The translations under genes were made by a program, and so were the position numbers. Below are positions 1 through 64,000 of a stretch of 64,000 nucleotides of DNA, piece after piece. Origin of the DNA: Comamonas sp. BIGb0152 (GTDB taxonomy: Bacteria > Pseudomonadota > Gammaproteobacteria > Burkholderiales > Burkholderiaceae_C). The stretch is from contig NZ_JANUDY010000007.1 in the NCBI RefSeq assembly GCF_024809975.1, forward strand, positions 1 through 64,000, in the 5' to 3' direction. The notes beneath the pieces are model-generated. The model made no database searches. It saw only the letters and a list, made by a program, of their open reading frames with translations, and was not told where the DNA came from. The first letter of the stretch is position 1. The number at the start of each line of letters is the position of its first letter.

Positions 1-24
1 ATCGGCTGTTAATTTTTAAAGACC
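1..24 (-). promoter_or_regulatory. boxA-like antiterminator in an rRNA operon leader
   Basis: Read leftward on the minus strand, the bases form GGTCTTTAAAAATTAACAGC followed by CGAT. This resembles the boxA-containing leader just upstream of 16S rRNA in Comamonadaceae and the E. coli core TGCTCTTTAACA. Transcription would run out of the window at position 1, so the 16S gene itself is not visible. The identification rests on recalled similarity of the leader. No rRNA bases can be confirmed here. Confidence 0.72.
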
Positions 25-79
25 TAACCCAAGCGCCTTAGCCCCTGGATCCACTCCGCTGCAATCAGCGAAGCCTTGT

Positions 80-108
80 ATTGTAGCACAGCTTTTTGAA
101 CTGTTTGA
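80..108 (-). promoter_or_regulatory. candidate proximal promoter of the leftward rRNA operon
   Basis: On the minus strand there is a -10 TACAAT (85-80) preceded by TGC, an extended -10. The hexamer 17 bp upstream (108-103, TCAAAC) is a poor -35. A TTGTCA at 111-106 is a better hexamer but sits 20 bp away. It lies about 55 bp upstream of the boxA-like element, a suitable distance for a P2-type rRNA promoter. Confidence 0.38.
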
Positions 109-392
109 CAAAGTTTTCAGCGTCTTCGCTTGCCACCTTGTCAGCACCCCAAAAAAACAAACCTTGCGAACCGCCCTCTTTCGAGTCTGGCAGCTTTGCA
201 AGGCATCGTGCTGTCGATAGACGCTATTGTATAGGCGTTTTCCCGGGGCGTCACGCAGTTGGCGAAAATTTCTGATTGAACAGCATCTCCATGACCTACC
301 GATGACGATGCGAGCCTGAGGCAGCGCAGCGCTAGGCGCTGATCTCCCTGCAAAGAGGCATCCATCGGCGCGCACAGGATAATGGCGCCAAC
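109..392. other. non-coding gap between rRNA leader and uup
   Basis: There is no convincing coding sequence here. The minus-strand open frames over this interval have no recognisable family and cover the promoter region. The right part must hold the uup promoter, but I see no clear -35/-10 pair on the plus strand. Confidence 0.5.
226..254 (-). promoter_or_regulatory. candidate distal promoter of the leftward rRNA operon
   Basis: The minus strand reads GTGACG (254-249), a 17-bp spacer and TACAAT (231-226), which match the sigma-70 consensus at 4/6 and 5/6. Together with the promoter near 80-108 it would make the tandem P1/P2 arrangement usual for rRNA operons. It lies in the gap between uup and the rRNA leader and faces away from uup. 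Confidence 0.42.
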
Positions 393-2315
393 ATGGCATT
401 GATTACCTTATTAGACGCGCAGCTGGCCTTTGGCCACGTTGCCTTACTGGATCACGCAGACTTCGCCCTGGAGTCCCAGGAGCGGGTTGGCTTGATTGGC
501 CGCAATGGCGCAGGCAAGTCTTCGTTGTTGAAGATTCTGGCAGGCATGGAGAAGGCCGATGACGGCAACCTCCAATTGCAAAACGGCATTCGCATTGCGT
601 ATGTGGCCCAGGAGCCCAACCTGAACCTGGAGCACACGGTGTTTGAAGCCGCCTCCCATGGGATGGCTGCTGTATCCGCTGTGCGTGACCGCTACTTTGC
701 CGCCGAGGATGGCGAAGACCTAGATGCGCTGCAATCACAGATTGAGGCATTCGATGCCTGGAACTGGGAGCAGCGCGTGGAAGAGACCTTGCAGCGCCTG
801 CATCTGGATCCCCAAGCCTTGGTCGGCAATCTGTCGGGCGGCGTGAAGAAGCGCGTGGCCTTGGCCCAGGCGCTGGTGCTGCGCCCGGACGTGCTGTTTC
901 TCGATGAGCCGACCAACCACTTGGATCTGGACTCTATCGCCTGGCTGGAAGAGCTGCTCAAAGAGTTCAAGGGCAGCATCATCACCATCACCCACGATCG
1001 CTCCTTTCTGGATGCAGTGGCCACCCGCATTGTTGAGCTGGATCGCGGCCAACTGCGCAGCTACCCCGGCAACTTTGCGCAGTATGTGGTGCAAAAGCAG
1101 GAGCAGCTGGCCCAAGAGCTGGTGATCAATGCCAAGGCCGACAAATTGCTGGCCCAGGAGGAGATCTGGATCCGCAAGGGTGTGGAGGCACGCCGCACCC
1201 GCAGCCAAAGCCGGATCGAGCGGCTCAAGGTGATGCGCGGTGAGCATGCCGCACGGCGCAATGCCCAGGGCAGCGTCAAGATGGATATCGCCTCCGGTGC
1301 GGGCAATGGCTACCAGGGCAAGATCGTTGCGGAGCTGACCGATGTCAGCAAGCAATTTGGCGAAAGAACCATTGTGCGCAACTTCAGCACCACGGTGCTG
1401 CGCGGTGACAAGATTGGCCTGCTCGGCCCCAATGGCGCCGGCAAGACCACCTTGCTGAAGATGATTCTGGGCGAGTTGGCCGCAGACAGCGGCACGATCC
1501 GCCAAGGCGCCAATCTGCAGGTGGCTTATTTTGACCAGATGCGCGATGCCATCAATCTGGATGCCACCCTGGAAGACTTCATCAGCCCAGGCAGCGAGTG
1601 GATCGAGATTGGCAACCAGCGCAAGCATGTCAAAAGCTACCTGAGCGATTTCCTGTTTTCGCCAGCGCGTGCGCACTCGCCTGTGCGCTCCCTGTCCGGT
1701 GGCGAGCGCAACCGCTTGCTGCTGGCACGCCTGTTCGCCCGCCCGGCCAATGTGCTGGTGCTCGACGAGCCGACCAATGACCTGGATATCGACACCCTGG
1801 ATTTGCTGGAAGACTTGCTGCAGCAGTACGACGGCACGGTGTTCCTAGTCAGCCATGACCGGACCTTCATGGACAACGTGGTCACCAGCATCATCGCCGC
1901 CGAAGGCGATGGCCATTGGCGTGAATACGAAGGCTCGGTGCAGGACTGGCTGATCCAGTCGCGCCGCTCACGCGAGATCGCCGAGCAGCGGGATGCCGCA
2001 CAAGTCGGCAAGCTTGCCAAAGAGACCAAGGCCGCCGCAGCGGCACCAGCACCAGCTCCGTCCCCCGCCGCTGCCGCAGCGCCTGCTGCCCAGCCCAAGC
2101 GCAAGCTCAGCTACAAGGACCAGCGCGACCTGGACTTGCTGCCTGCCCGCATTGCGGAGCTGGAGACGGAGCAAAAGAGCATCCAGGCCAAGCTGGCCGA
2201 TGGCAGCCTCTTCACCAAGGACTATGGCCAGGCCATGCAGTTGCAGCAGCGCGATACGGTGATTGAAGGAGAACTGCTGGAAGCCCTGATGCGCTGGGAA
2301 GAACTGGCGAGCTGA
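393..2315 (+). CDS. uup: ABC-F family ATPase Uup
   Basis: This is a 640-residue soluble protein with two ABC ATPase domains and no membrane segment, the ABC-F layout. The first Walker A (GRNGAGKS) is at residues 36-43 and its signature LSGG near 146. The second Walker A (GPNGAGKT) is near 345 with LSGG near 432. A charged inter-domain linker lies between them. After an Ala/Pro-rich stretch (about 545-575), the last 65 residues form the coiled-coil domain typical of Uup, which binds branched DNA and is linked to precise transposon excision and ribosome-associated functions. It stands alone, divergent from the presumed rRNA operon. Uup is preferred over EttA/YheS because of the C-terminal coiled coil. 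Confidence 0.9.
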   Translation: MALITLLDAQLAFGHVALLDHADFALESQERVGLIGRNGAGKSSLLKILAGMEKADDGNLQLQNGIRIAYVAQEPNLNLEHTVFEAASHGMAAVSAVRDRYFAAEDGEDLDALQSQIEAFDAWNWEQRVEETLQRLHLDPQALVGNLSGGVKKRVALAQALVLRPDVLFLDEPTNHLDLDSIAWLEELLKEFKGSIITITHDRSFLDAVATRIVELDRGQLRSYPGNFAQYVVQKQEQLAQELVINAKADKLLAQEEIWIRKGVEARRTRSQSRIERLKVMRGEHAARRNAQGSVKMDIASGAGNGYQGKIVAELTDVSKQFGERTIVRNFSTTVLRGDKIGLLGPNGAGKTTLLKMILGELAADSGTIRQGANLQVAYFDQMRDAINLDATLEDFISPGSEWIEIGNQRKHVKSYLSDFLFSPARAHSPVRSLSGGERNRLLLARLFARPANVLVLDEPTNDLDIDTLDLLEDLLQQYDGTVFLVSHDRTFMDNVVTSIIAAEGDGHWREYEGSVQDWLIQSRRSREIAEQRDAAQVGKLAKETKAAAAAPAPAPSPAAAAAPAAQPKRKLSYKDQRDLDLLPARIAELETEQKSIQAKLADGSLFTKDYGQAMQLQQRDTVIEGELLEALMRWEELAS

Positions 2316-2322
2316 TCGCGCG

Positions 2323-2352
2323 CCGCGCTGCACCCATCAGGGCTCAGCGCGG
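2323..2352. terminator. hairpin between convergent uup and MocR gene
   Basis: CCGCGCTG (2323-2330) pairs perfectly with CAGCGCGG (2345-2352) across a 14-base loop in the 28-bp convergent gap, overlapping the stop of the minus-strand gene. There is no T-run on either side, so it may only be a weak bidirectional terminator. Confidence 0.35.
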
Positions 2353-3816
2353 CATTTGCTCGGACTGCGGAAACTCCGCACGTACCCGCTGGTACACACG
2401 CCAGAAGCTCGCATCCTGCGTACAAGCGTAGTTGATGCGCATCAAGGTCGATGGCCGGCGGCTGGCATGGAACAGACTGCCAGGCGCGATCAGGTAGTTT
2501 TCATCGAGCATGCGCTGGGCCAGCACCTCGGTGTCCATGCCGGTCTCCACCCAGCCAAACATGCCTGCGGGCTCGGTGACAAACTGGCAACCGGCCTCCA
2601 GAGCCAGCGGCACACTGTGCTTGCGCGCCTGCACCAAATGGCTACGCATGCGCTCGATGTGCCGCCGCAGCTGGCCGTTCTCCATGCACAGCGCCATGGC
2701 GCGCTCCATCATCGCCGGGCTGGTCAAGGTGGACAGCAGCTTGGTGTCCAACATGCGGTCCACCAAATCCGGCGGCGCCACCATGTAGCCCACCCGCCAG
2801 TTGGGCGCCAGTATCTTGGCAAAACCACTCACATAGATGCTGCGCTTCAGGCCATCGAGCACACTGAGCCGGGTGGCATGCTCGGGTGCGATATGGCTGT
2901 AGGTGTCGTCCTCGACGATATAGAAATTAAAGGCCTGGGCCAGCTGCAGCACCTGGTGGGCCGCTGCCGGATGCAGGCTGTAGCTGGTGGGGTTATGCAG
3001 CACGCTGACGCTGACATAGAGCTTGGGCGCATGGGTTTCGCAGTAGTGGCGCATGACGGCCAGGTCCGGGCCATCGGGCCCACGTGGTACCGGCAGCACT
3101 TGCATGCCCAATGCGGCCAGGCGGGCAAACTCCACCGACCAGCCGGGCTCTTCCACCATCACCGCGTCGCCCGCCTTCAGCAAGGTGCGGCTGACAATAT
3201 CCAAGGCTTGGGTCGCCCCCATGGTGGTCATGACCTGCTCGTAGCCCACCGGCAAACCCAGGCCCTTGAGCCGCTCGGCCAGCAATTGGCGCAGCAACTC
3301 ATCGCCCATGGGCACGCCGTAGCTCCAGTGCATGGCATGCAGCGCGTCCGATCCCACCACCTTGCGCAGGGCCGATTGCAAAAACTGGTTCTGCAGCCAT
3401 TCGGGCGGAAACATACCAGCCCCCGGTTGCGGATGCGTGGCCTTGTGCATCATGCCGCGGATCAGCGAGGTGGCATTGATGCGGGCCGACGCGGCCGGCA
3501 AGGACAGCGATACCGCGTCCTTCAAAGTCTTGCCCTTGGCCACAGGCGCTGCCGGCGAGGTGGACACCGCCGCCTTGGCCACATAGTCGCGCACATAAAA
3601 GCCGCGCTGGCGGCGGGCCTCCACCAGGCCCTGGGCCTGCAGCAAATCGTAGGCCGCCACCACCGTATAGGGGCTCACGTTTTGCTGGGCCGCACAGGCG
3701 CGCACCGAAGGCAGGCGCGCACCGGCCGGCAAAAGGCGCGAGCGGATGCGCTCGGCAAAGCGCGCCGCCAGTTGTTCGGTCAGGGTGTGGGTGGTATCGC
3801 GGGTCAGCATGGCCAT
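2344..3816 (-). CDS. MocR-type transcriptional regulator (GntR HTH + aminotransferase domain)
   Basis: This 490-residue protein has an N-terminal GntR winged-helix domain (about residues 5-75, with LPSVRACAAQQNVSPYTVVAAY) and a class I aminotransferase-like domain (about 110-480). The PLP-binding lysine context is SGFAKILAPNWRVGY. This is the MocR/PdxR architecture, in which PLP or a PLP adduct controls DNA binding. An in-frame TTG start at 3846 would run into the operator-like palindrome, so ATG at 3816 was chosen (ATG at 3810 is possible). It is divergent from a LysE exporter, and MocR regulators often control the gene opposite them. The effector is unknown: a PdxR role would need pdxST, which are not seen here. 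Confidence 0.85.
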   Translation of the reverse strand: MAMLTRDTTHTLTEQLAARFAERIRSRLLPAGARLPSVRACAAQQNVSPYTVVAAYDLLQAQGLVEARRQRGFYVRDYVAKAAVSTSPAAPVAKGKTLKDAVSLSLPAASARINATSLIRGMMHKATHPQPGAGMFPPEWLQNQFLQSALRKVVGSDALHAMHWSYGVPMGDELLRQLLAERLKGLGLPVGYEQVMTTMGATQALDIVSRTLLKAGDAVMVEEPGWSVEFARLAALGMQVLPVPRGPDGPDLAVMRHYCETHAPKLYVSVSVLHNPTSYSLHPAAAHQVLQLAQAFNFYIVEDDTYSHIAPEHATRLSVLDGLKRSIYVSGFAKILAPNWRVGYMVAPPDLVDRMLDTKLLSTLTSPAMMERAMALCMENGQLRRHIERMRSHLVQARKHSVPLALEAGCQFVTEPAGMFGWVETGMDTEVLAQRMLDENYLIAPGSLFHASRRPSTLMRINYACTQDASFWRVYQRVRAEFPQSEQMPR

Positions 3817-3843
3817 AGGAGCGAGATGTACCGGTTTTGGCAC

Positions 3844-3891
3844 CAATACAGTTCATGGTATTGATTTTCTGTCTGTACTGTAACTGTATTG
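3844..3891. promoter_or_regulatory. inverted-repeat operator region upstream of the MocR gene
   Basis: CAATAC (3844-3849) and GTATTG (3858-3863) form an inverted repeat with an 8-bp centre. The decamer CAATACAGTT (3844-3853) recurs inverted as AACTGTATTG (3882-3891), and CTGTACTGTAACTG between them contains further CTGTA half-sites. Two inverted copies of a 10-mer within 48 bp of the start of a MocR gene suggest the binding region for autoregulation and for the divergent LysE gene. Assignment to this regulator is inference. Confidence 0.5.
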
Positions 3892-4034
3892 CTATCAACG
3901 CTACATTATTTTGAGCAAGCCTGCGGACGCGCCCAGACTGTCACCACCGCAACCGGCCAGGCCCCCAGGCCCGCCGGACTGCGGCAGCAGCAGTGCATGA
4001 TGAGAACCCCCCAAGGGCAGTGGATACGATCACC

Positions 4035-4643
4035 ATGACAACGACAATGACCGCCGTAGAGTTCAGTGCATTCCTGGTTCTGGCCACGGCCATGAGCTTT
4101 ACCCCCGGGCCCAACACCACCATGGCTGCGGCCATGGGCGCCAACTGGGGGCTCAAACCGGCGATGCGTTTTGTCTGGGGCGTGCCCATTGGCTGGGGTG
4201 CCTTGCTGCTGCTCTGCGCCAGCGGCGTTGGCGCGTTGGTCATGGCGGCGCCCGCACTCAAAGGCGCGATCAAAGCCATCGGCATTGTTTACCTGGTCTG
4301 GCTGGCCTACAAGCTCAGCCGCAGCGGCCAATTGGCCGAAACCAAGAACGGCCATCTGCTCGGTTTTTGGCAGGCTGTGGGCTTGCAGTTCGTCAACGTC
4401 AAAGCCTGGTTGTTGGCACTGGCCATTGTCGCGGGCTGGATTGTGGGCTTTCAGGACCCCCTGGCACGTCTCATCATTGTGCTGCCGATCATGCTTTTCT
4501 ACGCCTTCGCCAGCAACTTGCTCTATGCCTCGGTCGGCGCGCTGCTGCGCAGCTGGCTGGCCCAGGGGCAACGTTTGCTCTGGTTCAACCGCGCGATGGC
4601 GCTGATCCTGGTGCTCACCGCTGTTTGGATGCTCAAGGCCTGA
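4035..4643 (+). CDS. LysE/RhtB-family amino-acid exporter
   Basis: This is a hydrophobic protein of about 202 residues with about six membrane segments. It has the LysE-family N-terminal signature ATAMSFTPGPNT and ends VLTAVWMLKA. Members export amino acids or derivatives such as lysine, threonine or homoserine lactone. The start is ambiguous: ATG 4035 (MTTTMTAVEF) is used, ATG 4047 is equally possible, and GTG further upstream seems too far out. It is divergent from the MocR regulator and co-directional with an aminotransferase 250 bp downstream. Context suggests export of an amino acid whose pool the regulator senses; the substrate cannot be read from sequence. Confidence 0.85.
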   Translation: MTTTMTAVEFSAFLVLATAMSFTPGPNTTMAAAMGANWGLKPAMRFVWGVPIGWGALLLLCASGVGALVMAAPALKGAIKAIGIVYLVWLAYKLSRSGQLAETKNGHLLGFWQAVGLQFVNVKAWLLALAIVAGWIVGFQDPLARLIIVLPIMLFYAFASNLLYASVGALLRSWLAQGQRLLWFNRAMALILVLTAVWMLKA

Positions 4644-4700
4644 ACCCGCGACGAAACCCAGCCCCTCAGCCCCCATGGCAAAGACAAGCAAAGCCAAACC

Positions 4701-4756
4701 GGCAGGCCCAAGAACAGGCCTGCCCCTGCAAACAACCATGCAGGCCAAAAGCCTGC
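4701..4756. terminator. two successive hairpins after the LysE gene
   Basis: GGCAGGCC (4701-4708) pairs with GGCCTGCC (4717-4724) across an 8-base loop. GCAGGC (4740-4745) pairs with GCCTGC (4751-4756) across a 5-base loop. They lie in the 250-bp gap before the aminotransferase. Neither is followed by a T-run, so these may be transcript-stabilising or attenuating structures rather than classical terminators. Confidence 0.35.
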
Positions 4757-4893
4757 CGGCAGTTGCCGCCCGCCGTGTGCCATCCCAGACGCCCGGCAAC
4801 TGCCACCCTTGAAACCCCACGGTGGCCCTGCCCTGCACCCACCCCGGCCCGGGCACTGTCGCCCCGGCTGTACGTCAAAGAGATGAGGAAATG

Positions 4894-6081
4894 ATGACGA
4901 ACTGGACCTTGGCCAAACGCGCTGCCAGCATGAATCCATCCGTGATCCGCGAGATCCTGAAAGTGACCGAGAAGCCGGGCATCATCAGCCTGGCCGGTGG
5001 CCTGCCATCACCCAAGACCTTCCCGATCAGCGCCTTCAAGGAAGCAGCGGACAAGGTGCTGCTGCAAGACGGCGCATCCGCGCTGCAATACGCCGCCAGC
5101 GAAGGTTATGCCCCCTTGCGGGAGTTTGTGGCTAAGCAGCTGCCCTGGGACGTCAGCCCCGACCAGGTGCTGATCACCACCGGCTCACAGCAGGGCCTGG
5201 ACCTGATGGGCAAGATCTTGCTCGATGAAGGCAGCCGCCTGCTGGTGGAGACCCCCACCTATCTGGGCGCCTTGCAGGCTTTCTCGCCCCAGCAGCCCGA
5301 GGTGGTGGGGGTGGACAGCGATGACCACGGCGTAGTCCCCGACGACCTGGCGCGCAAGGCCGGCGAAGGCGCGCACAAGGCACGCATGGTCTACCTGCTG
5401 CCCAACTTCCAAAACCCCACCGGTCGCAGCATGGACGAGGCCCGCCGCCAAGCGGTGGTCGAGCGCCTGACCACGCTGGGCATCCCCTTTCTGGAAGACA
5501 ACCCCTACGGCGACCTGTGGTTTGACGAGGCACCGCCCGCCCCGCTGACGGCCCGCAACCCCGAAGGCGGCGTCTACCTGGGCTCCTTCTCGAAGGTGCT
5601 GGCACCGGGCCTGCGTCTGGGCTATGTGGTGGCGCCCAAGGCGATCTACAGCAAACTGCTGCAGGCCAAGCAAGCAGCCGATTTGCACACGCCCACCTTC
5701 AACCAGCGCATGGTGGCCGAAGTGGTGCAGAACGGCTTTCTCGACCAGCATGTGCCCACCATCCGCGCGCTGTACAAAAAGCAGCGCAATGCGATGCTGG
5801 CCGCGCTGGCCGAGCACTTCGCGGGTCTGGATGTGCAGTGGACCACGCCCACGGGCGGCATGTTCCTGTGGCTGCGCATGCCCGAGGGCGTGGACACCGT
5901 GGCCATGCTGCCGGCCGCCGTCGCGCGCAATGTGGCCTATGTGCCCGGCAGCGCCTTCTATGCCAGCCAGCCCGATCACCGCACGATGCGCCTGTCCTAT
6001 GTGACCGCCTCGGAAGAGCAGATCCATATCGGCATCAAGGCGCTGGCCGATACCGTGCGGGCCACGCTGGCGGCCCGATAA
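4894..6081 (+). CDS. PLP-dependent aminotransferase (class I/II, 2-aminoadipate aminotransferase-like)
   Basis: This is a fold-type I aminotransferase of about 395 residues. It opens with the PGIISLAGGLPSPKTFP motif shared with LysN and other multi-substrate aminotransferases, and has LPNFQNPTGR, EDNPYGDLWF, the PLP lysine in GSFSKVLAPGLRLGY, and a C-terminal RLSYVTASEEQI segment. Two adjacent ATGs exist at 4891 and 4894. GAGG at 4885-4888 is better spaced for 4894. Such enzymes transaminate 2-aminoadipate, aromatic and branched-chain amino acids. It starts a rightward run of GST, two PhzF, VOC and dehydratase genes, and may be co-regulated with them. The true substrate is not determinable. 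Confidence 0.85.
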   Translation: MTNWTLAKRAASMNPSVIREILKVTEKPGIISLAGGLPSPKTFPISAFKEAADKVLLQDGASALQYAASEGYAPLREFVAKQLPWDVSPDQVLITTGSQQGLDLMGKILLDEGSRLLVETPTYLGALQAFSPQQPEVVGVDSDDHGVVPDDLARKAGEGAHKARMVYLLPNFQNPTGRSMDEARRQAVVERLTTLGIPFLEDNPYGDLWFDEAPPAPLTARNPEGGVYLGSFSKVLAPGLRLGYVVAPKAIYSKLLQAKQAADLHTPTFNQRMVAEVVQNGFLDQHVPTIRALYKKQRNAMLAALAEHFAGLDVQWTTPTGGMFLWLRMPEGVDTVAMLPAAVARNVAYVPGSAFYASQPDHRTMRLSYVTASEEQIHIGIKALADTVRATLAAR

Positions 6082-6179
6082 GCCAAAGACAGGGCCAGGT
6101 GGTGCACCAAGCCACCTGCCCATTCCCACCCTGGCCTCCCGCTTTGTGCCGGGCGGCCACCTCGTTCCAAGGACAAACT

Positions 6180-6821
6180 ATGCTGAAAATCTGGGGCCGT
6201 ATCAGCTCAATCAATGTGCGCAAAGCCGTCTGGGCGGCGCAGGAAGTGGGAGTTCCATTTGAGCGCATAGACACCGGCGGCAAGTTCGGTGGCACACAGA
6301 CGCCAGAGTACCTGGCCCGCAACCCCAACGCGATGGTGCCGGCCATCGAGGACGGTGAAGGCGCCATGCGGCTGACCCTGTTCGAGTCCAACGTGATCGT
6401 GCGCTACCTCTGCGCCCGCTACGCGCCCGGCGTGCTCTACCCGGCAGCGCTGGCCCAGCGCTTTGGTGCCGAGCGCTGGATGGACTGGCAGCAGACGACG
6501 ATGAACCCCGCCGGGCGCGATGCCTTTATCCAGCTCATCCGCACCGCCCCCGCGCAGCGCGATGCACAAAAGATCGCCGCCTCCATTGCCGCGATGGAGC
6601 CCTTGCTGCAACTGCTGGACCGCCATCTGGCCAGCCACCCCTACCTGCAAGGCGCGCAGTTCAGCATGGCCGACATCCCCGTCGCCTGTGAGGTGCACCG
6701 CTGGTGGAACCTGCCTGCCGCCGCCTACCAGCGCCCCCATTACCCGCATGTGGAGCGCTGGTTTGCCGCGATGCAGGCCCGCCCAGCCAGCCGGGGCGTG
6801 CTGGACATCACGATCGAATAA
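6180..6821 (+). CDS. glutathione S-transferase
   Basis: This is a 213-residue soluble protein with an N-terminal thioredoxin-like domain (MLKIWGRISSINVRKAVWAA, residues 1-80) and a helical C-terminal domain with QFSMADIPVACEVHRW. The SSINVRK segment takes the place of the active-site Ser/Cys motif, and NPNAMVPAIED plus TLFESNVIVRYL are the glutathione-binding cis-Pro and ESN regions. ATG 6180 directly precedes the conserved start, and a longer open frame upstream overlaps the aminotransferase and is discarded. It sits about 100 bp after the aminotransferase and 90 bp before the PhzF pair. In this cluster it might detoxify or isomerise an intermediate; that is a guess. Confidence 0.87.
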   Translation: MLKIWGRISSINVRKAVWAAQEVGVPFERIDTGGKFGGTQTPEYLARNPNAMVPAIEDGEGAMRLTLFESNVIVRYLCARYAPGVLYPAALAQRFGAERWMDWQQTTMNPAGRDAFIQLIRTAPAQRDAQKIAASIAAMEPLLQLLDRHLASHPYLQGAQFSMADIPVACEVHRWWNLPAAAYQRPHYPHVERWFAAMQARPASRGVLDITIE

Positions 6822-6910
6822 CCGCAGGCCCACCCGCCTCACCCGCCACCTACGCAGCGCGCCCCAGCGGCGCGCCCCGCCTTTTGTTGACACCCCAAGA
6901 CCCGCCCGCC

Positions 6911-7804
6911 ATGCAGCCACGCCGCTTTACCCAGCTCGATGTATTTGCCGACCATGCCTTGCAAGGCAATGCCCTTGCCGTGGTGCTGGATGGCGAAGGC
7001 ATCAGCGATGCGGCGATGCTGGACTTTGCGCGCTGGACCAACCTGTCCGAAACCACCTTCTTGCTGCCGCCCACGGCCGAGGGGGCCGCCGGCGGCGCCG
7101 ACTACCGCCTGCGCATCTTCACCCCGGCGGGGGAGCTGGCCTTTGCCGGCCACCCCACCCTGGGCAGCTGCCAGGCCTGGCTCAACGCGGGCGGCACACC
7201 GCGCCAAGCCCAGGTGGTGATGCAGGAATGTGCCAAGGGCCTGGTGCGTATCCAACGCTCGACCGCTGCAGACAATGCAGGCCCGGAAGGCCTGGCCTTT
7301 GCTGCGCCGCCGCTGCAGCGCAGCGAGGTGCCCGCCGGGGTGCAGGCGCAGGTGCTGGCCGCTCTGGCGCTGCAGGCCGATGACCTGGTGGCCGCACAGT
7401 GGCTGAACAATGGATCGCGCTGGATGGGCTTGCTGTTGCGCCATGCAGATGTGCTGCCGCGCGCCCAGCCCCATGCCGCTGCACTGCGGGCACTGGGTGT
7501 CAAGGCCGGCCTCTGCGCCATCCACGCGCCAGGCAATGGCAGCGGTGATGCCGAGCCCGTGCTGGAAGTGCGCGGCATCACCTTGACCGCCCACGGCATT
7601 GCCGAAGACCCCGCCACCGGCAGCCTCAATGCCAGCCTGGCCCAGTGGCTCAGCGCTGCGGGGCACCTGGCTTTGCCCTACCGCGTGCAGCAAGGCGCCG
7701 CCATGGGCCGTGCAGGTCGTATGCGTTTGGTCGCTGATGCGCAGGGCCAGATCTGGGTGCAGGGGCGGGTGCACAGCGTGGTCACCGGCCAAGTCGTTCT
7801 CTGA
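6911..7804 (+). CDS. PhzF-family isomerase, first of a tandem pair
   Basis: This 297-residue protein of the PhzF/diaminopimelate-epimerase fold begins QLDVFADHALQGNALAVVLDG. Its conserved NLSETTFLLPP carries the glutamate equivalent to the catalytic Glu of PhzF. It also has FTPAGELAFAGHPTLGS and, near the C-terminus, EDPATGSLNASLAQWL. True PhzF isomerises trans-2,3-dihydro-3-hydroxyanthranilate, but most family members outside phenazine clusters have unknown substrates. No other phz genes are present. It is 22 bp upstream of a paralogue with very similar motifs, indicating a tandem duplication. Confidence 0.88.
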   Translation: MQPRRFTQLDVFADHALQGNALAVVLDGEGISDAAMLDFARWTNLSETTFLLPPTAEGAAGGADYRLRIFTPAGELAFAGHPTLGSCQAWLNAGGTPRQAQVVMQECAKGLVRIQRSTAADNAGPEGLAFAAPPLQRSEVPAGVQAQVLAALALQADDLVAAQWLNNGSRWMGLLLRHADVLPRAQPHAAALRALGVKAGLCAIHAPGNGSGDAEPVLEVRGITLTAHGIAEDPATGSLNASLAQWLSAAGHLALPYRVQQGAAMGRAGRMRLVADAQGQIWVQGRVHSVVTGQVVL

Positions 7805-7826
7805 ATACCGAAGAAAGGAAGCTCTT

Positions 7827-8765
7827 ATGCGTACACGCGCCTTTATGCAGGTGGATGTGTTTTCCGAAACCGCCTACCGCGGCAACCCGCTGGCCGTGGT
7901 GCTCGATGGCGAAGGCCTGGGCGACGAGGCCATGCAGGCCTTTGCCCGCTGGACCAACCTGTCCGAAACCACCTTTTTGCTGCCCCCCACGCCCGAGGGG
8001 CGTGCCCAGGGTGCGGATTACCGGGTGCGCATCTTCACCCCCGGTGGTGAGCTGCCCTTTGCTGGCCACCCTACCTTGGGCAGCTGCCACGCCTGGTTGG
8101 CCGCCGGCGGCCAGCCGCAGCAAGCCGGCCGCGTGGTGCAGGAATGCGCCAAAGGCCTGGTGCCCTTGCAGCAAGACGCGCGCAATGGCAGGCTGGCCTT
8201 TGCCGCACCCGCGCTGATCCGCAGCGCTATTGCGGATGCCGAGCTGGCCCCGGTGCTGCAGGCCGCTGGCCTGCAGGCCAGCCAGGTGCTGGCCTGCCAA
8301 AAGCTCAACAACGGCCCCGTGTTCTGGGCCTTGTTGCTGGACGACCCTGATACCGTCCTGGCGCTGCAGCCCGATCTGACGGCGCTGCATGGCATGGGCA
8401 TGGAATTGGCCGTGTCCGCGTTGTACCCGCAAGCGGGCAAGACGCTGATCGGCCGCGCCAGCCGCGAGGCCCGCGCTTTTGACAGCGCCTCGGGCCAGGC
8501 CAGCCGCCCACCGGAAGCCGATATCGAAGTGCGCGTCTGGTTCAACACCGGCGCCAGCCTCAGCGAAGACCCGATCACCGGCAGCCTCAATGCCAGCCTG
8601 GCCCAGTGGCTGCTGGCCGATGGGCATTTGCAAGCCCCCTATGTCGCCAGCCAGGGCATCAACCTGGACCGCAGCGGCACCGTCAATATCACCCAAGATA
8701 CCGCAGGCCAGGTTTGGGTGGGCGGCCATGTCTCAGCGGGCGTTCAGGGCGAGGTGCTGCTGTGA
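7827..8765 (+). CDS. PhzF-family isomerase, second of a tandem pair
   Basis: This 312-residue paralogue of the preceding gene begins MQVDVFSETAYRGNPLAVVLDG and keeps WTNLSETTFLLPP, FTPGGELPFAGHPTLGS and EDPITGSLNASLAQWL. Relative to the first copy it has a small insertion (about residues 215-240, around GRASREARAFDSASGQ) before the C-terminal half. A good ribosome-binding site (AAGAAAGGAAG, 7811-7821) fixes ATG 7827. Its stop overlaps the GTG start of the VOC gene (GTGA), so the two are translationally coupled. The catalytic Glu is retained, so both copies are probably active, possibly on different substrates. Confidence 0.88.
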   Translation: MRTRAFMQVDVFSETAYRGNPLAVVLDGEGLGDEAMQAFARWTNLSETTFLLPPTPEGRAQGADYRVRIFTPGGELPFAGHPTLGSCHAWLAAGGQPQQAGRVVQECAKGLVPLQQDARNGRLAFAAPALIRSAIADAELAPVLQAAGLQASQVLACQKLNNGPVFWALLLDDPDTVLALQPDLTALHGMGMELAVSALYPQAGKTLIGRASREARAFDSASGQASRPPEADIEVRVWFNTGASLSEDPITGSLNASLAQWLLADGHLQAPYVASQGINLDRSGTVNITQDTAGQVWVGGHVSAGVQGEVLL

Positions 8766-9454
8766 TCGGCGCCGGACTGGACCACCTGGTGGTCATGGCG
8801 ACCAGCCTCGAAGAAGGCGTGGCCTGGTGCGAAGCGACCTTGGGCATAACCCCGGATGCCGGCGGGCAGCATGGCTTTATGGGCACCCACAACCGCCTGC
8901 TGCGCATCAGCAGCCCGGCCTTTGCGGCCAGCTACCTGGAGATCATCGCGATCGATCCCCAAGGCCAGGCGCCCAGCAACCACCGCCGCTGGTTTGACAT
9001 GGACGACCCAGCCCTGCAGGCGCAGGTACGCAGCCAGGGGCCGCAGCTGACCCACTGGGTCGCGCGCGTCAGCGGCATCGCCCAGGCCACCGAGGCCTTG
9101 CACGTGCTGGGCCATGCCGCTGGCACACCCCAGGCCGCCAGCCGGCAAACGCCCCGGGGCCTGCTGGCCTGGCAGATTGGCCTGCGCCCCGATGGCCAGC
9201 GCCTGCTCCAAGGCCTGCTGCCCACCTTGATCGAATGGGGGGAGCAGCACCCCGCAGCCAGCCTGGCTGACAAGGGCATCGCCTTGCAGCAGCTGCAGTT
9301 GCTGCACCCCGATGCGCCAGCCCTGCAAAGCGCCTTGCAGGCGCTGGGCCTGGATGGCAACCCCGCCTTGCAGGTGATGCATGCCCCAAGCCCTGCGCTG
9401 GTGGCCCATTTACACACCCCGCAAGGCCCCGTGCAACTGCGCAGCACCGTCTGA
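8762..9454 (+). CDS. VOC-superfamily (glyoxalase-like) protein
   Basis: This protein of about 230 residues starts at GTG 8762, which overlaps the upstream stop by four bases. The N-terminal half (IGAGLDHLVVMATSLEEGVA and MGTHNRLLRIS) is a vicinal-oxygen-chelate fold of the glyoxalase-like type, with His near residue 7 and a Glu in the AASYLEIIAIDP strand as possible metal ligands. The second half is a degenerate repeat containing LPTLIEWG. Members include lyases, dioxygenases and isomerases. It is translationally coupled to the second PhzF, which argues for a joint pathway. Substrate unknown. Confidence 0.78.
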   Translation: MIGAGLDHLVVMATSLEEGVAWCEATLGITPDAGGQHGFMGTHNRLLRISSPAFAASYLEIIAIDPQGQAPSNHRRWFDMDDPALQAQVRSQGPQLTHWVARVSGIAQATEALHVLGHAAGTPQAASRQTPRGLLAWQIGLRPDGQRLLQGLLPTLIEWGEQHPAASLADKGIALQQLQLLHPDAPALQSALQALGLDGNPALQVMHAPSPALVAHLHTPQGPVQLRSTV

Positions 9455-9485
9455 CCAGCCCTTCATCGCCCAACCTTCCTATCCT

Positions 9486-10454
9486 ATGCAAGCCTTCTCC
9501 CTCCCCAACCTCGCCGAGATCGAGGCCGCCTCCCGCATCGTCTACCGTGAGTTCCAGGCCACGCCGCAGTACCGCTGGCAATTGCTGGGCGAGCGCCTGG
9601 GGGCTGAGTGCTGGCTCAAGCACGAGAACCACACGCCGGTGGGCGCCTTCAAGATTCGCGGAGGTCTGTCCTATTTCGCCCAGATGGCAGCGCGCGGCAC
9701 CCTGCCCGCGCGAGTGATCAGCGCCACGCGCGGCAACCACGGCCAGAGCATTGCCTGGGCCGCGCGCAGCCATGGCGTGCGCTGCACCATCGTCGTGCCC
9801 CACGGCAACTCGGTAGAGAAGAACATGGCCATGCGCTCACTGGGCGCAGAGTTGGTCGAGCACGGGGATGACTTCCAGGCCGCCCGCGAGCATGCGATGG
9901 CCTTGGCCGAGCAAAGCGGTGCCCATATGGTGCCCAGCTACCACCCCGATCTGGTCAGCGGTGTCAGCACCTACTGGTGGGAGTTCTTGCGTGCCGTGCC
10001 CCATATGCAGATCGCCTATGTGCCCATTGGCCTGGGCTCGGGGGCTTGCTCTGCCATCGCGGCCAAGCTGGCCTTGCAGCACCCGGTGCGCATCGTCGGC
10101 GTGATCAGCACCGGTGCCACCACCTACCGCGATTCCATCGCCGCCGGTGAAGTGGTCGAGGCCGCAGTGAGCACCGAGATTGCCGACGGCATGGCCGTGC
10201 GCCGTGCCGACCCGCTCGCCCTGCCGGTGCTGCGCCAGCATCTGGACCACCTGGTGGCCGTCAGCGACGACGAGGTGCGCCAAGCCATGCGCTACCTGTT
10301 TACCGATACCCACAATGTGGCCGAAGGCGCCGGTGCCGGCGCGCTGGCCGCCGCGCTGCAAGAGCGCGAGCTGATCGCAGGCCAGACCGTGGGCCTGGCG
10401 CTGACCGGTGGCAATGTGGATGCCTCTGTGTTTGGACAGGTGCTGCGGGACTGA
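9486..10454 (+). CDS. serine/threonine dehydratase family protein (PLP fold type II)
   Basis: This 322-residue catalytic-domain-only dehydratase has the PLP lysine in HTPVGAFKIRGG, the SATRGNHGQSIAWAA loop, the phosphate-binding GLGSGACSA loop and a C-terminal LALTGGNVD segment. There is no C-terminal ACT domain, so it resembles the catabolic (TdcB-like) or hydroxyaspartate-type enzymes rather than biosynthetic IlvA. Expected reactions are deamination of L-Thr or L-Ser to 2-oxobutyrate or pyruvate, or a related amino acid. The start was chosen at ATG 9486, 32 bp after the VOC stop. It is the last gene of the rightward block and converges on the creatininase-family gene. Confidence 0.86.
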   Translation: MQAFSLPNLAEIEAASRIVYREFQATPQYRWQLLGERLGAECWLKHENHTPVGAFKIRGGLSYFAQMAARGTLPARVISATRGNHGQSIAWAARSHGVRCTIVVPHGNSVEKNMAMRSLGAELVEHGDDFQAAREHAMALAEQSGAHMVPSYHPDLVSGVSTYWWEFLRAVPHMQIAYVPIGLGSGACSAIAAKLALQHPVRIVGVISTGATTYRDSIAAGEVVEAAVSTEIADGMAVRRADPLALPVLRQHLDHLVAVSDDEVRQAMRYLFTDTHNVAEGAGAGALAAALQERELIAGQTVGLALTGGNVDASVFGQVLRD

Positions 10455-10470
10455 GCTTGCCCAGGCCTGC

Positions 10471-11316
10471 TCAGCGAGGGGGAACCGTCCACGCCAGCTG
10501 GTGGATCTCCTGCAGCAACAAGGCCAGTTGCTGGGCCGCCGCCTCCACCACTGCGCGGCCTTTGTCTGCCGTGGCACCCGCGGCATTGCCAACGGCGCCG
10601 CAGGGGTTGTAGTCCTCCATCGCCCAGCCCATCTTGGCGCTTTTGCCATTGCCCACAATCGCAAAGCGCCCTGCACGGTCTTGCGATGTGGAATGGAAAC
10701 AGCCCGCCTGCGCCATGTCCACCTGCGCGGGCGAGAGGTGCAACATCATCGAGGTTTCCACCTCACCGCCATGGATGCCAAAGCGGTGCTCCTCGGCGCT
10801 GAACAGACCCGTCACCTCGGCCGGTAACGGCAGGCTGCCCCAGCTGCTGCTGTACACCAGCATGCCATGGGCCATGCGCAGCTCGCGCGCCACAATATCC
10901 ATCACCGCCACCTGCCCGCCATGGGTGTTGAACATCAGCAGCTTGCGGATACCGGCGCGCGCCACCGCCTGGCCCAATGCGGTCCAGAGATCGATGATGA
11001 GCTTGGGCGGCAGGCTCAGGGTGCCGGGAAAGTTCAGATGCTCGGTGCTCAGGCCAATGTTCTGCGCGGGCAGCACCAGCACCGGCACATGGGCGGGCAG
11101 AAGCGGCATGGCGGCCGCCACAATGCCTTGCAGCAAAGTAGCATCGACGGAGACTGGCAAATGCGGACCATGCTGCTCCACCGCACCCACCGGCAGCACC
11201 GCTACCGTGCTGGCCGCCAGGCCGCTGGTCTGCGCCTGGGCAAATTCGCGCGTGCTGATATCTGCCCAGAAACGGGAAGACCAGGTGGCGACAGCAGGGT
11301 TTTCAGAGGCAGGCAT
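10471..11316 (-). CDS. creatininase-family amidohydrolase
   Basis: This 281-residue protein has the metal-binding signature of the creatininase/MftE family: AVLPVGAVEQHGPHLPVSVDA near the N-terminus (Glu, His and Asp ligands), STEHLNFPGTLSL, FNTHGGQ and EEHRFGIHGGEVETSMML. Family reactions include creatinine hydrolysis, formamide hydrolysis and peptide trimming. ATG 11316 is preferred over 11322 because GGA lies at proper spacing only for the former. It is co-directional with and downstream of the AcoR-like regulator gene (84-bp gap), so the two may share a transcript. Nothing around it indicates creatine metabolism, so the substrate is open. Confidence 0.82.
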   Translation of the reverse strand: MPASENPAVATWSSRFWADISTREFAQAQTSGLAASTVAVLPVGAVEQHGPHLPVSVDATLLQGIVAAAMPLLPAHVPVLVLPAQNIGLSTEHLNFPGTLSLPPKLIIDLWTALGQAVARAGIRKLLMFNTHGGQVAVMDIVARELRMAHGMLVYSSSWGSLPLPAEVTGLFSAEEHRFGIHGGEVETSMMLHLSPAQVDMAQAGCFHSTSQDRAGRFAIVGNGKSAKMGWAMEDYNPCGAVGNAAGATADKGRAVVEAAAQQLALLLQEIHQLAWTVPPR

Positions 11317-11400
11317 GGGCATTCCAACAAACGGCCGGCACACCATGTGCCAGCGCAGCAGCTATCTTAGGCGATTGACCGGCGATGCGAGCCGCCCAGG

Positions 11401-13389
11401 TCAGGCGGCCTTCAACCGCCGGTACAAGGTCTGCCGGCTGATGCCCAGCAACTTGGCCGCCTGCGACACATTGCCCCGGCACTGCTGCAGCATCTGCGCG
11501 ATGGCGGTGTGGGAAAGGGTTTTCAGATCAGTTGCTGGCAGGCTGGCCTGCTGCGGATGCGCCGCCAAAGAAGCGACGGCCATCGGCGCGCCTTCGCGGT
11601 AGCGCAGCAGCTCCTGCGCCAGATCATCCGAGAGCTGAGACCAGCCAATGCAATCCTCACCGGGCAGCAGCAGCGCCGATGCGGTCTGCAGCGCGTTGGC
11701 GTATTCGCGCAGATTGCCGGGCCAGGGGTAGTGCGCCATCGCAAAGGCCAGATCGGGGTGCAGCCGCACCGACTGGCCGGGGTTGAACTGGTCCAGCAAA
11801 CGGCGCGTGATCGCCTCACGGTCGCTGCGCTCGCGCAAGGCAGGTAGCTGCAAGGCCAGGCCGTTGATGCGGTAGAACAGATCGGCCCGAAAGCGCCCCT
11901 GCGCCACGGCGTCGCGCAGCTGGTGGTGGGTGGCACAGACCAGCGCAAAGTCCAGCTGCTGGGCCTTGCCGCCGCCCAGCGGGGTGATGCTGCGCTCCTG
12001 CAGCACCCGCAGCAAACGGGTTTGCAGCGCCAGCGGCATATCGCCGATTTCATCGAGAAACAAGGTGCCGCCCTGGGCCTCGCGCAGGCGGCCCAACTGG
12101 CCATCGCGCCGGGCGCCGGTAAAGGCCCCGGATTCGTAGCCAAACAGCTCGGCCTCGATCAAATGCTCCGGAATGGCCGCGCAGTTGATCGCCACAAAAG
12201 GCGCTGCGTGGCGTGCGCTGCTGTTATGCAGCGCGCGCACAAACAGCTCCTTGCCCACACCGGATTCGCCCTGCACCAGCAAGGCAATGCCCTTGCCCCA
12301 GGTGCGCCGGCCGCGCTCGGCCGCAGCGCGCCAGCTGAGGTCGCCGGTATCCAGCTGGGCCAGTGCATCCGCTACCGGCAGCTGGGGCGCCGTAGCAGGC
12401 AGCGCCCGGCCCGCGCGCTCGCCTGGCAAGGCAGGCAGCGTATGTGCCATCTGTGCGGCTTGCGCAGCCTGGGGCAGCACCAGCCGTGCAAACACACTGC
12501 GCCCCGTGTGCAAAGCCGCCAGGTGCAGGCGCTCGGTTTGGGAGCGGCCGACAGCCAGCCAATCGCGCAGCGGCAGCGGACTGATGTCGTCCCAGTGCAG
12601 ATGGCCCCAGTCGGCAACCGCAATCTTGAGGCTGTGCATGGCGGCGCGGTTGCCACCCAGCAGCAGGCCATCGGGCGCCAGCGCCAAAATGCCTTCTGCG
12701 GCGGTACCCACCCCTTCAGCCTGGGTGTGGAAATGCATGCGCCAGTCGCGCTGGTGGCGCGCGAGCAGCCAGCGGTTCTCGATCATGCGGGCCGCCGTGG
12801 TGGCCAGCCCCAAGGTATGGGCCTGGGCCAGGCGCTGGTCGCCAGAGATATCGAGCACCCCGAGCAACTGGCCTTGGGCGCTGAAGATGGGCGACGCGGC
12901 GCAGTTCAAAAAACTGTTGGCCTCCAGAAAATGCTCGGAGCCCTCCACGCGCAGCGGCGTGGCTTCCACCAGCGCCGTGCCAATGGCATTGGTGCCGCGC
13001 GCTTCTTCGGTCCATATCGCGCCACTGCGCAGCGCCACGCGCTCGGCCTTGTTCAGAAAAGGGGCGTCACCCAGGGTGTGCAGCAAGGTGCTTTGGGCAT
13101 TGGCCAGGATGACCATGCTGTGGCTGTCCTGGATCTGCTCGAACACATAGTCCATCACCGGTCTGGCGATGGCCAGCAGGTCTTCGCTGCGGGTGAGCAC
13201 CTGGCGCATCTCGGATCCCGTCAGCGGATCGCCGCCGGACACGCGGCCGACCGGCTGCACCCCCGCGCGCAGGCTGCGCTGCCAGGAGCTGGCAATGCGT
13301 GCCTGCACCGCCCCCGGCGGGCATTCACCATGTGCCAACAAATGCACCCGTGCCTGGCGCAGCACCTGGGAGGTGATCTGGGGATCCAT
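11401..13389 (-). CDS. AcoR-like sigma-54-dependent transcriptional activator
   Basis: This is a 662-residue enhancer-binding protein. A GAF-type sensor domain spans about 70-205 (TEEARGTNAIGTALVEATPL and AASPIFSAQGQLLGVLDISGD, as in AcoR). The AAA+ domain has Walker A GESGVGKE (374-381), the sigma-54-contacting GAFTGA (421-426) and Walker B GGTLFLDEIGD (about 440-450). A Fis-type HTH is at the C-terminus (GNVSQAAKLLGISRQTLYRRL). AAGGAGACAACATG supports the start at 13389. It is divergent from the aldehyde dehydrogenase operon across a 295-bp region carrying a palindrome and a -24/-12-like promoter. It is expected to activate that operon in response to an aldehyde, alcohol or acetoin-like signal. 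Confidence 0.88.
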   Translation of the reverse strand: MDPQITSQVLRQARVHLLAHGECPPGAVQARIASSWQRSLRAGVQPVGRVSGGDPLTGSEMRQVLTRSEDLLAIARPVMDYVFEQIQDSHSMVILANAQSTLLHTLGDAPFLNKAERVALRSGAIWTEEARGTNAIGTALVEATPLRVEGSEHFLEANSFLNCAASPIFSAQGQLLGVLDISGDQRLAQAHTLGLATTAARMIENRWLLARHQRDWRMHFHTQAEGVGTAAEGILALAPDGLLLGGNRAAMHSLKIAVADWGHLHWDDISPLPLRDWLAVGRSQTERLHLAALHTGRSVFARLVLPQAAQAAQMAHTLPALPGERAGRALPATAPQLPVADALAQLDTGDLSWRAAAERGRRTWGKGIALLVQGESGVGKELFVRALHNSSARHAAPFVAINCAAIPEHLIEAELFGYESGAFTGARRDGQLGRLREAQGGTLFLDEIGDMPLALQTRLLRVLQERSITPLGGGKAQQLDFALVCATHHQLRDAVAQGRFRADLFYRINGLALQLPALRERSDREAITRRLLDQFNPGQSVRLHPDLAFAMAHYPWPGNLREYANALQTASALLLPGEDCIGWSQLSDDLAQELLRYREGAPMAVASLAAHPQQASLPATDLKTLSHTAIAQMLQQCRGNVSQAAKLLGISRQTLYRRLKAA

Positions 13390-13477
13390 GTTGTCTCCTT
13401 GCAAGCCTGTCTGCGCAGGCCCATGGGGACAGTATAGGAAAGCGGCCACGCGGGGTTGTTGCGAATAGCCATGCCGC

Positions 13478-13527
13478 TGTCCGACTGTTCCAGATTGGAA
13501 CACCTGCATTGTCCGACCCTGTTCCAG
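13478..13527. promoter_or_regulatory. enhancer (UAS) for the AcoR-like activator
   Basis: A perfect inverted repeat TGTTCC-N5-GGAACA occupies 13486-13502. The left half with its flank, TGTCCGAC then TGTTCCAG (13478-13493), recurs as a direct repeat TGTCCGACCC then TGTTCCAG (13510-13527), giving one full site and one half site. It lies about 95 bp upstream of the sigma-54-like promoter, the usual range for an enhancer-binding protein. The palindrome matches the TGT(N)CC...GG(N)ACA style of AcoR-class sites. Confidence 0.68.
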
Positions 13528-13587
13528 CCCCTCGCGAAGCGGTCACCCAGATTGTGCCAAATCAAGCACTTGGCGCGCTGCAAAGCA

Positions 13588-13602
13588 TGGCACGCATCTT
13601 GA
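13588..13602 (+). promoter_or_regulatory. sigma-54 (-24/-12)-like promoter of the aldehyde dehydrogenase operon
   Basis: TGGCACGCATCTTGA has the -24 TGGCAC and a -12 TTGA in place of TTGC, with the correct 10-bp spacing from GG to GA. It would start transcription near 13614, about 70 bp before the ATG. The deviation at the invariant -12 C lowers confidence. Confidence 0.5.
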
Positions 13603-13684
13603 TATGTCTTATGTGACTCGTGCCCCTACCGGCTTGCCAGCGGCACGAATCAGCTTGAGCCATCCATATCCAAGGAGACAAACC

Positions 13685-15205
<1,521 letters not shown>

Positions 15206-15233
15206 TAGAAAGGTGTGCCAGGGCGGTGTGCCT

Positions 15234-15261
15234 GGCCCAAACTGCAGCCGTAGTTTGGGCC
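15234..15261. repeat. perfect hairpin between aldehyde dehydrogenase and DUF779 genes
   Basis: GGCCCAAACT (15234-15243) pairs perfectly with AGTTTGGGCC (15252-15261) across an 8-base loop, flanked by near-complementary GGGCGGTGTG and CACACCCGCC arms that could extend it. There is no T-run. It could be a partial terminator or an RNA-stability element setting unequal expression of the two genes. Confidence 0.55.
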
Positions 15262-15345
15262 GGGGCCACGCACACCCGCCTTTGCAAACCCACCCACCGA
15301 GGCAGGCGCAGCCAACCCTGGCCAGCCATCTCAGGAGACAGCAAC

Positions 15346-15747
15346 ATGGTTGTGGAAAAAGTGGTGGCCACGCCGGCCGCGCAAGCGCTGATCGCGCTGC
15401 TCAAGGACAAACATGGCCCGGGCCTGATGTTTCACCAATCGGGCGGCTGCTGCGACAACAGCGCAGCCAACTGCTATTTGCTGGGCGAGCTGACCATTGG
15501 CCAGGGCGATGTCTACCTGGGCGATATTGGAGGCTGCCCGTTTTACATGAGCACCTCCCAGTACGCGTACTGGAAGCACACCCAGCTCATCATCGATGTG
15601 ATCGACACCCACGGCGGCGGCACTTTCTCGCTCGAAGGCCCTGAGGGCAAGGCCTTCCACACGCGCTCCCGCGTCTTCAGCGACGAGGAGTTGGCGGCAC
15701 TGCAGCAACAGGACGCACAAGGCATTGCAAACAATGCGCAGTCCTAG
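15346..15747 (+). CDS. DUF779 domain protein
   Basis: This 133-residue protein covers the DUF779 family from end to end. It has the cysteine cluster QSGGCCDNSAANC (about residues 25-40), then YLGDIGGCPFYMS and YWKHTQLIIDV. The family is widely found beside AcoD/ExaC-type aldehyde dehydrogenases. Its biochemical role is not established, and the conserved cysteines suggest metal or redox chemistry. AGGAGACAGCAAC supports ATG 15346. It is separated from the dehydrogenase gene by a 140-bp stretch containing a strong hairpin. Confidence 0.88.
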   Translation: MVVEKVVATPAAQALIALLKDKHGPGLMFHQSGGCCDNSAANCYLLGELTIGQGDVYLGDIGGCPFYMSTSQYAYWKHTQLIIDVIDTHGGGTFSLEGPEGKAFHTRSRVFSDEELAALQQQDAQGIANNAQS

Positions 15748-15917
15748 GTCATGGCAAGCGCTGCGTCTACTGCACAACAATGGTGCAAAAATAGAAATAT
15801 TCTTTTTTATTCAATAGGTTAATCAATAACCATGGGTACAGGCTGGTGAAATTGTTGCAATGCAGCATTCTTCAAAGCTTTCTACAATTTCCACTGTACT
15901 AACCCACTGTGGATGCC

Positions 15918-16361
15918 ATGACTGCCAAATACACTACCCATGCCAAGGTCCAGAATCTGGCCACCAAAAGCCTGGAGCTCAGCTTGGCTGCTCCCCAGGT
16001 AGTCGCCCAACGTGTCGGCCGCATGATGCTCGCCGGCAGCCAGCCTTCAGCCCGCGACCAGCAAGAGTTCTACCGCATGGGCAACGAGAAGGTCACCGCC
16101 TTTTACGAATCCTGGATGGGCATGTGGACCCAGGCCTGCACGGCCTACTGGCAAACCGCCGCCAGCCTGTGCACAACCTCTGGGCTGCTCACCCCCAGCA
16201 GCAGCAACCCGCTGGCTGCCTTTGGTGTGGGCAAGGCCACTTCGCGCATGGTCACGCAGCAGGTGCGGGCCGTCACAGATGTGCTCAACGCTGGCATCAC
16301 GCCCGTCCATGCCAAGGCAGTCAGCAATGCCAAGCGCCTGTCGCACACACCACGCTCCTGA
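15918..16361 (+). CDS. phasin-like polyhydroxyalkanoate granule-associated protein
   Basis: This 147-residue, Ala-rich, mostly helical protein has no signal peptide. The first 60 residues (KVQNLATKSLELSLAAPQVV) and the central amphipathic helix fit the PHA-granule phasin family found in comamonads, whose members coat storage granules. An in-frame GTG at 15909 is an alternative start. A TACAAT at 15883-15888 could be its -10, but no matching -35 was found. It stands between the DUF779 gene and a convergent Atm1-type exporter, with no pha biosynthesis genes nearby. Confidence 0.7.
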   Translation: MTAKYTTHAKVQNLATKSLELSLAAPQVVAQRVGRMMLAGSQPSARDQQEFYRMGNEKVTAFYESWMGMWTQACTAYWQTAASLCTTSGLLTPSSSNPLAAFGVGKATSRMVTQQVRAVTDVLNAGITPVHAKAVSNAKRLSHTPRS

Positions 16362-16364
16362 GCA

Positions 16365-18191
16365 TTAATCTTGCGCCTGGTTGCGCTGCAAAGCCCACAT
16401 GCTGGCGTAGCGCGCACCCAGTGCCAGCAGCTGCGCATGCGTGCCGCGCTCCACAATGCGGCCGGCATCCATCACCAAAATTTCGTGCGCGTCCACCACG
16501 GTGGACAGGCGGTGGGCAATCACCAAGGTGGTCTTGCCTTGCGCGGCTTTTTGCAGCTCCAGCTGAATGGCGCGCTCATTGGCCGAATCCAAGGCCGAGG
16601 TGGCCTCATCAAAGATGAGGATCGGTGGGTTCTTCAGCAAGGTGCGGGCAATGGCCACGCGCTGCTTTTCACCGCCTGAGAGCTTGAGGCCGCGCTCGCC
16701 CACGCGGGTGGCATAGCCCTCGGGTGAGGCGGCGATCATCGTGTGGATGCGCGCCGCCTGCGCGGCCTGCACCACCTCGTCTTGCGAGGCGCCGGGCCGG
16801 CCATAGGCGATGTTGTAGGCAACGGTGTCATTGAACAACACCGTATCCTGCGGCACGATGCCAATGGCGCGGCGCAGGCTGTCCTGCGTCAGACCGCGGA
16901 TATCCTGGCCCGCAATGCGGATGGCGCCGGCCTGCACGTCGTAAAAGCGGAAGATCAGCCGCGCCAAGGTGGATTTGCCGGCGCCCGAGGGCCCCACCAC
17001 GGCGACGGTCTTGCCCGCAGGCACGACAAAACTCAGCCCTTGCAAAATAGGCCGGTCCGGGTGGTAGGCAAAATGCACATCGTCAAAACGCAGCTCGGGC
17101 TCTGCCTGCAGCGCCAACGGCTGAGCGTCTGGCGCATCGGCCACTTCGCGCTGCTGGTCCATCAGCACAAACATGCGGTCCAGGTCGGTCAGGCTTTGTT
17201 TGATCTCGCGGTACAAGGTGCCCAAAAAATTGAGCGGAATGTACAGCTGGATCATGAAGGCATTGATCATCACCAGATCGCCCAGGCTCAACCGGCCATC
17301 GACCACGCCCTGGGTGGCACGCCAGAGCATGGCCACCAGCGCCACCGCAATGATCAGTTGCTGGCCGCTGTTGAGCAGGCTCAGACTGCTTTGGCTCTTG
17401 AGGCGCGAGCGGCGCAGTTTTTCCAGATCCCCGTCGTAGCGCTGTGCTTCAAAGCTTTCGTTATTGAAGTATTTGACGGTCTCGTAGTTCAGCAGCGAAT
17501 CAATGGCCTTGCTGTGCGCGGCGGAGTCGATGAGGTTGGCCTCGCGCCGGAAGTGCGTGCGCCACTGGGTGAGCACCACAGTGAAGCTGATGTAGACCGT
17601 GAGCGCCACGATGGTGATGATGGCAAACCAGATATCGAACTGAACGGCCAAAATGCCCAGCACCAGCGCCAGCTCGATGAGGGTGGGCACGATGCTGTAG
17701 AGCGAGTAGGAGATCAGGGACTCCACGCCTTTGACGCCGCGCTCGATATCGCGGGTCATGCCGCCCGTCTGGCGCTCCAGGTGAAAGCACAGGCTCATGG
17801 CATGTAAATGCTCAAAGGTCTGCAGCGCAATCGCGCGCGCTGCGCCTTGCGTGGCCTTGGAGAACACCAGCTCGCGCAGCTCGCCAAACACCGAGGTCAC
17901 AAGCCGCAGGCCCCCATAGGCGAGCAGCAAGCCCAGCGGTACCACCAGCAGGGCCTGCGGGTTGCCCGGCCGGATGTCGAGCGCATCGACCACATGCTTG
18001 AGCAGCACCGGCACCCCGACATTGGCCACCTTGGCGCCCACCATCAGCAGCAGTGCAGCCAGCACCCGCCACTTGTAGGTCCAGAGGTAGGGCAACAGGC
18101 GCTTCAAAGTGCGGCCGTCGCCAGCGGTCAGAGGTTTTCCATCACTGGAGCTAGGGTTTGTGGCGGCTGGCGCCTCGGCTAAACGTCGCAT
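16365..18191 (-). CDS. Atm1/HMT1-type ABC exporter (fused permease-ATPase)
   Basis: This 608-residue half-transporter has a six-helix ABC transmembrane domain (about 30-340) with the ATM1-type segments LSLCFHLERQTGGMTRDIERG-like and NYETVKYFNNE. The nucleotide-binding domain (about 370-605) has Walker A GPSGAGKST, signature LSGGEKQRVAI and Walker B LIFDEATSALD. The YFNNE and RQTG segments are characteristic of Atm1/ABCB7 exporters of glutathione-linked Fe-S or heavy-metal cargo. The start was set at ATG 18191, and longer frames would run into the divergent thioesterase. The intergenic gap is only 41 bp. Confidence 0.87.
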   Translation of the reverse strand: MRRLAEAPAATNPSSSDGKPLTAGDGRTLKRLLPYLWTYKWRVLAALLLMVGAKVANVGVPVLLKHVVDALDIRPGNPQALLVVPLGLLLAYGGLRLVTSVFGELRELVFSKATQGAARAIALQTFEHLHAMSLCFHLERQTGGMTRDIERGVKGVESLISYSLYSIVPTLIELALVLGILAVQFDIWFAIITIVALTVYISFTVVLTQWRTHFRREANLIDSAAHSKAIDSLLNYETVKYFNNESFEAQRYDGDLEKLRRSRLKSQSSLSLLNSGQQLIIAVALVAMLWRATQGVVDGRLSLGDLVMINAFMIQLYIPLNFLGTLYREIKQSLTDLDRMFVLMDQQREVADAPDAQPLALQAEPELRFDDVHFAYHPDRPILQGLSFVVPAGKTVAVVGPSGAGKSTLARLIFRFYDVQAGAIRIAGQDIRGLTQDSLRRAIGIVPQDTVLFNDTVAYNIAYGRPGASQDEVVQAAQAARIHTMIAASPEGYATRVGERGLKLSGGEKQRVAIARTLLKNPPILIFDEATSALDSANERAIQLELQKAAQGKTTLVIAHRLSTVVDAHEILVMDAGRIVERGTHAQLLALGARYASMWALQRNQAQD

Positions 18192-18232
18192 GGGAGACAA
18201 TTGTGGGTTTGTTATAGACCTCGATTGTGCCC

Positions 18233-18646
18233 ATGAATACTCCACGCACCGCATCCGACGAGCTGCCCCAGGACAAAGAGCTGGTTTTGCGCGTTGTGCC
18301 CATGCCCGCTGACTGCAATGCCAACGGCGATATTTTTGGTGGCTGGGTCATGTCGCAGGTGGACCTGGGCGGATCCGTGCTGCCGCTGCGCCACTCACGG
18401 GGCCGCACCGTTACCGTGGCGGTCAATGAGTTCATCTTCAAGCAGCCGGTGCGCGTGGGCGATATCCTGTCGTTCTACGCCAAGCTGGTCAAAGTGGGCA
18501 CCACGTCGATGACGGTCGAGGTCGAGGTGTTCGCCGAGCGCCTGTCCAAGCAAGGCCAGTTCTTCAAGGTCACCCAGGCCACCTTGACCTATGTCGCCAT
18601 TGACGAGGAAGGCCATCCCCGCACGGTGCCCCCGCTGCCGGTTTGA
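18233..18646 (+). CDS. acyl-CoA thioesterase, YciA-type hotdog
   Basis: This 137-residue single hotdog domain has the YciA/ACOT signature GDIFGGWVMSQVDLGG near residues 30-46, with the catalytic Asp, and VAVNEFIFKQPVRVGDILSFYA. It probably hydrolyses short- to medium-chain acyl-CoAs in the cytoplasm. ATG 18233 is used, with GTG 18227 possible. It is divergent from the Atm1 exporter and followed by a strong terminator. Confidence 0.88.
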   Translation: MNTPRTASDELPQDKELVLRVVPMPADCNANGDIFGGWVMSQVDLGGSVLPLRHSRGRTVTVAVNEFIFKQPVRVGDILSFYAKLVKVGTTSMTVEVEVFAERLSKQGQFFKVTQATLTYVAIDEEGHPRTVPPLPV

Positions 18647-18673
18647 TCGGCCCACCCCGGCCTCAGAAACACC

Positions 18674-18714
18674 AAAGCCGCTGCAACGCAAGATCTGCGC
18701 TGCAACGGCTTTTT
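18674..18714. terminator. bidirectional rho-independent terminator
   Basis: AAAGCCG (18674-18680) pairs with CGGCTTT (18706-18712). Inside it, TGCAACGCA pairs with TGCGCTGCA around a short AGATC loop with one mismatch. A TTTTT run (18710-18714) follows for the plus-strand thioesterase transcript. The mirror image can serve the leftward bactofilin gene. Confidence 0.85.
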
Positions 18715-18748
18715 CACAAGCGCCGGGCCAAGCTGCCGGCCTCAGCCG

Positions 18749-19375
18749 TCAAGCCAGGCTTTCGGCGGGCTTTTCCGTCTTGCTGGCGGGGGTGCTGGTG
18801 CTGGCGGCCACCGGCTTGCGCGTGCTGTTGGAGCACTCGATCTCACCGGTCAGCTGGCCACCTTCTTCGATGATGACCTTGCCGTAGCGGATCTTGCCGT
18901 GTACGCGGCCGCTGCCAAAAATCACCAGCTTGTCGCGCACCGTCAGGTTGCCTTCGAACTCGCCATGGATCTCGGCGATGTCGATTTCTGCCGAACCCCG
19001 GAAAGCGCCATCAGCGGTGATCTGGATCACGCGGGAGTCCATCGTGGCCTCAACCGTGCCTTCCACCACCAAGGTGTCGCAATCGGTGATCTCGACACCC
19101 TTGAGCTTGATGTTCGGGCCGACAGTCAGTTTGCTGCCGGTGCTGGCGGTGGTATCAGTGGTCACAGTGCTGGTGTAGGAAGAAGTAGGGGATGGGCTGC
19201 TGGGTTCATCGGCCTTGTGGCCACTCAGGTTGCCGCCGAGCACGGAACTGGCAGAACCCGCTGCCGTGCTGGGCAAGGTACTGCCCGACGTATTGGAGGG
19301 TGAGCCTCCCAGAAACTTGGAGGCGGAAGTGTCATTGTCACGGCGTCCGCCGAAAAAAGGGTTTTGTACAGCCAT
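18749..19375 (-). CDS. bactofilin (polymer-forming cytoskeletal protein)
   Basis: In this 208-residue protein, residues about 85-180 form the bactofilin beta-helix: repeats such as VEITDCDTLVVEGTVEATM, GAFRGSAEIDIAEIHGEFEGNLTV and SGRVHGKIRYGKVIIEEGGQLTGEI. Disordered Ser/Thr/Pro-rich tails sit on both sides. Bactofilins polymerise without nucleotides and act in cell shape or polar localisation. AAGGAGAACCG before ATG 19375 confirms the start. It is monocistronic, with a terminator shared with the convergent thioesterase. No M23 peptidase partner lies beside it. Confidence 0.9.
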   Translation of the reverse strand: MAVQNPFFGGRRDNDTSASKFLGGSPSNTSGSTLPSTAAGSASSVLGGNLSGHKADEPSSPSPTSSYTSTVTTDTTASTGSKLTVGPNIKLKGVEITDCDTLVVEGTVEATMDSRVIQITADGAFRGSAEIDIAEIHGEFEGNLTVRDKLVIFGSGRVHGKIRYGKVIIEEGGQLTGEIECSNSTRKPVAASTSTPASKTEKPAESLA

Positions 19376-19547
19376 CGGTTCTCCTTGTGAAAAGCTTCTA
19401 CATGCTATTCAATTTATAGCTAGGGTGTTCACAAAATTTGACACTAGTCGTAACAGACGGCAACCCTGGCCGTCTTTCTTATCAATACTTTCACCACGCG
19501 GACAAATCTCACAATTCCCAACACCCAGAACGCTGCGCAAGTCCAGT

Positions 19548-20063
19548 TCAGGACACGATATAGGCCGCCGTGGCGGTGGCCAGCAACTGGCCGCTGTGGT
19601 CGCAAAAATCAGAGCGCGTGGTGGCCACGCGCGATCCGAGTCGCAGCACACGGGCCTGCATCACAAACGGGCCCTGGGTGCCTGGGCGCAAATAGTCCAC
19701 CCGCAAATCAATGGTGCCCAACTTGGCAAAACGCATCAAGCGCTGCATCACCGGCTCGCCCAGGTGCTTGGCACCCGAGGCGGCCATCACCGCCATGCCG
19801 CCCAGCGCATCGAGACTGGCGCTGATGACGCCGCCATGCACACGCTGCAGACCAAAATGGCCAATCAGCTCAGCGCGCATCTCCAAGCTCGCCCAGACCG
19901 CATCGTCCTGCACCGACTGGAGCTTCAGCCCCAGCAGCTTGTTGAAGACAATGCGCTCTTCAAAAATCTCGCGCATGCCCTCCACATAGGCGCTATCCAA
20001 ACCCTGCATAGAGACATAGGCTGCTGCGGCAGAGTGGGAAGTGGGTGGCGTCGGGCTGGTCAT
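19548..20063 (-). CDS. PaaI-type hotdog thioesterase
   Basis: In this 171-residue protein, residues about 30-165 are a PaaI/YigI hotdog domain: HFGLQRVHGGVISASLDALGGMAV (HGG loop with a catalytic acidic residue), IDLRVDYLRPG and TTRSDFCDHSGQLLATATAAYIV. It probably hydrolyses an aryl- or acyl-CoA thioester. ATG 20063 was chosen because longer frames run toward the divergent glycosyltransferase start at 20162. The 170-bp gap to bactofilin contains an AT-rich stretch but no assignable promoter. Confidence 0.84.
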   Translation of the reverse strand: MTSPTPPTSHSAAAAYVSMQGLDSAYVEGMREIFEERIVFNKLLGLKLQSVQDDAVWASLEMRAELIGHFGLQRVHGGVISASLDALGGMAVMAASGAKHLGEPVMQRLMRFAKLGTIDLRVDYLRPGTQGPFVMQARVLRLGSRVATTRSDFCDHSGQLLATATAAYIVS

Positions 20064-20161
20064 CCGCAGGAGTATGCAGCCAAGTCCCAGGCACGGCAAT
20101 CGCAGATTCCACTGGCCCCAGGCGCGCCATGCGCTAGACTGCGCGCAACTGCAGCACATCT

Positions 20162-21229
20162 ATGCCTGAAACCCTGCCCCCCGCCCTGCCGACCGCCCGT
20201 ACCGCGCCCAGGCCGCCTTTGCGGCTGAGCTGCGTGGTGCCCGCCTATAACGAAGCCAGCAACCTGGAAGCCTTTCTGCCCGCCTTGTACGAGACGGTGC
20301 GCGCGCTGTCCGTGGACTGCGAGATTGTGCTGGTCAACGATGGCAGCAAGGATGCGACCGATGAGGTGGCCCAGCGCCTGGGCCAGCAATTGCCACTGCA
20401 CTACATCCAGCTGGCGCGCAATTTCGGCAAGGAAGCGGCGATGACCGCCGGGCTGGACTATGCACGCGGCAATGCCGTGCTGTTGATCGATGCCGATTTC
20501 CAGCACCCGCTGGCCTTGATCGCCGAGATGGTGCAGCTGTGGCAAAGCGGCTATGACATGGTCTATGGCGTCATCGCCGACCGCGCCGGCGAGGCCAAGG
20601 CCAAGCGCTGGGGCACCTGGCTGTTCTACTACCTGATGAACCGCGACAACGCCGTCCATATCCCCGAGAATGCCGGCGATTTCCGGCTGATGGACCGCAA
20701 GGTGGTGGATGCGCTGCGCCAGCTGCCCGAGCGCAACCGCTTCATGAAGGGCCTGTACGCCTGGGTCGGCTTCAAAAGCGTGGCCCTGCCCTTTGTGCCC
20801 GATAGCCGGCGCAGCGGCCAGTCCAGCTTCAACTTCACCCGGCTGTTTGGCCTGGCGTTCCAGGGGCTGACCTCGTTCACCACCTTGCCGCTGCGCATCT
20901 GGAGCCTGGTGGGCTTTTGCATCTCGGTGATGGCCATCATCTACGGCATTTACATCACCATCGAGACCATCGTGCTGGACAACCCCATCGACGGCTGGCC
21001 GACCTTGGCCGCTGGCCTGATGCTGTTCTCCGGCGTTCAGCTGATGTCCATCGGCATGCTGGGTGAGTACATTGGCCGCATTTACGACGAGGTCAAGCGC
21101 CGGCCGCTGTATGTGGTGGCCCAAAACGATGACCGCAGCCCCGTGACCAGCGAGCCGGCTGCAGCTGCGTTGGTGCCGGCATCGGCCACCGCGCCCGCCC
21201 CCGTGGCCCCCATGCCGCCGGAGTCCTGA
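20162..21229 (+). CDS. polyprenyl-phosphate glycosyltransferase (GtrB/ArnC/FlmF-type GT2)
   Basis: This 355-residue GT2 begins RLSCVVPAYNEASNLEAFLP and has DGSKDATDEV, the DADFQHP motif and QSSFNFTRLFGLAF. Two C-terminal membrane helices (about 250-315) follow. This is the architecture of enzymes that transfer a sugar from a nucleotide donor to undecaprenyl phosphate at the inner membrane (GtrB, ArnC, FlmF). It ends in an Ala/Pro tail. It is followed 2 bp later by a GtrA-type gene and then a ChbG/YdjC deacetylase gene, suggesting that the lipid-linked sugar is flipped and deacetylated. Confidence 0.87.
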   Translation: MPETLPPALPTARTAPRPPLRLSCVVPAYNEASNLEAFLPALYETVRALSVDCEIVLVNDGSKDATDEVAQRLGQQLPLHYIQLARNFGKEAAMTAGLDYARGNAVLLIDADFQHPLALIAEMVQLWQSGYDMVYGVIADRAGEAKAKRWGTWLFYYLMNRDNAVHIPENAGDFRLMDRKVVDALRQLPERNRFMKGLYAWVGFKSVALPFVPDSRRSGQSSFNFTRLFGLAFQGLTSFTTLPLRIWSLVGFCISVMAIIYGIYITIETIVLDNPIDGWPTLAAGLMLFSGVQLMSIGMLGEYIGRIYDEVKRRPLYVVAQNDDRSPVTSEPAAAALVPASATAPAPVAPMPPES

Positions 21230-21231
21230 GC

Positions 21232-21651
21232 TTGCTGATCGCTGCCTTGGCCCATCGCCTGCGCAGGCTGCCGCAGGGCCTGCAGTTTATTGCCGTGGGC
21301 GGCTCGGCCGCTGCCACGCATTTGCTGGTGGTTCTGTTGCTGGTGGGCGGCGCGGGCATGGCGCCGCTGCTGGCCAATGTGCTGGCTTTTCTGGTCGCCT
21401 TTGTCGTCAGCTACAGCGGCCATGCCTGGCTGACCTTTGCGGATAAAAACGCGCCCCACGCCCAGGCGCTGCCGCGTTTTTTTCTGGTGGCCTGCAGCTC
21501 CTTCGCGCTCAATGAACTGCTCTATTACCTGGCGCTCAACCAGTTGCACTGGCACTATGCCTGGAGCCTGGTCGCCGTGCTGGTCGTCGTGGCGGTATTC
21601 ACCTTTGTCGCGGCCAAGTGCTGGGCCTTTGCCCATGCGGCGCCGCACTGA
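21232..21651 (+). CDS. GtrA-family membrane protein
   Basis: This 139-residue protein has four membrane helices and the GtrA signature QFIAVGGSAAATHLLVVLLL, with AFLVAFVVSYSGHAWLTF. GtrA proteins are thought to flip polyprenyl-phosphate-linked sugars across the inner membrane. The start is TTG 21232, two bases after the upstream stop, so translation is likely coupled. It lies between the matching GT2 and a polysaccharide-deacetylase-like gene. Confidence 0.82.
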   Translation: MLIAALAHRLRRLPQGLQFIAVGGSAAATHLLVVLLLVGGAGMAPLLANVLAFLVAFVVSYSGHAWLTFADKNAPHAQALPRFFLVACSSFALNELLYYLALNQLHWHYAWSLVAVLVVVAVFTFVAAKCWAFAHAAPH

Positions 21652-21656
21652 GCACC

Positions 21657-22481
21657 ATGAAGCACATCACCCTCTGCGCCGATGATTTTGCGCTGCACCC
21701 TGCCGTGGATGCCGCCGTGCTGGAGCTGGCCGCGCTGGGCCGCCTCTCCGCCACCAGCTGCATGACGACCGCACCGGGCTGGCGCGCAGCAGCACGGGCC
21801 TTGCCAGCGGTGCGCGACCAGCTGGACCTGGGCCTGCATTTCAACCTGACCGAAGGCCATGGCGTCGCGCCCGATACGGCGATCACCCGCATTCTCAGCC
21901 AGGCCTATACCGCCCGGCTGTCTGCTGCTGCGCTGCGCGACGCCTGGCGCCGCCAGCTCGATGCGTTTGAGGATGCACTGGGCATGCCGCCCGCCTACGT
22001 AGACGGCCACCAGCATGTGCACCAGCTGCCCGGCGTGCGCAAAGCGATGCTGGCTGAACTTGACGCGCGCTATGGCGCAGCAGCCCGGCAGATCTGGATC
22101 CGCTCCACGGCCCCCGCAGGCGCTTTGCGCTGGCAGGCCAAATCGGCCACGATTGCGCTCTTGGGCGGCTACCGCCTCAGCCACCAGCTGCAGCGCCAGC
22201 GCTGGGCGACGAACCAGGGCTTTGCGGGGGTCTATGGTTTTGATGCGCCGACGGAGGCCGCCTATGGCGGCTTGATGGCGCAATGGCTGGCCGAGTGCCA
22301 AGACGGCAGCCTCTTGATGTGCCACCCCGCGCAAACACCGATGCCAGGCGACGCGATTGGCCAGCAGCGGCCGGTGGAATGGGCCTATCTGCGCTCGCCC
22401 GCGTTTGGCGAGCTGCTGGCAGCGCAAGACTGCCGCATTGGCAAGCTGGTGCCTGCCAAGGCTGCGCTTACAGACCGCTGA
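21657..22481 (+). CDS. ChbG/HpnK (YdjC-family) carbohydrate deacetylase
   Basis: This 274-residue protein has the YdjC-family metal-binding motifs: the leading ITLCADDFALHPAVDAAV (DD), LGLHFNLTEG (HxH-like) and YVDGHQHVHQLPGV. HPAQTPMPGD lies toward the end. Members deacetylate acetylated amino sugars: ChbG acts on chitooligosaccharides, HpnK on hopanoid glycosides, and NaxD on polyprenyl-linked GalNAc for lipid A modification. Coupling to GtrB- and GtrA-like genes favours a NaxD-like role. It converges on the enoyl-CoA hydratase gene, and the two coding 3' ends overlap by 14 bp. Confidence 0.84.
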   Translation: MKHITLCADDFALHPAVDAAVLELAALGRLSATSCMTTAPGWRAAARALPAVRDQLDLGLHFNLTEGHGVAPDTAITRILSQAYTARLSAAALRDAWRRQLDAFEDALGMPPAYVDGHQHVHQLPGVRKAMLAELDARYGAAARQIWIRSTAPAGALRWQAKSATIALLGGYRLSHQLQRQRWATNQGFAGVYGFDAPTEAAYGGLMAQWLAECQDGSLLMCHPAQTPMPGDAIGQQRPVEWAYLRSPAFGELLAAQDCRIGKLVPAKAALTDR

Positions 22482-23250
22482 AGTTGGGTTTGCGCTTTTC
22501 CATAAAGGCCTGCATCGCCTCTTTGGCAGCGGGCTGCTGCAGCAGATCGGCAAACACACGGCCCTCTTCGGCAATGCGGGACTGAACGGCCGCCATCTGC
22601 CCGCTCTTGAGCAAGCGCTTGCTGGCCATCAAGGAGGCCAGCGGCTTGGCCGCCAGCTTGGCGGCTTGTGCCTGGGCAATGGTGTTGCATTCAGTCGGCG
22701 GCACCACGCGGTTGACCAGGCCCACTTCCAAGGCCGCCTCGGCCATGAAGGGATCGCCCAGCAGCAAGGCCTCGGAGGCACGCTGGTGGCCCATCAGCTG
22801 GGGCAGCAGCAGGCTGGATGCGCCTTCGGGGCAGAAGCCCAGGTTGACAAAGGGCAAGGAGAACATCGCATTGTCACCGGCATAGACCAGGTCGCAGTGC
22901 AGCAGCATCGTCGTGCCAATGCCCACGGCCGGGCCGCAGACGGCTGCGACGATGGGCTTGGGGAAGGCTGCCAGCGCTTGCAGAAATTGGAAAGGCGGCG
23001 CGTTGTCATCGGGTTGGGGGCCATGGAGGAAATCACCCAGGTCGTTGCCCGCCGTGAACACCGAGGCATCGCCTTGGAACAGCACCACACGCACCTCGGT
23101 GCTGCTGGCGGCCTGCTGCAAGATCTCCGCCAAGGCCAGGTACATGGCGCCGGTCAGCGAGTTCTTTTTGGCCACCCGGTTGAAGGTGATGGTGCAGATG
23201 CCCGCTTCGGCCAGCACCCGGATATCGTCGCAAGAGGATTGGATCGTCAT
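22468..23250 (-). CDS. enoyl-CoA hydratase/isomerase family protein
   Basis: This 260-residue crotonase-fold enzyme has the oxyanion-hole segments DASVFTAGNDLGDFL and AVCGPAVGIGTTMLLHCDLVY, then LPFVNLGFCPEGASSLLLPQLMG with an acidic residue at the catalytic position. The C-terminal AMQAFMEKRKPNFSGL is the common family ending. Expected reaction: hydration of trans-2-enoyl-CoA, or isomerisation of it. It is the last gene of the leftward beta-oxidation cluster. Confidence 0.88.
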   Translation of the reverse strand: MTIQSSCDDIRVLAEAGICTITFNRVAKKNSLTGAMYLALAEILQQAASSTEVRVVLFQGDASVFTAGNDLGDFLHGPQPDDNAPPFQFLQALAAFPKPIVAAVCGPAVGIGTTMLLHCDLVYAGDNAMFSLPFVNLGFCPEGASSLLLPQLMGHQRASEALLLGDPFMAEAALEVGLVNRVVPPTECNTIAQAQAAKLAAKPLASLMASKRLLKSGQMAAVQSRIAEEGRVFADLLQQPAAKEAMQAFMEKRKPNFSGL

Positions 23251-23343
23251 AACAGTCTCTCAAAAAAAGGGTCGGTGCCGGGCCCGGGCCACTGCCAGGG
23301 CGCGCACCGAAGACGCTGGCATGCTAACCGGATTTGGCCTGCC

Positions 23344-24186
23344 TTATTCCTTGTAATAGACCAGCTGGTGGCTGGTGGCCAGCAAAACGCCCTGGGGCGA
23401 CCAGATCTGTGCGGTCTGGTCAAAAAAACCATCCCGGAACCCCTGGCCCTGGGCCTGGGCCAGCACCGGTTGGGTGCCCACCGCTGCCAGTTGCTCGGCG
23501 CTGGCATGCACATACACCGTCAAGGAGACGGTGCCCACCGGCACACGCGTGGCGCGGCGCAGCCAGATGCGGGGAAAGAAAACATCGCACAGCGAGGTCA
23601 GCGCCGGCACATCGAGCGGGCGCGGGGGCTCATCACTGACCCACATGCGGGTCAGGCTCGGGCTGGTCGCGCCATCCCACTCCGTCGGATAGCCGCCCAC
23701 CAGCGGCCGGATGTGGTAGCGGTTCAGCCATTCCACGCGGAAGTCGGTGGTATAGCGCTCCACCGCGCTGGAGGGCGGCACCTCGGGCATCGCATGCTCA
23801 TCGTCCGACCAGGTGCTGCGCGCCAGGGCGGTCATGGCCGTGGCCGTCGTGGTGGTGGACCACTGGCCCTCGGCATCTTGCTCGCGCAAGCTGATGATCC
23901 AGTGCTGGGTGCTGCGGTTGGTGCGGACGGGGATAGCTTCAATCACATAAGGCCGCTCGCCCACGGCGCCGGCGTAGTTCACGGTGATCGCCACCAGATC
24001 CCCCAGGCGCTGCGGGTGCTGCAGCACGGCCTGGGCCACTTGCGCTGCTGTTATGCCGCCATAGGGCCCGACCATGTTCCAGTAGTCTTTGCTGGCCTGC
24101 GCCGCGTACTGGTTCTGGCCGCTGGGCTCCATGGCCATGGCACGGTCAAAGGCATGGCGGGCGCTGTTGGAGGAGAGTTCACTCAT
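23344..24186 (-). CDS. TesB-like acyl-CoA thioesterase (double hotdog)
   Basis: This protein of about 280 residues looks like two fused hotdog units. The N-terminal half (GPYGGITAAQVAQAVLQHPQ) contains the family turn, and the C-terminal half has SLTRMWVSDEPPRPLDVPAL, VSLTVYVHASAEQL and the terminal ATSHQLVYYKE. Family members hydrolyse medium- to long-chain acyl-CoAs. The start was set at ATG 24186, preceded by GAAAGA; ATG 24231 is possible. It lies between thiolase and enoyl-CoA hydratase in the same direction. Confidence 0.78.
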   Translation of the reverse strand: MSELSSNSARHAFDRAMAMEPSGQNQYAAQASKDYWNMVGPYGGITAAQVAQAVLQHPQRLGDLVAITVNYAGAVGERPYVIEAIPVRTNRSTQHWIISLREQDAEGQWSTTTTATAMTALARSTWSDDEHAMPEVPPSSAVERYTTDFRVEWLNRYHIRPLVGGYPTEWDGATSPSLTRMWVSDEPPRPLDVPALTSLCDVFFPRIWLRRATRVPVGTVSLTVYVHASAEQLAAVGTQPVLAQAQGQGFRDGFFDQTAQIWSPQGVLLATSHQLVYYKE

Positions 24187-24350
24187 TCGGACATCTTTCG
24201 CAGAAATTTTTGAATCCACTGAAAACGCCATATGCCCGTACCATGCCTTTTAAGACCGGCCTTGCAGTTGCATTTTCTGCCACCCAACAGTAGCAGCCTG
24301 CGGCGTCTGCTGCAGCCCTGTGGGCGACAGACGCCGTGGCCTGCGCCGGT

Positions 24351-25550
24351 TTACACGCGTTCCAGAATGCCGGCAGCGCCCTGCCCCATGCCGACGCACA
24401 TGGTCACCATGCCGTACTTGAGCTTGTTGCGCTGCAGCGCATGCACGACGGTGGCCGCGCGGATGGCACCCGTGGCACCCAGCGGATGGCCCAGCGCAAT
24501 TGCGCCGCCCATGGGGTTGACCTTGGCCGGGTCCATGCCCAGCTGCTGCATGACCGCGATCGATTGCGCGGCAAACGCCTCGTTCAGCTCAATCCAGTCC
24601 ATGTCCTGCAGCGACAAGCCCGCATGGCGCAGCGCCACCGGAATCGCCTCAATCGGGCCGATGCCCATGATCTCGGGCGGCACGCCCTTGCTGGCGTAGC
24701 TGACAAAGCGTGCCAGCGGCGTCAGGTTAAAGCGCTTGAGCGCCGCTTCGCTGACCACCAGCAGCGCACCTGCGCCATCGCTGGTCTGCGAGCTGTTGCC
24801 GGCGGTGACCGAGCCACGCGCTGCAAACACGGTGCGCAGCTTGGCCAGGCCTTCGATGGAGGTATCCGGGCGCGGGCCTTCATCGAGGTCCACCGTGCGC
24901 GAGCGGCTGACCGCCTCGCCCCGGGCGATGTCCACGCCCCGGTCGGTCACGGTGATCGGCGTGATCTCGGCGGCAAAATCACCGGCCTGCTGCGCCGCCA
25001 GCGCGCGCTGGTGCGACTGCAGCGCGAATGCGTCCTGGGCATCGCGGCTCACCTTCCAGCGCTGCGCGACTTTCTCGGCCGTCAGGCCCATGCCGTAGGC
25101 AATGCCCACATCGCCTTCGCGCTCGAATATGGACGGCGACAGCGATGGCGAGTTGCCCATCATCGGCACCATGCTCATGCTCTCAACCCCTGCGGCGATC
25201 ATCACATCGGCCTCGCCCACACGGATGCGGTCGGCCGCCATCTGCAGCGCAGTCAGGCCCGATGCGCAAAAGCGGTTGACCGTCACCCCGCCCACCCCCA
25301 CCGGTAGCCCTGCCAGCACCGCGCTGATGCGCGCCACATTCAGGCCTTGCTGGGCTTCGGGGATCGCGCAGCCGCAGACCACATCCTCAATCGCCTGCGG
25401 GTCCAGCCCCGGCGCTTGCGCCAGCACGGCCTTCATCACCGTGGCCAGCAGATCGTCAGGCCGCATATTGCGCAGATAGCCTTTGTGCGACTTGCCAATC
25501 GGCGTGCGCGTCGCCGCCACGATGTAGGCGTCTTGAACTTGTTTACTCAT
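24351..25550 (-). CDS. fadA: thiolase (acetyl-CoA C-acyltransferase), FadA-type
   Basis: This 399-residue thiolase has the nucleophile in VNRFCASGLTALQ (C95), the catalytic His in GGAIALGHPLGATGA and the C-terminal catalytic Cys in TMCVGMGQGAAG. It cleaves 3-ketoacyl-CoA at the end of each beta-oxidation cycle. AGAGGACTAGTGACC sets ATG 25550 over the in-frame GTG at 25556. The FadN-type partner is upstream, but a DUF559 gene and two hairpin repeats separate the two, so expression may be uneven. Confidence 0.92.
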   Translation of the reverse strand: MSKQVQDAYIVAATRTPIGKSHKGYLRNMRPDDLLATVMKAVLAQAPGLDPQAIEDVVCGCAIPEAQQGLNVARISAVLAGLPVGVGGVTVNRFCASGLTALQMAADRIRVGEADVMIAAGVESMSMVPMMGNSPSLSPSIFEREGDVGIAYGMGLTAEKVAQRWKVSRDAQDAFALQSHQRALAAQQAGDFAAEITPITVTDRGVDIARGEAVSRSRTVDLDEGPRPDTSIEGLAKLRTVFAARGSVTAGNSSQTSDGAGALLVVSEAALKRFNLTPLARFVSYASKGVPPEIMGIGPIEAIPVALRHAGLSLQDMDWIELNEAFAAQSIAVMQQLGMDPAKVNPMGGAIALGHPLGATGAIRAATVVHALQRNKLKYGMVTMCVGMGQGAAGILERV

Positions 25551-25574
25551 GGTCACTAGTCCTCTGTATTCACC

Positions 25575-25612
25575 GCCCTCTCCCGCATGCGGGAGAGGGC
25601 CGTGGTGAGGGC
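25575..25612 (-). repeat. palindromic REP-like element, left copy (inverted)
   Basis: The core is a 26-bp perfect palindrome at 25575-25600 (half-site GCCCTCTCCCGCA), followed by a GGTGAGGGC tail at 25604-25612. Read on the minus strand it gives GCCCTCACC, a short spacer and the CCCTCTCCCGC hairpin, the same order as the right copy at 25938-25974. The two copies face each other around the DUF559 gene. Confidence 0.8.
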
Positions 25613-25645
25613 CTGCAGCACATGTGCAAGCACCTCGTTCGTTTG

Positions 25646-25945
25646 TTATACAACCTCATGGTTCCAAAACCGCAGCACCCGCAAGCCTTGCTGCTGCAAC
25701 CACACCGTGCGCTGCTGGTCATAGCCTTGCGCCTGCAGATCGGCACGCTGGCCACCATCGACCTCAATCACCAGGCCATGCTCTAGGCAGACAAAATCCA
25801 GGATGTAAGAACCCAGTGGATGCTGTCTGCGGAACTTGGCGCCCACCAGTTGGCGGTTGCGCAGGTGGCGCCATAGCAGTTGCTCTGCAGTGGTGGCGGA
25901 TTGGCGCAGTGCGCGGGCGTTTTGCACCTTGACATCCGCCCTCAC
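25646..25945 (-). CDS. DUF559 protein (VSR/PD-(D/E)XK-like nuclease fold), repeat-bracketed
   Basis: This protein of about 99 residues has the complete DUF559 core: ARALRQSATTAEQLLWRHLR, KFRRQHPLGSYILDFVCLE with the active-site Asp, GLVIEVDGGQ with Glu and Asp, and GLRVLRFWNHEV. The fold is related to very-short-patch endonucleases, and the family's biological role is unsettled. The frame is open up to an ATG-like position at 26002, but that extension is just the translated hairpin repeat. GTG 25945 is preferred: it lies inside the repeat's GGTGAGGGC tail, with GGGAGAGGG as the ribosome-binding site. It sits between fadN-like and thiolase genes and looks inserted. Confidence 0.78.
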   Translation of the reverse strand: MRADVKVQNARALRQSATTAEQLLWRHLRNRQLVGAKFRRQHPLGSYILDFVCLEHGLVIEVDGGQRADLQAQGYDQQRTVWLQQQGLRVLRFWNHEVV

Positions 25946-25974
25946 CCCTGCCCTCTCCCGCTGGCGGGAGAGGG
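25938..25974 (+). repeat. palindromic REP-like element, right copy
   Basis: The GCCCTCACC tail (25938-25946) is followed by CCCTCTCCCGC (25951-25961), TG and GCGGGAGAGGG (25964-25974), an 11-bp perfect stem. It is the same element as 25575-25612 in opposite orientation. It provides the Shine-Dalgarno-like GGGAGAGGG and the GTG start of the DUF559 gene on the minus strand. Confidence 0.8.
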
Positions 25975-26009
25975 GGTTGGGGACAAGGGCTTGCTTTTCC
26001 ACGGTGGCC

Positions 26010-28418
26010 TTAGTTGCGGACGGGCTTGCCGGTGTTCAGCATGCCCAGAATGCGCTCCTGGGTTTTTTCCTTCACGATCAGGTCGGTGAAGGCCTTGCGC
26101 TCCAGCGCCATCAGGTACTCCTCGTTCACCAGGGTGCCGGCATCCACATCACCGCCGCAGACTACATCGGCCATGTGGCCGGCGATCAGCATGTCGTGCT
26201 CGGTGATAAAGCCACCCTCGCGCATGTTGACCAGGGTGCTGCGCAAGGTGGCTGCGCCACTGCGGCCGGCCACCGGGAAAGGCTTGCGCTGCGGCGGGCG
26301 CCAGCCCGATTGCGCCATGGCCTTGGCCTGGGTGAGTGCCACAAACAGCAGCTCGTCGCGGTGCGGCACGATAACATCGTCGGCCTGCAGGTAGCCCAGA
26401 GCCTGCGACTCCAGCGCACTGGTGCCGACGGTGGCCTTGGCCGCTGCGGTAAAGCCGTTGGCCAGGAAGGGCAGCAAGTCGTTGCCCGTCGAATACTGCG
26501 CATGGCGCGCCGCCTGGTAGGCCACATTGGTCAGGCCACCGGCACCGGGTACCAGGCCCACGCCCATCTCCACCAAGCCGATATAGCTTTCCATATGCGC
26601 CACGCGGCGTGCGCAGTGCAGCAGCAGCTCGCAGCCGCCGCCCAGCGCCATGCCATGCACAGCGCCCACGACGGGGATCTGCGCATAGCGCAGCGACAAA
26701 AACAGCTGCTGCATCACCTGCTCGATCTGGTCGATGGCCATCGGGCCTTGCAGTGCAAAGGCGGGCATCATGGCCTGCAGATCGGCGCCCACGCTGAAAG
26801 GCGCATCGCCCGACCAGACGACCAGCGCGTCAAAATCCTTCTCGGCCAGCGCCAGCGCGGTCTGCAGGTCTTCCATCACATCGGGGCTGATGGCATGCAT
26901 CTTGGTTTTGATGCTGAAAACCATGACCTGGTCATCCAGGGTCCAGCTGCGCGAGGCCTTGCTCTCGGCCAGGGTGCGGCCTGCCGTGCGCCAGTCCTGC
27001 GCGGCCGCGCTGGCTTCGCCCAGCACGCGCTCGGGGAACAGCTGGCGTGCATACACCGGCAGATCACGGCGCGGCACAAAGCGGTTCTCAGCCGCACTCC
27101 AGGAGCCCTGCGCCGTGTGTACGCCGCCAGCATCGGCGACGGGGCCCTCAAACACCCATTGCGGCAGCGGCTCGGTGCTGAGCGCCTTGCCCGCGTCAAT
27201 GTCTTCCTGCACCATCTTGGCCACCTGCAGCCAGCCGGCTTCTTGCCACAGCTCGAACGGGCCTTGCTGCATGCCAAAGCCCCAGCGCATAGCGAGATCG
27301 ACATCGCGGGCATTGTCTGCAATGTCCTTCAGGTGCACGGCGGCGTAGTGGAAGCTGTTGCGCAAAATGGCCCAGAGGAACTGGCCCTGCGCGCCCTCGC
27401 TGTTGCGCAGCAGCTGCAGGCGTTCACCTGCCGGCTTTTTCAGCATGCGGGTGTAGACGTCATTGCCCTTTTCGCCCGATGGCACATAGGCCTGGTGCTC
27501 GGGGTCAAAGCGCTCGATGCCCATCTTGGTTTTGCGGTAGAAGCCTGCCTTGGCCTTTTGGCCCAGCGCGCCATTGGCGATCAGCTGGGTCAGCACCGCT
27601 GGCGTGGTGTAGCTGGCGTAGAACGAGTCGGTCTGCGCACTCAGCTGGCTTTGCATCGTGGCAATCACATGGGCCAAGGTGTCCAGGCCCACCACATCGG
27701 CGGTGCGGAAGGTGCCCGAGCTGGCGCGGCCCAGCTTTTTGCCAGTGAGGTCGTCGACCACGTCGTAGCTCAGGCCAAAGCGCTCGGCCTCGGCAATGGT
27801 GGACAGCATGCCGGCCACGCCCACGCGGTTGGCGACAAAGTTGGGCGTGTCCTTGGCGCGGATGACGCCCTTGCCCAGCTGGCTGGTGGCAAAGCTTTCG
27901 AGCTGGTCCAGCACTTGGGGCTCGGTCGCAGCCGTCGGGATCAGCTCCACCAACTGCATATAGCGTGGCGGGTTAAAAAAGTGGATGCCGCAGAAGCGGT
28001 GGCGCAGCTGCTCGGGCAGCGCCTCGGACAAGGCCGTGATCGACAGGCCCGAGGTGTTGGATGCCAGGATCGCATGGGGTGCGACGAACGGCGCGATCTG
28101 GTGGTACAGATCGCGCTTCCAGTCCATGCGCTCGGCAATCGCCTCGATCACCAGGTCGCAGTCCTTGAGCTGCGCCAGATGCTCTTCGTAGTTGGCGGGC
28201 GTGATCAGATCGGCTTCAGCGGCCACACCTAGCGGCGAGGGCTTGAGCTTTTTCAGGTTGGCAATCGCCTTCTGCGCGATGGCGCTTTTGGGGCCCTCTT
28301 TTGCTGCCAAGTCAAACAGCACCACCGGCACGCGCACATTGACGAGGTGGGCCGCAATCTGCGCTCCCATCACCCCGGCGCCGAGCACCGCCACTTTTTT
28401 CACCACAAATCGGGACAT
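26010..28418 (-). CDS. fadN: FadN-type 3-hydroxyacyl-CoA dehydrogenase/enoyl-CoA hydratase fusion
   Basis: This 802-residue bifunctional beta-oxidation enzyme has the domain order of Bacillus FadN rather than E. coli FadB. The NAD-binding Rossmann domain comes first (VAVLGAGVMGAQIAAHL, about residues 8-22), then the 3-hydroxyacyl-CoA dehydrogenase C-terminal domain (FVANRVGVAGML, with HFFNPPRYMQLVELI upstream). The crotonase-type hydratase region comes last (about 500-720; GDAPFSVGADLQAMM and AVHGMALGGGCELLLHCAR). It converts enoyl-CoA to 3-ketoacyl-CoA. It lies downstream of the acyl-CoA dehydrogenase and DUF2147 genes and upstream of thiolase, matching a fadN-A-E set. Confidence 0.9.
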   Translation of the reverse strand: MSRFVVKKVAVLGAGVMGAQIAAHLVNVRVPVVLFDLAAKEGPKSAIAQKAIANLKKLKPSPLGVAAEADLITPANYEEHLAQLKDCDLVIEAIAERMDWKRDLYHQIAPFVAPHAILASNTSGLSITALSEALPEQLRHRFCGIHFFNPPRYMQLVELIPTAATEPQVLDQLESFATSQLGKGVIRAKDTPNFVANRVGVAGMLSTIAEAERFGLSYDVVDDLTGKKLGRASSGTFRTADVVGLDTLAHVIATMQSQLSAQTDSFYASYTTPAVLTQLIANGALGQKAKAGFYRKTKMGIERFDPEHQAYVPSGEKGNDVYTRMLKKPAGERLQLLRNSEGAQGQFLWAILRNSFHYAAVHLKDIADNARDVDLAMRWGFGMQQGPFELWQEAGWLQVAKMVQEDIDAGKALSTEPLPQWVFEGPVADAGGVHTAQGSWSAAENRFVPRRDLPVYARQLFPERVLGEASAAAQDWRTAGRTLAESKASRSWTLDDQVMVFSIKTKMHAISPDVMEDLQTALALAEKDFDALVVWSGDAPFSVGADLQAMMPAFALQGPMAIDQIEQVMQQLFLSLRYAQIPVVGAVHGMALGGGCELLLHCARRVAHMESYIGLVEMGVGLVPGAGGLTNVAYQAARHAQYSTGNDLLPFLANGFTAAAKATVGTSALESQALGYLQADDVIVPHRDELLFVALTQAKAMAQSGWRPPQRKPFPVAGRSGAATLRSTLVNMREGGFITEHDMLIAGHMADVVCGGDVDAGTLVNEEYLMALERKAFTDLIVKEKTQERILGMLNTGKPVRN

Positions 28419-28437
28419 GCTTACTCCACTTTTGTTA

Positions 28438-28469
28438 GCTGCCAGCGCACTCTGGTCGAGGCTGGCAGC
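28438..28469. terminator. hairpin between DUF2147 and fadN genes
   Basis: GCTGCCAGC (28438-28446) pairs perfectly with GCTGGCAGC (28461-28469) across a 14-base loop in the 67-bp gap. There is no T-run on the minus strand. It could attenuate read-through into fadN or act as an RNA processing site. Confidence 0.42.
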
Positions 28470-28485
28470 CCGTTTTATTCAAAAC

Positions 28486-28935
28486 CTATTCGACGCGCGA
28501 CCAGGTCTGCGTGCGGCCAAAGGGGCCAATCGATCCGCGCACATCGAGCTTGTTGCCGTTGTCGGTGGGCGTGAGCTTCAAGCTGTAGCTGCTGCCGTTT
28601 TCAGGGTCGAGGATCTTGCCGTCCTCCCACACCGCCTTGCCTTGCGCCTGCTTGGCACCCCGGATGATCTCCAGCCCCAGGAGCGGCTGGCCTTTGCGGT
28701 CATCGCTGCAGCGGTCGCACACGGCCTGCGGGTCGGCGCCTTTGCGCAGCAGTTTTTCCACCTTGCCGCTGAGCACCCCGCCGCTGTCGCTGATGCGCAC
28801 CTCGGACTTGGGCTCACCGCTTTTCTCGTCAAAGGTGCGCCACAGGCCCACCGGCGACATCTCGGCGGCCAGCGCGGGCAGCGCCACCGCCAGGCCAGCA
28901 GCCAGCGCCAGCAAGGGTTTGATCAAGGGTCGCAT
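28486..28935 (-). CDS. DUF2147 periplasmic protein
   Basis: This 149-residue protein has a signal peptide (LIKPLLALAAGLAVALPALA, cleavage after ALAA near residue 24) and a DUF2147 domain: SPVGLWRTFDEKSGEPKSEVRI, CDRCSDDRKGQPLLGLEII and a calycin-like strand pattern ending in RTQTWSRVE. The two cysteines in CDRC could form a disulphide or bind metal. Family members are small periplasmic proteins of unknown function, often near lipid or fatty-acid genes. Here it lies between the acyl-CoA dehydrogenase and fadN genes in the same direction, suggesting a link to fatty-acid uptake or handling. Confidence 0.85.
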   Translation of the reverse strand: MRPLIKPLLALAAGLAVALPALAAEMSPVGLWRTFDEKSGEPKSEVRISDSGGVLSGKVEKLLRKGADPQAVCDRCSDDRKGQPLLGLEIIRGAKQAQGKAVWEDGKILDPENGSSYSLKLTPTDNGNKLDVRGSIGPFGRTQTWSRVE

Positions 28936-28973
28936 CGCAGTCTCCAAAGGGTTGTTCAGCGGGGGCGACGGCC

Positions 28974-30776
<1,803 letters not shown>

Positions 30777-30795
30777 GGAAAGTCCTTTGGAAAAA

Positions 30796-31551
30796 CTAGG
30801 AGGTCGAGACAGAAGTGGAAACGGGCGGGGGAGCAGCCGCATCGGGCAGCGCCACCAGGCAAGGGGCGAGTGCGGCATCGATCAGCGCGGCATCGCGCTG
30901 GGGATCCACGGCATGGCGCAGCAAGACACCGCGCAGCGCGGTGGCGGCATGCTGCAGCGCCTGCGGGCCATGGAGAAAACGGGTTTCGTAGTGCAAGGAC
31001 AAAATAATGCCGTGCAGCTCAAACAGCACCTGGTCGGGCGCCACATCGGCGCGCAGCTGCCCTTCGGCTTGCGATTGGGCAATCGCCCGGCGCATGGCAT
31101 CCATCCAGATGTGCACCGAATCGGCCAGTGCATCGCGTACGTCACCAGGCCGGTCGTCAAACTCCACCGCGCCGCTGATGTAGAGGCTGCCGTAGAGGCG
31201 GCTGGCATCATTGGGCTGGGCGGTGCTGCCCATCCAGCCGGTGGCCATGTGCAGCAAACGCGCCAGCCCACGGGGCACCTGCAGCGCAGGCACAAAGATC
31301 TCACGCTCAAAGCGCTCGTGGTATTCGCGCACCACCGAGCACTGCAGCTCTTCGCGGGAGCCAAAATGGGCAAACACGCCGGACTTGCTCATGCCCATGG
31401 CCAGCGCGACCATGCCCAGCGACAGGCCATCGAGCCCCTCTTGCGCAGCCAGGGACAAGGCGGCATCCACAATCGCGGCACGCGTTTGGGCCCCTTTGGC
31501 CAGCTTGGCGATCTCGGCAGTGGCGGGGGTGGAAGCAAGGGGTTTGGTCAT
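30796..31551 (-). CDS. TetR-family regulator of the beta-oxidation cluster
   Basis: This 251-residue protein has a TetR HTH at about residues 22-68 (TRAAIVDAALSLAAQEGLDG then GMSKSGVFAHFGSREELQ) and a helical ligand-binding domain. It ends in a Val/Ser/Thr tail. It is the first gene of a leftward run into the acyl-CoA dehydrogenase, DUF2147 and fadN genes, so it probably represses its own operon and releases DNA on binding an acyl-CoA, as PsrA- and FadP-type regulators do. A palindrome typical of TetR sites sits 13 bp before its start codon. Confidence 0.85.
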   Translation of the reverse strand: MTKPLASTPATAEIAKLAKGAQTRAAIVDAALSLAAQEGLDGLSLGMVALAMGMSKSGVFAHFGSREELQCSVVREYHERFEREIFVPALQVPRGLARLLHMATGWMGSTAQPNDASRLYGSLYISGAVEFDDRPGDVRDALADSVHIWMDAMRRAIAQSQAEGQLRADVAPDQVLFELHGIILSLHYETRFLHGPQALQHAATALRGVLLRHAVDPQRDAALIDAALAPCLVALPDAAAPPPVSTSVSTS

Positions 31552-31563
31552 AAATCAAAAAAT

Positions 31564-31577
31564 AGCACGGTCGTTCT
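31564..31577. promoter_or_regulatory. candidate TetR operator (ACG-N2-CGT palindrome)
   Basis: AGCACGGTCGTTCT is an inverted repeat with core ACG-GT-CGT and one mismatched outer pair, of the form AGNACGNNCGTNCT. It lies just upstream of the tetR start in an AT-rich stretch, an ideal position for autoregulation. No second copy was seen upstream of the thiolase, thioesterase or hydratase genes. Confidence 0.5.
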
Positions 31578-31666
31578 TTTTTTGATTCTTGCACAAACCC
31601 AGTGTGCTGCCAACGGCTGGTTTGCAAAGCAAGGGTAAACCACGGCACGCGACCCAGCCGTCGGCA

Positions 31667-31703
31667 ACAAAAAAGCTGCTGGCCCCCTGGGGTTCAGCAG
31701 CTT
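31667..31703 (-). terminator. rho-independent terminator of slmA
   Basis: Read leftward, AAGCTGCTG (31703-31695) pairs with CAGCAGCTT (31681-31673), followed by a TTTTTT run (31674-31669). It lies 23 bp after the slmA stop. Confidence 0.85.
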
Positions 31704-31725
31704 GTGCGCGAAAGGCAGTTCGGCG

Positions 31726-32406
31726 TCAATGCGCCATCAAGGACAGGCAGCTGTCGAGCTGCTCGGTAGGCATGCGCCGGAAGTCCGAGCGCGCAAAGCG
31801 CTGCAGGCGGCCAATCAAAAAGGACATCAGCACGCTGGAGCGCACATTGGCATCCACCGTGGGTGTGGCTGATGCGTCCGCGCCAGGCACTGTGCGCAGG
31901 CATTGGCGCAAGGTGGTCTCGATGCGCTCGAAGAACTGCTGCATGCGCTGCTGCAGGCGTGGGTTCTCGGACTGCAGCGCGTCGCCCAGCATCACCCGCA
32001 CCATGCCGGGGTTGCGCTCGCCAAACTGCAGCACCATCGTGACCACCCGGTGGGCCTGGGCAATGCCCTGCTCCACGGTCTTGGCGGGGTCCGGCACATC
32101 GCGGCCGGTGATCTGCACGGCCAGGCTGTAGACGGACTGTTCAATGAACTCGATCAGGCCCTCGTACATCTGGGCCTTGCTGGCAAAGTGGCGGTAGAGG
32201 GCAGCCTCGCTGATCGACATTTGCGCGGCCAAAGCCGCCGTGGTGATGCGGTCTGCGCCTGGCTGCTCCAGCATGGCTGCCAGCGTCTGCAGAATCTGGA
32301 TTCGACGCTCTCCGGGTTTTGGACGTTTACGGGTAGGTGCCGGGTTAGCGGCTTCTAGCGGCGCATCGACGAGGTCGGCGGCGAAAGAAGATTCTTGATC
32401 AGACAT
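31726..32406 (-). CDS. slmA: nucleoid occlusion factor SlmA (TetR family)
   Basis: In this 226-residue protein, after a charged leader (RKRPKPGERRIQILQTLAAML), the HTH TTAALAAQMSISEAALYRHFASKAQMYEGLIEFIE matches the SlmA consensus. The all-helical domain has FGERNPGMVRVMLGDAL and ends FRRMPTEQLDSCLSLM. SlmA binds DNA sites spread around the origin-proximal chromosome and blocks FtsZ ring assembly over the nucleoid. ATG 32406 was chosen. It is next to argB, with a terminator downstream and palindromes upstream. Confidence 0.88.
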   Translation of the reverse strand: MSDQESSFAADLVDAPLEAANPAPTRKRPKPGERRIQILQTLAAMLEQPGADRITTAALAAQMSISEAALYRHFASKAQMYEGLIEFIEQSVYSLAVQITGRDVPDPAKTVEQGIAQAHRVVTMVLQFGERNPGMVRVMLGDALQSENPRLQQRMQQFFERIETTLRQCLRTVPGADASATPTVDANVRSSVLMSFLIGRLQRFARSDFRRMPTEQLDSCLSLMAH

Positions 32407-32550
32407 GCGTTGAATATGAGGCTGCACCCGACGCAGTCTCCCAACACCGCCAGGTATTTTTTATTGATAAAAGTAATGCACTCGCCTCACAGGTTGCCAG
32501 CGCAACCTTGGGCCCTCTGTAACATCTTACTGCAAAAGAACCGCAGAAAA

Positions 32551-32583
32551 ATGATAAAAATCATGTGCATTACTAGATGCACA
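32551..32583. promoter_or_regulatory. stacked palindromes upstream of slmA
   Basis: ATGAT-AAAA-ATCAT (32551-32564) is followed directly by TGTGCAT-TACTAG-ATGCACA (32564-32583). The 9-mer GTGCATTAC within the second (32565-32573) recurs inverted as GTAATGCAC at 32473-32481, between these sites and the slmA start. The spacing suggests operator sites, possibly looping. The cognate regulator is unknown. Confidence 0.42.
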
Positions 32584-32606
32584 AATCAATTACGCAATCA
32601 AATGTA

Positions 32607-33512
<906 letters not shown>

Positions 33513-33573
33513 TTACAGCAGCGGAGAAGATGCAAAACGCGCATTGTGCCCCAAAGTGCCATCTGCCTGCAGA

Positions 33574-34674
33574 TCAGCGAATCCAGCCTGGTAGCTTGAA
33601 GCGCACGATCACCAGATAGGCGGCGACATAGGAGACACAGAACAGCGCACAGAAACCGATGAGGATATAGGTGTTGCGCCAGAACAGGACGGCCGGCACC
33701 ACGGTGAGCAAAGTGAACGCCCACAAATACGGCGCAGTCCGGTTATTGCGGCGCAGCATGCGGCGGGCGGCGTTTTCATCAAGCACGCTGCGCACAATGC
33801 GGCGGTAGATCAGCTGGTGCAGGTGCAGCGCATCGGCCATGCCCGGTGAGTCACCGCGCGCGAGCTTGCGGTAGATGGAAAACATGGTCTCCCACACCGG
33901 ATAGATGAGCAGCAGCATCGGAAACCAGGGCGAGACGATGGGGTGGCGCTGCACCAAGGTGATGCTGCAAAAAGCGATGACGATGCCCCAGACGTAGGCG
34001 CCGCCATCGCCCGCGAACAGCTGGCCCATGGGGTAGTTCCAGAACATGAAACCCAGGGTGGCGGCGGCGGTGATCACCAAAATAGCGGCCAGCTCCCGGT
34101 CGCCCAGCTGCAGCGCCACATGGGTGAGCGCCGCGCAGATGATGACCGCCACCATGCCCGCCAGGCCGTTGTAGCCATCGATGATGTTGAAGGCATGGGG
34201 CAGGCCGGCGATGGCCAGCACCGCCAGCGCCATGCCCAGCCAGGGCGCGGCGCTCAAGGCGGCATCCAGCCAGACCAGGCCCATGCGTGGCACGGTCATG
34301 CCCAGCAGGTACACCGCCAGCAGGCCGGTCAGCAGGGTCAGCACCAGGCGGTAGCGCACGGTCATGCGCTGGGTCATGTCCTCGGCGATGCCACCGGCCA
34401 CGGCGGGCAGCATGGCGATGAAAAAGAACAGCACCCACTGGTTCCAGTGCAGCGCGTTGCCGTAGTAGCCCCACCAGTTCTGCACACCCGCCACCCCCAC
34501 CGTCAGCACTAGGCTGGCAAACATGGCCAAACCACCCAGCCGGGGGATATTGCCCATATGGAAGCGCTGGGGCAAATCCTTGCCATAGCGTTTGGCATGG
34601 CCGCGCATACGGCGCACGATAAAACCCGCGCCGATCAGCGAACAGAGAAAAGCGACCACTGCCAGGAAAATCAT
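33574..34674 (-). CDS. MraY/WecA-family polyprenyl-phosphate sugar-1-phosphate transferase
   Basis: This 366-residue integral membrane protein has about ten helices. It has the family motifs IPRLGGLAMF near the N-terminus, GLPHAFNIIDGYNGLAGMVA (NxxNxxDGxxGL-type catalytic motif) and NYPMGQLFAGDGGAY. The cytoplasmic loop DALHLHQLIYRRIVRSV carries the HxxH-like nucleotide-sugar motif. It should transfer a HexNAc-1-phosphate to undecaprenyl phosphate, initiating glycan synthesis. Its ATG overlaps the TAA of the upstream GT2 gene (TAATG), so the two are translationally coupled. WecA-like is favoured over MraY because of the polysaccharide context. Confidence 0.86.
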   Translation of the reverse strand: MIFLAVVAFLCSLIGAGFIVRRMRGHAKRYGKDLPQRFHMGNIPRLGGLAMFASLVLTVGVAGVQNWWGYYGNALHWNQWVLFFFIAMLPAVAGGIAEDMTQRMTVRYRLVLTLLTGLLAVYLLGMTVPRMGLVWLDAALSAAPWLGMALAVLAIAGLPHAFNIIDGYNGLAGMVAVIICAALTHVALQLGDRELAAILVITAAATLGFMFWNYPMGQLFAGDGGAYVWGIVIAFCSITLVQRHPIVSPWFPMLLLIYPVWETMFSIYRKLARGDSPGMADALHLHQLIYRRIVRSVLDENAARRMLRRNNRTAPYLWAFTLLTVVPAVLFWRNTYILIGFCALFCVSYVAAYLVIVRFKLPGWIR

Positions 34675-35462
34675 TATTCAATCATCGTGAGTGCTGCCGT
34701 GGGGGTACGCCGGAGCAAGGCCCGGGCGCGCCAGAAAACTGCCGAGGTCCACAGCCGCAGCAAGCTGCGAATATGCCACAAAGCATGGCCGGCGCGGCGA
34801 TGGCTGGCCCGCTGCCCCGCATGCCCCACCACGCAGGCGGCGCGCGCCAGGGTCCAGCCCGCTAGGCGCAGCCTGAGGCACAGCTCCACGTCTTCGCAGT
34901 ACATGAAATAGGCGGTGTTGAGCCCGCCTATGCCCTGCCACACGGGTGTGGGCAGCAGCCACATCGCGCCATTGACCCACTCGGCCCGGGTCTCACGCCG
35001 CTTGACGGCATAGCGGCGCAACAAGGACCAGGGGGAGGGCAGCTCGCGTTCGCTGTCCTGCAGCTGGCCGTTGTCATCCACCTGCATCGGATAGGCCAGG
35101 CCCACGCCCTGGCGCTGCACCGCACGCACCAAAGCGGGAAAGGGGTTGCCGGCGGCCAGGTCCACATCCGGGTTGATGACGCAGACCAGCGGCTCGCTGG
35201 CGCCAGCCAGCGCCGCATTGTGGTTGGCCGAAAAGCCTTGCGGCTCGCTGTTGTGGCGCAGTTGCAGCACAAAAGGCCAGCCGCCTGCGGGTGCCACAGG
35301 CGCGGGTTCGGGCAGGTTCAAGGTCAGCACCACGCGGCGCACGCCGGCTCCCCCCGCGCCATGCTGGGCCAAGGCGTCGAGCAAATGCTGCACCATAGCG
35401 CCATGGCCGTGGCTGACCACAGACAAGACAATGGGAGGGAGCGGGAGGGTGGCGGTGGACAT
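34674..35462 (-). CDS. GT2 glycosyltransferase (WbbL/rhamnosyltransferase-like)
   Basis: This 262-residue GT2 has a GT-A fold with PPIVLSVVSHGHGAMVQHLLDAL at the start, CVINPDVDLAAGNPF (the DXD-like motif) and MWLLPTPVWQGIGGLNTAYFMYCEDVELCLRLRLAG. The last segment, with ED, resembles the rhamnosyltransferases that add dTDP-L-rhamnose. No membrane anchor is evident. It is upstream of and overlaps the WecA-like gene. Acceptor unknown, and rhamnose as donor is inferred from the rfb operon in the window. Confidence 0.8.
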   Translation of the reverse strand: MSTATLPLPPIVLSVVSHGHGAMVQHLLDALAQHGAGGAGVRRVVLTLNLPEPAPVAPAGGWPFVLQLRHNSEPQGFSANHNAALAGASEPLVCVINPDVDLAAGNPFPALVRAVQRQGVGLAYPMQVDDNGQLQDSERELPSPWSLLRRYAVKRRETRAEWVNGAMWLLPTPVWQGIGGLNTAYFMYCEDVELCLRLRLAGWTLARAACVVGHAGQRASHRRAGHALWHIRSLLRLWTSAVFWRARALLRRTPTAALTMIE

Positions 35463-35528
35463 CAGCGGGCATTATCCATCAGCGGCCAGCGCCAGAATCC
35501 GCCGCCGGATCACCAGCAACAGCCCGCC

Positions 35529-36455
35529 TCAATACAGGCGCAAAGCCAGCAGCACCCGCAGGATCAAGGTATCGACCGCACTCATGCGCCAGTAATAACG
35601 CTGGACGGAGGCCCGCAGGGCAGTTGTCCAGCTGCTGCGCGAGCGGATCAGCATGCGCAGCTGGCGGCGCTGTGCATCGGCCAGGTCAGCGCCATGCAGC
35701 CGGTCGAATTCGCTGAGCTGGTCGATCCAGCCCGGCCCCGCCTGGCGCAGCCGGCGCCAAAAGCGCTGCACGCGCGCCCACTGGCCGGCCAGGCCCTGCT
35801 TTTGCATGCCAATGGTGTTGCGGCCATGCTGCCGGTACAGGATATGGCTTTCGCTGTCGAACACCACGCTGCCAAAGGCCGACACCACCAGGTAGGCCCA
35901 CCAGTCATGCGCCAGGCAGACACCGGGACGCTGGGACAGCAGACGCTCACGTGCAGCGGCATTGAGCGCGACGGTGCAGCCCGTGGCAATGTTCTGCACC
36001 AGGGCATTGCCCCAGCCGATGCAGCTGCGGTCGTAGTCGGGCGAAGGGCCGATAGGCTGCAGGTCCCCGGCCACATACTGGGTGCGGGAGCAGTACAGTG
36101 CGGCGCCCTGCTGCCCATCCAGCAATGACAACGCACGGCTTACTTTGCTGGGCAGCCAGACATCGTCTTGGTCGCAGAAAAAATAAAAGTCATAGCCGGC
36201 GCCCACGTTTTGCAATAATTCGTAAAAACTAGCTACAAAACCCAGATTGGCCCCTGCGTGCAGATGGATCTGCGGGTGGGCGTCGGCATAGCGCTGGACA
36301 ATGGCCAGGCTTTGGTCGCTGGAGCCATCATCGCGCACCCAAATATCGCAACCCGCATGGCTTTGCGCCATCAGGGAATCGAGCTGCGCAGGCAGAAACT
36401 GCTCGCCATTGAATGTAGACAATAGAATTGCCACACGATTTTGCTTGTCAGTCAT
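35529..36455 (-). CDS. GT2 glycosyltransferase
   Basis: In this 308-residue protein, the GT-A domain starts RVAILLSTFNGEQFLPAQLDSLMAQ with VRDDGSSDQSLAIVQ and FYFFCDQDDVWLPSKVSRAL. These are typical of alpha-1,3-rhamnosyl- and related O-antigen transferases. The second half is helical and ends with a short hydrophobic segment (TLILRVLLALRLY). It is divergent from the 1237-residue fusion gene, with 60 bp between the start codons. It is the first gene of the leftward pair leading to the WecA-like gene. Confidence 0.82.
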   Translation of the reverse strand: MTDKQNRVAILLSTFNGEQFLPAQLDSLMAQSHAGCDIWVRDDGSSDQSLAIVQRYADAHPQIHLHAGANLGFVASFYELLQNVGAGYDFYFFCDQDDVWLPSKVSRALSLLDGQQGAALYCSRTQYVAGDLQPIGPSPDYDRSCIGWGNALVQNIATGCTVALNAAARERLLSQRPGVCLAHDWWAYLVVSAFGSVVFDSESHILYRQHGRNTIGMQKQGLAGQWARVQRFWRRLRQAGPGWIDQLSEFDRLHGADLADAQRRQLRMLIRSRSSWTTALRASVQRYYWRMSAVDTLILRVLLALRLY

Positions 36456-36515
36456 TCATCTTTCACCTGCATCTGCAGGCCTATCTCGGCAGAATTCCTA
36501 CCCATTCCCATATCC

Positions 36516-39500
36516 ATGACCCGCGAACACCACGTCTACACCCGCCACATCGATCTCCAGCAGCGCAGCTCACTGTCGGTGCTGGCGAACAAGATACAGC
36601 CGGGCGCCCGTGTGCTCGATCTGGGCTGCGGCCCAGGCGTGCTGGGCCAGTACCTGCACGAGCACAAGGCCTGCACCCTGGATGGTGTGACGTTCAGCGC
36701 CGAAGAAGCCGCGCTCGCCAAGCCGTATTATCGCGATCTGGCCGTGGCCGATCTGGAACAGATCAACCTGGCTGAGGCTTTTACGCGGCGTCAGTATGAC
36801 TATATCGTTTGCGCCGATGTCCTGGAGCACCTGCGCCAACCCGAGCAGCTGCTGGCCGACTGCCGCGACCTGCTGGCAGAAAACGGCGAGATTTTGGTCT
36901 CCATCCCGAATGCGGCTTATTGCGGCCTGGTGATGGAGCTGATGCAAGGCGAGCTGCGCTACCGCGAAGAAGGGCTGCTGGACAACACCCACTTGCGCTT
37001 TTTCACCCGCCAGTCGCTGCTGCGCCTGATGACGGCGGGCCAGTGGAGTGTGCAGTCGCTGGAGACCATCGACCGGCCGCTCGATGAATCTGAATTTGCC
37101 CGCACCACCGCCGACAGCCTGCCGCCTGCGGTGATGCGCTACCTGCTGGCCCAGCCCGATGCGCTGGCCTACCAGTTCATCTGCAGCATCCGCCCCAGCA
37201 GCGACGCCGCTGCCGCCCAGGCCCATGCGCTGCTGGCGATCCAGAGCGAGGCCAACACGGCGCATGCCAGCTTTACCACCAACCTGTACTGGGCCGATGC
37301 CGGCCAGTTCAGCGAGTCGCACAAGCTGATTGCCAAGGGCCAGATTGGCGCCTTGCAGCAGAGCATTCGCTTTGCCCTGCCCCGTTTTGAAGGCACGCAG
37401 CCGACCTTGCGCTGGGACCCGGCCGACCGCCCCGGCTTTTTGCACCTGCATGCCATGCGCCTGTATGACGCGAGCGGCACCCTGCGCTGGCGCTGGGAGG
37501 CGGACCAACCCGAAGCGCTGGCCCAGGTGCCCCACAGCCAGATCAGCTGGCAGCCCGCGCACGCTACTGCGCCGGGCAGCACCTTGCTCTTGCTGACCGG
37601 CGATGACCCCCACCTGCATTTGCCGATTGACCCCGCGTTGCTCAAAAACTGCCTGCAGACCGAGGGCGCGGTGCTCGAAGTCAGCCTGGGCTGGCCCATG
37701 TCGGCCGACTATGCGGCGCTGGCCGACAGCGCCCAGGAGCTGCAGGCACGCATCAGCTATGCCGATACCGAGGTGCTGCGCGCCCAGCAAGCCCAAGCCG
37801 AGGCCCACACCCAGCTGCGCCTGCTGCAGGCCCATATGCAGGACCAGAAGGAAAATCTGGAAGCGGCCATTGCGCAGCAGCAAGAGCACATCCAAGGCCA
37901 GCAGACCCATATTGGCAATCTGCAAACCCATCTGGGCAATATCGAGGCATCGGAGGCCTACCGCGTAGGCCAGAAGCTGGCCAGCGCCAAGGCCCGGCTG
38001 CGTGGCCGGCCCGCGCCCGCCCCGGCCGTGGTGCATGTGCCTGAGCACCAGCCTGCGGCCGCCGAGCCTGTGCTAGATACGCCCGAAGCGATGGATGCGC
38101 TGGATGCACTGGCCGAAGTGCCGAACAGCGCCACCGTCGCCGTGGTGGTGGACGAAGCTGCATCCGACGAATCCATTGCTGAGCCCGTGCTGCCCATCGT
38201 TGCCGCACAGCCTGCCCCCATGGTCGACATCATTGTCCCGGTGTACCGGGGCCTGGTCGATACGCAGCGCTGCCTGCAGTCCGTGCTGCAAGCAGCCACG
38301 CAAACCAACAGCCAGCTGGTAGTGATCAACGACGCCAGCCCCGAGCCCGAGCTGACCGCCTGGCTGCGCGAGCTGGCCCAGCAGGACAGCCGCGTGCAGC
38401 TGCTGGAAAACGACAGCAACCTGGGCTTTGTGGCCACCGTCAACCGCGGCATGGCCCTGCACCCCAGCCACGATGTGCTGCTGCTCAACAGCGACACAGA
38501 GGTATCGCACGAATGGCTGGACCGCCTGCACCGGGCCGCCTACAGCGCGCCAGAAGTGGGCAGCGTCACCCCGCTGTCCAACAACGCCACCATCTGCAGC
38601 TACCCGCGCTTCTGTGAGAAAAACGCACTGCCGACCGATGCCGACCTGCTGCGCCTGAACCACCTGGCGGCCAGCGCCAATGCCGGGCAGACGGTCGAGG
38701 TGCCCACCGGCGTGGGCTTTTGCATGTACATCCGGCGTGATTGCCTGGCCCAAACCGGCCTTTTCGATGTGGAACATTTCGGCAAGGGCTACGGCGAAGA
38801 GAACGATTTCTGCATGCGCGCCCATGACCTGGGCTGGCGCCACCTGCTGGCCTTGGACACGGTGGTGCTGCACACCGGCGGTGTCAGCTTTGGCGACAGC
38901 AAGACCCCGCGCGAGCAGGCGGCCTACCAAACCCTGCAGCAACTGCACCCTGGCTACGACAGCCTGGTGCAAGCGCACCTGAAGGCCAACCCGGCCCAGG
39001 CCGCACGCAATGCCATTGACAAGGCGCGCCTGCGCCAGCACCCGCTGCCACGCATTCTGATGGTGCTGCACAACGCAGGCGGCGGTACCCTGCGCCATGT
39101 CAAAGAGCTGGCCCACAGCCTGCGCGACCGCGCCGTATCGCTGGCGCTGACCCCGCTGGAGAACAACTACATCCGCCTGCAGTGGCTCGATGCGGCCGAG
39201 GGCTATGACGAAGCGTTCCACTGGCCCACGCAGTCTGAAGCGCTGGTGGCGCTGCTGCGCGAGCTGGGCGTGTGCCATATCCACTTCCACCACCTGATGG
39301 GCCTGAACCTGGAGGTGATGCGCCTGCCCGAGCTGCTGGGTGTGCGCTACGACTTCACCGCGCACGACTACTACGCCATCTGCCCGCAGATCAACCTGAT
39401 GGAGCCCACCCACAATGCGCACTATGCGGCGCTGGGCGTGGCGCAGTGCCCGCAGTGCTCGGGCGCGGAGCCGGCACCCACCGGCGAGTACATCGATGCC

Positions 39501-40229
39501 TGGCGCATGCGCCACCGCTTGTTCCTGAACCAGGCGCGTTATGTGCTGGCCCCCAGCAAGGACGCCGCCCTGCGCATGCACCAGTACTTCCCCGATGCAG
39601 CGGTGCGCTATGTGACCCACCATGACATCCCGGATGCAGCGGCCCTGCCCCTGCCCCAGGGCCAGCCGCTGGCCAGCCACGCCCATTTGCGCGTCTTTAT
39701 CCTTGGCGGCGTCAGCCTGGCCAAGGGGGGCGATGTGATGGAGGCCGTGGCCCTGGCTGCAGCCCAAAGCCAGGCCCCCGTTGAGCTGCACCTGCTGGGC
39801 TACCCACACCGCCGCATGCGCACCCAACCCCATGCCAGCCTGACCGTGCACGGCCCGTATGAAGACGCCGACCTGCCCGCACTGATGGCACGCCTGCAGC
39901 CCGATGTGGTCTGGTTCCCGGCGCTGTGGCCCGAAACCTATAGCTACACCTTGAGCGCTTGCCTGCAAGCCGGTGTGCCGGTGATCGCCCCCGATATCGG
40001 CGCCTTCCCCGAGCGCTTGGCTGGCCGCCCCTGGACCTGGCTGCGCCCTTGGAGCACCTCGGCCGACGCATGGCTGGCGCTGATGCAGGACATTCGCCAG
40101 CGCCACTACATCGACGGCCAGGCGCCCCTGCCTGCCCCGGCTGCAGCAGTGGACTTGCAAGCGCAGTACCTGCAGCCCTGGAGCTATGGGCACGATTACC
40201 TGACGGGTCTGCGCCAGCCCCTTAATTAA
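36516..40229 (+). CDS. methyltransferase-GT2-GT4 fusion glycosyltransferase
   Basis: This 1237-residue multidomain protein has three apparent enzymes. A class I SAM methyltransferase (residues about 15-190; VLDLGCGPGVLGQYL near 33, VCADVLEHLRQPEQLL) is followed by a beta-rich region and a coiled coil (about 420-495, Gln-rich AQAEAHTQLRLLQAHMQ). A GT2 domain comes next (about 567-830; VDIIVPVYRGLVDTQRCLQS, LLNSDTEVSHEWLDRL, EENDFCMRAHDLGW). A GT4-like domain follows (about 845-1230; LHNAGGGTLRHVKELAHSL, HDYYAICPQINLM, PALWPETYSYTLSACLQAGV). Such fusions build and methyl-cap or pattern polysaccharides on large scaffolds. It is divergent from a GT2 gene and followed by another two-domain GT2. 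Confidence 0.85.
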   Translation: MTREHHVYTRHIDLQQRSSLSVLANKIQPGARVLDLGCGPGVLGQYLHEHKACTLDGVTFSAEEAALAKPYYRDLAVADLEQINLAEAFTRRQYDYIVCADVLEHLRQPEQLLADCRDLLAENGEILVSIPNAAYCGLVMELMQGELRYREEGLLDNTHLRFFTRQSLLRLMTAGQWSVQSLETIDRPLDESEFARTTADSLPPAVMRYLLAQPDALAYQFICSIRPSSDAAAAQAHALLAIQSEANTAHASFTTNLYWADAGQFSESHKLIAKGQIGALQQSIRFALPRFEGTQPTLRWDPADRPGFLHLHAMRLYDASGTLRWRWEADQPEALAQVPHSQISWQPAHATAPGSTLLLLTGDDPHLHLPIDPALLKNCLQTEGAVLEVSLGWPMSADYAALADSAQELQARISYADTEVLRAQQAQAEAHTQLRLLQAHMQDQKENLEAAIAQQQEHIQGQQTHIGNLQTHLGNIEASEAYRVGQKLASAKARLRGRPAPAPAVVHVPEHQPAAAEPVLDTPEAMDALDALAEVPNSATVAVVVDEAASDESIAEPVLPIVAAQPAPMVDIIVPVYRGLVDTQRCLQSVLQAATQTNSQLVVINDASPEPELTAWLRELAQQDSRVQLLENDSNLGFVATVNRGMALHPSHDVLLLNSDTEVSHEWLDRLHRAAYSAPEVGSVTPLSNNATICSYPRFCEKNALPTDADLLRLNHLAASANAGQTVEVPTGVGFCMYIRRDCLAQTGLFDVEHFGKGYGEENDFCMRAHDLGWRHLLALDTVVLHTGGVSFGDSKTPREQAAYQTLQQLHPGYDSLVQAHLKANPAQAARNAIDKARLRQHPLPRILMVLHNAGGGTLRHVKELAHSLRDRAVSLALTPLENNYIRLQWLDAAEGYDEAFHWPTQSEALVALLRELGVCHIHFHHLMGLNLEVMRLPELLGVRYDFTAHDYYAICPQINLMEPTHNAHYAALGVAQCPQCSGAEPAPTGEYIDAWRMRHRLFLNQARYVLAPSKDAALRMHQYFPDAAVRYVTHHDIPDAAALPLPQGQPLASHAHLRVFILGGVSLAKGGDVMEAVALAAAQSQAPVELHLLGYPHRRMRTQPHASLTVHGPYEDADLPALMARLQPDVVWFPALWPETYSYTLSACLQAGVPVIAPDIGAFPERLAGRPWTWLRPWSTSADAWLALMQDIRQRHYIDGQAPLPAPAAAVDLQAQYLQPWSYGHDYLTGLRQPLN

Positions 40230-40245
40230 ATAAAATAGCCCAATA

Positions 40246-40264
40246 GTGTTTGCAAATCAAACAC
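40246..40264. repeat. short perfect inverted repeat between two glycosyltransferase genes
   Basis: GTGTTTG-CAAAT-CAAACAC lies in a 64-bp AT-rich gap. There is no T-run afterwards, so it is a hairpin or protein-binding site rather than a clear terminator. Confidence 0.4.
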
Positions 40265-40293
40265 AGACCGCTACCAAATAAAGAGCAACATCC

Positions 40294-42324
40294 TTGTCTT
40301 CCACTCTCTCAACTTTGCGCAAACTGCCCCACAAGCTGCGCCAGCTCAGCCGCAGCCTGTACCTGCTCGCCGCCGATCCCCGCCAACTGGGCAGCAACAG
40401 CCGCAAACTCTGGCGCGCCTGGCGCACGGGCGGCAGCCAGATGCTCAAGCACCAGCTGCTGTCCCTGGGCCACCCCGATGCCCCCACGATCGCCGTGGCG
40501 CCCACCGATGCCTGGCAGGATTACCAGCAGCGGCTGACCAGCGATGTGCTGCCGCTGCTGCGCGCCGAGATCGCCGCGCTGGCGCAGCCCGTCAGCATCT
40601 CCATCCTGGTACCCACCTACAACACCGACCCGGCCATGCTCACCGCCATGGTTGACTCGGTACGCGCCCAGATCTACCCGCACTGGGAGCTGTGCATCGC
40701 CGACGATGCATCGCCCAAGCCCCATGTGCGCCAAATGCTGCAAGAACTTGCGGCGCAGGAGCCGCGCATCAAGCTGCACCTGGGCGAGACCAACCATGGC
40801 GTATCGCACGCTAGCAACCGGGCACTGGCCTTGGCCACGTCCCCGTTTGTGGTGCTGCTGGACCATGACGACCTGCTCCAGCCCCAGGCCATCTACCGCG
40901 TCGCCCAAAGCGTCATGGCCGATGACCCGGACATGCTGTATTCGGACGAAGTGCTGGTCAGCCCCGATGGCAAACAGGTGCTGCAGTACTTCCACCGCCC
41001 GGCCTTCTCGCCCGAATACCTGCGCAGCCACCCCTATATCGTGCACATGGTGGGCTTTCGCACCGCGCTGCTGCGCAGCCTGGGCGGGTTCGACGAGGCC
41101 CTGGGCATCTCGCAGGACTACGACCTGATCCTGCGGGTCAGCGAAGCGGCCAGCCGCATCGTGCATCTGCCCGAGATCCTCTACCAGTGGCGCACCCACA
41201 CCGGCTCGGCCGGCCACGACAAGATGGCCCAGGTGATGGCCACCTCCACCGCCGTACTGCAACGCCATCTAGACCGCAGCGGTGTGGCGGCACGCTCGGC
41301 CCCCGGGGTGTCGTTCAATTTCTTTGAAACGCAGCACCAGATCGCCGATGGCCAGCGCGTGGCCATCATCATCCCGACCAAGAACTACGGCAGCCTCGTG
41401 CGCCAGTGCGTGGACAGCATCCGCGCCACCGTGCCGCATGCCGCCTACGACCTGATCGTCATCGACCATGCATCGACCGAGCAGGCCAGCCTGGACTATT
41501 TTGCACAGCTGCAGCAAGAAGGCACCGCCACCGTGCTGCGCTACCAGGGCCCGTTCAACTTCTCGGCCATCAACAACTGGGCCGTGCGCCAGCTGACGGG
41601 CACTTACAGCCACTACCTGTTCTGCAACAACGACATCGAGGCGCTGGAGAGCGGCTGGCTGGAGCACATGCTGTCGCAGTGCCAGGACCCGAGCGTCGGC
41701 ATGGTGGGCGCGCAGCTGCTCTACCCCGACCGCACCTCCATCCAGCACGCCGGTGTCTGCGTGGGCGCCTTTGGCATTGCCGAACACTATGGCAAGTTTT
41801 TGAAGCTGCCGCCCGACCGCGTGGATATCGCCTTCATGGGCCGCCTGGTGAGCACGCACGAGGTCTCGGCCGTCACTGCCGCCTGCCTATTGATGCGCAA
41901 GGAAACCTTTGATGCCATCGACGGCTATGACGAAAAGCTGGCCGTGGGCTTTGGCGATGTGGACCTGTGCCTGCGCAGCTTGCAGCTGGGCTGGCGCGTG
42001 TTGTACTGCCCGCAGGCCACCTTGGTGCACCATGAGTCGATCACCCGGGGCAAGGCCGAAGGCTACGACCCGCACCCCGAGGATTCGGCGCTGTTCGCCA
42101 GCCGCTGGCGCGATTTTCTGGACCAGGGCGATCCTTACTTCCACCCGGCATTTGAAGTGCGCCACACCTGCTGGCTGGTACGCACGCCGCTGCATTGCGA
42201 GGCCTCGATCAAGCGCCGGCTCTTCAGCCGCAGCGGCCTGGGCCAGCGCATGCAGCGCCTGAGTTACAGCGCCAGCGTCTCTGTGCCCGTGCAGTTGGAA
42301 GAAGCTACGGTCACAACCGCTTGA
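40294..42324 (+). CDS. two-domain GT2 glycosyltransferase (polymerase-like)
   Basis: This 676-residue protein has two GT-A domains in tandem. The first starts near residue 100 (VSISILVPTYNTDPAMLTAM, DDASPKPHVRQML, LLDHDDLLQPQAI) and the second near 355 (RVAIIIPTKNYGSLVRQCVDS, LFCNNDIEALESGWLEHML, GFGDVDLCLRSLQLGW). Tandem GT2 proteins of this kind polymerise O-antigen or galactan/rhamnan chains with two linkages. The start appears to be TTG 40294, and no upstream ATG fits. It follows the 1237-residue fusion by 64 bp. Confidence 0.83.
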   Translation: MSSTLSTLRKLPHKLRQLSRSLYLLAADPRQLGSNSRKLWRAWRTGGSQMLKHQLLSLGHPDAPTIAVAPTDAWQDYQQRLTSDVLPLLRAEIAALAQPVSISILVPTYNTDPAMLTAMVDSVRAQIYPHWELCIADDASPKPHVRQMLQELAAQEPRIKLHLGETNHGVSHASNRALALATSPFVVLLDHDDLLQPQAIYRVAQSVMADDPDMLYSDEVLVSPDGKQVLQYFHRPAFSPEYLRSHPYIVHMVGFRTALLRSLGGFDEALGISQDYDLILRVSEAASRIVHLPEILYQWRTHTGSAGHDKMAQVMATSTAVLQRHLDRSGVAARSAPGVSFNFFETQHQIADGQRVAIIIPTKNYGSLVRQCVDSIRATVPHAAYDLIVIDHASTEQASLDYFAQLQQEGTATVLRYQGPFNFSAINNWAVRQLTGTYSHYLFCNNDIEALESGWLEHMLSQCQDPSVGMVGAQLLYPDRTSIQHAGVCVGAFGIAEHYGKFLKLPPDRVDIAFMGRLVSTHEVSAVTAACLLMRKETFDAIDGYDEKLAVGFGDVDLCLRSLQLGWRVLYCPQATLVHHESITRGKAEGYDPHPEDSALFASRWRDFLDQGDPYFHPAFEVRHTCWLVRTPLHCEASIKRRLFSRSGLGQRMQRLSYSASVSVPVQLEEATVTTA

Positions 42325-42338
42325 TGCCCCTCCTGGCC

Positions 42339-42356
42339 GCAGCCCAGATGGGCTGC
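42339..42356. terminator. hairpin between convergent GT2 and methyltransferase genes
   Basis: GCAGCCC (42339-42345) pairs with GGGCTGC (42350-42356) around AGAT, filling the 42-bp convergent gap. GC-rich, no T-run; plausible bidirectional terminator. Confidence 0.5.
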
Positions 42357-42366
42357 AGGCTGGGGA

Positions 42367-43251
42367 TCAAGCGGGCCGCTGCAGCAGCAAAAAGATCTCG
42401 TTGTTGGTCAGCACATCGCGCGGGTACTGCGCCAACAAGGCCTCGGGCACGGGCTCCGGCTCATAGTGGCGGCGCTCCTCACGCGCCACCGCAAAGCCTG
42501 CCTCCTTCGCCAGCGCTACCAGCTCATCGGCGGTCAGGCGGTTGAGCTCCTGGTACTCCTTGAACACAAAGCGCTTGTAGCCGTCAGCGCCAAAATCGGC
42601 AAAGCCAAAATCCACCTCATCGGGGCTGAGTTCGCCGTCATAGGCTTCAATCACCTTCCAGAGCGCTTCCTCTTCGACCAGCAGGTGGTGCCAGGCGATG
42701 CTGTCATAGCGGCGCAGGTGCGAGCCAAAGGCGGAGTAGAACAGCGGCTCGATCTGCAAGAAGAAGTGCCCGCCCGGCTTCAGGCAGGCCAGCAGGTCCT
42801 TCAGAATCGGCAGCAACTGGTCGCGCTGCACATGCTCAAAGGTGGACCAGCTCATGATGCCGTCATAAAGCGCTGCCTGCCCTGCCAACGGCGCGCTGGG
42901 CGTGATCGTCTGGAAGCTCAGCGCGGCCGGAATGCGCTGCATGCCCAGCTGCTCTTGCGCAATACGCGGCAGTTTGGCGTATTCCTGGCGCACATCGATG
43001 CCGTGGATGGCGCCAGCGCCATGGCGCAGCACCAGTGCCAGATCGGTGATGCCATCGCCACAGCCAAACTGCAGCAGCCGGGCCGCACTCAAATCCATCA
43101 CCGGGCTCAGCCACTGTGCCACCACATCTGATGCGTAGTGGAAGTGGGAGCGGAACCATTCGTCGGAAATTCGGCTGTCGTCAAAGTCAGGCAAGCCCAA
43201 CCGCTTTTCACGCAATTGCGCCAGGCGGCGCATACGGCTTCCGCGGTTCAT
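42367..43251 (-). CDS. class I SAM-dependent methyltransferase, second of a pair
   Basis: In this 294-residue protein, the SAM-binding motif ARLLQFGCGDGITDLALVLRHG (about residues 55-75) is followed by AIHGIDVRQEY (acidic residue binding ribose) and the helical IMSWSTFEHVQRDQLLPILKDLLACLKPGGHFFLQIEP typical of methyltransferase fold type 11/25. The C-terminal third is a variable cap. Its start overlaps the stop of the upstream methyltransferase gene by 4 bp (ATGA). It probably acts on a glycan or its lipid-linked precursor, given the Wzm/Wzt genes upstream. Target position unknown. Confidence 0.8.
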   Translation of the reverse strand: MNRGSRMRRLAQLREKRLGLPDFDDSRISDEWFRSHFHYASDVVAQWLSPVMDLSAARLLQFGCGDGITDLALVLRHGAGAIHGIDVRQEYAKLPRIAQEQLGMQRIPAALSFQTITPSAPLAGQAALYDGIMSWSTFEHVQRDQLLPILKDLLACLKPGGHFFLQIEPLFYSAFGSHLRRYDSIAWHHLLVEEEALWKVIEAYDGELSPDEVDFGFADFGADGYKRFVFKEYQELNRLTADELVALAKEAGFAVAREERRHYEPEPVPEALLAQYPRDVLTNNEIFLLLQRPA

Positions 43252-44144
43252 GATGGCTTTCGCAGGACGTACACGTCCTGGTGGTTCCAGAACTGCACGG
43301 GAGAGAAATACTCAAGCTTGTCGGCGCCGACAGTCTCGGCAATCCGGGCGCGCACAAAGGCTTCGGTCGTAAAGGCCGTGCCGTACTCGTTCGGATCGAT
43401 TGCGTTCGACTCGCTCGACGGCGCAAAGAAAAAGCCCTCCTCATCGAGCGGTACGCTGTCAAAACGCGCGGCCTTGATGCCGTGCGTGCTGAACACCAAG
43501 ATCCCGCCCGGAGACACCAGGCTGTACAACACCTGCAGCCAACGGCCCCAGGTGCTGCGCGGCAGATGGCTGAACAGCGATAAGACAAAGACCGTGTCGT
43601 ACTGGCGCGGCGCCACCAATTGCTCTGGCACGCTGGCAGAGACAAAGCCCTGCACGCCAAAAGTGTGCATCGCAAAATCCACCGCATCGGGCACCACATC
43701 CGACACCGTCACTTTGTCCGGCCCCAATAGATGCGCCAAGTGGCGGGTAAAGCGGCCATGGCCGCTGGCAAATTCCAGAAAATGCTGGCTTTGCACCAAT
43801 GGCTGGCCCACCCGCTCCATCACGGTCATCAGCTCAGCCAAGGTACGCCAGCCGTCGGCCAGGTAATCGCGCAGAGGATTGTTGCTGCTGGGGTGGCCGG
43901 CAAAGAAGCCAAAAATATCATCGGCCGTGGAGATGGTGCAGTCCAGGCCCATGATGTTCCGGAACGAGCCGGTGAGCCCGTATTGCTCGATCAGCGCATG
44001 GGCTGCCAGCATCACGTCTTTTTCGGCACGGGCGCGCAGCAGCAAGCCAGAGGCAGCTTCGAAATTGCCGTTCGTCAGCATCAGCTGTGCATCGGCCAGC
44101 AGCTGCTGGCCCTGGCTCGTTGCAGAGGGAGAGTTCGTGGTCAT
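43248..44144 (-). CDS. class I SAM-dependent methyltransferase, first of a pair
   Basis: This 298-residue protein has SQHFLEFASGHGRFTRHLAHLLG as motif I (about residues 120-140), KVTVSDVVPDAVDFA, and VFVLSLFSHLPRSTWGRWLQVLYSLVSPGGILVFSTHG. An N-terminal helical extension of about 85 residues precedes the fold. Coupled by an ATGA overlap to a second methyltransferase, and downstream of wzt in the same direction. In O-antigen systems exported by Wzm/Wzt, terminal methylation can stop chain growth and be read by the Wzt C-terminal domain; a similar role is inferred here. Confidence 0.8.
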   Translation of the reverse strand: MTTNSPSATSQGQQLLADAQLMLTNGNFEAASGLLLRARAEKDVMLAAHALIEQYGLTGSFRNIMGLDCTISTADDIFGFFAGHPSSNNPLRDYLADGWRTLAELMTVMERVGQPLVQSQHFLEFASGHGRFTRHLAHLLGPDKVTVSDVVPDAVDFAMHTFGVQGFVSASVPEQLVAPRQYDTVFVLSLFSHLPRSTWGRWLQVLYSLVSPGGILVFSTHGIKAARFDSVPLDEEGFFFAPSSESNAIDPNEYGTAFTTEAFVRARIAETVGADKLEYFSPVQFWNHQDVYVLRKPS

Positions 44145-44159
44145 AAATCTGGGGGCGAT

Positions 44160-44187
44160 GAGCGCGCCAGCGCAGATGCTGGCGCTC
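44160..44187. repeat. hairpin between wzt and the methyltransferase pair
   Basis: GCCAGC (44166-44171) pairs with GCTGGC (44178-44183), extended by GAGC/GCTC with a 2-base bulge. It sits in the 86-bp gap downstream of wzt. No T-run; it may attenuate rather than stop transcription. Confidence 0.38.
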
Positions 44188-44230
44188 TCGTTTCCTGGGG
44201 GTCAGGCTGCACGCTGCGTTGCGTGCTGCA

Positions 44231-45553
44231 TCAGGCCCAATGGTGGGGCAATCGTACCAGTCCGGGCAGTGGCTTGGGGTAGATAAAGCGGAACACGGCG
44301 TACTGAAACCATTGGTCATACACCGCCAGACCCGAGCCATCGAACAAAAAGGCGCTGACCACATAGTCACCGCTGTGCAAGGGCAGGTCGGGAAAGCTCA
44401 ACACCGATTGCCAGCTGCCATCGGGCAATGGCAGTGGCACGGCGCCTTCTTCATGCGTGGCCAGGCAGGCAATGCCGACGCCCTTGTTCTGCTCAATCAT
44501 GAAACCGATATTGGGCCGCTCGCTGCCGTTGCCACGCGCCTTGATGGTCACCACCAGATCCTGGCCTTGCAGCACCGGCGGATCGCCTGGGCTCAGCTGC
44601 GCTATGTCGACCGAGAGTATGCAGGCATTGCCGGCAGCCTCGGACTGGGGCAGGTCTGGTGGTTGGACGGTATACGGGGTGGCCAGCGCATCAACGGGTG
44701 CTGTGGCTATCGCTGCCGCAGCCGTATCGGCCAAGGCATCAGGTACCACGGCCTGTGCATCATCGCCCCACTGTTGCTGCTCTTTCTCATCTTGCTTTTG
44801 GCGGGTACGCACATCGTAGGCGGCCAGCACCGCCTCGGTCTCGCCAAACATCTGCACCTGCCCATGCTCCAGCCACAGCGCCGCATCGCACAAATGGCGA
44901 ATATGGTAGGGGCTGTGCGAGCAAAAGAGGATGGTGCAGCCCTTTTGGCGAAAGTCCAGAATGCGCTCGATGCATTTTTTCTGAAAGCTCTGGTCCCCAA
45001 CGGCCAGCGCCTCATCGACGATCAGCACATCGGGCTGCACGGCAGTTACCAGCGCGAAGGCCAGGCGCACATTCATGCCCGAAGAATAGGTCTTGACCGG
45101 CCGGTCAATGGCGTCCTGCAGCTCAGAGAATGCGATGATCTCCGGCTCTAGCTTGCGCATCTCCTCATGGCTGATGCCGATCAGGCTGCCGGCAAAATAA
45201 AGGTTGTCGCGCCCAGTGAAGTCCGGGTGAAAGCCAGCCCCCAACTCCAAAATAGCGGTGATACGGCCGGAGCGCTCAATCGAGCCTGCGGACGGCTGCA
45301 TGGTGCCGGCCAAGAGCTTGAGCAGCGAGCTTTTGCCTGCGCCGTTGTCGCCAATCACACCGATGCACTGGCCGCGCTTCAGGCTAAAGCTGACATCACG
45401 CAACGCCCAGTGGCTGCGGTGCATAGCCCGGCCCGTCAGCAGTGCCTTGACACGCTGGCGCGGCGAATCATAGAGCTTGTATTCCTTGCCCAGGTTTTGG
45501 ACCACCAGCACCGCTGGTGCGCCTTGTGTCTTTGCCATCTGCACGTCCGTCAT
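44231..45553 (-). CDS. wzt: polysaccharide ABC exporter ATPase with C-terminal Wzt-type domain
   Basis: In this 440-residue protein, the ABC domain (about 15-250) has Walker A GDNGAGKS (68-75), the KpsT/Wzt signature YSSGM (156-160) instead of LSGGQ, Walker B VLIVDE (176-181) and SHSPYHI. A variable Ala/Gln-rich linker is followed by a C-terminal beta-sandwich-like region (about 305-425) as in O9a-type Wzt, which recognises the modified end of the exported glycan. The start at ATG 45553 overlaps the wzm stop by 4 bp (ATGA). Neighbouring methyltransferases fit a methyl-terminated glycan. The alternative, a capsule KpsT, lacks such an extension. Confidence 0.88.
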   Translation of the reverse strand: MTDVQMAKTQGAPAVLVVQNLGKEYKLYDSPRQRVKALLTGRAMHRSHWALRDVSFSLKRGQCIGVIGDNGAGKSSLLKLLAGTMQPSAGSIERSGRITAILELGAGFHPDFTGRDNLYFAGSLIGISHEEMRKLEPEIIAFSELQDAIDRPVKTYSSGMNVRLAFALVTAVQPDVLIVDEALAVGDQSFQKKCIERILDFRQKGCTILFCSHSPYHIRHLCDAALWLEHGQVQMFGETEAVLAAYDVRTRQKQDEKEQQQWGDDAQAVVPDALADTAAAAIATAPVDALATPYTVQPPDLPQSEAAGNACILSVDIAQLSPGDPPVLQGQDLVVTIKARGNGSERPNIGFMIEQNKGVGIACLATHEEGAVPLPLPDGSWQSVLSFPDLPLHSGDYVVSAFLFDGSGLAVYDQWFQYAVFRFIYPKPLPGLVRLPHHWA

Positions 45554-46350
45554 AGCCAGTCCACCAGCTGGTCTCGGCTGCGCCGCACCAGCACATTCAC
45601 CACCACCGCAAGCAGCGCAATCCATACAGCGCTCACCACCCAGACCTGCAGCGCCGGCCACTGGCCCTGCAGCAGCGCCGACTGGTAGCCCATCACATAC
45701 GAGGCCATGGGGTTGAGCCACAGCAGCCAGCGCCAGCCTTGCGGAAACATGGTGATCGGAAACAGGATGGGGGTCAGGTAGATGCCCACCGACAGCGCAA
45801 AGCCTACCAGTTGCACGGTATCGCGCAGGGCTGCAGCAAAGATCGCCAAGGCGTAAGACAGCAGCAAGGTCATCAACAGCTGCATGGCCATCAGCGGCAG
45901 CAAAGCCAGCACCCCCCATTGCATGTGGTGAACGGGGATGTAGCACAAGGCCAGCAGCAGCATCAGCGGGCCAAAGATCCAGCTACTGGCCAGCACGGAT
46001 CGCACGGGGAACAGCACTGGCGGCAGCGGGTTCTTCTGCAGGATCGATCCCGCCTCCAGCAAGCTCCCCATGCCCCGCGAGACCGCATCGCAAAATGCCA
46101 TCCAGGGCAGCGCGCCTACGATCAGGAAGGTACCGACCGCATGGCTGGATGCCCCCTCACCCAGGCGCATCGCGAACACGATATCAAACACCAGGTAGTA
46201 GGCCGCGACGGACAGCAAGGGCTGCAGATAGGGCCAGAGAACACCTAGCGCCGTGCCGGCATGGCGCGCGGCTACTTCGCGGCGCGTCATTACGCCCACC
46301 AGTGCGCGGGCGTTCCAGACTTCTTGGATACTGTGCAAAAAGGTGCGCAT
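45550..46350 (-). CDS. wzm: polysaccharide ABC exporter permease
   Basis: This 266-residue ABC-2-type permease has six predicted helices. It has ALVGVMTRREVAARHAGTALGVLWPYLQPLL at the N-terminus and LTPILFPITMFPQGWRWLLWLNPM near the C-terminus, both typical of Wzm/KpsM. It pairs with the overlapping wzt gene to move a lipid-linked polysaccharide across the inner membrane. It starts the leftward wzm-wzt-MTase-MTase run, about 90 bp after the ppiC gene's stop. Confidence 0.88.
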   Translation of the reverse strand: MRTFLHSIQEVWNARALVGVMTRREVAARHAGTALGVLWPYLQPLLSVAAYYLVFDIVFAMRLGEGASSHAVGTFLIVGALPWMAFCDAVSRGMGSLLEAGSILQKNPLPPVLFPVRSVLASSWIFGPLMLLLALCYIPVHHMQWGVLALLPLMAMQLLMTLLLSYALAIFAAALRDTVQLVGFALSVGIYLTPILFPITMFPQGWRWLLWLNPMASYVMGYQSALLQGQWPALQVWVVSAVWIALLAVVVNVLVRRSRDQLVDWL

Positions 46351-46383
46351 CTCAGTTCAATAGGTAGAGGCAAAATGCCCATG

Positions 46384-46416
46384 AAAAAAGGAGAAGGCCT
46401 CATCAGCCTCCTCCTT
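46384..46416 (-). terminator. rho-independent terminator of the ppiC-type gene
   Basis: GCCTCCTCCTT (46406-46416) pairs with AAGGAGAAGGC (46388-46398) with one mismatch. On the minus strand the stem is followed by a T-run (46389-46384). It lies 24 bp downstream of the gene's stop. Confidence 0.72.
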
Positions 46417-46439
46417 GCCACATAGGCAGTGACTACAGT

Positions 46440-47333
46440 TTATTTTGCCTGAGATTTCGCCAAAAATGCTTCCAAGGCCTTTTCATCAAACTTGGCCTTC
46501 TCCGTCACTTTCTCAACCTCGGCGGAACGTGCTGCCTGCAAAGCCTTTTGCAGGAATTGCTTTTCCAGTTCAGGACGCGCTTCCTCGAAGGTCTTTTGCA
46601 CAGCCGGCTTGCGCTCGATGAACTTGATCACGTGGTAGCCGAACTGGCTTTGCACCACAGGCGCAAACTCGCCGGGCTTGCTCAATGCAAAGCCTGCCTT
46701 CTCAAACTCGGGCACCATGCGGCCACGGGCGATGAACCCCAGATCCCCCCCCCGAGCGGCGCTACCAGGATCTTCCGAATTCTCCTTGGCAAGCGTAGCG
46801 AAATCTGCGCCACCTTTTGCCTCCACGAGCAACTTCTCGGCCTTCAGCTTGGCGGCCTCATCTTTACCCTTTACCAGAATGTGTGCCAGATGCACCTCCT
46901 CTGGCGTCGCCATGCTGTCTTTGTTGGCAGCGTAATGGGCCTTGATCTGAGCCTCAATCACCTTGGGATCTGGCGTGTGCTGGGCATTGAACTTGGCGAG
47001 ATACGCGTCAGAGATGACTTTGTCTGCAGCAATACGCGCAGCGGCTGCTACTTCCGGGTCATCCGCAATTCCAGCGGATCGGGCATGGGCGGCCATGGCT
47101 CGCCGCACAAACAGTGCGTGCACCATTTGCTGCACACCGTCCTTATTCGCCAAAAAAGGACCGCGCATTTCTGCAGGCAAACGTTGTACCTCGGCCTGAA
47201 CATCGACGGCCCTGACTTCTGCGCCAGGCACACCGGATACCAGCACTTGGCTGTCGCTGGCCGCAGCGGAGGCTGCCAACGCAAAAACACTCAATAACAT
47301 GCCCACAGGGGCCAACAACAGACGGTTACGCAT
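46440..47333 (-). CDS. periplasmic parvulin-type peptidyl-prolyl isomerase (SurA/PpiC-like)
   Basis: This 297-residue protein has a signal peptide (RNRLLLAPVGMLLSVFALAASAAA) and an N-terminal helical chaperone-type region. One parvulin domain (about 135-235) has EVHLAHILVKGKDEAA, NSEDPGSAARGGDLGFIARGRMVPEFEKAGF and QFGYHVIKFIERKP. The C-terminal helix is charged. It isomerises prolyl bonds and assists folding of secreted or outer-membrane proteins. ATG 47333 is preferred over TTG 47351 because TAGGA precedes it. Directly downstream of the surface-protein terminator, it may serve that substrate. Confidence 0.88.
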   Translation of the reverse strand: MRNRLLLAPVGMLLSVFALAASAAASDSQVLVSGVPGAEVRAVDVQAEVQRLPAEMRGPFLANKDGVQQMVHALFVRRAMAAHARSAGIADDPEVAAAARIAADKVISDAYLAKFNAQHTPDPKVIEAQIKAHYAANKDSMATPEEVHLAHILVKGKDEAAKLKAEKLLVEAKGGADFATLAKENSEDPGSAARGGDLGFIARGRMVPEFEKAGFALSKPGEFAPVVQSQFGYHVIKFIERKPAVQKTFEEARPELEKQFLQKALQAARSAEVEKVTEKAKFDEKALEAFLAKSQAK

Positions 47334-47419
47334 TAGCAGTCCTACTCGCAAAAAGGCTAGGATACCAAATCAGGAGACATGGCATGCCACGATGGCTTTT
47401 GCAAATGTTCCAGAAATGT

Positions 47420-47449
47420 AAAAAGGGCAGAGATTGCTCTCTGCCCTTT
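47420..47449 (-). terminator. strong rho-independent terminator of the surface-protein gene
   Basis: AAAGGGCAGAG (47422-47432) and CTCTGCCCTTT (47439-47449) form a perfect 11-bp stem with a 6-base loop. On the minus strand it is followed by TTTTT (47424-47420). It lies 50 bp after the stop codon. Confidence 0.92.
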
Positions 47450-47499
47450 GGCTTGTTCTCTCAGTATTTCAAGCTATGGCCTCGCGGCCACAGGGTGAA

Positions 47500-49020
47500 T
47501 TACTTGGAGAAACGGTGAGGCCAGGTGATACCGTAGGTACCGCTGAAGCCGTTAGCTGCACCACCGGAGTTGGTCAGCTTGATGAACGAGGCACCGACCA
47601 CTGGCAGAGGACGGGTGTAGTTCACTTGGCCCCAACCGTTTTCGTACTTCACATCAGCGGTCTGACGAGCCACGGTAGCGCCCAGCACGGAGGTACCGGT
47701 GTCCTTGAATGCCAGCACGTTCACTTCACCGCACAGCGAGATGATCTTGGCAGTGCCGGGAGAGATCACAGCGCCGTTACGAACGGAAGATTCTTCACGA
47801 TCGTAGAAGGTGTTGCTGGTGGTGGTCACGCAGATGTTGCCGTCTGGATCAACGTTGGTGGAGCCAGCGTCGAAGAATGGAACATTAGCAGCGGTCACAA
47901 CCAGTGGGTTGAACACACGGTATTGCTTAGCGTCCGTAGCAGCGTAGTTTGCACCAACGCTGTAACGACGGGTAGGCATAGACAGAACCCAGTCAGTCTT
48001 CGCAGAGATGATGGAATCCGTAGCGAACTGGTTGGACACGCCATTGTTAGCCACAGCCTGGGTCAGCAGCGAAGCTTGCGCTTCAGGCGTTGCAGTGGTG
48101 GTCAGGTAAGGGGTCGACAGATCTGGGAAGTCATAGTTCACAGCAGCAACCAGATTCACAGCAGGAGAGGTGTCTGCGAATTGAGCACCAACAGTCTTGA
48201 ACAGTGGATCAGCAGTGTACAGATCGTTGTTCAGGCCGGTCGACTGGTTGTCCTGTGGGAATGCCACGAACTTGCCGCGACCGTTAACACCAGGAGCGCT
48301 CACAGCCTTGATAGCGGTAGCAGCACCGGAGAACGTGGTGGTTTGGGCCACGTTCAGGATGTACCAGTCGCCGGTCAGTTGGCCGGTAGGCGTGTCGTAA
48401 CCCAGAGTCGCAGCGGCCGATTCGGTCGTTGGGTTGATAGCCAGGGTACGCTCCAGCACCGAGTCAGCGCAAGCAGGCGCGCCGTTGGCAGCGTGCTTGA
48501 TGGTCTTGAACAGATCGGAACCTGGCTTCACGTCAGCCATGTTCAGGATTTCGACGTAGCCTTCCTTCGTGTTGTTCACACGCTTTTCAGCAGTCCAGCC
48601 ATTGGCCAGACGGTCTTGCACAAAGCTGACCTTCTGGTTGTGGATGTTCGGGTACGTGCAGCTGTTGTCGGTCGTCATGAAGTACGAACCGTTGGCATCC
48701 GCTTGCACCGAACCGGTCCACACGTCGAAAGGCGACAGGAACACGGTAAAGTCCAAGATATCGTCAGAGTTGGCAGCGCCACGGAAACGAACCTTCAGGG
48801 CCTTACCATTGGTGGTGTCGGTATTCACCACGTGGAACACGGACATGTTGTCATTTTGCGTGGTGAAGTAAGGAACCACCAAAATGTGACCCACGCCGCC
48901 TTCGGATTGCTCGAACGCGGTTGCCGTAGGGGCAGTGAAAGTCGTCGTTTGAGCAGAAGCAGCACCAGCAAAACCGCCAATCATGGCAGCAATGCTCAGA
49001 GCCAGAACATTTTTCTTCAT
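47500..49020 (-). CDS. secreted surface (S-layer/NpdA-like) protein
   Basis: This 506-residue exported protein has a clear signal peptide (KKNVLALSIAAMIGGFAGAASA, cleavage before Q24). The mature chain is rich in Thr, Asn, Ala and Val, with few Lys and Cys. It has four cysteines (121, 184, 397, 430), no membrane helices, and an aromatic C-terminal GTYGITWPHRF. GGAG at 8-bp spacing sets ATG 49020. Its codon choice and base composition differ from its neighbours (many GGT, GTT, AAC and ACC codons, lower GC), as for very highly expressed genes, and it has a strong promoter and terminator. It is flanked by a PPIase gene, a lipoprotein gene and a T2SS operon. I do not identify a family by motif; resemblance to comamonad S-layer/nanopod proteins is inference. 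Confidence 0.7.
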   Translation of the reverse strand: MKKNVLALSIAAMIGGFAGAASAQTTTFTAPTATAFEQSEGGVGHILVVPYFTTQNDNMSVFHVVNTDTTNGKALKVRFRGAANSDDILDFTVFLSPFDVWTGSVQADANGSYFMTTDNSCTYPNIHNQKVSFVQDRLANGWTAEKRVNNTKEGYVEILNMADVKPGSDLFKTIKHAANGAPACADSVLERTLAINPTTESAAATLGYDTPTGQLTGDWYILNVAQTTTFSGAATAIKAVSAPGVNGRGKFVAFPQDNQSTGLNNDLYTADPLFKTVGAQFADTSPAVNLVAAVNYDFPDLSTPYLTTTATPEAQASLLTQAVANNGVSNQFATDSIISAKTDWVLSMPTRRYSVGANYAATDAKQYRVFNPLVVTAANVPFFDAGSTNVDPDGNICVTTTSNTFYDREESSVRNGAVISPGTAKIISLCGEVNVLAFKDTGTSVLGATVARQTADVKYENGWGQVNYTRPLPVVGASFIKLTNSGGAANGFSGTYGITWPHRFSK

Positions 49021-49081
49021 AAACACACTCCAGTTAAAAAAAGTTAGTCAGCGCAACTACCACGATTGTTTACGCTAAGAA

Positions 49082-49111
49082 ATAATAGCATAGCGCCTTC
49101 GGGGTTTGCAA
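49082..49111 (-). promoter_or_regulatory. promoter of the surface-protein gene
   Basis: On the minus strand there is TTGCAA (49111-49106), an 18-bp spacer and TATTAT (49087-49082), preceded by TGC (extended -10). Transcription would start near 49075, giving a leader of about 55 bases that ends in GGAG before ATG 49020. Confidence 0.62.
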
Positions 49112-49199
49112 AGCAAGCGCCTTGTTTTTTTGCAGTAGCTGTTGATAATTTACAACAATCAACTTCATTGCATACAACCCACCTCGCTTGGCGATGGGC

Positions 49200-49616
49200 T
49201 CAGGGCTCAACATAGAGTCGCCACTGACCGTCTTCGAGCAACCAAGTTTGCTTCGAATACATATCAATGGTACCCAGATTTTTTGTGATCAATGGCGGTT
49301 TAACCTTCAAATCGATGCCCACTGCGCACTTTTCTTCGTCGCACTTGACATCGTGGATAGCAGCGGACTGCGCAAAAGTGCCGGGGTAGGCCTTCTTGTA
49401 ATCCTCCAAGGTACGGGCCTTCTGGTAGGCAGCATTGGTATAGGCATAAGCCGCTGCATGGTCGCCCTTGATCCGGGCGTTGGTAAAGGCCAACGCGTTT
49501 TTGGCGACGACCTCTTCCGGCGTTGAGGGCTGAAAGCTGGCGCAGGCCACCATCGACACCGCAGCGCCGATTGCAAACAAAGCTTTCACGGATTGAATAA
49601 GTGCATTAGAGGTCAT
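49200..49616 (-). CDS. small putative lipoprotein
   Basis: This 138-residue protein has a signal sequence (IQSVKALFAIGAAVSMVACAS) ending in a lipobox-like MVAC at Cys25. The mature domain, STPEEVVAKNALAFTNARIKGDHAAAYAYTNAAYQKARTLEDYKKAY, looks like an NTF2/SnoaL-type or tetratricopeptide-like small domain. A CDEEKC pair could form a disulphide. It lies just downstream of gspD in the same direction (27 bp), so it may be the last gene of the T2SS transcript. Function not assignable; a pilotin-like role is possible by position only. Confidence 0.7.
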   Translation of the reverse strand: MTSNALIQSVKALFAIGAAVSMVACASFQPSTPEEVVAKNALAFTNARIKGDHAAAYAYTNAAYQKARTLEDYKKAYPGTFAQSAAIHDVKCDEEKCAVGIDLKVKPPLITKNLGTIDMYSKQTWLLEDGQWRLYVEP

Positions 49617-49643
49617 TTTTCAATATCTTTACAACATAGTTCA

Positions 49644-52082
49644 TTACTGGGCCTGTGCCGGCTGCACCGGTGCAACACGGGATTGCGGCATCGCGGCGCT
49701 GTTCGCACGGGTCAGCAGGTCATCATCATTCAGACCACGCAGGCGGTCGCGCAGTTCCTCGCTCACTTCACGCACATCCACATCGGTACGTACGACACGA
49801 GGGGTCATCACGAGCAGAAGTTCCGTACGCGCGGTTTTTCTAACGGTACTACTGAAGGCTTTGCCGATGATCGGGATGTCTTTCAGCAAAGGAATGCCCG
49901 AGTCGGAGTCTTCATTCCGGTCTCTGATCAAGCCGCCCATGACGATCGATTCACCCGAACGCACGGCCAGCTTGCTGGTCAGTTGGCGGTTGGAGAACTT
50001 GGTCTGTTGCGATGCGGTGTCGAGGCCGGCGCTGTCGATGACCGACTGGTCGATCTGCAAACTGACCATATTGCCGGAATTGACCGAAGGCGTAACATTC
50101 AGAATCACACCGGTGTCCTTCAGCTGGTAGTTGTCTGACAAAAAGCTGGTGGAAGTGATGGTGCTGCTGACCTTCACCGGAATCTGCTCGCCGACCGAGA
50201 TAGATGCCGGGTGGTTGTCCATCACCATCACCGACGGGCTGGACAGCATCTTCACCTGCCCCTGACCCGCGACGGCACTCAAGCGAGCGGCGATATCACC
50301 ACCGCTGTTGAAGAGCGAATAGGTAAAATTGCCCGCTGCAGCAGCAACAGGGCTGGGAGTCGTGTTATTCAAAGAGCCAAGACTACCAGTGCCTGAGTAA
50401 TTACGGCCTCCAATACCACTGTTACGGAACAACCATTCCACACCATACTCCAGGTTGTCATTGAGCGTCACCTCAATGATGCTGGCCTCGATCAGCACCT
50501 GAATGGGAGCTACGTCCAGGCGCTTGAGCGAGGACTCGATCTTGCGGAACTGCGAGCCGGTGGCCCAAACCAGGATGGTGTTGTTGAACTCGTCGGCTAC
50601 CACGCGGATATCGCCAATCGCCGTAGCGGTGATGGTTGGAGCACCACCGCCTTGCTGCTGGGCGTTTCCGCTGTTGCCAAAACGGTTGGCATTGTTGCTG
50701 CCAAATCCGGAGGAAAAACCGGAGGTGCTGCCAAAGCTGTTGAAGCCTCCCGCTCGGTTGTTGTTGTTATTGACGCCGTTCAGGCCTGGGGCGACGCCCG
50801 AGGTCATATTGCCGCCGGCGCCCTGCTGGCCACCAAAGATGCCATTGAGCACCTGGGCCAGGTATTTGGCATTGCCGTTCTGCACGCGGTAGACGTACAG
50901 CTCCGGCTCGCTGCCGCCATAACCGGGCACATCCAGGCGGCGAATCCATTTTTCGGCTTCATCCAGATAAGAGGCACGTGGCGTGATCACCATCAGCGCA
51001 TTGAGGCGCGGAATGGGCAGCACGCGCAGCGCACCAAACAGCGGGTTGGAATCACCCAACGAGGTGAGCAGCGCCGCTGCCGCAGCCGCATTGCCGCTGA
51101 GCTGGTTGTTGGCATTGCTGCCAGCCGCCGCACCGGTGGCCTGACCAGGTCGGCGTGCAGCAGCAGCGCTGGCGGATCCGCCAGCGATCCCCGCGGTCCC
51201 ACCGGAACCTTGCCCCTGGCCCGCCTGGGCACCGCCGCCGTTGACCATTTGCAACGCCGCACTCACTTCTTCAATCGATGCGTGCTTGAGCGGGTAAATA
51301 CCCACCGACATGCCCTTGAGCAAGTCCACGTCAAAAGTCTTGACCATCTCCATCCAGCCTTCGGACTGGGTACGCGTGCCTTGCATGATCAGCACATTGC
51401 GCACGGTGTCCACCTTGATCAGGGCTTCCCCAGGGATGATGGGCTTGAGGATGTTGGACATCTCGGTCGCGCCAATGTATTGCAGCGGCACCACGATCAC
51501 GCCATAGCCCGGTGCCATGCTGCCCGGCGCACCTGCCAGACGGACGTTGCCCACCAGACTGCGCAGCGCCTCGGGCTTGCCCACCTGGTAGGTGCCTCGG
51601 GCATCGCGCACCATGGCCAGGCCATTGGCCTGCAGTGCGGCCTCCAGCAGGAAGACGGCCTTGTCCGGGTCAATCGGCTTCGGGGTGGTCAAGGTCACCG
51701 TGCCTTGCAGCGGCGGGTGCATCACATAGTCGATCTTGAGGATATCGCCCAGCACGGTGCGCACCACCTCGGCCACCGGGGCTTCCTCAAAGCGGAAGCT
51801 GACCGGCGCGCCAGCGGCAACGGGCGCAGACTTGTCGATGTTGAGCAATTTGTCCGTGCCACGCAGCACGCGTGGCTCAGTCGATTCGCCCTCCTCATCG
51901 CCGCCCATCTTGGGGCCGATCATGATGTTGGGCGCTTGAATGACGGGCAGCGAGCCATTGGCTTGCACGGCCGGCTGGGCAGAAGGCAGGGGTGCGGCGG
52001 TTTGCGCATGAAGCGGCAGCAGCACGCCCATCTGGCCCAATGCGACCACCAGTGCAGTCTTGAAAAATACGGGAGACTTCAT
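49644..52082 (-). CDS. gspD: type II secretion system secretin GspD
   Basis: This 812-residue protein has a signal peptide (cleavage after LHA, residue 26). N-domains include VTLTTPKPIDPDKAVFLLEAAL and GVIVVPLQYIGATEMSNILKPIIPGEALIKVD. A Gly/Asn/Ser-rich insert lies around residues 270-335 and 435-490. The secretin core has IQVLIEASIIEVTLNDNLEYG and VKMLSSPSVMVMDNHPASISVGEQIPV, and the C-terminal SIVMGGLIRDRNEDSDSGIPLLKDIPIIG. It forms the outer-membrane channel. It is last in the order E-F-G-H-I-J-K-L-M-C-D, where gspD is often early in other species. Confidence 0.95.
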   Translation of the reverse strand: MKSPVFFKTALVVALGQMGVLLPLHAQTAAPLPSAQPAVQANGSLPVIQAPNIMIGPKMGGDEEGESTEPRVLRGTDKLLNIDKSAPVAAGAPVSFRFEEAPVAEVVRTVLGDILKIDYVMHPPLQGTVTLTTPKPIDPDKAVFLLEAALQANGLAMVRDARGTYQVGKPEALRSLVGNVRLAGAPGSMAPGYGVIVVPLQYIGATEMSNILKPIIPGEALIKVDTVRNVLIMQGTRTQSEGWMEMVKTFDVDLLKGMSVGIYPLKHASIEEVSAALQMVNGGGAQAGQGQGSGGTAGIAGGSASAAAARRPGQATGAAAGSNANNQLSGNAAAAAALLTSLGDSNPLFGALRVLPIPRLNALMVITPRASYLDEAEKWIRRLDVPGYGGSEPELYVYRVQNGNAKYLAQVLNGIFGGQQGAGGNMTSGVAPGLNGVNNNNNRAGGFNSFGSTSGFSSGFGSNNANRFGNSGNAQQQGGGAPTITATAIGDIRVVADEFNNTILVWATGSQFRKIESSLKRLDVAPIQVLIEASIIEVTLNDNLEYGVEWLFRNSGIGGRNYSGTGSLGSLNNTTPSPVAAAAGNFTYSLFNSGGDIAARLSAVAGQGQVKMLSSPSVMVMDNHPASISVGEQIPVKVSSTITSTSFLSDNYQLKDTGVILNVTPSVNSGNMVSLQIDQSVIDSAGLDTASQQTKFSNRQLTSKLAVRSGESIVMGGLIRDRNEDSDSGIPLLKDIPIIGKAFSSTVRKTARTELLLVMTPRVVRTDVDVREVSEELRDRLRGLNDDDLLTRANSAAMPQSRVAPVQPAQAQ

Positions 52083-52125
52083 GGTTCTGACCCTAGGTTC
52101 TATTTATATAGAGGGATTGCCGCGC

Positions 52126-52767
52126 TCAAGGGCGCTGGGCAGCGGTAGAGCCGCCCAGGCTTGCACGGCGACGGGGTGGTGGGGTATCGGTGCCGGCGGG
52201 GGGCTGACCGATCTGGGTAGGTATGGCTCTGGCTGGCATGTTGGTCTCTGTTGCCGGGCCATAGCCCTGTTGCAGCTTGCCCTTTTGCAAGGCGATTTCC
52301 TTGGTCACGCCAGCGCGGGTGAAATACACCCGGTTATCCGCAACCGAACTCAAAGTCCAGCCATCGAGCACGCCCTGCAGTGGCAGGGACTTGTCCTTGC
52401 CCTGGAACTTGATGATGATGCCGCCACTTTTGCCATCCTCGCCGATATAGACACCGCTGAGCACGGCATCGGCCAGGTAGTCCGGCGGTGGCGGTGGTGC
52501 TTCCGCCGCAGCCACGGGGGGCGGAGGCGGCGGGCGCCTGCTGGGCGAGAACAGGGGACGGTCGAGCATGGCCAGAAACTGGCTGTGGTCCATGGTCTGC
52601 GCCTTGCCCAGGCGGGGCACGATACCGTCCAGATTGGCCTTTTGGCCACGGGGAACTTCCCAATGGGCGTTCTTGAGGCCGCCACTGGGCGAGAGCCACA
52701 TCCAGACCAGCAACAACGCCAGCACAACATTGGCCGCCACCAGAATGGCACTTGTATAGCGCTTCAT
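52126..52767 (-). CDS. gspC: type II secretion GspC-like inner-membrane protein
   Basis: This 213-residue protein has one N-terminal membrane helix (TSAILVAANVVLALLLVWMWL) and a periplasmic homology-region-like domain (about 60-160: MLDRPLFSPSRRPPPP and LSGVYIGEDGKSGGIIIKFQGKDKSLPLQGVLDGWTL). There is no PDZ domain; the last 60 residues are Pro/Ser/Arg-rich and end with RASLGGST near residue 205. It would link the inner-membrane platform to GspD. It could also be called GspN. It overlaps gspM by 4 bp. Confidence 0.78.
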   Translation of the reverse strand: MKRYTSAILVAANVVLALLLVWMWLSPSGGLKNAHWEVPRGQKANLDGIVPRLGKAQTMDHSQFLAMLDRPLFSPSRRPPPPPPVAAAEAPPPPPDYLADAVLSGVYIGEDGKSGGIIIKFQGKDKSLPLQGVLDGWTLSSVADNRVYFTRAGVTKEIALQKGKLQQGYGPATETNMPARAIPTQIGQPPAGTDTPPPRRRASLGGSTAAQRP

Positions 52768-53330
52768 GGACGCTCCCTCAACACACTCAAGGTCATCTGG
52801 AGGGTCAAGCGAGGGGCCACCTTATCGTTCATCACCTGCAAGGTTCCCTGGTTTCTCACTTCCACATCCGCCAGCAGCATCACCGGCAGCTGTTCGTTCA
52901 GCACGGCCAGCGCGCTGTCTACGGCCAGCAAGTCCCCTTCCGCACGTACCGACAAGGGAATGCGGTCAAAGCCCTTTTCTTCCTTGGCCGGCAGCACCTG
53001 GCTGCTGACCACGGTCAGGCCGGCAGTGGTCAAAAGGCTGCGCACTTTTTGCTGCACGGCATTGCCGGTCTGCGCCACATCCTGGCTGCCAGGGTAAATA
53101 TATTCGGCGCGGATCTGCAAGGCGCGCTCCAGCGACTGGTCAATCTCTTCACGCTGGAGATCCAGACCACGCAGGCGCGCGTAACGCGGCTCCAGCTCCG
53201 ACAGCCGGGACTGGGCCCACAGGTGCTTGCTGACCACATAGCTGCCCAGAGCGATCAAGGGCAGCAGCACCAGCAGTGCGGTCGCCACCAGGATCAGCAG
53301 CTCTTTGCGATTGGGACGGGTTTCGATCAT
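52764..53330 (-). CDS. gspM: type II secretion protein GspM (PilO-like)
   Basis: This 188-residue protein has a cytoplasmic stub, one helix (ELLILVATALLVLLPLIALGSYVV), a coiled coil, and a ferredoxin-like periplasmic domain with GLTVVSSQVLPAKEEKGFDRIPLSVRAEG and ALAVLNEQLPVMLLADVEV, as in GspMb/PilO. It partners GspL in the inner-membrane platform. It overlaps gspC and gspL by 4 bp each. Confidence 0.85.
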   Translation of the reverse strand: MIETRPNRKELLILVATALLVLLPLIALGSYVVSKHLWAQSRLSELEPRYARLRGLDLQREEIDQSLERALQIRAEYIYPGSQDVAQTGNAVQQKVRSLLTTAGLTVVSSQVLPAKEEKGFDRIPLSVRAEGDLLAVDSALAVLNEQLPVMLLADVEVRNQGTLQVMNDKVAPRLTLQMTLSVLRERP

Positions 53331-54664
53331 GGTTTTTTCCCTCCTGGCTCAGCGGGAGGGGTTACGGTTCCGCCCAGGGTGGCCCGAGGCTTGGTAGTGC
53401 CGCCCAGAGTCGCCTTGGAGGGCGGGGGCGCGGCTTGGCCTGGTGCGGCGGCTGGCCCAGCTGTGCCACTAGGCGGCACGGCGGCGGCTGGCGGCATTGC
53501 AGCAGGTGTAGCGCCCGCTGCAGCGGGCGCTGCCTCTGCACCCGCAGGTATGGTGTTCACCGGCTCGGCAGCCTGCGGCTTGGCCGCAGCCTCCACCTCT
53601 TGCACGGTCTTGGGACCAAATACCTTGGCATCCAGGCCCAGCTCGATGGTGAAGCTCTCTTTGTTGCCCCCGCCCATACGCGTGGCAGCACTGGGGGCTC
53701 GCACATCTTTCACGCCGTCCTGGTTGCTGAGCTTTTGCATCAAGGCCGAGGCATTCTCCGTCAAGCCGGAAATCGTGACCTTGCTGCCTTGGATGCGGGC
53801 CGATTGCAACGCCGTGTCATCGGGCAGCACATTGGTCAGCATGCTGAGCACCTGGACGCCATCAATGCGCTCCGCCAGCAACTCTGACAAACCCGCCACC
53901 TGGTCAGCGCTCTGGATCAGGCTCTCCCGCTTGGCCACCACATCGCCAGTCCTGGCCGCCATGCCCTCAAAGGCATGCACCGCTTCGATCGCACGCAGAC
54001 GCAATTGGGCCGTCGGCGTTGCAGCGATGGCCGCTGCCAGCAGCAGCAGCAGCGCCACCCCGCTGACATTCCACCACAGCCGCTTGCGGCCCCAGTCAAA
54101 CCGTGCCTGCTCGCCAAAACCCTGAAACACCACAGGCCGGCGCTCGGCAGCAAAAACCCACACCTCCGGCTGTGCCAAAGGCTTGGCCGCGCCCGCTGGC
54201 GACTGCATGTGATCGGCTATGCGGGCTTGCAGATAGGGCTCGGTCTGGGCTCTGGAGGCCAGCACCACCAGCAGCTTGACCGCCTTGCTGCTGCGGCTCA
54301 GCTCGGTAAAGCCCCAAAGCAGGTCCTCAGCCGCGAAAGGGCTGATCGCCTGCACCTCCAATTCGGCGGCGCTGGCGCAATCCTGCGGGTCCAGTGCGGG
54401 CAGCGCCACGGTCTTGCGAAGCACCATGTACTCGGGCAGTTCCAGGGCCCAAAAAGCAGGCTCCCGCGCGGGCTTGGCCACAGCCTCGCCACTCTCCCAC
54501 ACCACCGAGGGCGCACCGTCGGCAGGCACCAGACGCAGCATCTGCTCGGGCCGCAGCCATGACAGCGGCGGCCACTGCGGTGCCCTGCGCCAGGTTTTGA
54601 GAATATCGGCCTTGAGCTGGTTCAAATCCAGCCCAAAAAAGCGCGATTCAGTAGAAATTGCCAT
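53327..54664 (-). CDS. gspL: type II secretion protein GspL-like (PilM/PilN-type) with long tail
   Basis: In this 445-residue protein, residues about 1-190 are an actin-like cytoplasmic domain. A transmembrane helix follows near 205-225 (VSGVALLLLLAAAIAATP), then a coiled coil and a PilN-like periplasmic domain (LSMLTNVLPDDTALQSARIQGSKVTISGLTENASALMQKL). The last 85 residues are an Ala/Pro/Gly-rich disordered tail carrying two ATLGGT motifs (about 418-423 and 428-433), similar to ASLGGST in GspC. It recruits GspE to the membrane. It overlaps gspM by 4 bp. Confidence 0.85.
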   Translation of the reverse strand: MAISTESRFFGLDLNQLKADILKTWRRAPQWPPLSWLRPEQMLRLVPADGAPSVVWESGEAVAKPAREPAFWALELPEYMVLRKTVALPALDPQDCASAAELEVQAISPFAAEDLLWGFTELSRSSKAVKLLVVLASRAQTEPYLQARIADHMQSPAGAAKPLAQPEVWVFAAERRPVVFQGFGEQARFDWGRKRLWWNVSGVALLLLLAAAIAATPTAQLRLRAIEAVHAFEGMAARTGDVVAKRESLIQSADQVAGLSELLAERIDGVQVLSMLTNVLPDDTALQSARIQGSKVTISGLTENASALMQKLSNQDGVKDVRAPSAATRMGGGNKESFTIELGLDAKVFGPKTVQEVEAAAKPQAAEPVNTIPAGAEAAPAAAGATPAAMPPAAAVPPSGTAGPAAAPGQAAPPPSKATLGGTTKPRATLGGTVTPPAEPGGKKP

Positions 54665-54682
54665 AAGGGTTCTTTGCTTCGA

Positions 54683-55555
54683 TCAGGATGCCGGCTGCAG
54701 CATCTGGCGCGCTTCAAACGTGTACCAAGGCAGGCCGTCTCGCGTTCTGGCCCCAAAGTACACACTGCGATCTACGAGAAAAATACGTCCATCCGCCATG
54801 GGAACCTGGGCCGTTATCCGGTAACGGCGCTGCGCACCACCGGGGCGCGCCAGGTTGGCATCCAGGCCCGTCGTGTCCAGCCCCGTCTGGCCAGAACCGC
54901 GCGATGCGGCAATACGGGCCGCGATGCCCTCATCACCATTGGCCAACACCCGCAACACCTGGGGTGGCGCGGCCAGCGGGTTGACCGTGGACCCGCCCGA
55001 ACCGGTCGTCGACGCCGTGATCAAGGGCGCGAGTCTAGCATAGAGGTCGTAATCGATACCGGGCACCTGCATCAGGTCTTCTATCGCCTCAAAACGCTCG
55101 GGTCGGCGGCCATCCAGCGAGGAGCGCTCACGCCGATCGAGGATCGCAATCGCAAGCTCTTGCGCCGCTCCGTCAGGCACGCCACCACCAACGCTCAGCA
55201 AGGCATTCAACAGCGGCAGCGAAGCGCCATTGATATTGATAAGGCCGTTGAGCGGCATCACACTGACCGCCACCTGCGTGCCCTGGTAATTGACCGAGGT
55301 CTCGGTGATCTCCTGCAAGATCGTGCGGTCGGCCGCTAACTGTTGCAGCACCATCACCACGGCCGCATCGCCCAATGCCTGGGCGGTGACCTTGTCCTTG
55401 GCCACGCCGACCACCTTGGCCTCCTGGCGCACCACACTGCTGACGCCCGTCACCATCAGGCTGAGCGCAGCCACCAGCCAAAGCACCGCAATCAAGGCCA
55501 TGCCTTGTTGCCTGTGCGCATGCGTGGCGCTGAGTTGTTGCTGTACGCGCATCAT
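54683..55555 (-). CDS. gspK: type II secretion minor pseudopilin GspK
   Basis: This 290-residue protein has a prepilin-type start (RQQG then MALIAVLWLVAALSLMV) lacking Glu5, as is usual for GspK. The larger periplasmic part has AKVVGVAKDKVTAQALGDAAV, PLNGLININGASLPLLNALL, ERFEAIEDLMQVPGI and a Gly-rich C-terminal section. It caps the pseudopilus tip with GspI and GspJ. Start ATG 55555 overlaps the gspJ stop (ATGA). At 290 residues it is at the short end of the family. Confidence 0.86.
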   Translation of the reverse strand: MMRVQQQLSATHAHRQQGMALIAVLWLVAALSLMVTGVSSVVRQEAKVVGVAKDKVTAQALGDAAVVMVLQQLAADRTILQEITETSVNYQGTQVAVSVMPLNGLININGASLPLLNALLSVGGGVPDGAAQELAIAILDRRERSSLDGRRPERFEAIEDLMQVPGIDYDLYARLAPLITASTTGSGGSTVNPLAAPPQVLRVLANGDEGIAARIAASRGSGQTGLDTTGLDANLARPGGAQRRYRITAQVPMADGRIFLVDRSVYFGARTRDGLPWYTFEARQMLQPAS

Positions 55556-56274
55556 CCGTTCGCGCCTCCCAGGCTCGCGCCGCCGCCACCACCACGCGGG
55601 TCGCCTGCGGGCATCACCCGCAGTTGCACCACCACCGGTGCCAGCACCGCGGTCTCGGTCGTCATCACCACCTGCACCGCCTGCGGCAGTTGGTCGATCA
55701 CCGCCCAATCACTGCCCCACTGCGGCGGATCGATGCCACCATTGAGGTACTGGAACGACAGGCCGGTCGCGTGCGACAGCAAGGGGTAGGTTTGCGCAGC
55801 ACCCCAGTCGGGCAGGGTCTGTGCATCCGTCCAAGGCAGGTAGCTCAACACCACCGCAGGCACCCCTTCGTAGTTGCCCAGTGCCAAACGGAAGTGGTAA
55901 CGGCCACCTACGCCATAGCGGGCGGGCATCACGCCCACCCAGCTCATCGACTGGCCACCACCTTCAAAGAAAAATGCGGACGGCGCGGCACTGAGCATGC
56001 CCTGCTGCTGCAGGCCCTGTACCCTTTTGCCAGAGATGCGGCCCAGCACGGCACGCAGAAAATCGGTGCTGGCCCGCGATTCATCCATGCGTTCGAGCCG
56101 GTTGTCGATACTGGTTTCGGTGCGGCCCATCGTGCCCATGGCACCGGCCAGACCCAAGACGATCAGCGACAGCAAGGACATCGCCACCAGCATCTCCACC
56201 AAGGTGAAGCCGGCGGCTGCGCGGCCCAGGCCTTGAGGGGCGTGCCTAGCAAAACGCGTGCGAATGGTTTTCAT
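55552..56274 (-). CDS. gspJ: type II secretion minor pseudopilin GspJ
   Basis: In this 240-residue protein, the prepilin motif is AAAG then FTLVEMLVAMSLLSLIVLGL, cleaved by the prepilin peptidase, with Glu5 present. The periplasmic portion contains GRTETSIDNRLERMDESRAS, SYLPWTDAQTLPDWGAAQTY and a C-terminal Gly-rich ending. It works with GspI and GspK at the pseudopilus tip. It overlaps gspI and gspK by 4 bp. Confidence 0.86.
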   Translation of the reverse strand: MKTIRTRFARHAPQGLGRAAAGFTLVEMLVAMSLLSLIVLGLAGAMGTMGRTETSIDNRLERMDESRASTDFLRAVLGRISGKRVQGLQQQGMLSAAPSAFFFEGGGQSMSWVGVMPARYGVGGRYHFRLALGNYEGVPAVVLSYLPWTDAQTLPDWGAAQTYPLLSHATGLSFQYLNGGIDPPQWGSDWAVIDQLPQAVQVVMTTETAVLAPVVVQLRVMPAGDPRGGGGGASLGGANG

Positions 56275-56708
56275 CCCAGTGGCACCAGGTTCTCTGCCGG
56301 GTCGGCAGGCCTGCGCTGTGCACGCAAGGTGCTGAGCTCAAACACCCGCGGGCGGTCGCCATCAGCCCAGTGCACACTGATATGCACCTCATGCAACACG
56401 GGGATATTCGGGCCTTCGTCGACGCCGGTCTTGAACGGCGCGCTCTGCACACTCCACTGGTAGCCATTGCTCTGGCCCGATTCGTTCCAGCCACTTTCAT
56501 AGACGGAGTCGCGCGAGTCCATGATGGACTGCGCCAGCTGCACCGCATATTGGTAGTGGTCCAGATCGCCCACGCTGCGTGCATTGCTGCCCGTCACCCG
56601 GTAGATCATGCCCAGCGAGATCGCCATGATGGACAGTGCCACCAGGATCTCCAGCAAGGTCATGCCTTGCTGCCGGCGTGGTGGTGAAGATAGCGAACGC
56701 GCGCTCAT
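56271..56708 (-). CDS. gspI: type II secretion minor pseudopilin GspI
   Basis: In this 145-residue protein, prepilin leader PPRRQQG is followed by MTLLEILVALSIMAISLGMIY, then RSVGDLDHYQYAVQLAQSIMDS. The GspI-type TLLEILVALSI core and short length fit. It assembles at the pseudopilus tip. It overlaps gspH and gspJ by 4 bp, part of the tightly coupled H-I-J-K set. Confidence 0.87.
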   Translation of the reverse strand: MSARSLSSPPRRQQGMTLLEILVALSIMAISLGMIYRVTGSNARSVGDLDHYQYAVQLAQSIMDSRDSVYESGWNESGQSNGYQWSVQSAPFKTGVDEGPNIPVLHEVHISVHWADGDRPRVFELSTLRAQRRPADPAENLVPLG

Positions 56709-57202
56709 TGGAACAGCGGCTCCTGGGTGACCCGGCCCGAGAGCCAGTCCACCCGCAAGCGCGTGCCCGAGCCGGTCTTGCGCAGAATCTCCACGCTGCC
56801 CCCGGTGGAGCCGCCCGAGGCCAAAAACACGATCGAAGCCGAGCTATTGGGCACGAACTCGCGGTCCGCCACCGTGGTGCGCAGCTCCACGGCTTCGGGA
56901 ATCTCTTTTTGCGCGCCCGTATAACCATAGTGCCTGCTTTGCAGATCCACGGTAAAGCGTACCGGCTCGCCTTGCGAGACGGCAATATAGCGGGCAGCGC
57001 GCAGCTGGCTGATCATCGTACGCACGGTATCCCGGTACTGCACCCCATCTTTGAGCCGGTCATAGGCGACCGGCGCCATGGCCACCACCAAGGCCATGAT
57101 GGCGAACACCACCATCAGCTCGATCAAGGTGAAGCCTCGATAAGCGGATGGGCGCTTTGCAGCGCGGGGGCGTGGGCTCAGCCATGGCAAGGCAGTGGGC
57201 AC
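56705..57202 (-). CDS. gspH: type II secretion pseudopilin GspH
   Basis: In this 165-residue protein, the prepilin motif is YRG then FTLIELMVVFAIMALVVAMAP. The beta-rich domain contains MISQLRAARYIAVSQGEPVRFTVDLQ and SASIVFLASGGSTGGSVEI. The long basic leader (22 residues) is notable. It is a minor pilin in the pseudopilus, coupled to gspI. Confidence 0.87.
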   Translation of the reverse strand: MPTALPWLSPRPRAAKRPSAYRGFTLIELMVVFAIMALVVAMAPVAYDRLKDGVQYRDTVRTMISQLRAARYIAVSQGEPVRFTVDLQSRHYGYTGAQKEIPEAVELRTTVADREFVPNSSASIVFLASGGSTGGSVEILRKTGSGTRLRVDWLSGRVTQEPLFQ

Positions 57203-57244
57203 AGAGGTTCCTGGTCAGACCGGAAGATAACAACAGCAGCCAGC

Positions 57245-57676
57245 TTATTGCGCGTTGCGCACGTCGGCGGCTTCGCCCTCGCCGCCAGGCTGGCCGTCAG
57301 AGCCCAGGGACAGGATGTCCACCCGGCCGCCGCTGTAGCTGTAGCGGTAAGGGTTGTTCCAAGGGTCATTGGGCACGCCACCCGACAGGTAGGGGCCGTT
57401 CCAGCCGCGCACATTGCCCGGCTGCTTGGCCAGTGCGTCCAGACCTTCTTCGCTGGTCGGGTAGCGGCCGGTATCGAGCTTGAAAATATCCAAGGCCTTT
57501 TGCAAGTCGGCAATCTGCACGCCTGCGGTCTTGGACTTGGCGCCGCCCAGCTGGCTCAGCACCTTGGGGCCGACCAGGCCGGCCAGCAAGGTCAGGATGG
57601 CCAGCACCACCAGCAATTCGATCAAGGTGAAACCACGGCTCTTGCGTGGCGATTTTTGGGTGAAACAGGCCTTCAT
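57245..57676 (-). CDS. gspG: type II secretion major pseudopilin GspG
   Basis: In this 143-residue protein, the leader KSPRKSRG is followed by FTLIELLVVLAILTLLAGLVGP. The GspG core has LQKALDIFKLDTGRYPTSEEGLDAL, RGWNGPYLSGGVPNDPWNNPYRY and ILSLGSDGQPGGEGEAADVRNA, the calcium-binding-loop region of the major pseudopilin. It is preceded by gspF and followed by gspH. Confidence 0.94.
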   Translation of the reverse strand: MKACFTQKSPRKSRGFTLIELLVVLAILTLLAGLVGPKVLSQLGGAKSKTAGVQIADLQKALDIFKLDTGRYPTSEEGLDALAKQPGNVRGWNGPYLSGGVPNDPWNNPYRYSYSGGRVDILSLGSDGQPGGEGEAADVRNAQ

Positions 57677-57703
57677 GGCGGGCTCTCCTTGCAGTATTAA
57701 AAA

Positions 57704-58975
57704 TTAAGCAGCCAAATCGTTGACGGACAGAATACCCATCAAGATAGACACAATGATGGAGGCAATCAGCAGACCGAGCACCAAAATCAGCACCGGCTCG
57801 ATCATGGTCAGGGCGCGTTTGATGCCCGTTTCCACCTCGCGGTTCAATATATTCGACAGCTCCAGCATCATCGATCCCAGGCGGCCGGTTTCTTCACCGA
57901 CACGCACCAGGTTCACGGCCAGCGGCTCGAACACCGTCGTGGTGTTCATGGCCTGCACCATCTTGCCGCCCTCTTTGACGATGGGCGGAATCTTGGCCAG
58001 CTCCTGCTGGATCAAGCGGTTGCTGACCGTATCGGTCGCGATATGCAGCGCCGTGAGCAAGGGCACGCCATTGCCCAGCAAGGTGCCCAGCGAGCGCGAA
58101 TACAAAGTCAGCTGGTACTTGAGCGCCAGGCGCCCCAAAATCGGCATGCGCAGCAACACCCCTTGCCACCACAGCCGCCCTTTGGGCGAGCGCAGCCAGC
58201 CGCGCAGCAGATAGACCACCGCAGCGCCGCCCAGCAACAGCACCCAGCCGTTCTTGCGGAACACCTGGCCGATGGTCATCACAATCTTGGTGGGCGTGGG
58301 CAGTGCATCGCCCATGTCGGTGAACAGTTTTTCAAACTGCGGCACCACAAAGCCCAGCATGGCGATCAGCGACAGGATGGCCACTGCCACCAGAATCATT
58401 GGGTAGATGGTGGCCGAGACCACGCTTTCCTTGAGCGCGCGCTGGCGCTCCAGGTGCTCCACCAAACGCTGCAGCACGGCCGACATCTGGCCGCTGGCCT
58501 CGCCCGAGCGCACCATGTTGATGTAGAAATCCCCAAACAGCTCCTGGTGCGCCATCAAGGCCTTGGACAGCGGCACACCGCCCTTGACCGCCTCAAGCAC
58601 GCCGGTGAGCAGCTCACGCATGCTGTCCTTGAAGGCCATGTCGATCAGCACGCGCAGCGCGTTGTCCAGCGCCAGGCCGGCCTTGAGCATGATCGACAGC
58701 TCCGAGGTCATCGCCAGCACATCGGCGGCCTTGGCTGGGCCTTTTTGCGATTTCCGGGCCTTGGGCTTGACGAGGGCGCCGACCGCAGCGGGCTTGGCAC
58801 CCGACTTGGCGGCCGCCGGCATCAGCGCGGCGGCATCAACGGCATCGACAATGCGCACCGGCGTGAGCTTTTGCGCACGCAAATGCTTTTGCACCGCCGC
58901 TGCATTGGGCGCTTGGAAGGTGCCGCGAACCTGCTCGCCCGCAGCATTGATCGCGTGCCAGGCAAAATCAGCCAT
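57704..58975 (-). CDS. gspF: type II secretion platform protein GspF
   Basis: In this 423-residue protein, a soluble N-terminal region (ADFAWHAINAAGEQVRGTFQAPNA, RAQKLTPVRI) precedes two GspF domains with three membrane helices (near 190-215, 240-260 and 395-420). It has MVRSGEASGQMSAVLQRLVEHLERQRALKESVVSATIYPM and VRVGEETGRLGSMMLELSNILNREV. It forms the inner-membrane assembly platform with GspE. It overlaps gspE by 8 bp. Confidence 0.94.
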   Translation of the reverse strand: MADFAWHAINAAGEQVRGTFQAPNAAAVQKHLRAQKLTPVRIVDAVDAAALMPAAAKSGAKPAAVGALVKPKARKSQKGPAKAADVLAMTSELSIMLKAGLALDNALRVLIDMAFKDSMRELLTGVLEAVKGGVPLSKALMAHQELFGDFYINMVRSGEASGQMSAVLQRLVEHLERQRALKESVVSATIYPMILVAVAILSLIAMLGFVVPQFEKLFTDMGDALPTPTKIVMTIGQVFRKNGWVLLLGGAAVVYLLRGWLRSPKGRLWWQGVLLRMPILGRLALKYQLTLYSRSLGTLLGNGVPLLTALHIATDTVSNRLIQQELAKIPPIVKEGGKMVQAMNTTTVFEPLAVNLVRVGEETGRLGSMMLELSNILNREVETGIKRALTMIEPVLILVLGLLIASIIVSILMGILSVNDLAA

Positions 58976-60704
58976 CGATCTGGTCCTGGGTGACGCGGGC
59001 GACTTCGTCCAAGGTGGTCACGCCGGCAGCCACCTTGCGCAGGCCGTCCTCATGCAGGCTCAGCATGCCGGATTTGGCCGCCAGGTTGAACAGCTCGTTC
59101 GAGTCCTTGCCCGCGTTGATGGCGTTGCGCATCGGCTCATCGAGCACAAACAGCTCATGGATGCCGGTACGGCCCTTGTAGCCGGTGTGGCGGCAGGCAT
59201 TGCAGCCGACACCGCGGTAAATCGGTTGGCCCACGCTGCTAAAGCGCGCCAGGCCAGAGCGCTGGCGCACTTCCTCGCCGGGCTCGTAGGCTTCCTTGCA
59301 ATTACCGCACAAGGTACGCACCAGGCGCTGGGCCAGCACCCCGTTGACCGAGGAGGTGATCAGGTAGCTCTCCACCCCCATGTCCTGCATACGGGTAATG
59401 GCACCGGCGGCGGTGTTGGTGTGCAGGGTGGACAGCACCAAGTGGCCCGTCAGCGCCGATTGCACCGCAATCTGCGCGGTTTCGCCGTCCCGCATTTCAC
59501 CGATCATGATGATGTCCGGATCCTGGCGCAGGATGGAGCGCAGCGCGTTGGCAAAGGTCAGGTTGATCTGGGCATGGACCTGGATCTGGTTGATCCCTTC
59601 GAGCTGGTACTCGACCGGGTCTTCCACGGTAATGATCTTGTTCTCCAGCGCATCGATCTTGGACAGCGCCGCATACAAGGTGGTGGTCTTGCCCGAACCA
59701 GTCGGCCCGGTGACCAGCAAAATCCCGTGCGGGCGGCCCAGCAGGTCGTTGAATTTGGACAGCGTGTCCTTGGCAAAACCCATGGTTTCCAGCTGCAGCC
59801 GCACGCTGGCGCGGTCCAGCACCCGCATCACAATGCTCTCGCCATGCACGGTGGGCACGGTCGAGACCCGCAGATCGAGCTCACGGCCCTTGACGCGCGT
59901 CTTGATACGGCCATCCTGCGGCAGGCGGCGCTCGGCAATGTCCAGATGCGCCATCAGCTTGACCCGCGAACCCACAGCCGCCGACAGGCGCGGCGGCACC
60001 AGCTCGCCGGGGTGGATCACACCGTCGACCCGGTAGCGCACATGCAGGCCATCATCAAACGGCTCCAGATGGATGTCGGAGGCGCGCAGATCGGTCACCT
60101 TGCCGATGATGCTGTTGACCAGGCGAATCACTGGTGCTTCGCTGGCCAGGTCCTTCAGATGCTCGACAAAATCGCCCACATCCGAGCCATCGCCAAACAT
60201 GTCATCGCCGTCGTCTTCTTCGGCTTCGGGCTCGGGCTCCTGCAGCGCTTTTTCAATATCGGCCTGCAGTGCCAGGTGCGGGCGAATCTGCAGCCCGGTC
60301 GACATCTGCAGCGCCTTGATGACAAAGGGATCCTGCGGCGAAGCCATGGCGACCTGCAGCACCCCATCTTGCAGTTGCAAGGGGAACACATGCTGCGAGT
60401 GCTGAAACTCGGGCATCAGGCCCGGCACACTGATCGCCTCGGCCGGGAAATCCGTGCCCAAGGTGAAAGGGATGTTCAGCTGGGTCGCCAGGGCCTGCAT
60501 CAGGTCCGGCTCGGAAACCAGGCCCAGCTGCACCAGCACCTGGCCGATAAGGCTGCCCATCTCCTGCTGCGCCTGCAAAGCACGCTCCAGATCGCGTGGC
60601 GACAGCTTGCCCGCCTGCACCAGCATCTCGCCCAGCAAGGGACGACGCCCGGACTCCAGGGTCAGGGCGGCATCGCTGAAATCGTCGGTGGTGCTGTTGC
60701 TCAT
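58968..60704 (-). CDS. gspE: type II secretion ATPase GspE
   Basis: This 578-residue protein has an N-terminal recruitment domain (RRPLLGEMLVQAGKLSPRDLERALQAQQE) and a catalytic domain with Walker A GPTGSGKT (about 334), Asp-box region DPDIIMIGEMRDGETAQIAVQSAL and HTNTAAGAITRM. A tetracysteine zinc site (CGNC near 468 and CNAC near 500) is present. It powers pseudopilus assembly. It is the first gene of the T2SS operon and lies 109 bp after rfbC in the same direction. Confidence 0.94.
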   Translation of the reverse strand: MSNSTTDDFSDAALTLESGRRPLLGEMLVQAGKLSPRDLERALQAQQEMGSLIGQVLVQLGLVSEPDLMQALATQLNIPFTLGTDFPAEAISVPGLMPEFQHSQHVFPLQLQDGVLQVAMASPQDPFVIKALQMSTGLQIRPHLALQADIEKALQEPEPEAEEDDGDDMFGDGSDVGDFVEHLKDLASEAPVIRLVNSIIGKVTDLRASDIHLEPFDDGLHVRYRVDGVIHPGELVPPRLSAAVGSRVKLMAHLDIAERRLPQDGRIKTRVKGRELDLRVSTVPTVHGESIVMRVLDRASVRLQLETMGFAKDTLSKFNDLLGRPHGILLVTGPTGSGKTTTLYAALSKIDALENKIITVEDPVEYQLEGINQIQVHAQINLTFANALRSILRQDPDIIMIGEMRDGETAQIAVQSALTGHLVLSTLHTNTAAGAITRMQDMGVESYLITSSVNGVLAQRLVRTLCGNCKEAYEPGEEVRQRSGLARFSSVGQPIYRGVGCNACRHTGYKGRTGIHELFVLDEPMRNAINAGKDSNELFNLAAKSGMLSLHEDGLRKVAAGVTTLDEVARVTQDQIDG

Positions 60705-60813
60705 GCGTCTATGGTCTCAAAAGCCTATGGCAGGCGTGGTACTCATCCCCTTAGCCTATAGGGCACCCAGTGTAGGGGCCAGGCATGGGAGACATTTGGT
60801 AGGAAAAGCAAAC

Positions 60814-61362
60814 TCAGGCAAAAACATCGGCCTCGGCAAAAGCCTTGCCCTGCTGGTCCTTGGCCGAGAGTTGCGGCTCCATATCGCCCAACTGCCAGTC
60901 AATCGACAATTGCGCATCATTCCAGACAATGCAGCGCTCGTGGGCCGGCGCGTAGTAATCCGTTGTTTTGTAGAGGAACTCCGCCGTTTCGCTGAACACC
61001 ACAAAACCATGGGCAAAGCCTGGCGGCACCCACAGCTGGCGCTGGTTGTCCTCGCTCAGCTCCACCGCCACCCATTGGCCGAAGGTGGCCGAGCTTTTGC
61101 GGATGTCGACCGCGACATCCAGCACGCGGCCCTGCACCACCCGCACCAGCTTGCCCTGGGCTTGCTCCAGCTGGTAGTGCAGACCGCGCAGCACGCCGCG
61201 GCTGCTCTTGCTGTGGTTGTCCTGCACAAAGTCATAGTGCTGGCCCACCGCCGCATCAAAGGCTTTTTGGTTGAAGCTCTCGTAGAAAAAGCCGCGCGTG
61301 TCGCCAAACACCTTGGGCTCGATGATCTTGACCTCGGGCAAGGCCGTGTCGATGGCTTGCAT
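60814..61362 (-). CDS. rfbC: dTDP-4-dehydrorhamnose 3,5-epimerase
   Basis: This 182-residue cupin has DTRGFFYESFNQKAFD, SRGVLRGLHYQLEQAQGKLVRVVQG (catalytic His) and VPPGFAHGFVVFSETAEFLYKTTDYYAP (catalytic Tyr). It converts dTDP-4-keto-6-deoxyglucose to dTDP-4-keto-L-rhamnose. The start at ATG 61362 follows rfbA by 4 bp. It is last of the rfbB-D-A-C set, with gspE 109 bp downstream. Confidence 0.94.
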   Translation of the reverse strand: MQAIDTALPEVKIIEPKVFGDTRGFFYESFNQKAFDAAVGQHYDFVQDNHSKSSRGVLRGLHYQLEQAQGKLVRVVQGRVLDVAVDIRKSSATFGQWVAVELSEDNQRQLWVPPGFAHGFVVFSETAEFLYKTTDYYAPAHERCIVWNDAQLSIDWQLGDMEPQLSAKDQQGKAFAEADVFA

Positions 61363-61366
61363 GGCT

Positions 61367-62257
61367 TTACTCCTTGGGCTCCTGCAGCAAGCGCTGCAGG
61401 TACTGGCCGTAGCCATTCTTGGCCAAGGGCTTGGCCAGTGCAGCCAGCTGCTCGTCGCCGATATAGCCGCTGCGCCAGGCAATTTCTTCGGGGCAGGCAA
61501 TCTTCAGGCCCTGGCGGCTTTCCAAGGTGGCAATGAACTGGCCCGCATCCAAGAGGCTGTCGTGCGTGCCGGTATCCAGCCAGGCATAGCCCCGGCCCAT
61601 GATCTCGACGCTCAACTGGCCCTGCTCCAGGTACAGCCGATTCAAATCGGTGATCTCCAGCTCGCCGCGCGGCGATGGCTTGAGGCCGCGCGCCAGCTCC
61701 ACCACCTGGCTGTCGTAGAAATACAGGCCCGTCACCGCATAGTTGCTCTTGGGCTTGGCCGGCTTTTCTTCCAGCGACAGCACCTTGCCATGTTTGTCAA
61801 AGTCGGCCACACCATAGCGTTCGGGATCGGTCACATGGTAGGCAAAGACACTGGCGCCCGCATCGCGCTGCATGGCGCTGGCCAGCAGCTTGTGGAAGTC
61901 ATGGCCGTAGAAGATGTTGTCACCCAGCACCAAGGCGCTGGGCGCACCGTCCAGGAAGGACTCGCCAATCAAAAAGGCCTGCGCCAAGCCATCCGGGCTG
62001 GGCTGCACCGCGTACTGCAGTTGGATACCCCACTGGCTGCCATCGCCCAGCAGCTGCTCAAAGCGCGGTGTGTCCTGGGGGGTGCTGATGATCAGGATCT
62101 CTTTGATCCCCGCCAGCATCAAGGTGGTGAGCGGGTAGTAGATCATCGGCTTGTCATACACCGGCAGCAACTGCTTGCTGACTGCCAGGGTGGCCGGGTG
62201 CAGGCGGGTGCCGGAGCCGCCCGCCAAGATGATGCCTTTGCGTGCTTGCACTGTCAT
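61367..62257 (-). CDS. rfbA: glucose-1-phosphate thymidylyltransferase
   Basis: This 296-residue nucleotidyltransferase has [36 protein letters not shown] (nucleotide and metal site), [48 protein letters not shown] and [14 protein letters not shown]. It makes dTDP-glucose, the first step of dTDP-L-rhamnose synthesis. Length is normal. It is 3 bp from rfbD and 4 bp from rfbC. Confidence 0.96.
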
Positions 62258-62260
62258 GGT

Positions 62261-63154
62261 TTACAAAATCTCCCGCAACATGCGCTGCACGCCGGTCTGC
62301 CAATCGGGCAAATCCAGCGCAAAGCGCTGCTGCAATTTGTGGGTGTTTAAACGGGAATTGTGGGGGCGGCGAGCCGGTGTCGGGAACGCGGTGGTGTCGA
62401 CCGCCTGCACCTCCTGCGCCGTCAGATGCAGTGCAGGGTTGATGGCGCGGGCCGTATCGAGCACAAAGCAGGCATAGCGGTTCCAGGTGGTCTCACCGCC
62501 CGCTACCAGGTGGTAGATACCGCTCAAGTCCTCTGCCGATGCCATGGCCGTGCGCAGTGCATGGGCCGTCACATCAGCGATCAGGTCGGCGCCGGTAGGT
62601 GCCCCCCATTGGTCATCGATGACGGCCAGCTTGTCGCGCTCCTGCGCCAGGCGCAGCATGGTCTTGGCAAAGTTGCCGCCGCGCGCGGCATACACCCAGC
62701 TGGTGCGAAAAATCAAATGCTTGGCACCGCTGGCTGCAATCTGCTGCTCGCCGTCGAGCTTGGTCTGGCCATAGACCGACAGCGGGCCGGTGGCCTGGTC
62801 CTCTTGCCAGGGCTGGTTGCCACTGCCGTCGAACACATAGTCGGTGCTGTAGTGCAGCAGCCAGGCGCCCAGCGCTTTGGCCTCGCGGGCCAGCACGCCC
62901 ACCGCCTCGGCATTGATGGTGCGGGCGGCATCGGGCTCGCTCTCGGCCTTGTCCACCGCAGTGTAGGCTGCGGCGTTGACGATCACATCCGGCGCCAGGG
63001 CGCGTACCGTCTCGGCCAATGCCTGGGGGCGCAGCAAGTCGCCGCACAGCGGCTCGCTGGCACGGTCCAGCGCAATCACCTCGCCCAGCGGCAGCAAGCT
63101 GCGTTGCAGCTCCCACCCGACCTGGCCGTTCTTGCCCAACAACAGTATTTTCAT
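62261..63154 (-). CDS. rfbD: dTDP-4-dehydrorhamnose reductase
   Basis: This 297-residue SDR-type reductase has KILLLGKNGQVGWELQRSL (NADPH loop), VIVNAAAYTAVDKAESEP, LLHYSTDYVFDGSG and YGQTKLDGE (catalytic Tyr-Lys), and VAGGETTWNRYACFVLD. It performs the last step giving dTDP-L-rhamnose. It is coupled to rfbA (3-bp gap). Confidence 0.95.
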   Translation of the reverse strand: MKILLLGKNGQVGWELQRSLLPLGEVIALDRASEPLCGDLLRPQALAETVRALAPDVIVNAAAYTAVDKAESEPDAARTINAEAVGVLAREAKALGAWLLHYSTDYVFDGSGNQPWQEDQATGPLSVYGQTKLDGEQQIAASGAKHLIFRTSWVYAARGGNFAKTMLRLAQERDKLAVIDDQWGAPTGADLIADVTAHALRTAMASAEDLSGIYHLVAGGETTWNRYACFVLDTARAINPALHLTAQEVQAVDTTAFPTPARRPHNSRLNTHKLQQRFALDLPDWQTGVQRMLREIL

Positions 63155-63213
63155 TGCATCGTCCTGGAAGGCGGGCGGCTACATGCTGTGCCAGGCCCGC
63201 AAAAATACCGCCC

Positions 63214-64000
63214 TCAGGCGTACTGCTTGTTGACCCAGTCCTTGTAGTCACCCGACTGCACCTGGGCCACCCAATCCTGGTGCTCCAGGTACCACTGCAC
63301 CGTCTTGCGGATGCCGCTGTCAAAGGTTTCAGCCGGCTTCCAGCCCAGCTCCTTTTCCAGCTTGCGCGCATCGATGGCGTAGCGGCGGTCATGGCCGGGG
63401 CGGTCCTTCACATAGCTGATCTGCTCGGCGTAGGACTGGCCATCGGCGCGCGGGCGCTGGGCGTCCAGCAGGCTGCAGACATGCTTGACGATGTCGATAT
63501 TGGGCATCTCGTTCCAGCCGCCCACGTTGTAGGTCTCGCCCAGCTGGCCGGCCTCCAGCACGCGGCGGATGGCGCTGCAGTGGTCCTTGACGTAGAGCCA
63601 ATCGCGGATCTGCATGCCGTCGCCATACACCGGCAGGTTCTTGCCCGCCAGCGCGTTGACAATCATCAGCGGGATCAGCTTCTCGGGGAAGTGGTAGGGC
63701 CCGTAGTTGTTCGAGCAATTGGTCGTCACCACCGGCAGGCCATAGGTGTGGAACCAGGCGCGCACCAGGTGGTCGCTGGCCGCCTTGCTCGCGCTGTAGG
63801 GGCTGTTGGGCTCGAAATTGTGGGTCTCGGTGAAAGCCGGGTCGTCCTTTTCCAGGCTGCCATAGACCTCGTCGGTGGACACGTGCAGGAAGCGGAAGCC
63901 ATCCTTGCGCTCGCCTTTCAGGCCGCTCCAGTAGGCGCGGGCGGCTTCCAGCAGACGCAAGGTACCCACCACATTGGTCTGGATAAAGTCCTCGGGGCCA
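63214..64000 (-). CDS. rfbB: dTDP-glucose 4,6-dehydratase, 5' end outside window
   Basis: This is a partial gene: the frame is open to the window's right edge (upstream codons read DFIQTN before [12 protein letters not shown]), so the N-terminal NAD-binding region of about 95 residues is missing. Visible are [20 protein letters not shown], the catalytic [17 protein letters not shown] (YxxxK), [19 protein letters not shown], and [13 protein letters not shown]. The C-terminus is complete (KDWVNKQYA). It makes dTDP-4-keto-6-deoxyglucose and probably starts the rfbB-D-A-C operon. Confidence 0.95.

Follow-up and report, generated by a model that had tools for sequence, protein, structure and literature searches.

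A gene cassette on the minus strand of the window (the whole stretch of DNA that was analysed, 64,000 nucleotides) probably serves to produce and export a single dominant protein of the outer surface, an S-layer subunit of the NpdA type. The linkage of npdA to a type II secretion system (T2SS) was published in 2023 (PMC10765051), which makes the core of the locus a further case of a known kind. Judged from sequence comparisons, the cassette is larger than T2SS plus npdA, with a lipoprotein (Lpp), a PpiC-type PPIase and usually an O-antigen-type exporter (Wzm/Wzt) travelling with npdA. For the conserved surroundings of npdA (lipoprotein, folding enzyme, sugar exporter and gene leader), no descriptions were found in the literature.

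Organisation of the locus

The initial annotation described, contiguously on one strand, a T2SS operon (gspE to gspD, including a GspC-like gene), a lipoprotein, a 506-residue protein and a PPIase. All of these were recovered on the minus strand, in the order gspE-F-G-H-I-J-K-L-M-C-D, lpp, npdA, ppiC, at the coordinates listed here (locus counts refer to testable loci among the best 80 of 107).

60814..63972, minus: rmlC, rmlA, rmlD and rmlB (rmlB truncated where the window ends), dTDP-rhamnose genes adjoining gspE; family searches
58968..60704, minus: gspE, T2SS ATPase; TIGR02533 636.8 bits vs cut-off 630.25
57704..58975, minus: gspF; TIGR02120 344 bits, under cut-off 424, and position
57245..57676, minus: gspG, major pseudopilin; TIGR01710 148.7 bits vs cut-off 88.85
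54683..57202, minus: gspH, I, J, K, minor pseudopilins; family matches under cut-offs, gene order conserved
53327..54664, minus: gspL (PilN domain); PF05137 E=7.6e-12, gene order
52764..53330, minus: gspM, XpsM type; NF040576 79.7 bits vs cut-off 60
52126..52767, minus: gspC-like, short; PF11356 E=5.5e-5, under cut-off, gene order
49644..52082, minus: gspD, secretin; TIGR02517 428.9 bits vs cut-off 351.35
49200..49616, minus: lpp, NTF2-fold lipoprotein, 138 aa, directly 3' of gspD; 68-row family alignment A3, AF2, PDB matches, co-occurrence
49140..49157, minus: inverted repeat TGTTG...CAACA, 5' of the npdA promoter; kept in the majority of 17 aligned upstream regions
49082..49111, minus: npdA extended -10 promoter; motif scan, TG.TA..AT invariant in 17/17 rows
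49021..49075, minus: npdA conserved 5' leader, with a possible 5'-terminal hairpin and a TGGAG ribosome site; alignment A6, 64 rows
47500..49020, minus: npdA, NpdA-family S-layer protein (putative), 506 aa; homology, AF2 model
47422..47449, minus: npdA intrinsic terminator; perfect 12-bp stem and T tract
46440..47333, minus: ppiC-type periplasmic PPIase; PF13616 E=1.1e-27, downstream of npdA in 73/76 loci
46388..46416, minus: terminator after ppiC; terminator scan
45550..46350, minus: wzm, O-antigen-type ABC exporter permease; PF01061 E=4e-12, downstream of npdA in 56/69 loci
44231..45553, minus: wzt, ATPase with a long C-terminal domain; TagH/Wzt-like, under equivalog cut-offs
43248..44144, minus: methyltransferase, often next after wzt; PF08242 E=6e-10

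GspE, GspD, GspG and GspM score above the NCBIfam cut-offs, while for GspF, H, I, J and K the family matches lie under the cut-offs. GspL has a PilN domain and no other, and the GspC-like protein matches T2SSC (PF11356) more weakly than the cut-off; GspC is the part that connects the secretin with the inner membrane. Membership in the Xps-like T2SSs is indicated by the presence of both a T2SS-type GspD and GspE, with pseudopilins G to K in order. A second T2SS-type GspD with an adjoining GspE is present elsewhere in the same genome (C4), which fits the npdA-linked system being a dedicated one. The PPIase, annotated as periplasmic, has a strong Rotamase domain. RmlC, RmlA and RmlD are above their family cut-offs and the partial RmlB just under; RmlC was also found upstream of gspE in 6/25 loci.

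The 506-residue protein

By homology, the 506-aa protein is a member of the NpdA family, bearing out the initial suggestion. It is 58% identical over its full length to the protein of Acidovorax delafieldii 2AN (L124) and 54% identical to the D. acidovorans NBRC 14950 homologue in alignment A4, which holds 49 of the 80 named loci, the window and four further loci. A. delafieldii NpdA is listed in PMC3110197, and strain 2AN stands in Table 1 of PMC10765051 as an imaged NpdA carrier; L124 was matched to it by strain, not by accession. The N-terminus is signal-like by eye (MKKNVLALSIAAMIGG..ASA), and with 25 residues removed the mature protein is 51.1 kDa with a pI of 5.1, next to 52.4 kDa for P. 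citrulli NpdA (PMC10765051). No Pfam family was found in it at E<=1. Two marks of NpdA, a signal peptide combined with no conserved domain and a gsp cluster upstream of npdA, are seen here. The high-expression codon style noted earlier is also apparent, npdA having the lowest effective number of codons (30.6), i.e. the strongest codon bias, of the 19 window genes.

The AF2 model of NpdA has a pLDDT of 90.3 and a pTM of 0.91. Foldseek against the PDB gave no match at E<=0.001 among 953 at E<=10, and a profile search of PDB sequences with NpdA gave none at E<=1. A second structural comparison aligned 103 residues with TM1070 (1nc7_A; Z 9.9, rmsd 2.4); this likeness covers residues 43-239, with other parts of NpdA barely probed, and no functional reading is drawn from it. 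Among the structural matches listed for NpdA there are no S-layer chains, and the list excludes nothing.

Conservation of the cassette

Linkage was counted in the best 80 of 107 named npdA loci. These and the loci from the genome set are partly on the same contigs (e.g. L055, L098), and the two locus sets are not independent. The cassette arrangement recurs in most of the 80 loci and is therefore not due to chance. Among testable loci of these best 80 of 107, PpiC is the most faithful neighbour of npdA (73/76), GspD lies within 4 kb upstream in 60/75, and Lpp is upstream in 60/75, or 62 with the HMM, so that Lpp is present in all 60 loci with GspD within 4 kb. The initial annotation let the island end at the PPIase; however, it usually runs on downstream of npdA into Wzm (56/69) and Wzt (56/69) in the same sample. 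By position, Lpp goes with gspD and PpiC with npdA. The expected conservation of the neighbourhood in Comamonadaceae was found for the npdA-T2SS linkage, which rules out an arrangement unique to this strain.

The same genes co-occur across 150 family genomes, with kinship ignored. Strong Lpp matches were found in 18/19 NpdA-positive genomes vs 0/131 others, and a close Wzt in 16/19 vs 0/131, the latter in a search that scored 11 candidates per genome. In one draft genome (G086), npdA with ppiC, the T2SS with Lpp, and Wzt are on three separate contigs, and all are kept. Four other genomes of the same genus were compared; NpdA is present in three and absent from one (G128). In several loci (L102, L122 and L126 among others), npdA and ppiC stand with neither a T2SS nor Wzm/Wzt nearby, so the linkage is not obligate. 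NpdA-like stand-alone copies also exist without any cassette gene, so a linked system may be dispensable for exporting such proteins.

Lpp and protein X

Lpp has a VAC lipobox (by eye), and the 68-row family A3 has the lipid-attachment Cys plus two further invariant Cys. Its AF2 model (pLDDT 92.5) finds NTF2-like domains as top structural matches in the PDB (Z 10-11). T2SS pilotins (GspS/AspS) are likewise small lipoproteins encoded beside gspD. Lpp may differ from them in its fold, the model being NTF2-like. At E<=0.1 the 68 members together match 11 Pfam families, none of them a pilotin family, leaving a classical pilotin without sequence support.

Lpp had been proposed as an accessory of NpdA. 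By position, however, it belongs with gspD, and it is also encoded with another surface protein, X. An accessory role limited to NpdA is therefore rejected, six weaker homologues following gspD in NpdA-less genomes. One genome (G069) has a close T2SS (GspD 666 bits) without Lpp, NpdA or X, the best Lpp-profile E in its 20-kb T2SS locus (L200) being 13. This weakens Lpp as a general part of this kind of T2SS and argues that it is not a general assembly factor of it.

In six NpdA-less sister genomes a similar chassis surrounds protein X, with gspD, the Lpp homologue, X, Wzm and Wzt in 6/6 and a PPIase-domain protein in 5/6 (2 above the Pfam cut-off, 3 just under). Relatedness of X and NpdA was not detected (hhalign probability 7%). 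No genome has both (14 X and 53 NpdA among 399); since chance alone gives no co-carriers at p=0.13, mutual exclusion is not claimed. Tentatively, we propose that there might be a general Burkholderiales S-layer chassis, made up of an Xps-like T2SS, a PPIase, an O-polysaccharide ABC exporter and an NTF2-fold lipoprotein encoded 3' of the secretin gene. Differing surface proteins, whether NpdA or X, which seems unrelated to it, would be fitted into this chassis, and each would have a conserved 5' leader of its own for very high expression. Lpp would then represent a novel type of partner of the secretin in exporting surface proteins, and the npdA leader, which has no Rfam match, would be a new cis-acting element. 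As a separate observation, X and NpdA share a similar N-terminal stretch.

Comparison with known systems

To our knowledge, how Gram-negative S-layer subunits cross the periplasm, exit through a T2SS and attach outside is largely open. Neither a PPIase nor an NTF2-fold lipoprotein is known to us for the Aeromonas A-layer. Caulobacter RsaA is anchored on O-polysaccharide. The set of conserved parts (T2SS, Lpp, PPIase, polysaccharide exporter, leader) is compact and makes each step of S-layer export and attachment accessible to single-gene deletion in environmental bacteria that are tractable, such as Delftia or Comamonas. It also points to a natural cassette for high-level secretion.

The closest system is the NpdA S-layer with nanopods of Delftia acidovorans Cs1-4 and Paracidovorax citrulli AAC00-1, with a full-length homologous surface protein and a gsp cluster directly upstream, as in the window (PMC10765051). 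However, Table 1 of that paper has no Comamonas and none is imaged there. Its main text has 0 occurrences of a lipoprotein or isomerase, and no Wzm/Wzt or leader was found in its accessible text. The Aeromonas A-layer (VapA/AhsA), likened here by description, is a single-protein tetragonal S-layer with a T2SS-like exporter, for which LPS is suspected as the cell link (PMC3658858). In Pseudoalteromonas tunicata, the S-layer gene of Slr4 is immediately 3' of a T2SS cluster (PMC7821379); Slr4 belongs to another lineage and is likened to NpdA by description, and isomerase has 0 occurrences in the accessible text of that paper. The RsaA gene also clusters with its own secretion genes, but these are of type I (PMC10765051).

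Proposed mechanism and alternatives

Starting from family identity, gene order, co-occurrence and leader conservation, all apparent from sequence, we infer T2SS dependence, roles for PpiC and Lpp, O-polysaccharide anchoring and lattice formation. The extended -10 promoter and conserved leader would give a high npdA mRNA level. NpdA would cross the inner membrane via its Sec signal peptide, and the PpiC-type isomerase would assist its folding in the periplasm. The linked Xps-like T2SS would export it through GspD, where the likeliest role for Lpp would be that of a docking or assembly factor in the export of surface proteins. Outside, NpdA would assemble on O-polysaccharide, for which the exporter Wzm/Wzt and dTDP-rhamnose genes are in the same locus; in D. 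acidovorans Cs1-4, rhamnose makes up 49% of the LPS (PMC4572682). The position of the locus in a polysaccharide region may also be unrelated to anchoring.

An unlikely alternative is that the npdA-adjacent T2SS is a general one, with NpdA as one of many substrates or exiting by the second T2SS, and the neighbourhood being a shared surface-polysaccharide region. Gene order by itself is no proof of substrate choice, npdA occurs without a local T2SS in L048, L051, L055, L102, L119, L122 and L126, G069 has a close T2SS without NpdA, and in the gspG experiments published for P. citrulli both clusters were disabled (PMC10765051). However, the restriction of strong Lpp to NpdA-positive genomes, the second T2SS in the genome and the other secreted protein carried in the same place by the sister systems all argue for a dedicated exporter. 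More improbable still is that the 506-aa protein is secreted as an adhesin or matrix component and forms no lattice in this organism. This would agree with the missing Comamonas in Table 1 of PMC10765051 and with one additional culture there, P. valerianellae, which showed no clear bead-like S-layer. It is opposed by the codon bias and conserved expression signals of npdA and by the 54-58% full-length identity to the A. delafieldii 2AN and D. acidovorans proteins, both species being in that table, outside its two exceptions.

Expression signals of npdA

The promoter and perfect terminator attributed to npdA were both located, as a promoter-like site TTGCAA-18-TATTAT with TG (extended -10) at 49111-49082 and a 12-bp stem at 47449-47422. 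Promoter-like matches across the whole scan are at chance level (3 found vs 2.9 expected). The -10 TG.TA..AT is invariant in 17/17 unselected upstream regions, the rows used because alignment A5 was partly picked by the -10 motif. Identity in the leader is 0.71 vs 0.49-0.51 in the region upstream of it. In its strict form, the leader is found in 8/150 genomes, as one copy per genome 5' of npdA, while a loose pattern, built after data inspection, matches 68/78 loci. Alignment A6 (64 rows) holds the window and 63 of the 80 loci. The 17 omitted are truncated (L067, L103), stand-alone copies without the leader (L116, L127, L133), divergent or unrecognised (L082, L089, L129), or left out despite a similar leader (L061, L069, L072, L076, L084, L091, L109, L128, L139).

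RNAalifold predicted no consensus structure for the leader, an Rfam search gave no family at E<=1 and pair counts gave no clear covariation above shuffles, so our claim is limited to conservation, RNA structure being unproven. It is possible, if rather doubtful, that the leader works as DNA (an operator or promoter element) and not as RNA. The missing consensus and covariation suit this reading, as does a mean folding z that reaches only -1.25 across 52 distinct leaders (single-base shuffles). Against it, conservation starts at about the expected transcription start, spans the ribosome site and reaches into the coding sequence for its first 48 bases. In 48/52 single folds, counted by eye, there is also a 5' hairpin closed by GCG/CGC or GCA/UGC, and the named leader pairs form in 86-89% of cells vs <=54.5% when slid.

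Results and discussion

According to the initial annotation, a T2SS operon, a lipoprotein, a 506-aa secreted protein and a PPIase lie together on one strand of the window. Gene order and family matches bear this out:

60704-46440, minus strand: gspE-F-G-H-I-J-K-L-M-C-D, then a 138-aa lipoprotein (Lpp), the 506-aa secreted protein and a PpiC-type isomerase

The T2SS is Xps-like, with XpsM, XpsH and XpsI as the best models for M, H and I (H and I below the cut-off). A sequence scan of the 506-aa gene confirmed its own promoter, an extended -10 promoter-like site, and its perfect terminator with a 12-bp stem. The proposed high-expression codon style was found as well, the effective number of codons being 30.6, the lowest among the 19 genes of the region. 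Unlike its neighbours, this gene uses CGT 13 times versus CGC once, and GCT accounts for 39 of its 63 Ala codons. A second T2SS-type GspD with an adjoining GspE is encoded elsewhere in the same genome (locus L001, G000:C4:99957-103457), leaving room for a dedicated system.

No Pfam family was detected in the 506-aa protein at E<=1. The suggested kinship with NpdA was upheld by a profile scan of named genomes, with full-length alignments to the proteins of Acidovorax delafieldii 2AN (58% identity) and Delftia acidovorans NBRC 14950 (54%). Among the best 80 of 107 relatives, which were kept, the closest are from Comamonas koreensis (85%), C. odontotermitis and Comamonas sp. B21-038, suggesting a Comamonas-like source for the window. 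An A. delafieldii NpdA is among those listed in passages of PMC3110197. According to passages of PMC10765051, the S-layer of P. citrulli is formed by NpdA (deletion, proteomics and cryo-EM), npdA carriers include C. koreensis and C. odontotermitis, the imaged cultures include 2AN, and a largely conserved gsp cluster of 12 genes lies upstream. Since both the NpdA S-layer and the upstream gsp cluster are reported there, the core finding is already published. The words 'lipoprotein' and 'isomerase' have no occurrences in the main text of that paper, and no title or abstract opening in the mostly non-subscription literature searched hints at Lpp, PpiC, Wzm/Wzt or an npdA leader. What is added here is an extended, better-resolved parts list for a known npdA-T2SS core. 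In the structure model of NpdA (window 47500-49020), residues 43-239 are predicted to form a TM1070-like domain (1nc7_A, Z 9.9, rmsd 2.4, 103 aligned).

The proposed neighbourhood also recurs in relatives. The complete order of gspE to gspD, Lpp, NpdA, PpiC, Wzm and Wzt is found at 12 of 25 family-genome loci, one of which (L045) is without gspJ and gspM matches. Three of the 25 combine NpdA with PpiC but lack a T2SS nearby, nine are stand-alone npdA copies or fragments without the cassette, and one locus (L056) ends at a contig end. At the 80 named loci, the best of the 107 relatives, GspD lies at most 4 kb upstream of npdA in 60 of 75 testable cases and Lpp upstream likewise in 60 of 75 (62 by HMM), so Lpp is present at every named locus having GspD upstream. 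PpiC follows npdA at 73 of 76 testable loci, the three others being stand-alone copies from one genome, and Wzm and Wzt are each found downstream at 56/69. At the loci with an inverted T2SS (L088, L098, L099), Lpp still follows gspD, and npdA still has PpiC, Wzm and Wzt with it. By these positions, the cassette divides into two: T2SS and Lpp as a secretion module, and npdA with ppiC and usually wzm and wzt as a substrate module. L102, L122 (Lampropedia) and L126 (Vandammella) keep npdA paired with ppiC and have no T2SS, Lpp, Wzm or Wzt nearby.

NpdA was matched in 19 of 150 genomes of the family. Of these 19, 18 give strong Lpp matches (E<=1.2e-28) and 16 have close Wzt orthologues (at least 64% identity, best segment), and no NpdA-negative genome has either; the nineteenth NpdA-positive genome, G009, has no strong Lpp and only an NpdA fragment. 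Fisher p values, which ignore kinship, are 2e-22 for Lpp-NpdA and 7e-19 for Wzt-NpdA. In the draft genome G086, three separate contigs carry npdA and ppiC, the T2SS and Lpp, and Wzt, respectively, so co-retention may go beyond linkage alone. Against this stands G069, which has a close T2SS (GspD 666 bits) but neither Lpp (best profile E 13) nor NpdA nor the secreted protein X of the sister loci described below, which speaks against Lpp being a standard component of such a T2SS. The G069 T2SS locus is L200 (G069:C143:223000-242999).

Across the 68 rows of the Lpp family, the lipid-attachment Cys, two further Cys and two Trp are invariant. A confident structure model (pLDDT 92.5) predicts an NTF2-like fold, with Z ~11 against the enterococcal PBP5 N-terminal domain and a ketosteroid-isomerase-like protein, in agreement with weak Pfam matches to SnoaL-like, DUF4440 and MecA_N. 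Weaker homologues lie directly 3' of gspD in the sister T2SS of six NpdA-less genomes. Because of its position, Lpp is a putative secretin partner, and we infer that it is a factor on the secretin side for the export of surface proteins.

At all six sister loci inspected (L193-L198, from NpdA-less family genomes), gsp genes including gspD are accompanied by an Lpp homologue and secreted X, with Wzm and Wzt farther along. X has 309-340 aa and 51-64% identity to the first row of its alignment; no Pfam family was found in the two of six X scanned, and homology to NpdA was not detectable (hhalign 7%). A PPIase-domain protein lies in between at five of the six loci; its score exceeds the Pfam cut-off at L196 and L197 and falls slightly short of it at L194, L195 and L198. 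A Pfam scan of the L193 candidate, a short ORF, gave no such domain. L195 additionally encodes a protein with a below-cut-off FG-GAP match and two glycosyltransferases, of which one resembles WsaF. A conserved leader is likewise found at the X genes; RNAalifold gave 19 pairs for it, none changed on both sides. Of 399 family genomes, 14 carry X and 53 carry NpdA; none carries both, which is not significant (p=0.13).

Upstream of npdA, the -10 element TG.TA..AT is invariant in 17/17 regions. A 5' leader lying between this element and the start codon is conserved between genera, with a mean pairwise identity of 0.71 (400 random pairs from 64 selected rows), compared to 0.51 and 0.49 in two 60-base upstream blocks and 0.52 mid-gene; the first 48 coding bases are conserved as much (0.73). 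A strict 26-base form (at most two mismatches) occurs in 8 of the 150 genomes, once per genome and directly before npdA every time, with no match in the remaining 11 NpdA-positive genomes and none in all 150 for the reversed control. The leader model matched all five cassette-linked loci supplied (L043, L044, L052, L055, L204). At E<0.01 it matched none of the eight loci with stand-alone copies and none of the six with X. In 48 of 52 single folds (counted by eye), a hairpin forms at the 5' end with GCG/CGC or GCA/UGC as its closing pairs; neither RNAalifold nor pair counts versus shuffles supported covariation. The leader presumably raises expression, perhaps as a hairpin protecting the 5' end. 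Another possibility is that it may act as an operator. An inverted repeat, TGTTG...CAACA (window 49140-49157), some 65 bases further upstream than the leader, is conserved in most of the 17 regions and is itself a possible operator.

A probable model, all functional steps of which we infer, starts from leader-driven expression: promoter and leader would yield abundant npdA mRNA, NpdA would leave the cytoplasm by Sec export and be assisted in folding by PpiC, and the T2SS would export it, with Lpp acting at GspD. NpdA would then assemble on O-polysaccharide, with Wzm/Wzt as the exporter. This last step is proposed because dTDP-rhamnose genes adjoin gspE within the window and the LPS of D. acidovorans Cs1-4 is 49% rhamnose according to passages of PMC4572682. 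Comparably, LPS is suspected as the link between S-layer and cell in Aeromonas, as stated in part of PMC3658858.

Further npdA-like copies, in arrays or scattered and stand-alone, were seen at L050 (G018:C1:3193778-3200349) and, in genome G035, at L038, L039 and L057-L059. These have no T2SS, Lpp, PpiC or leader and are possibly surface variants.
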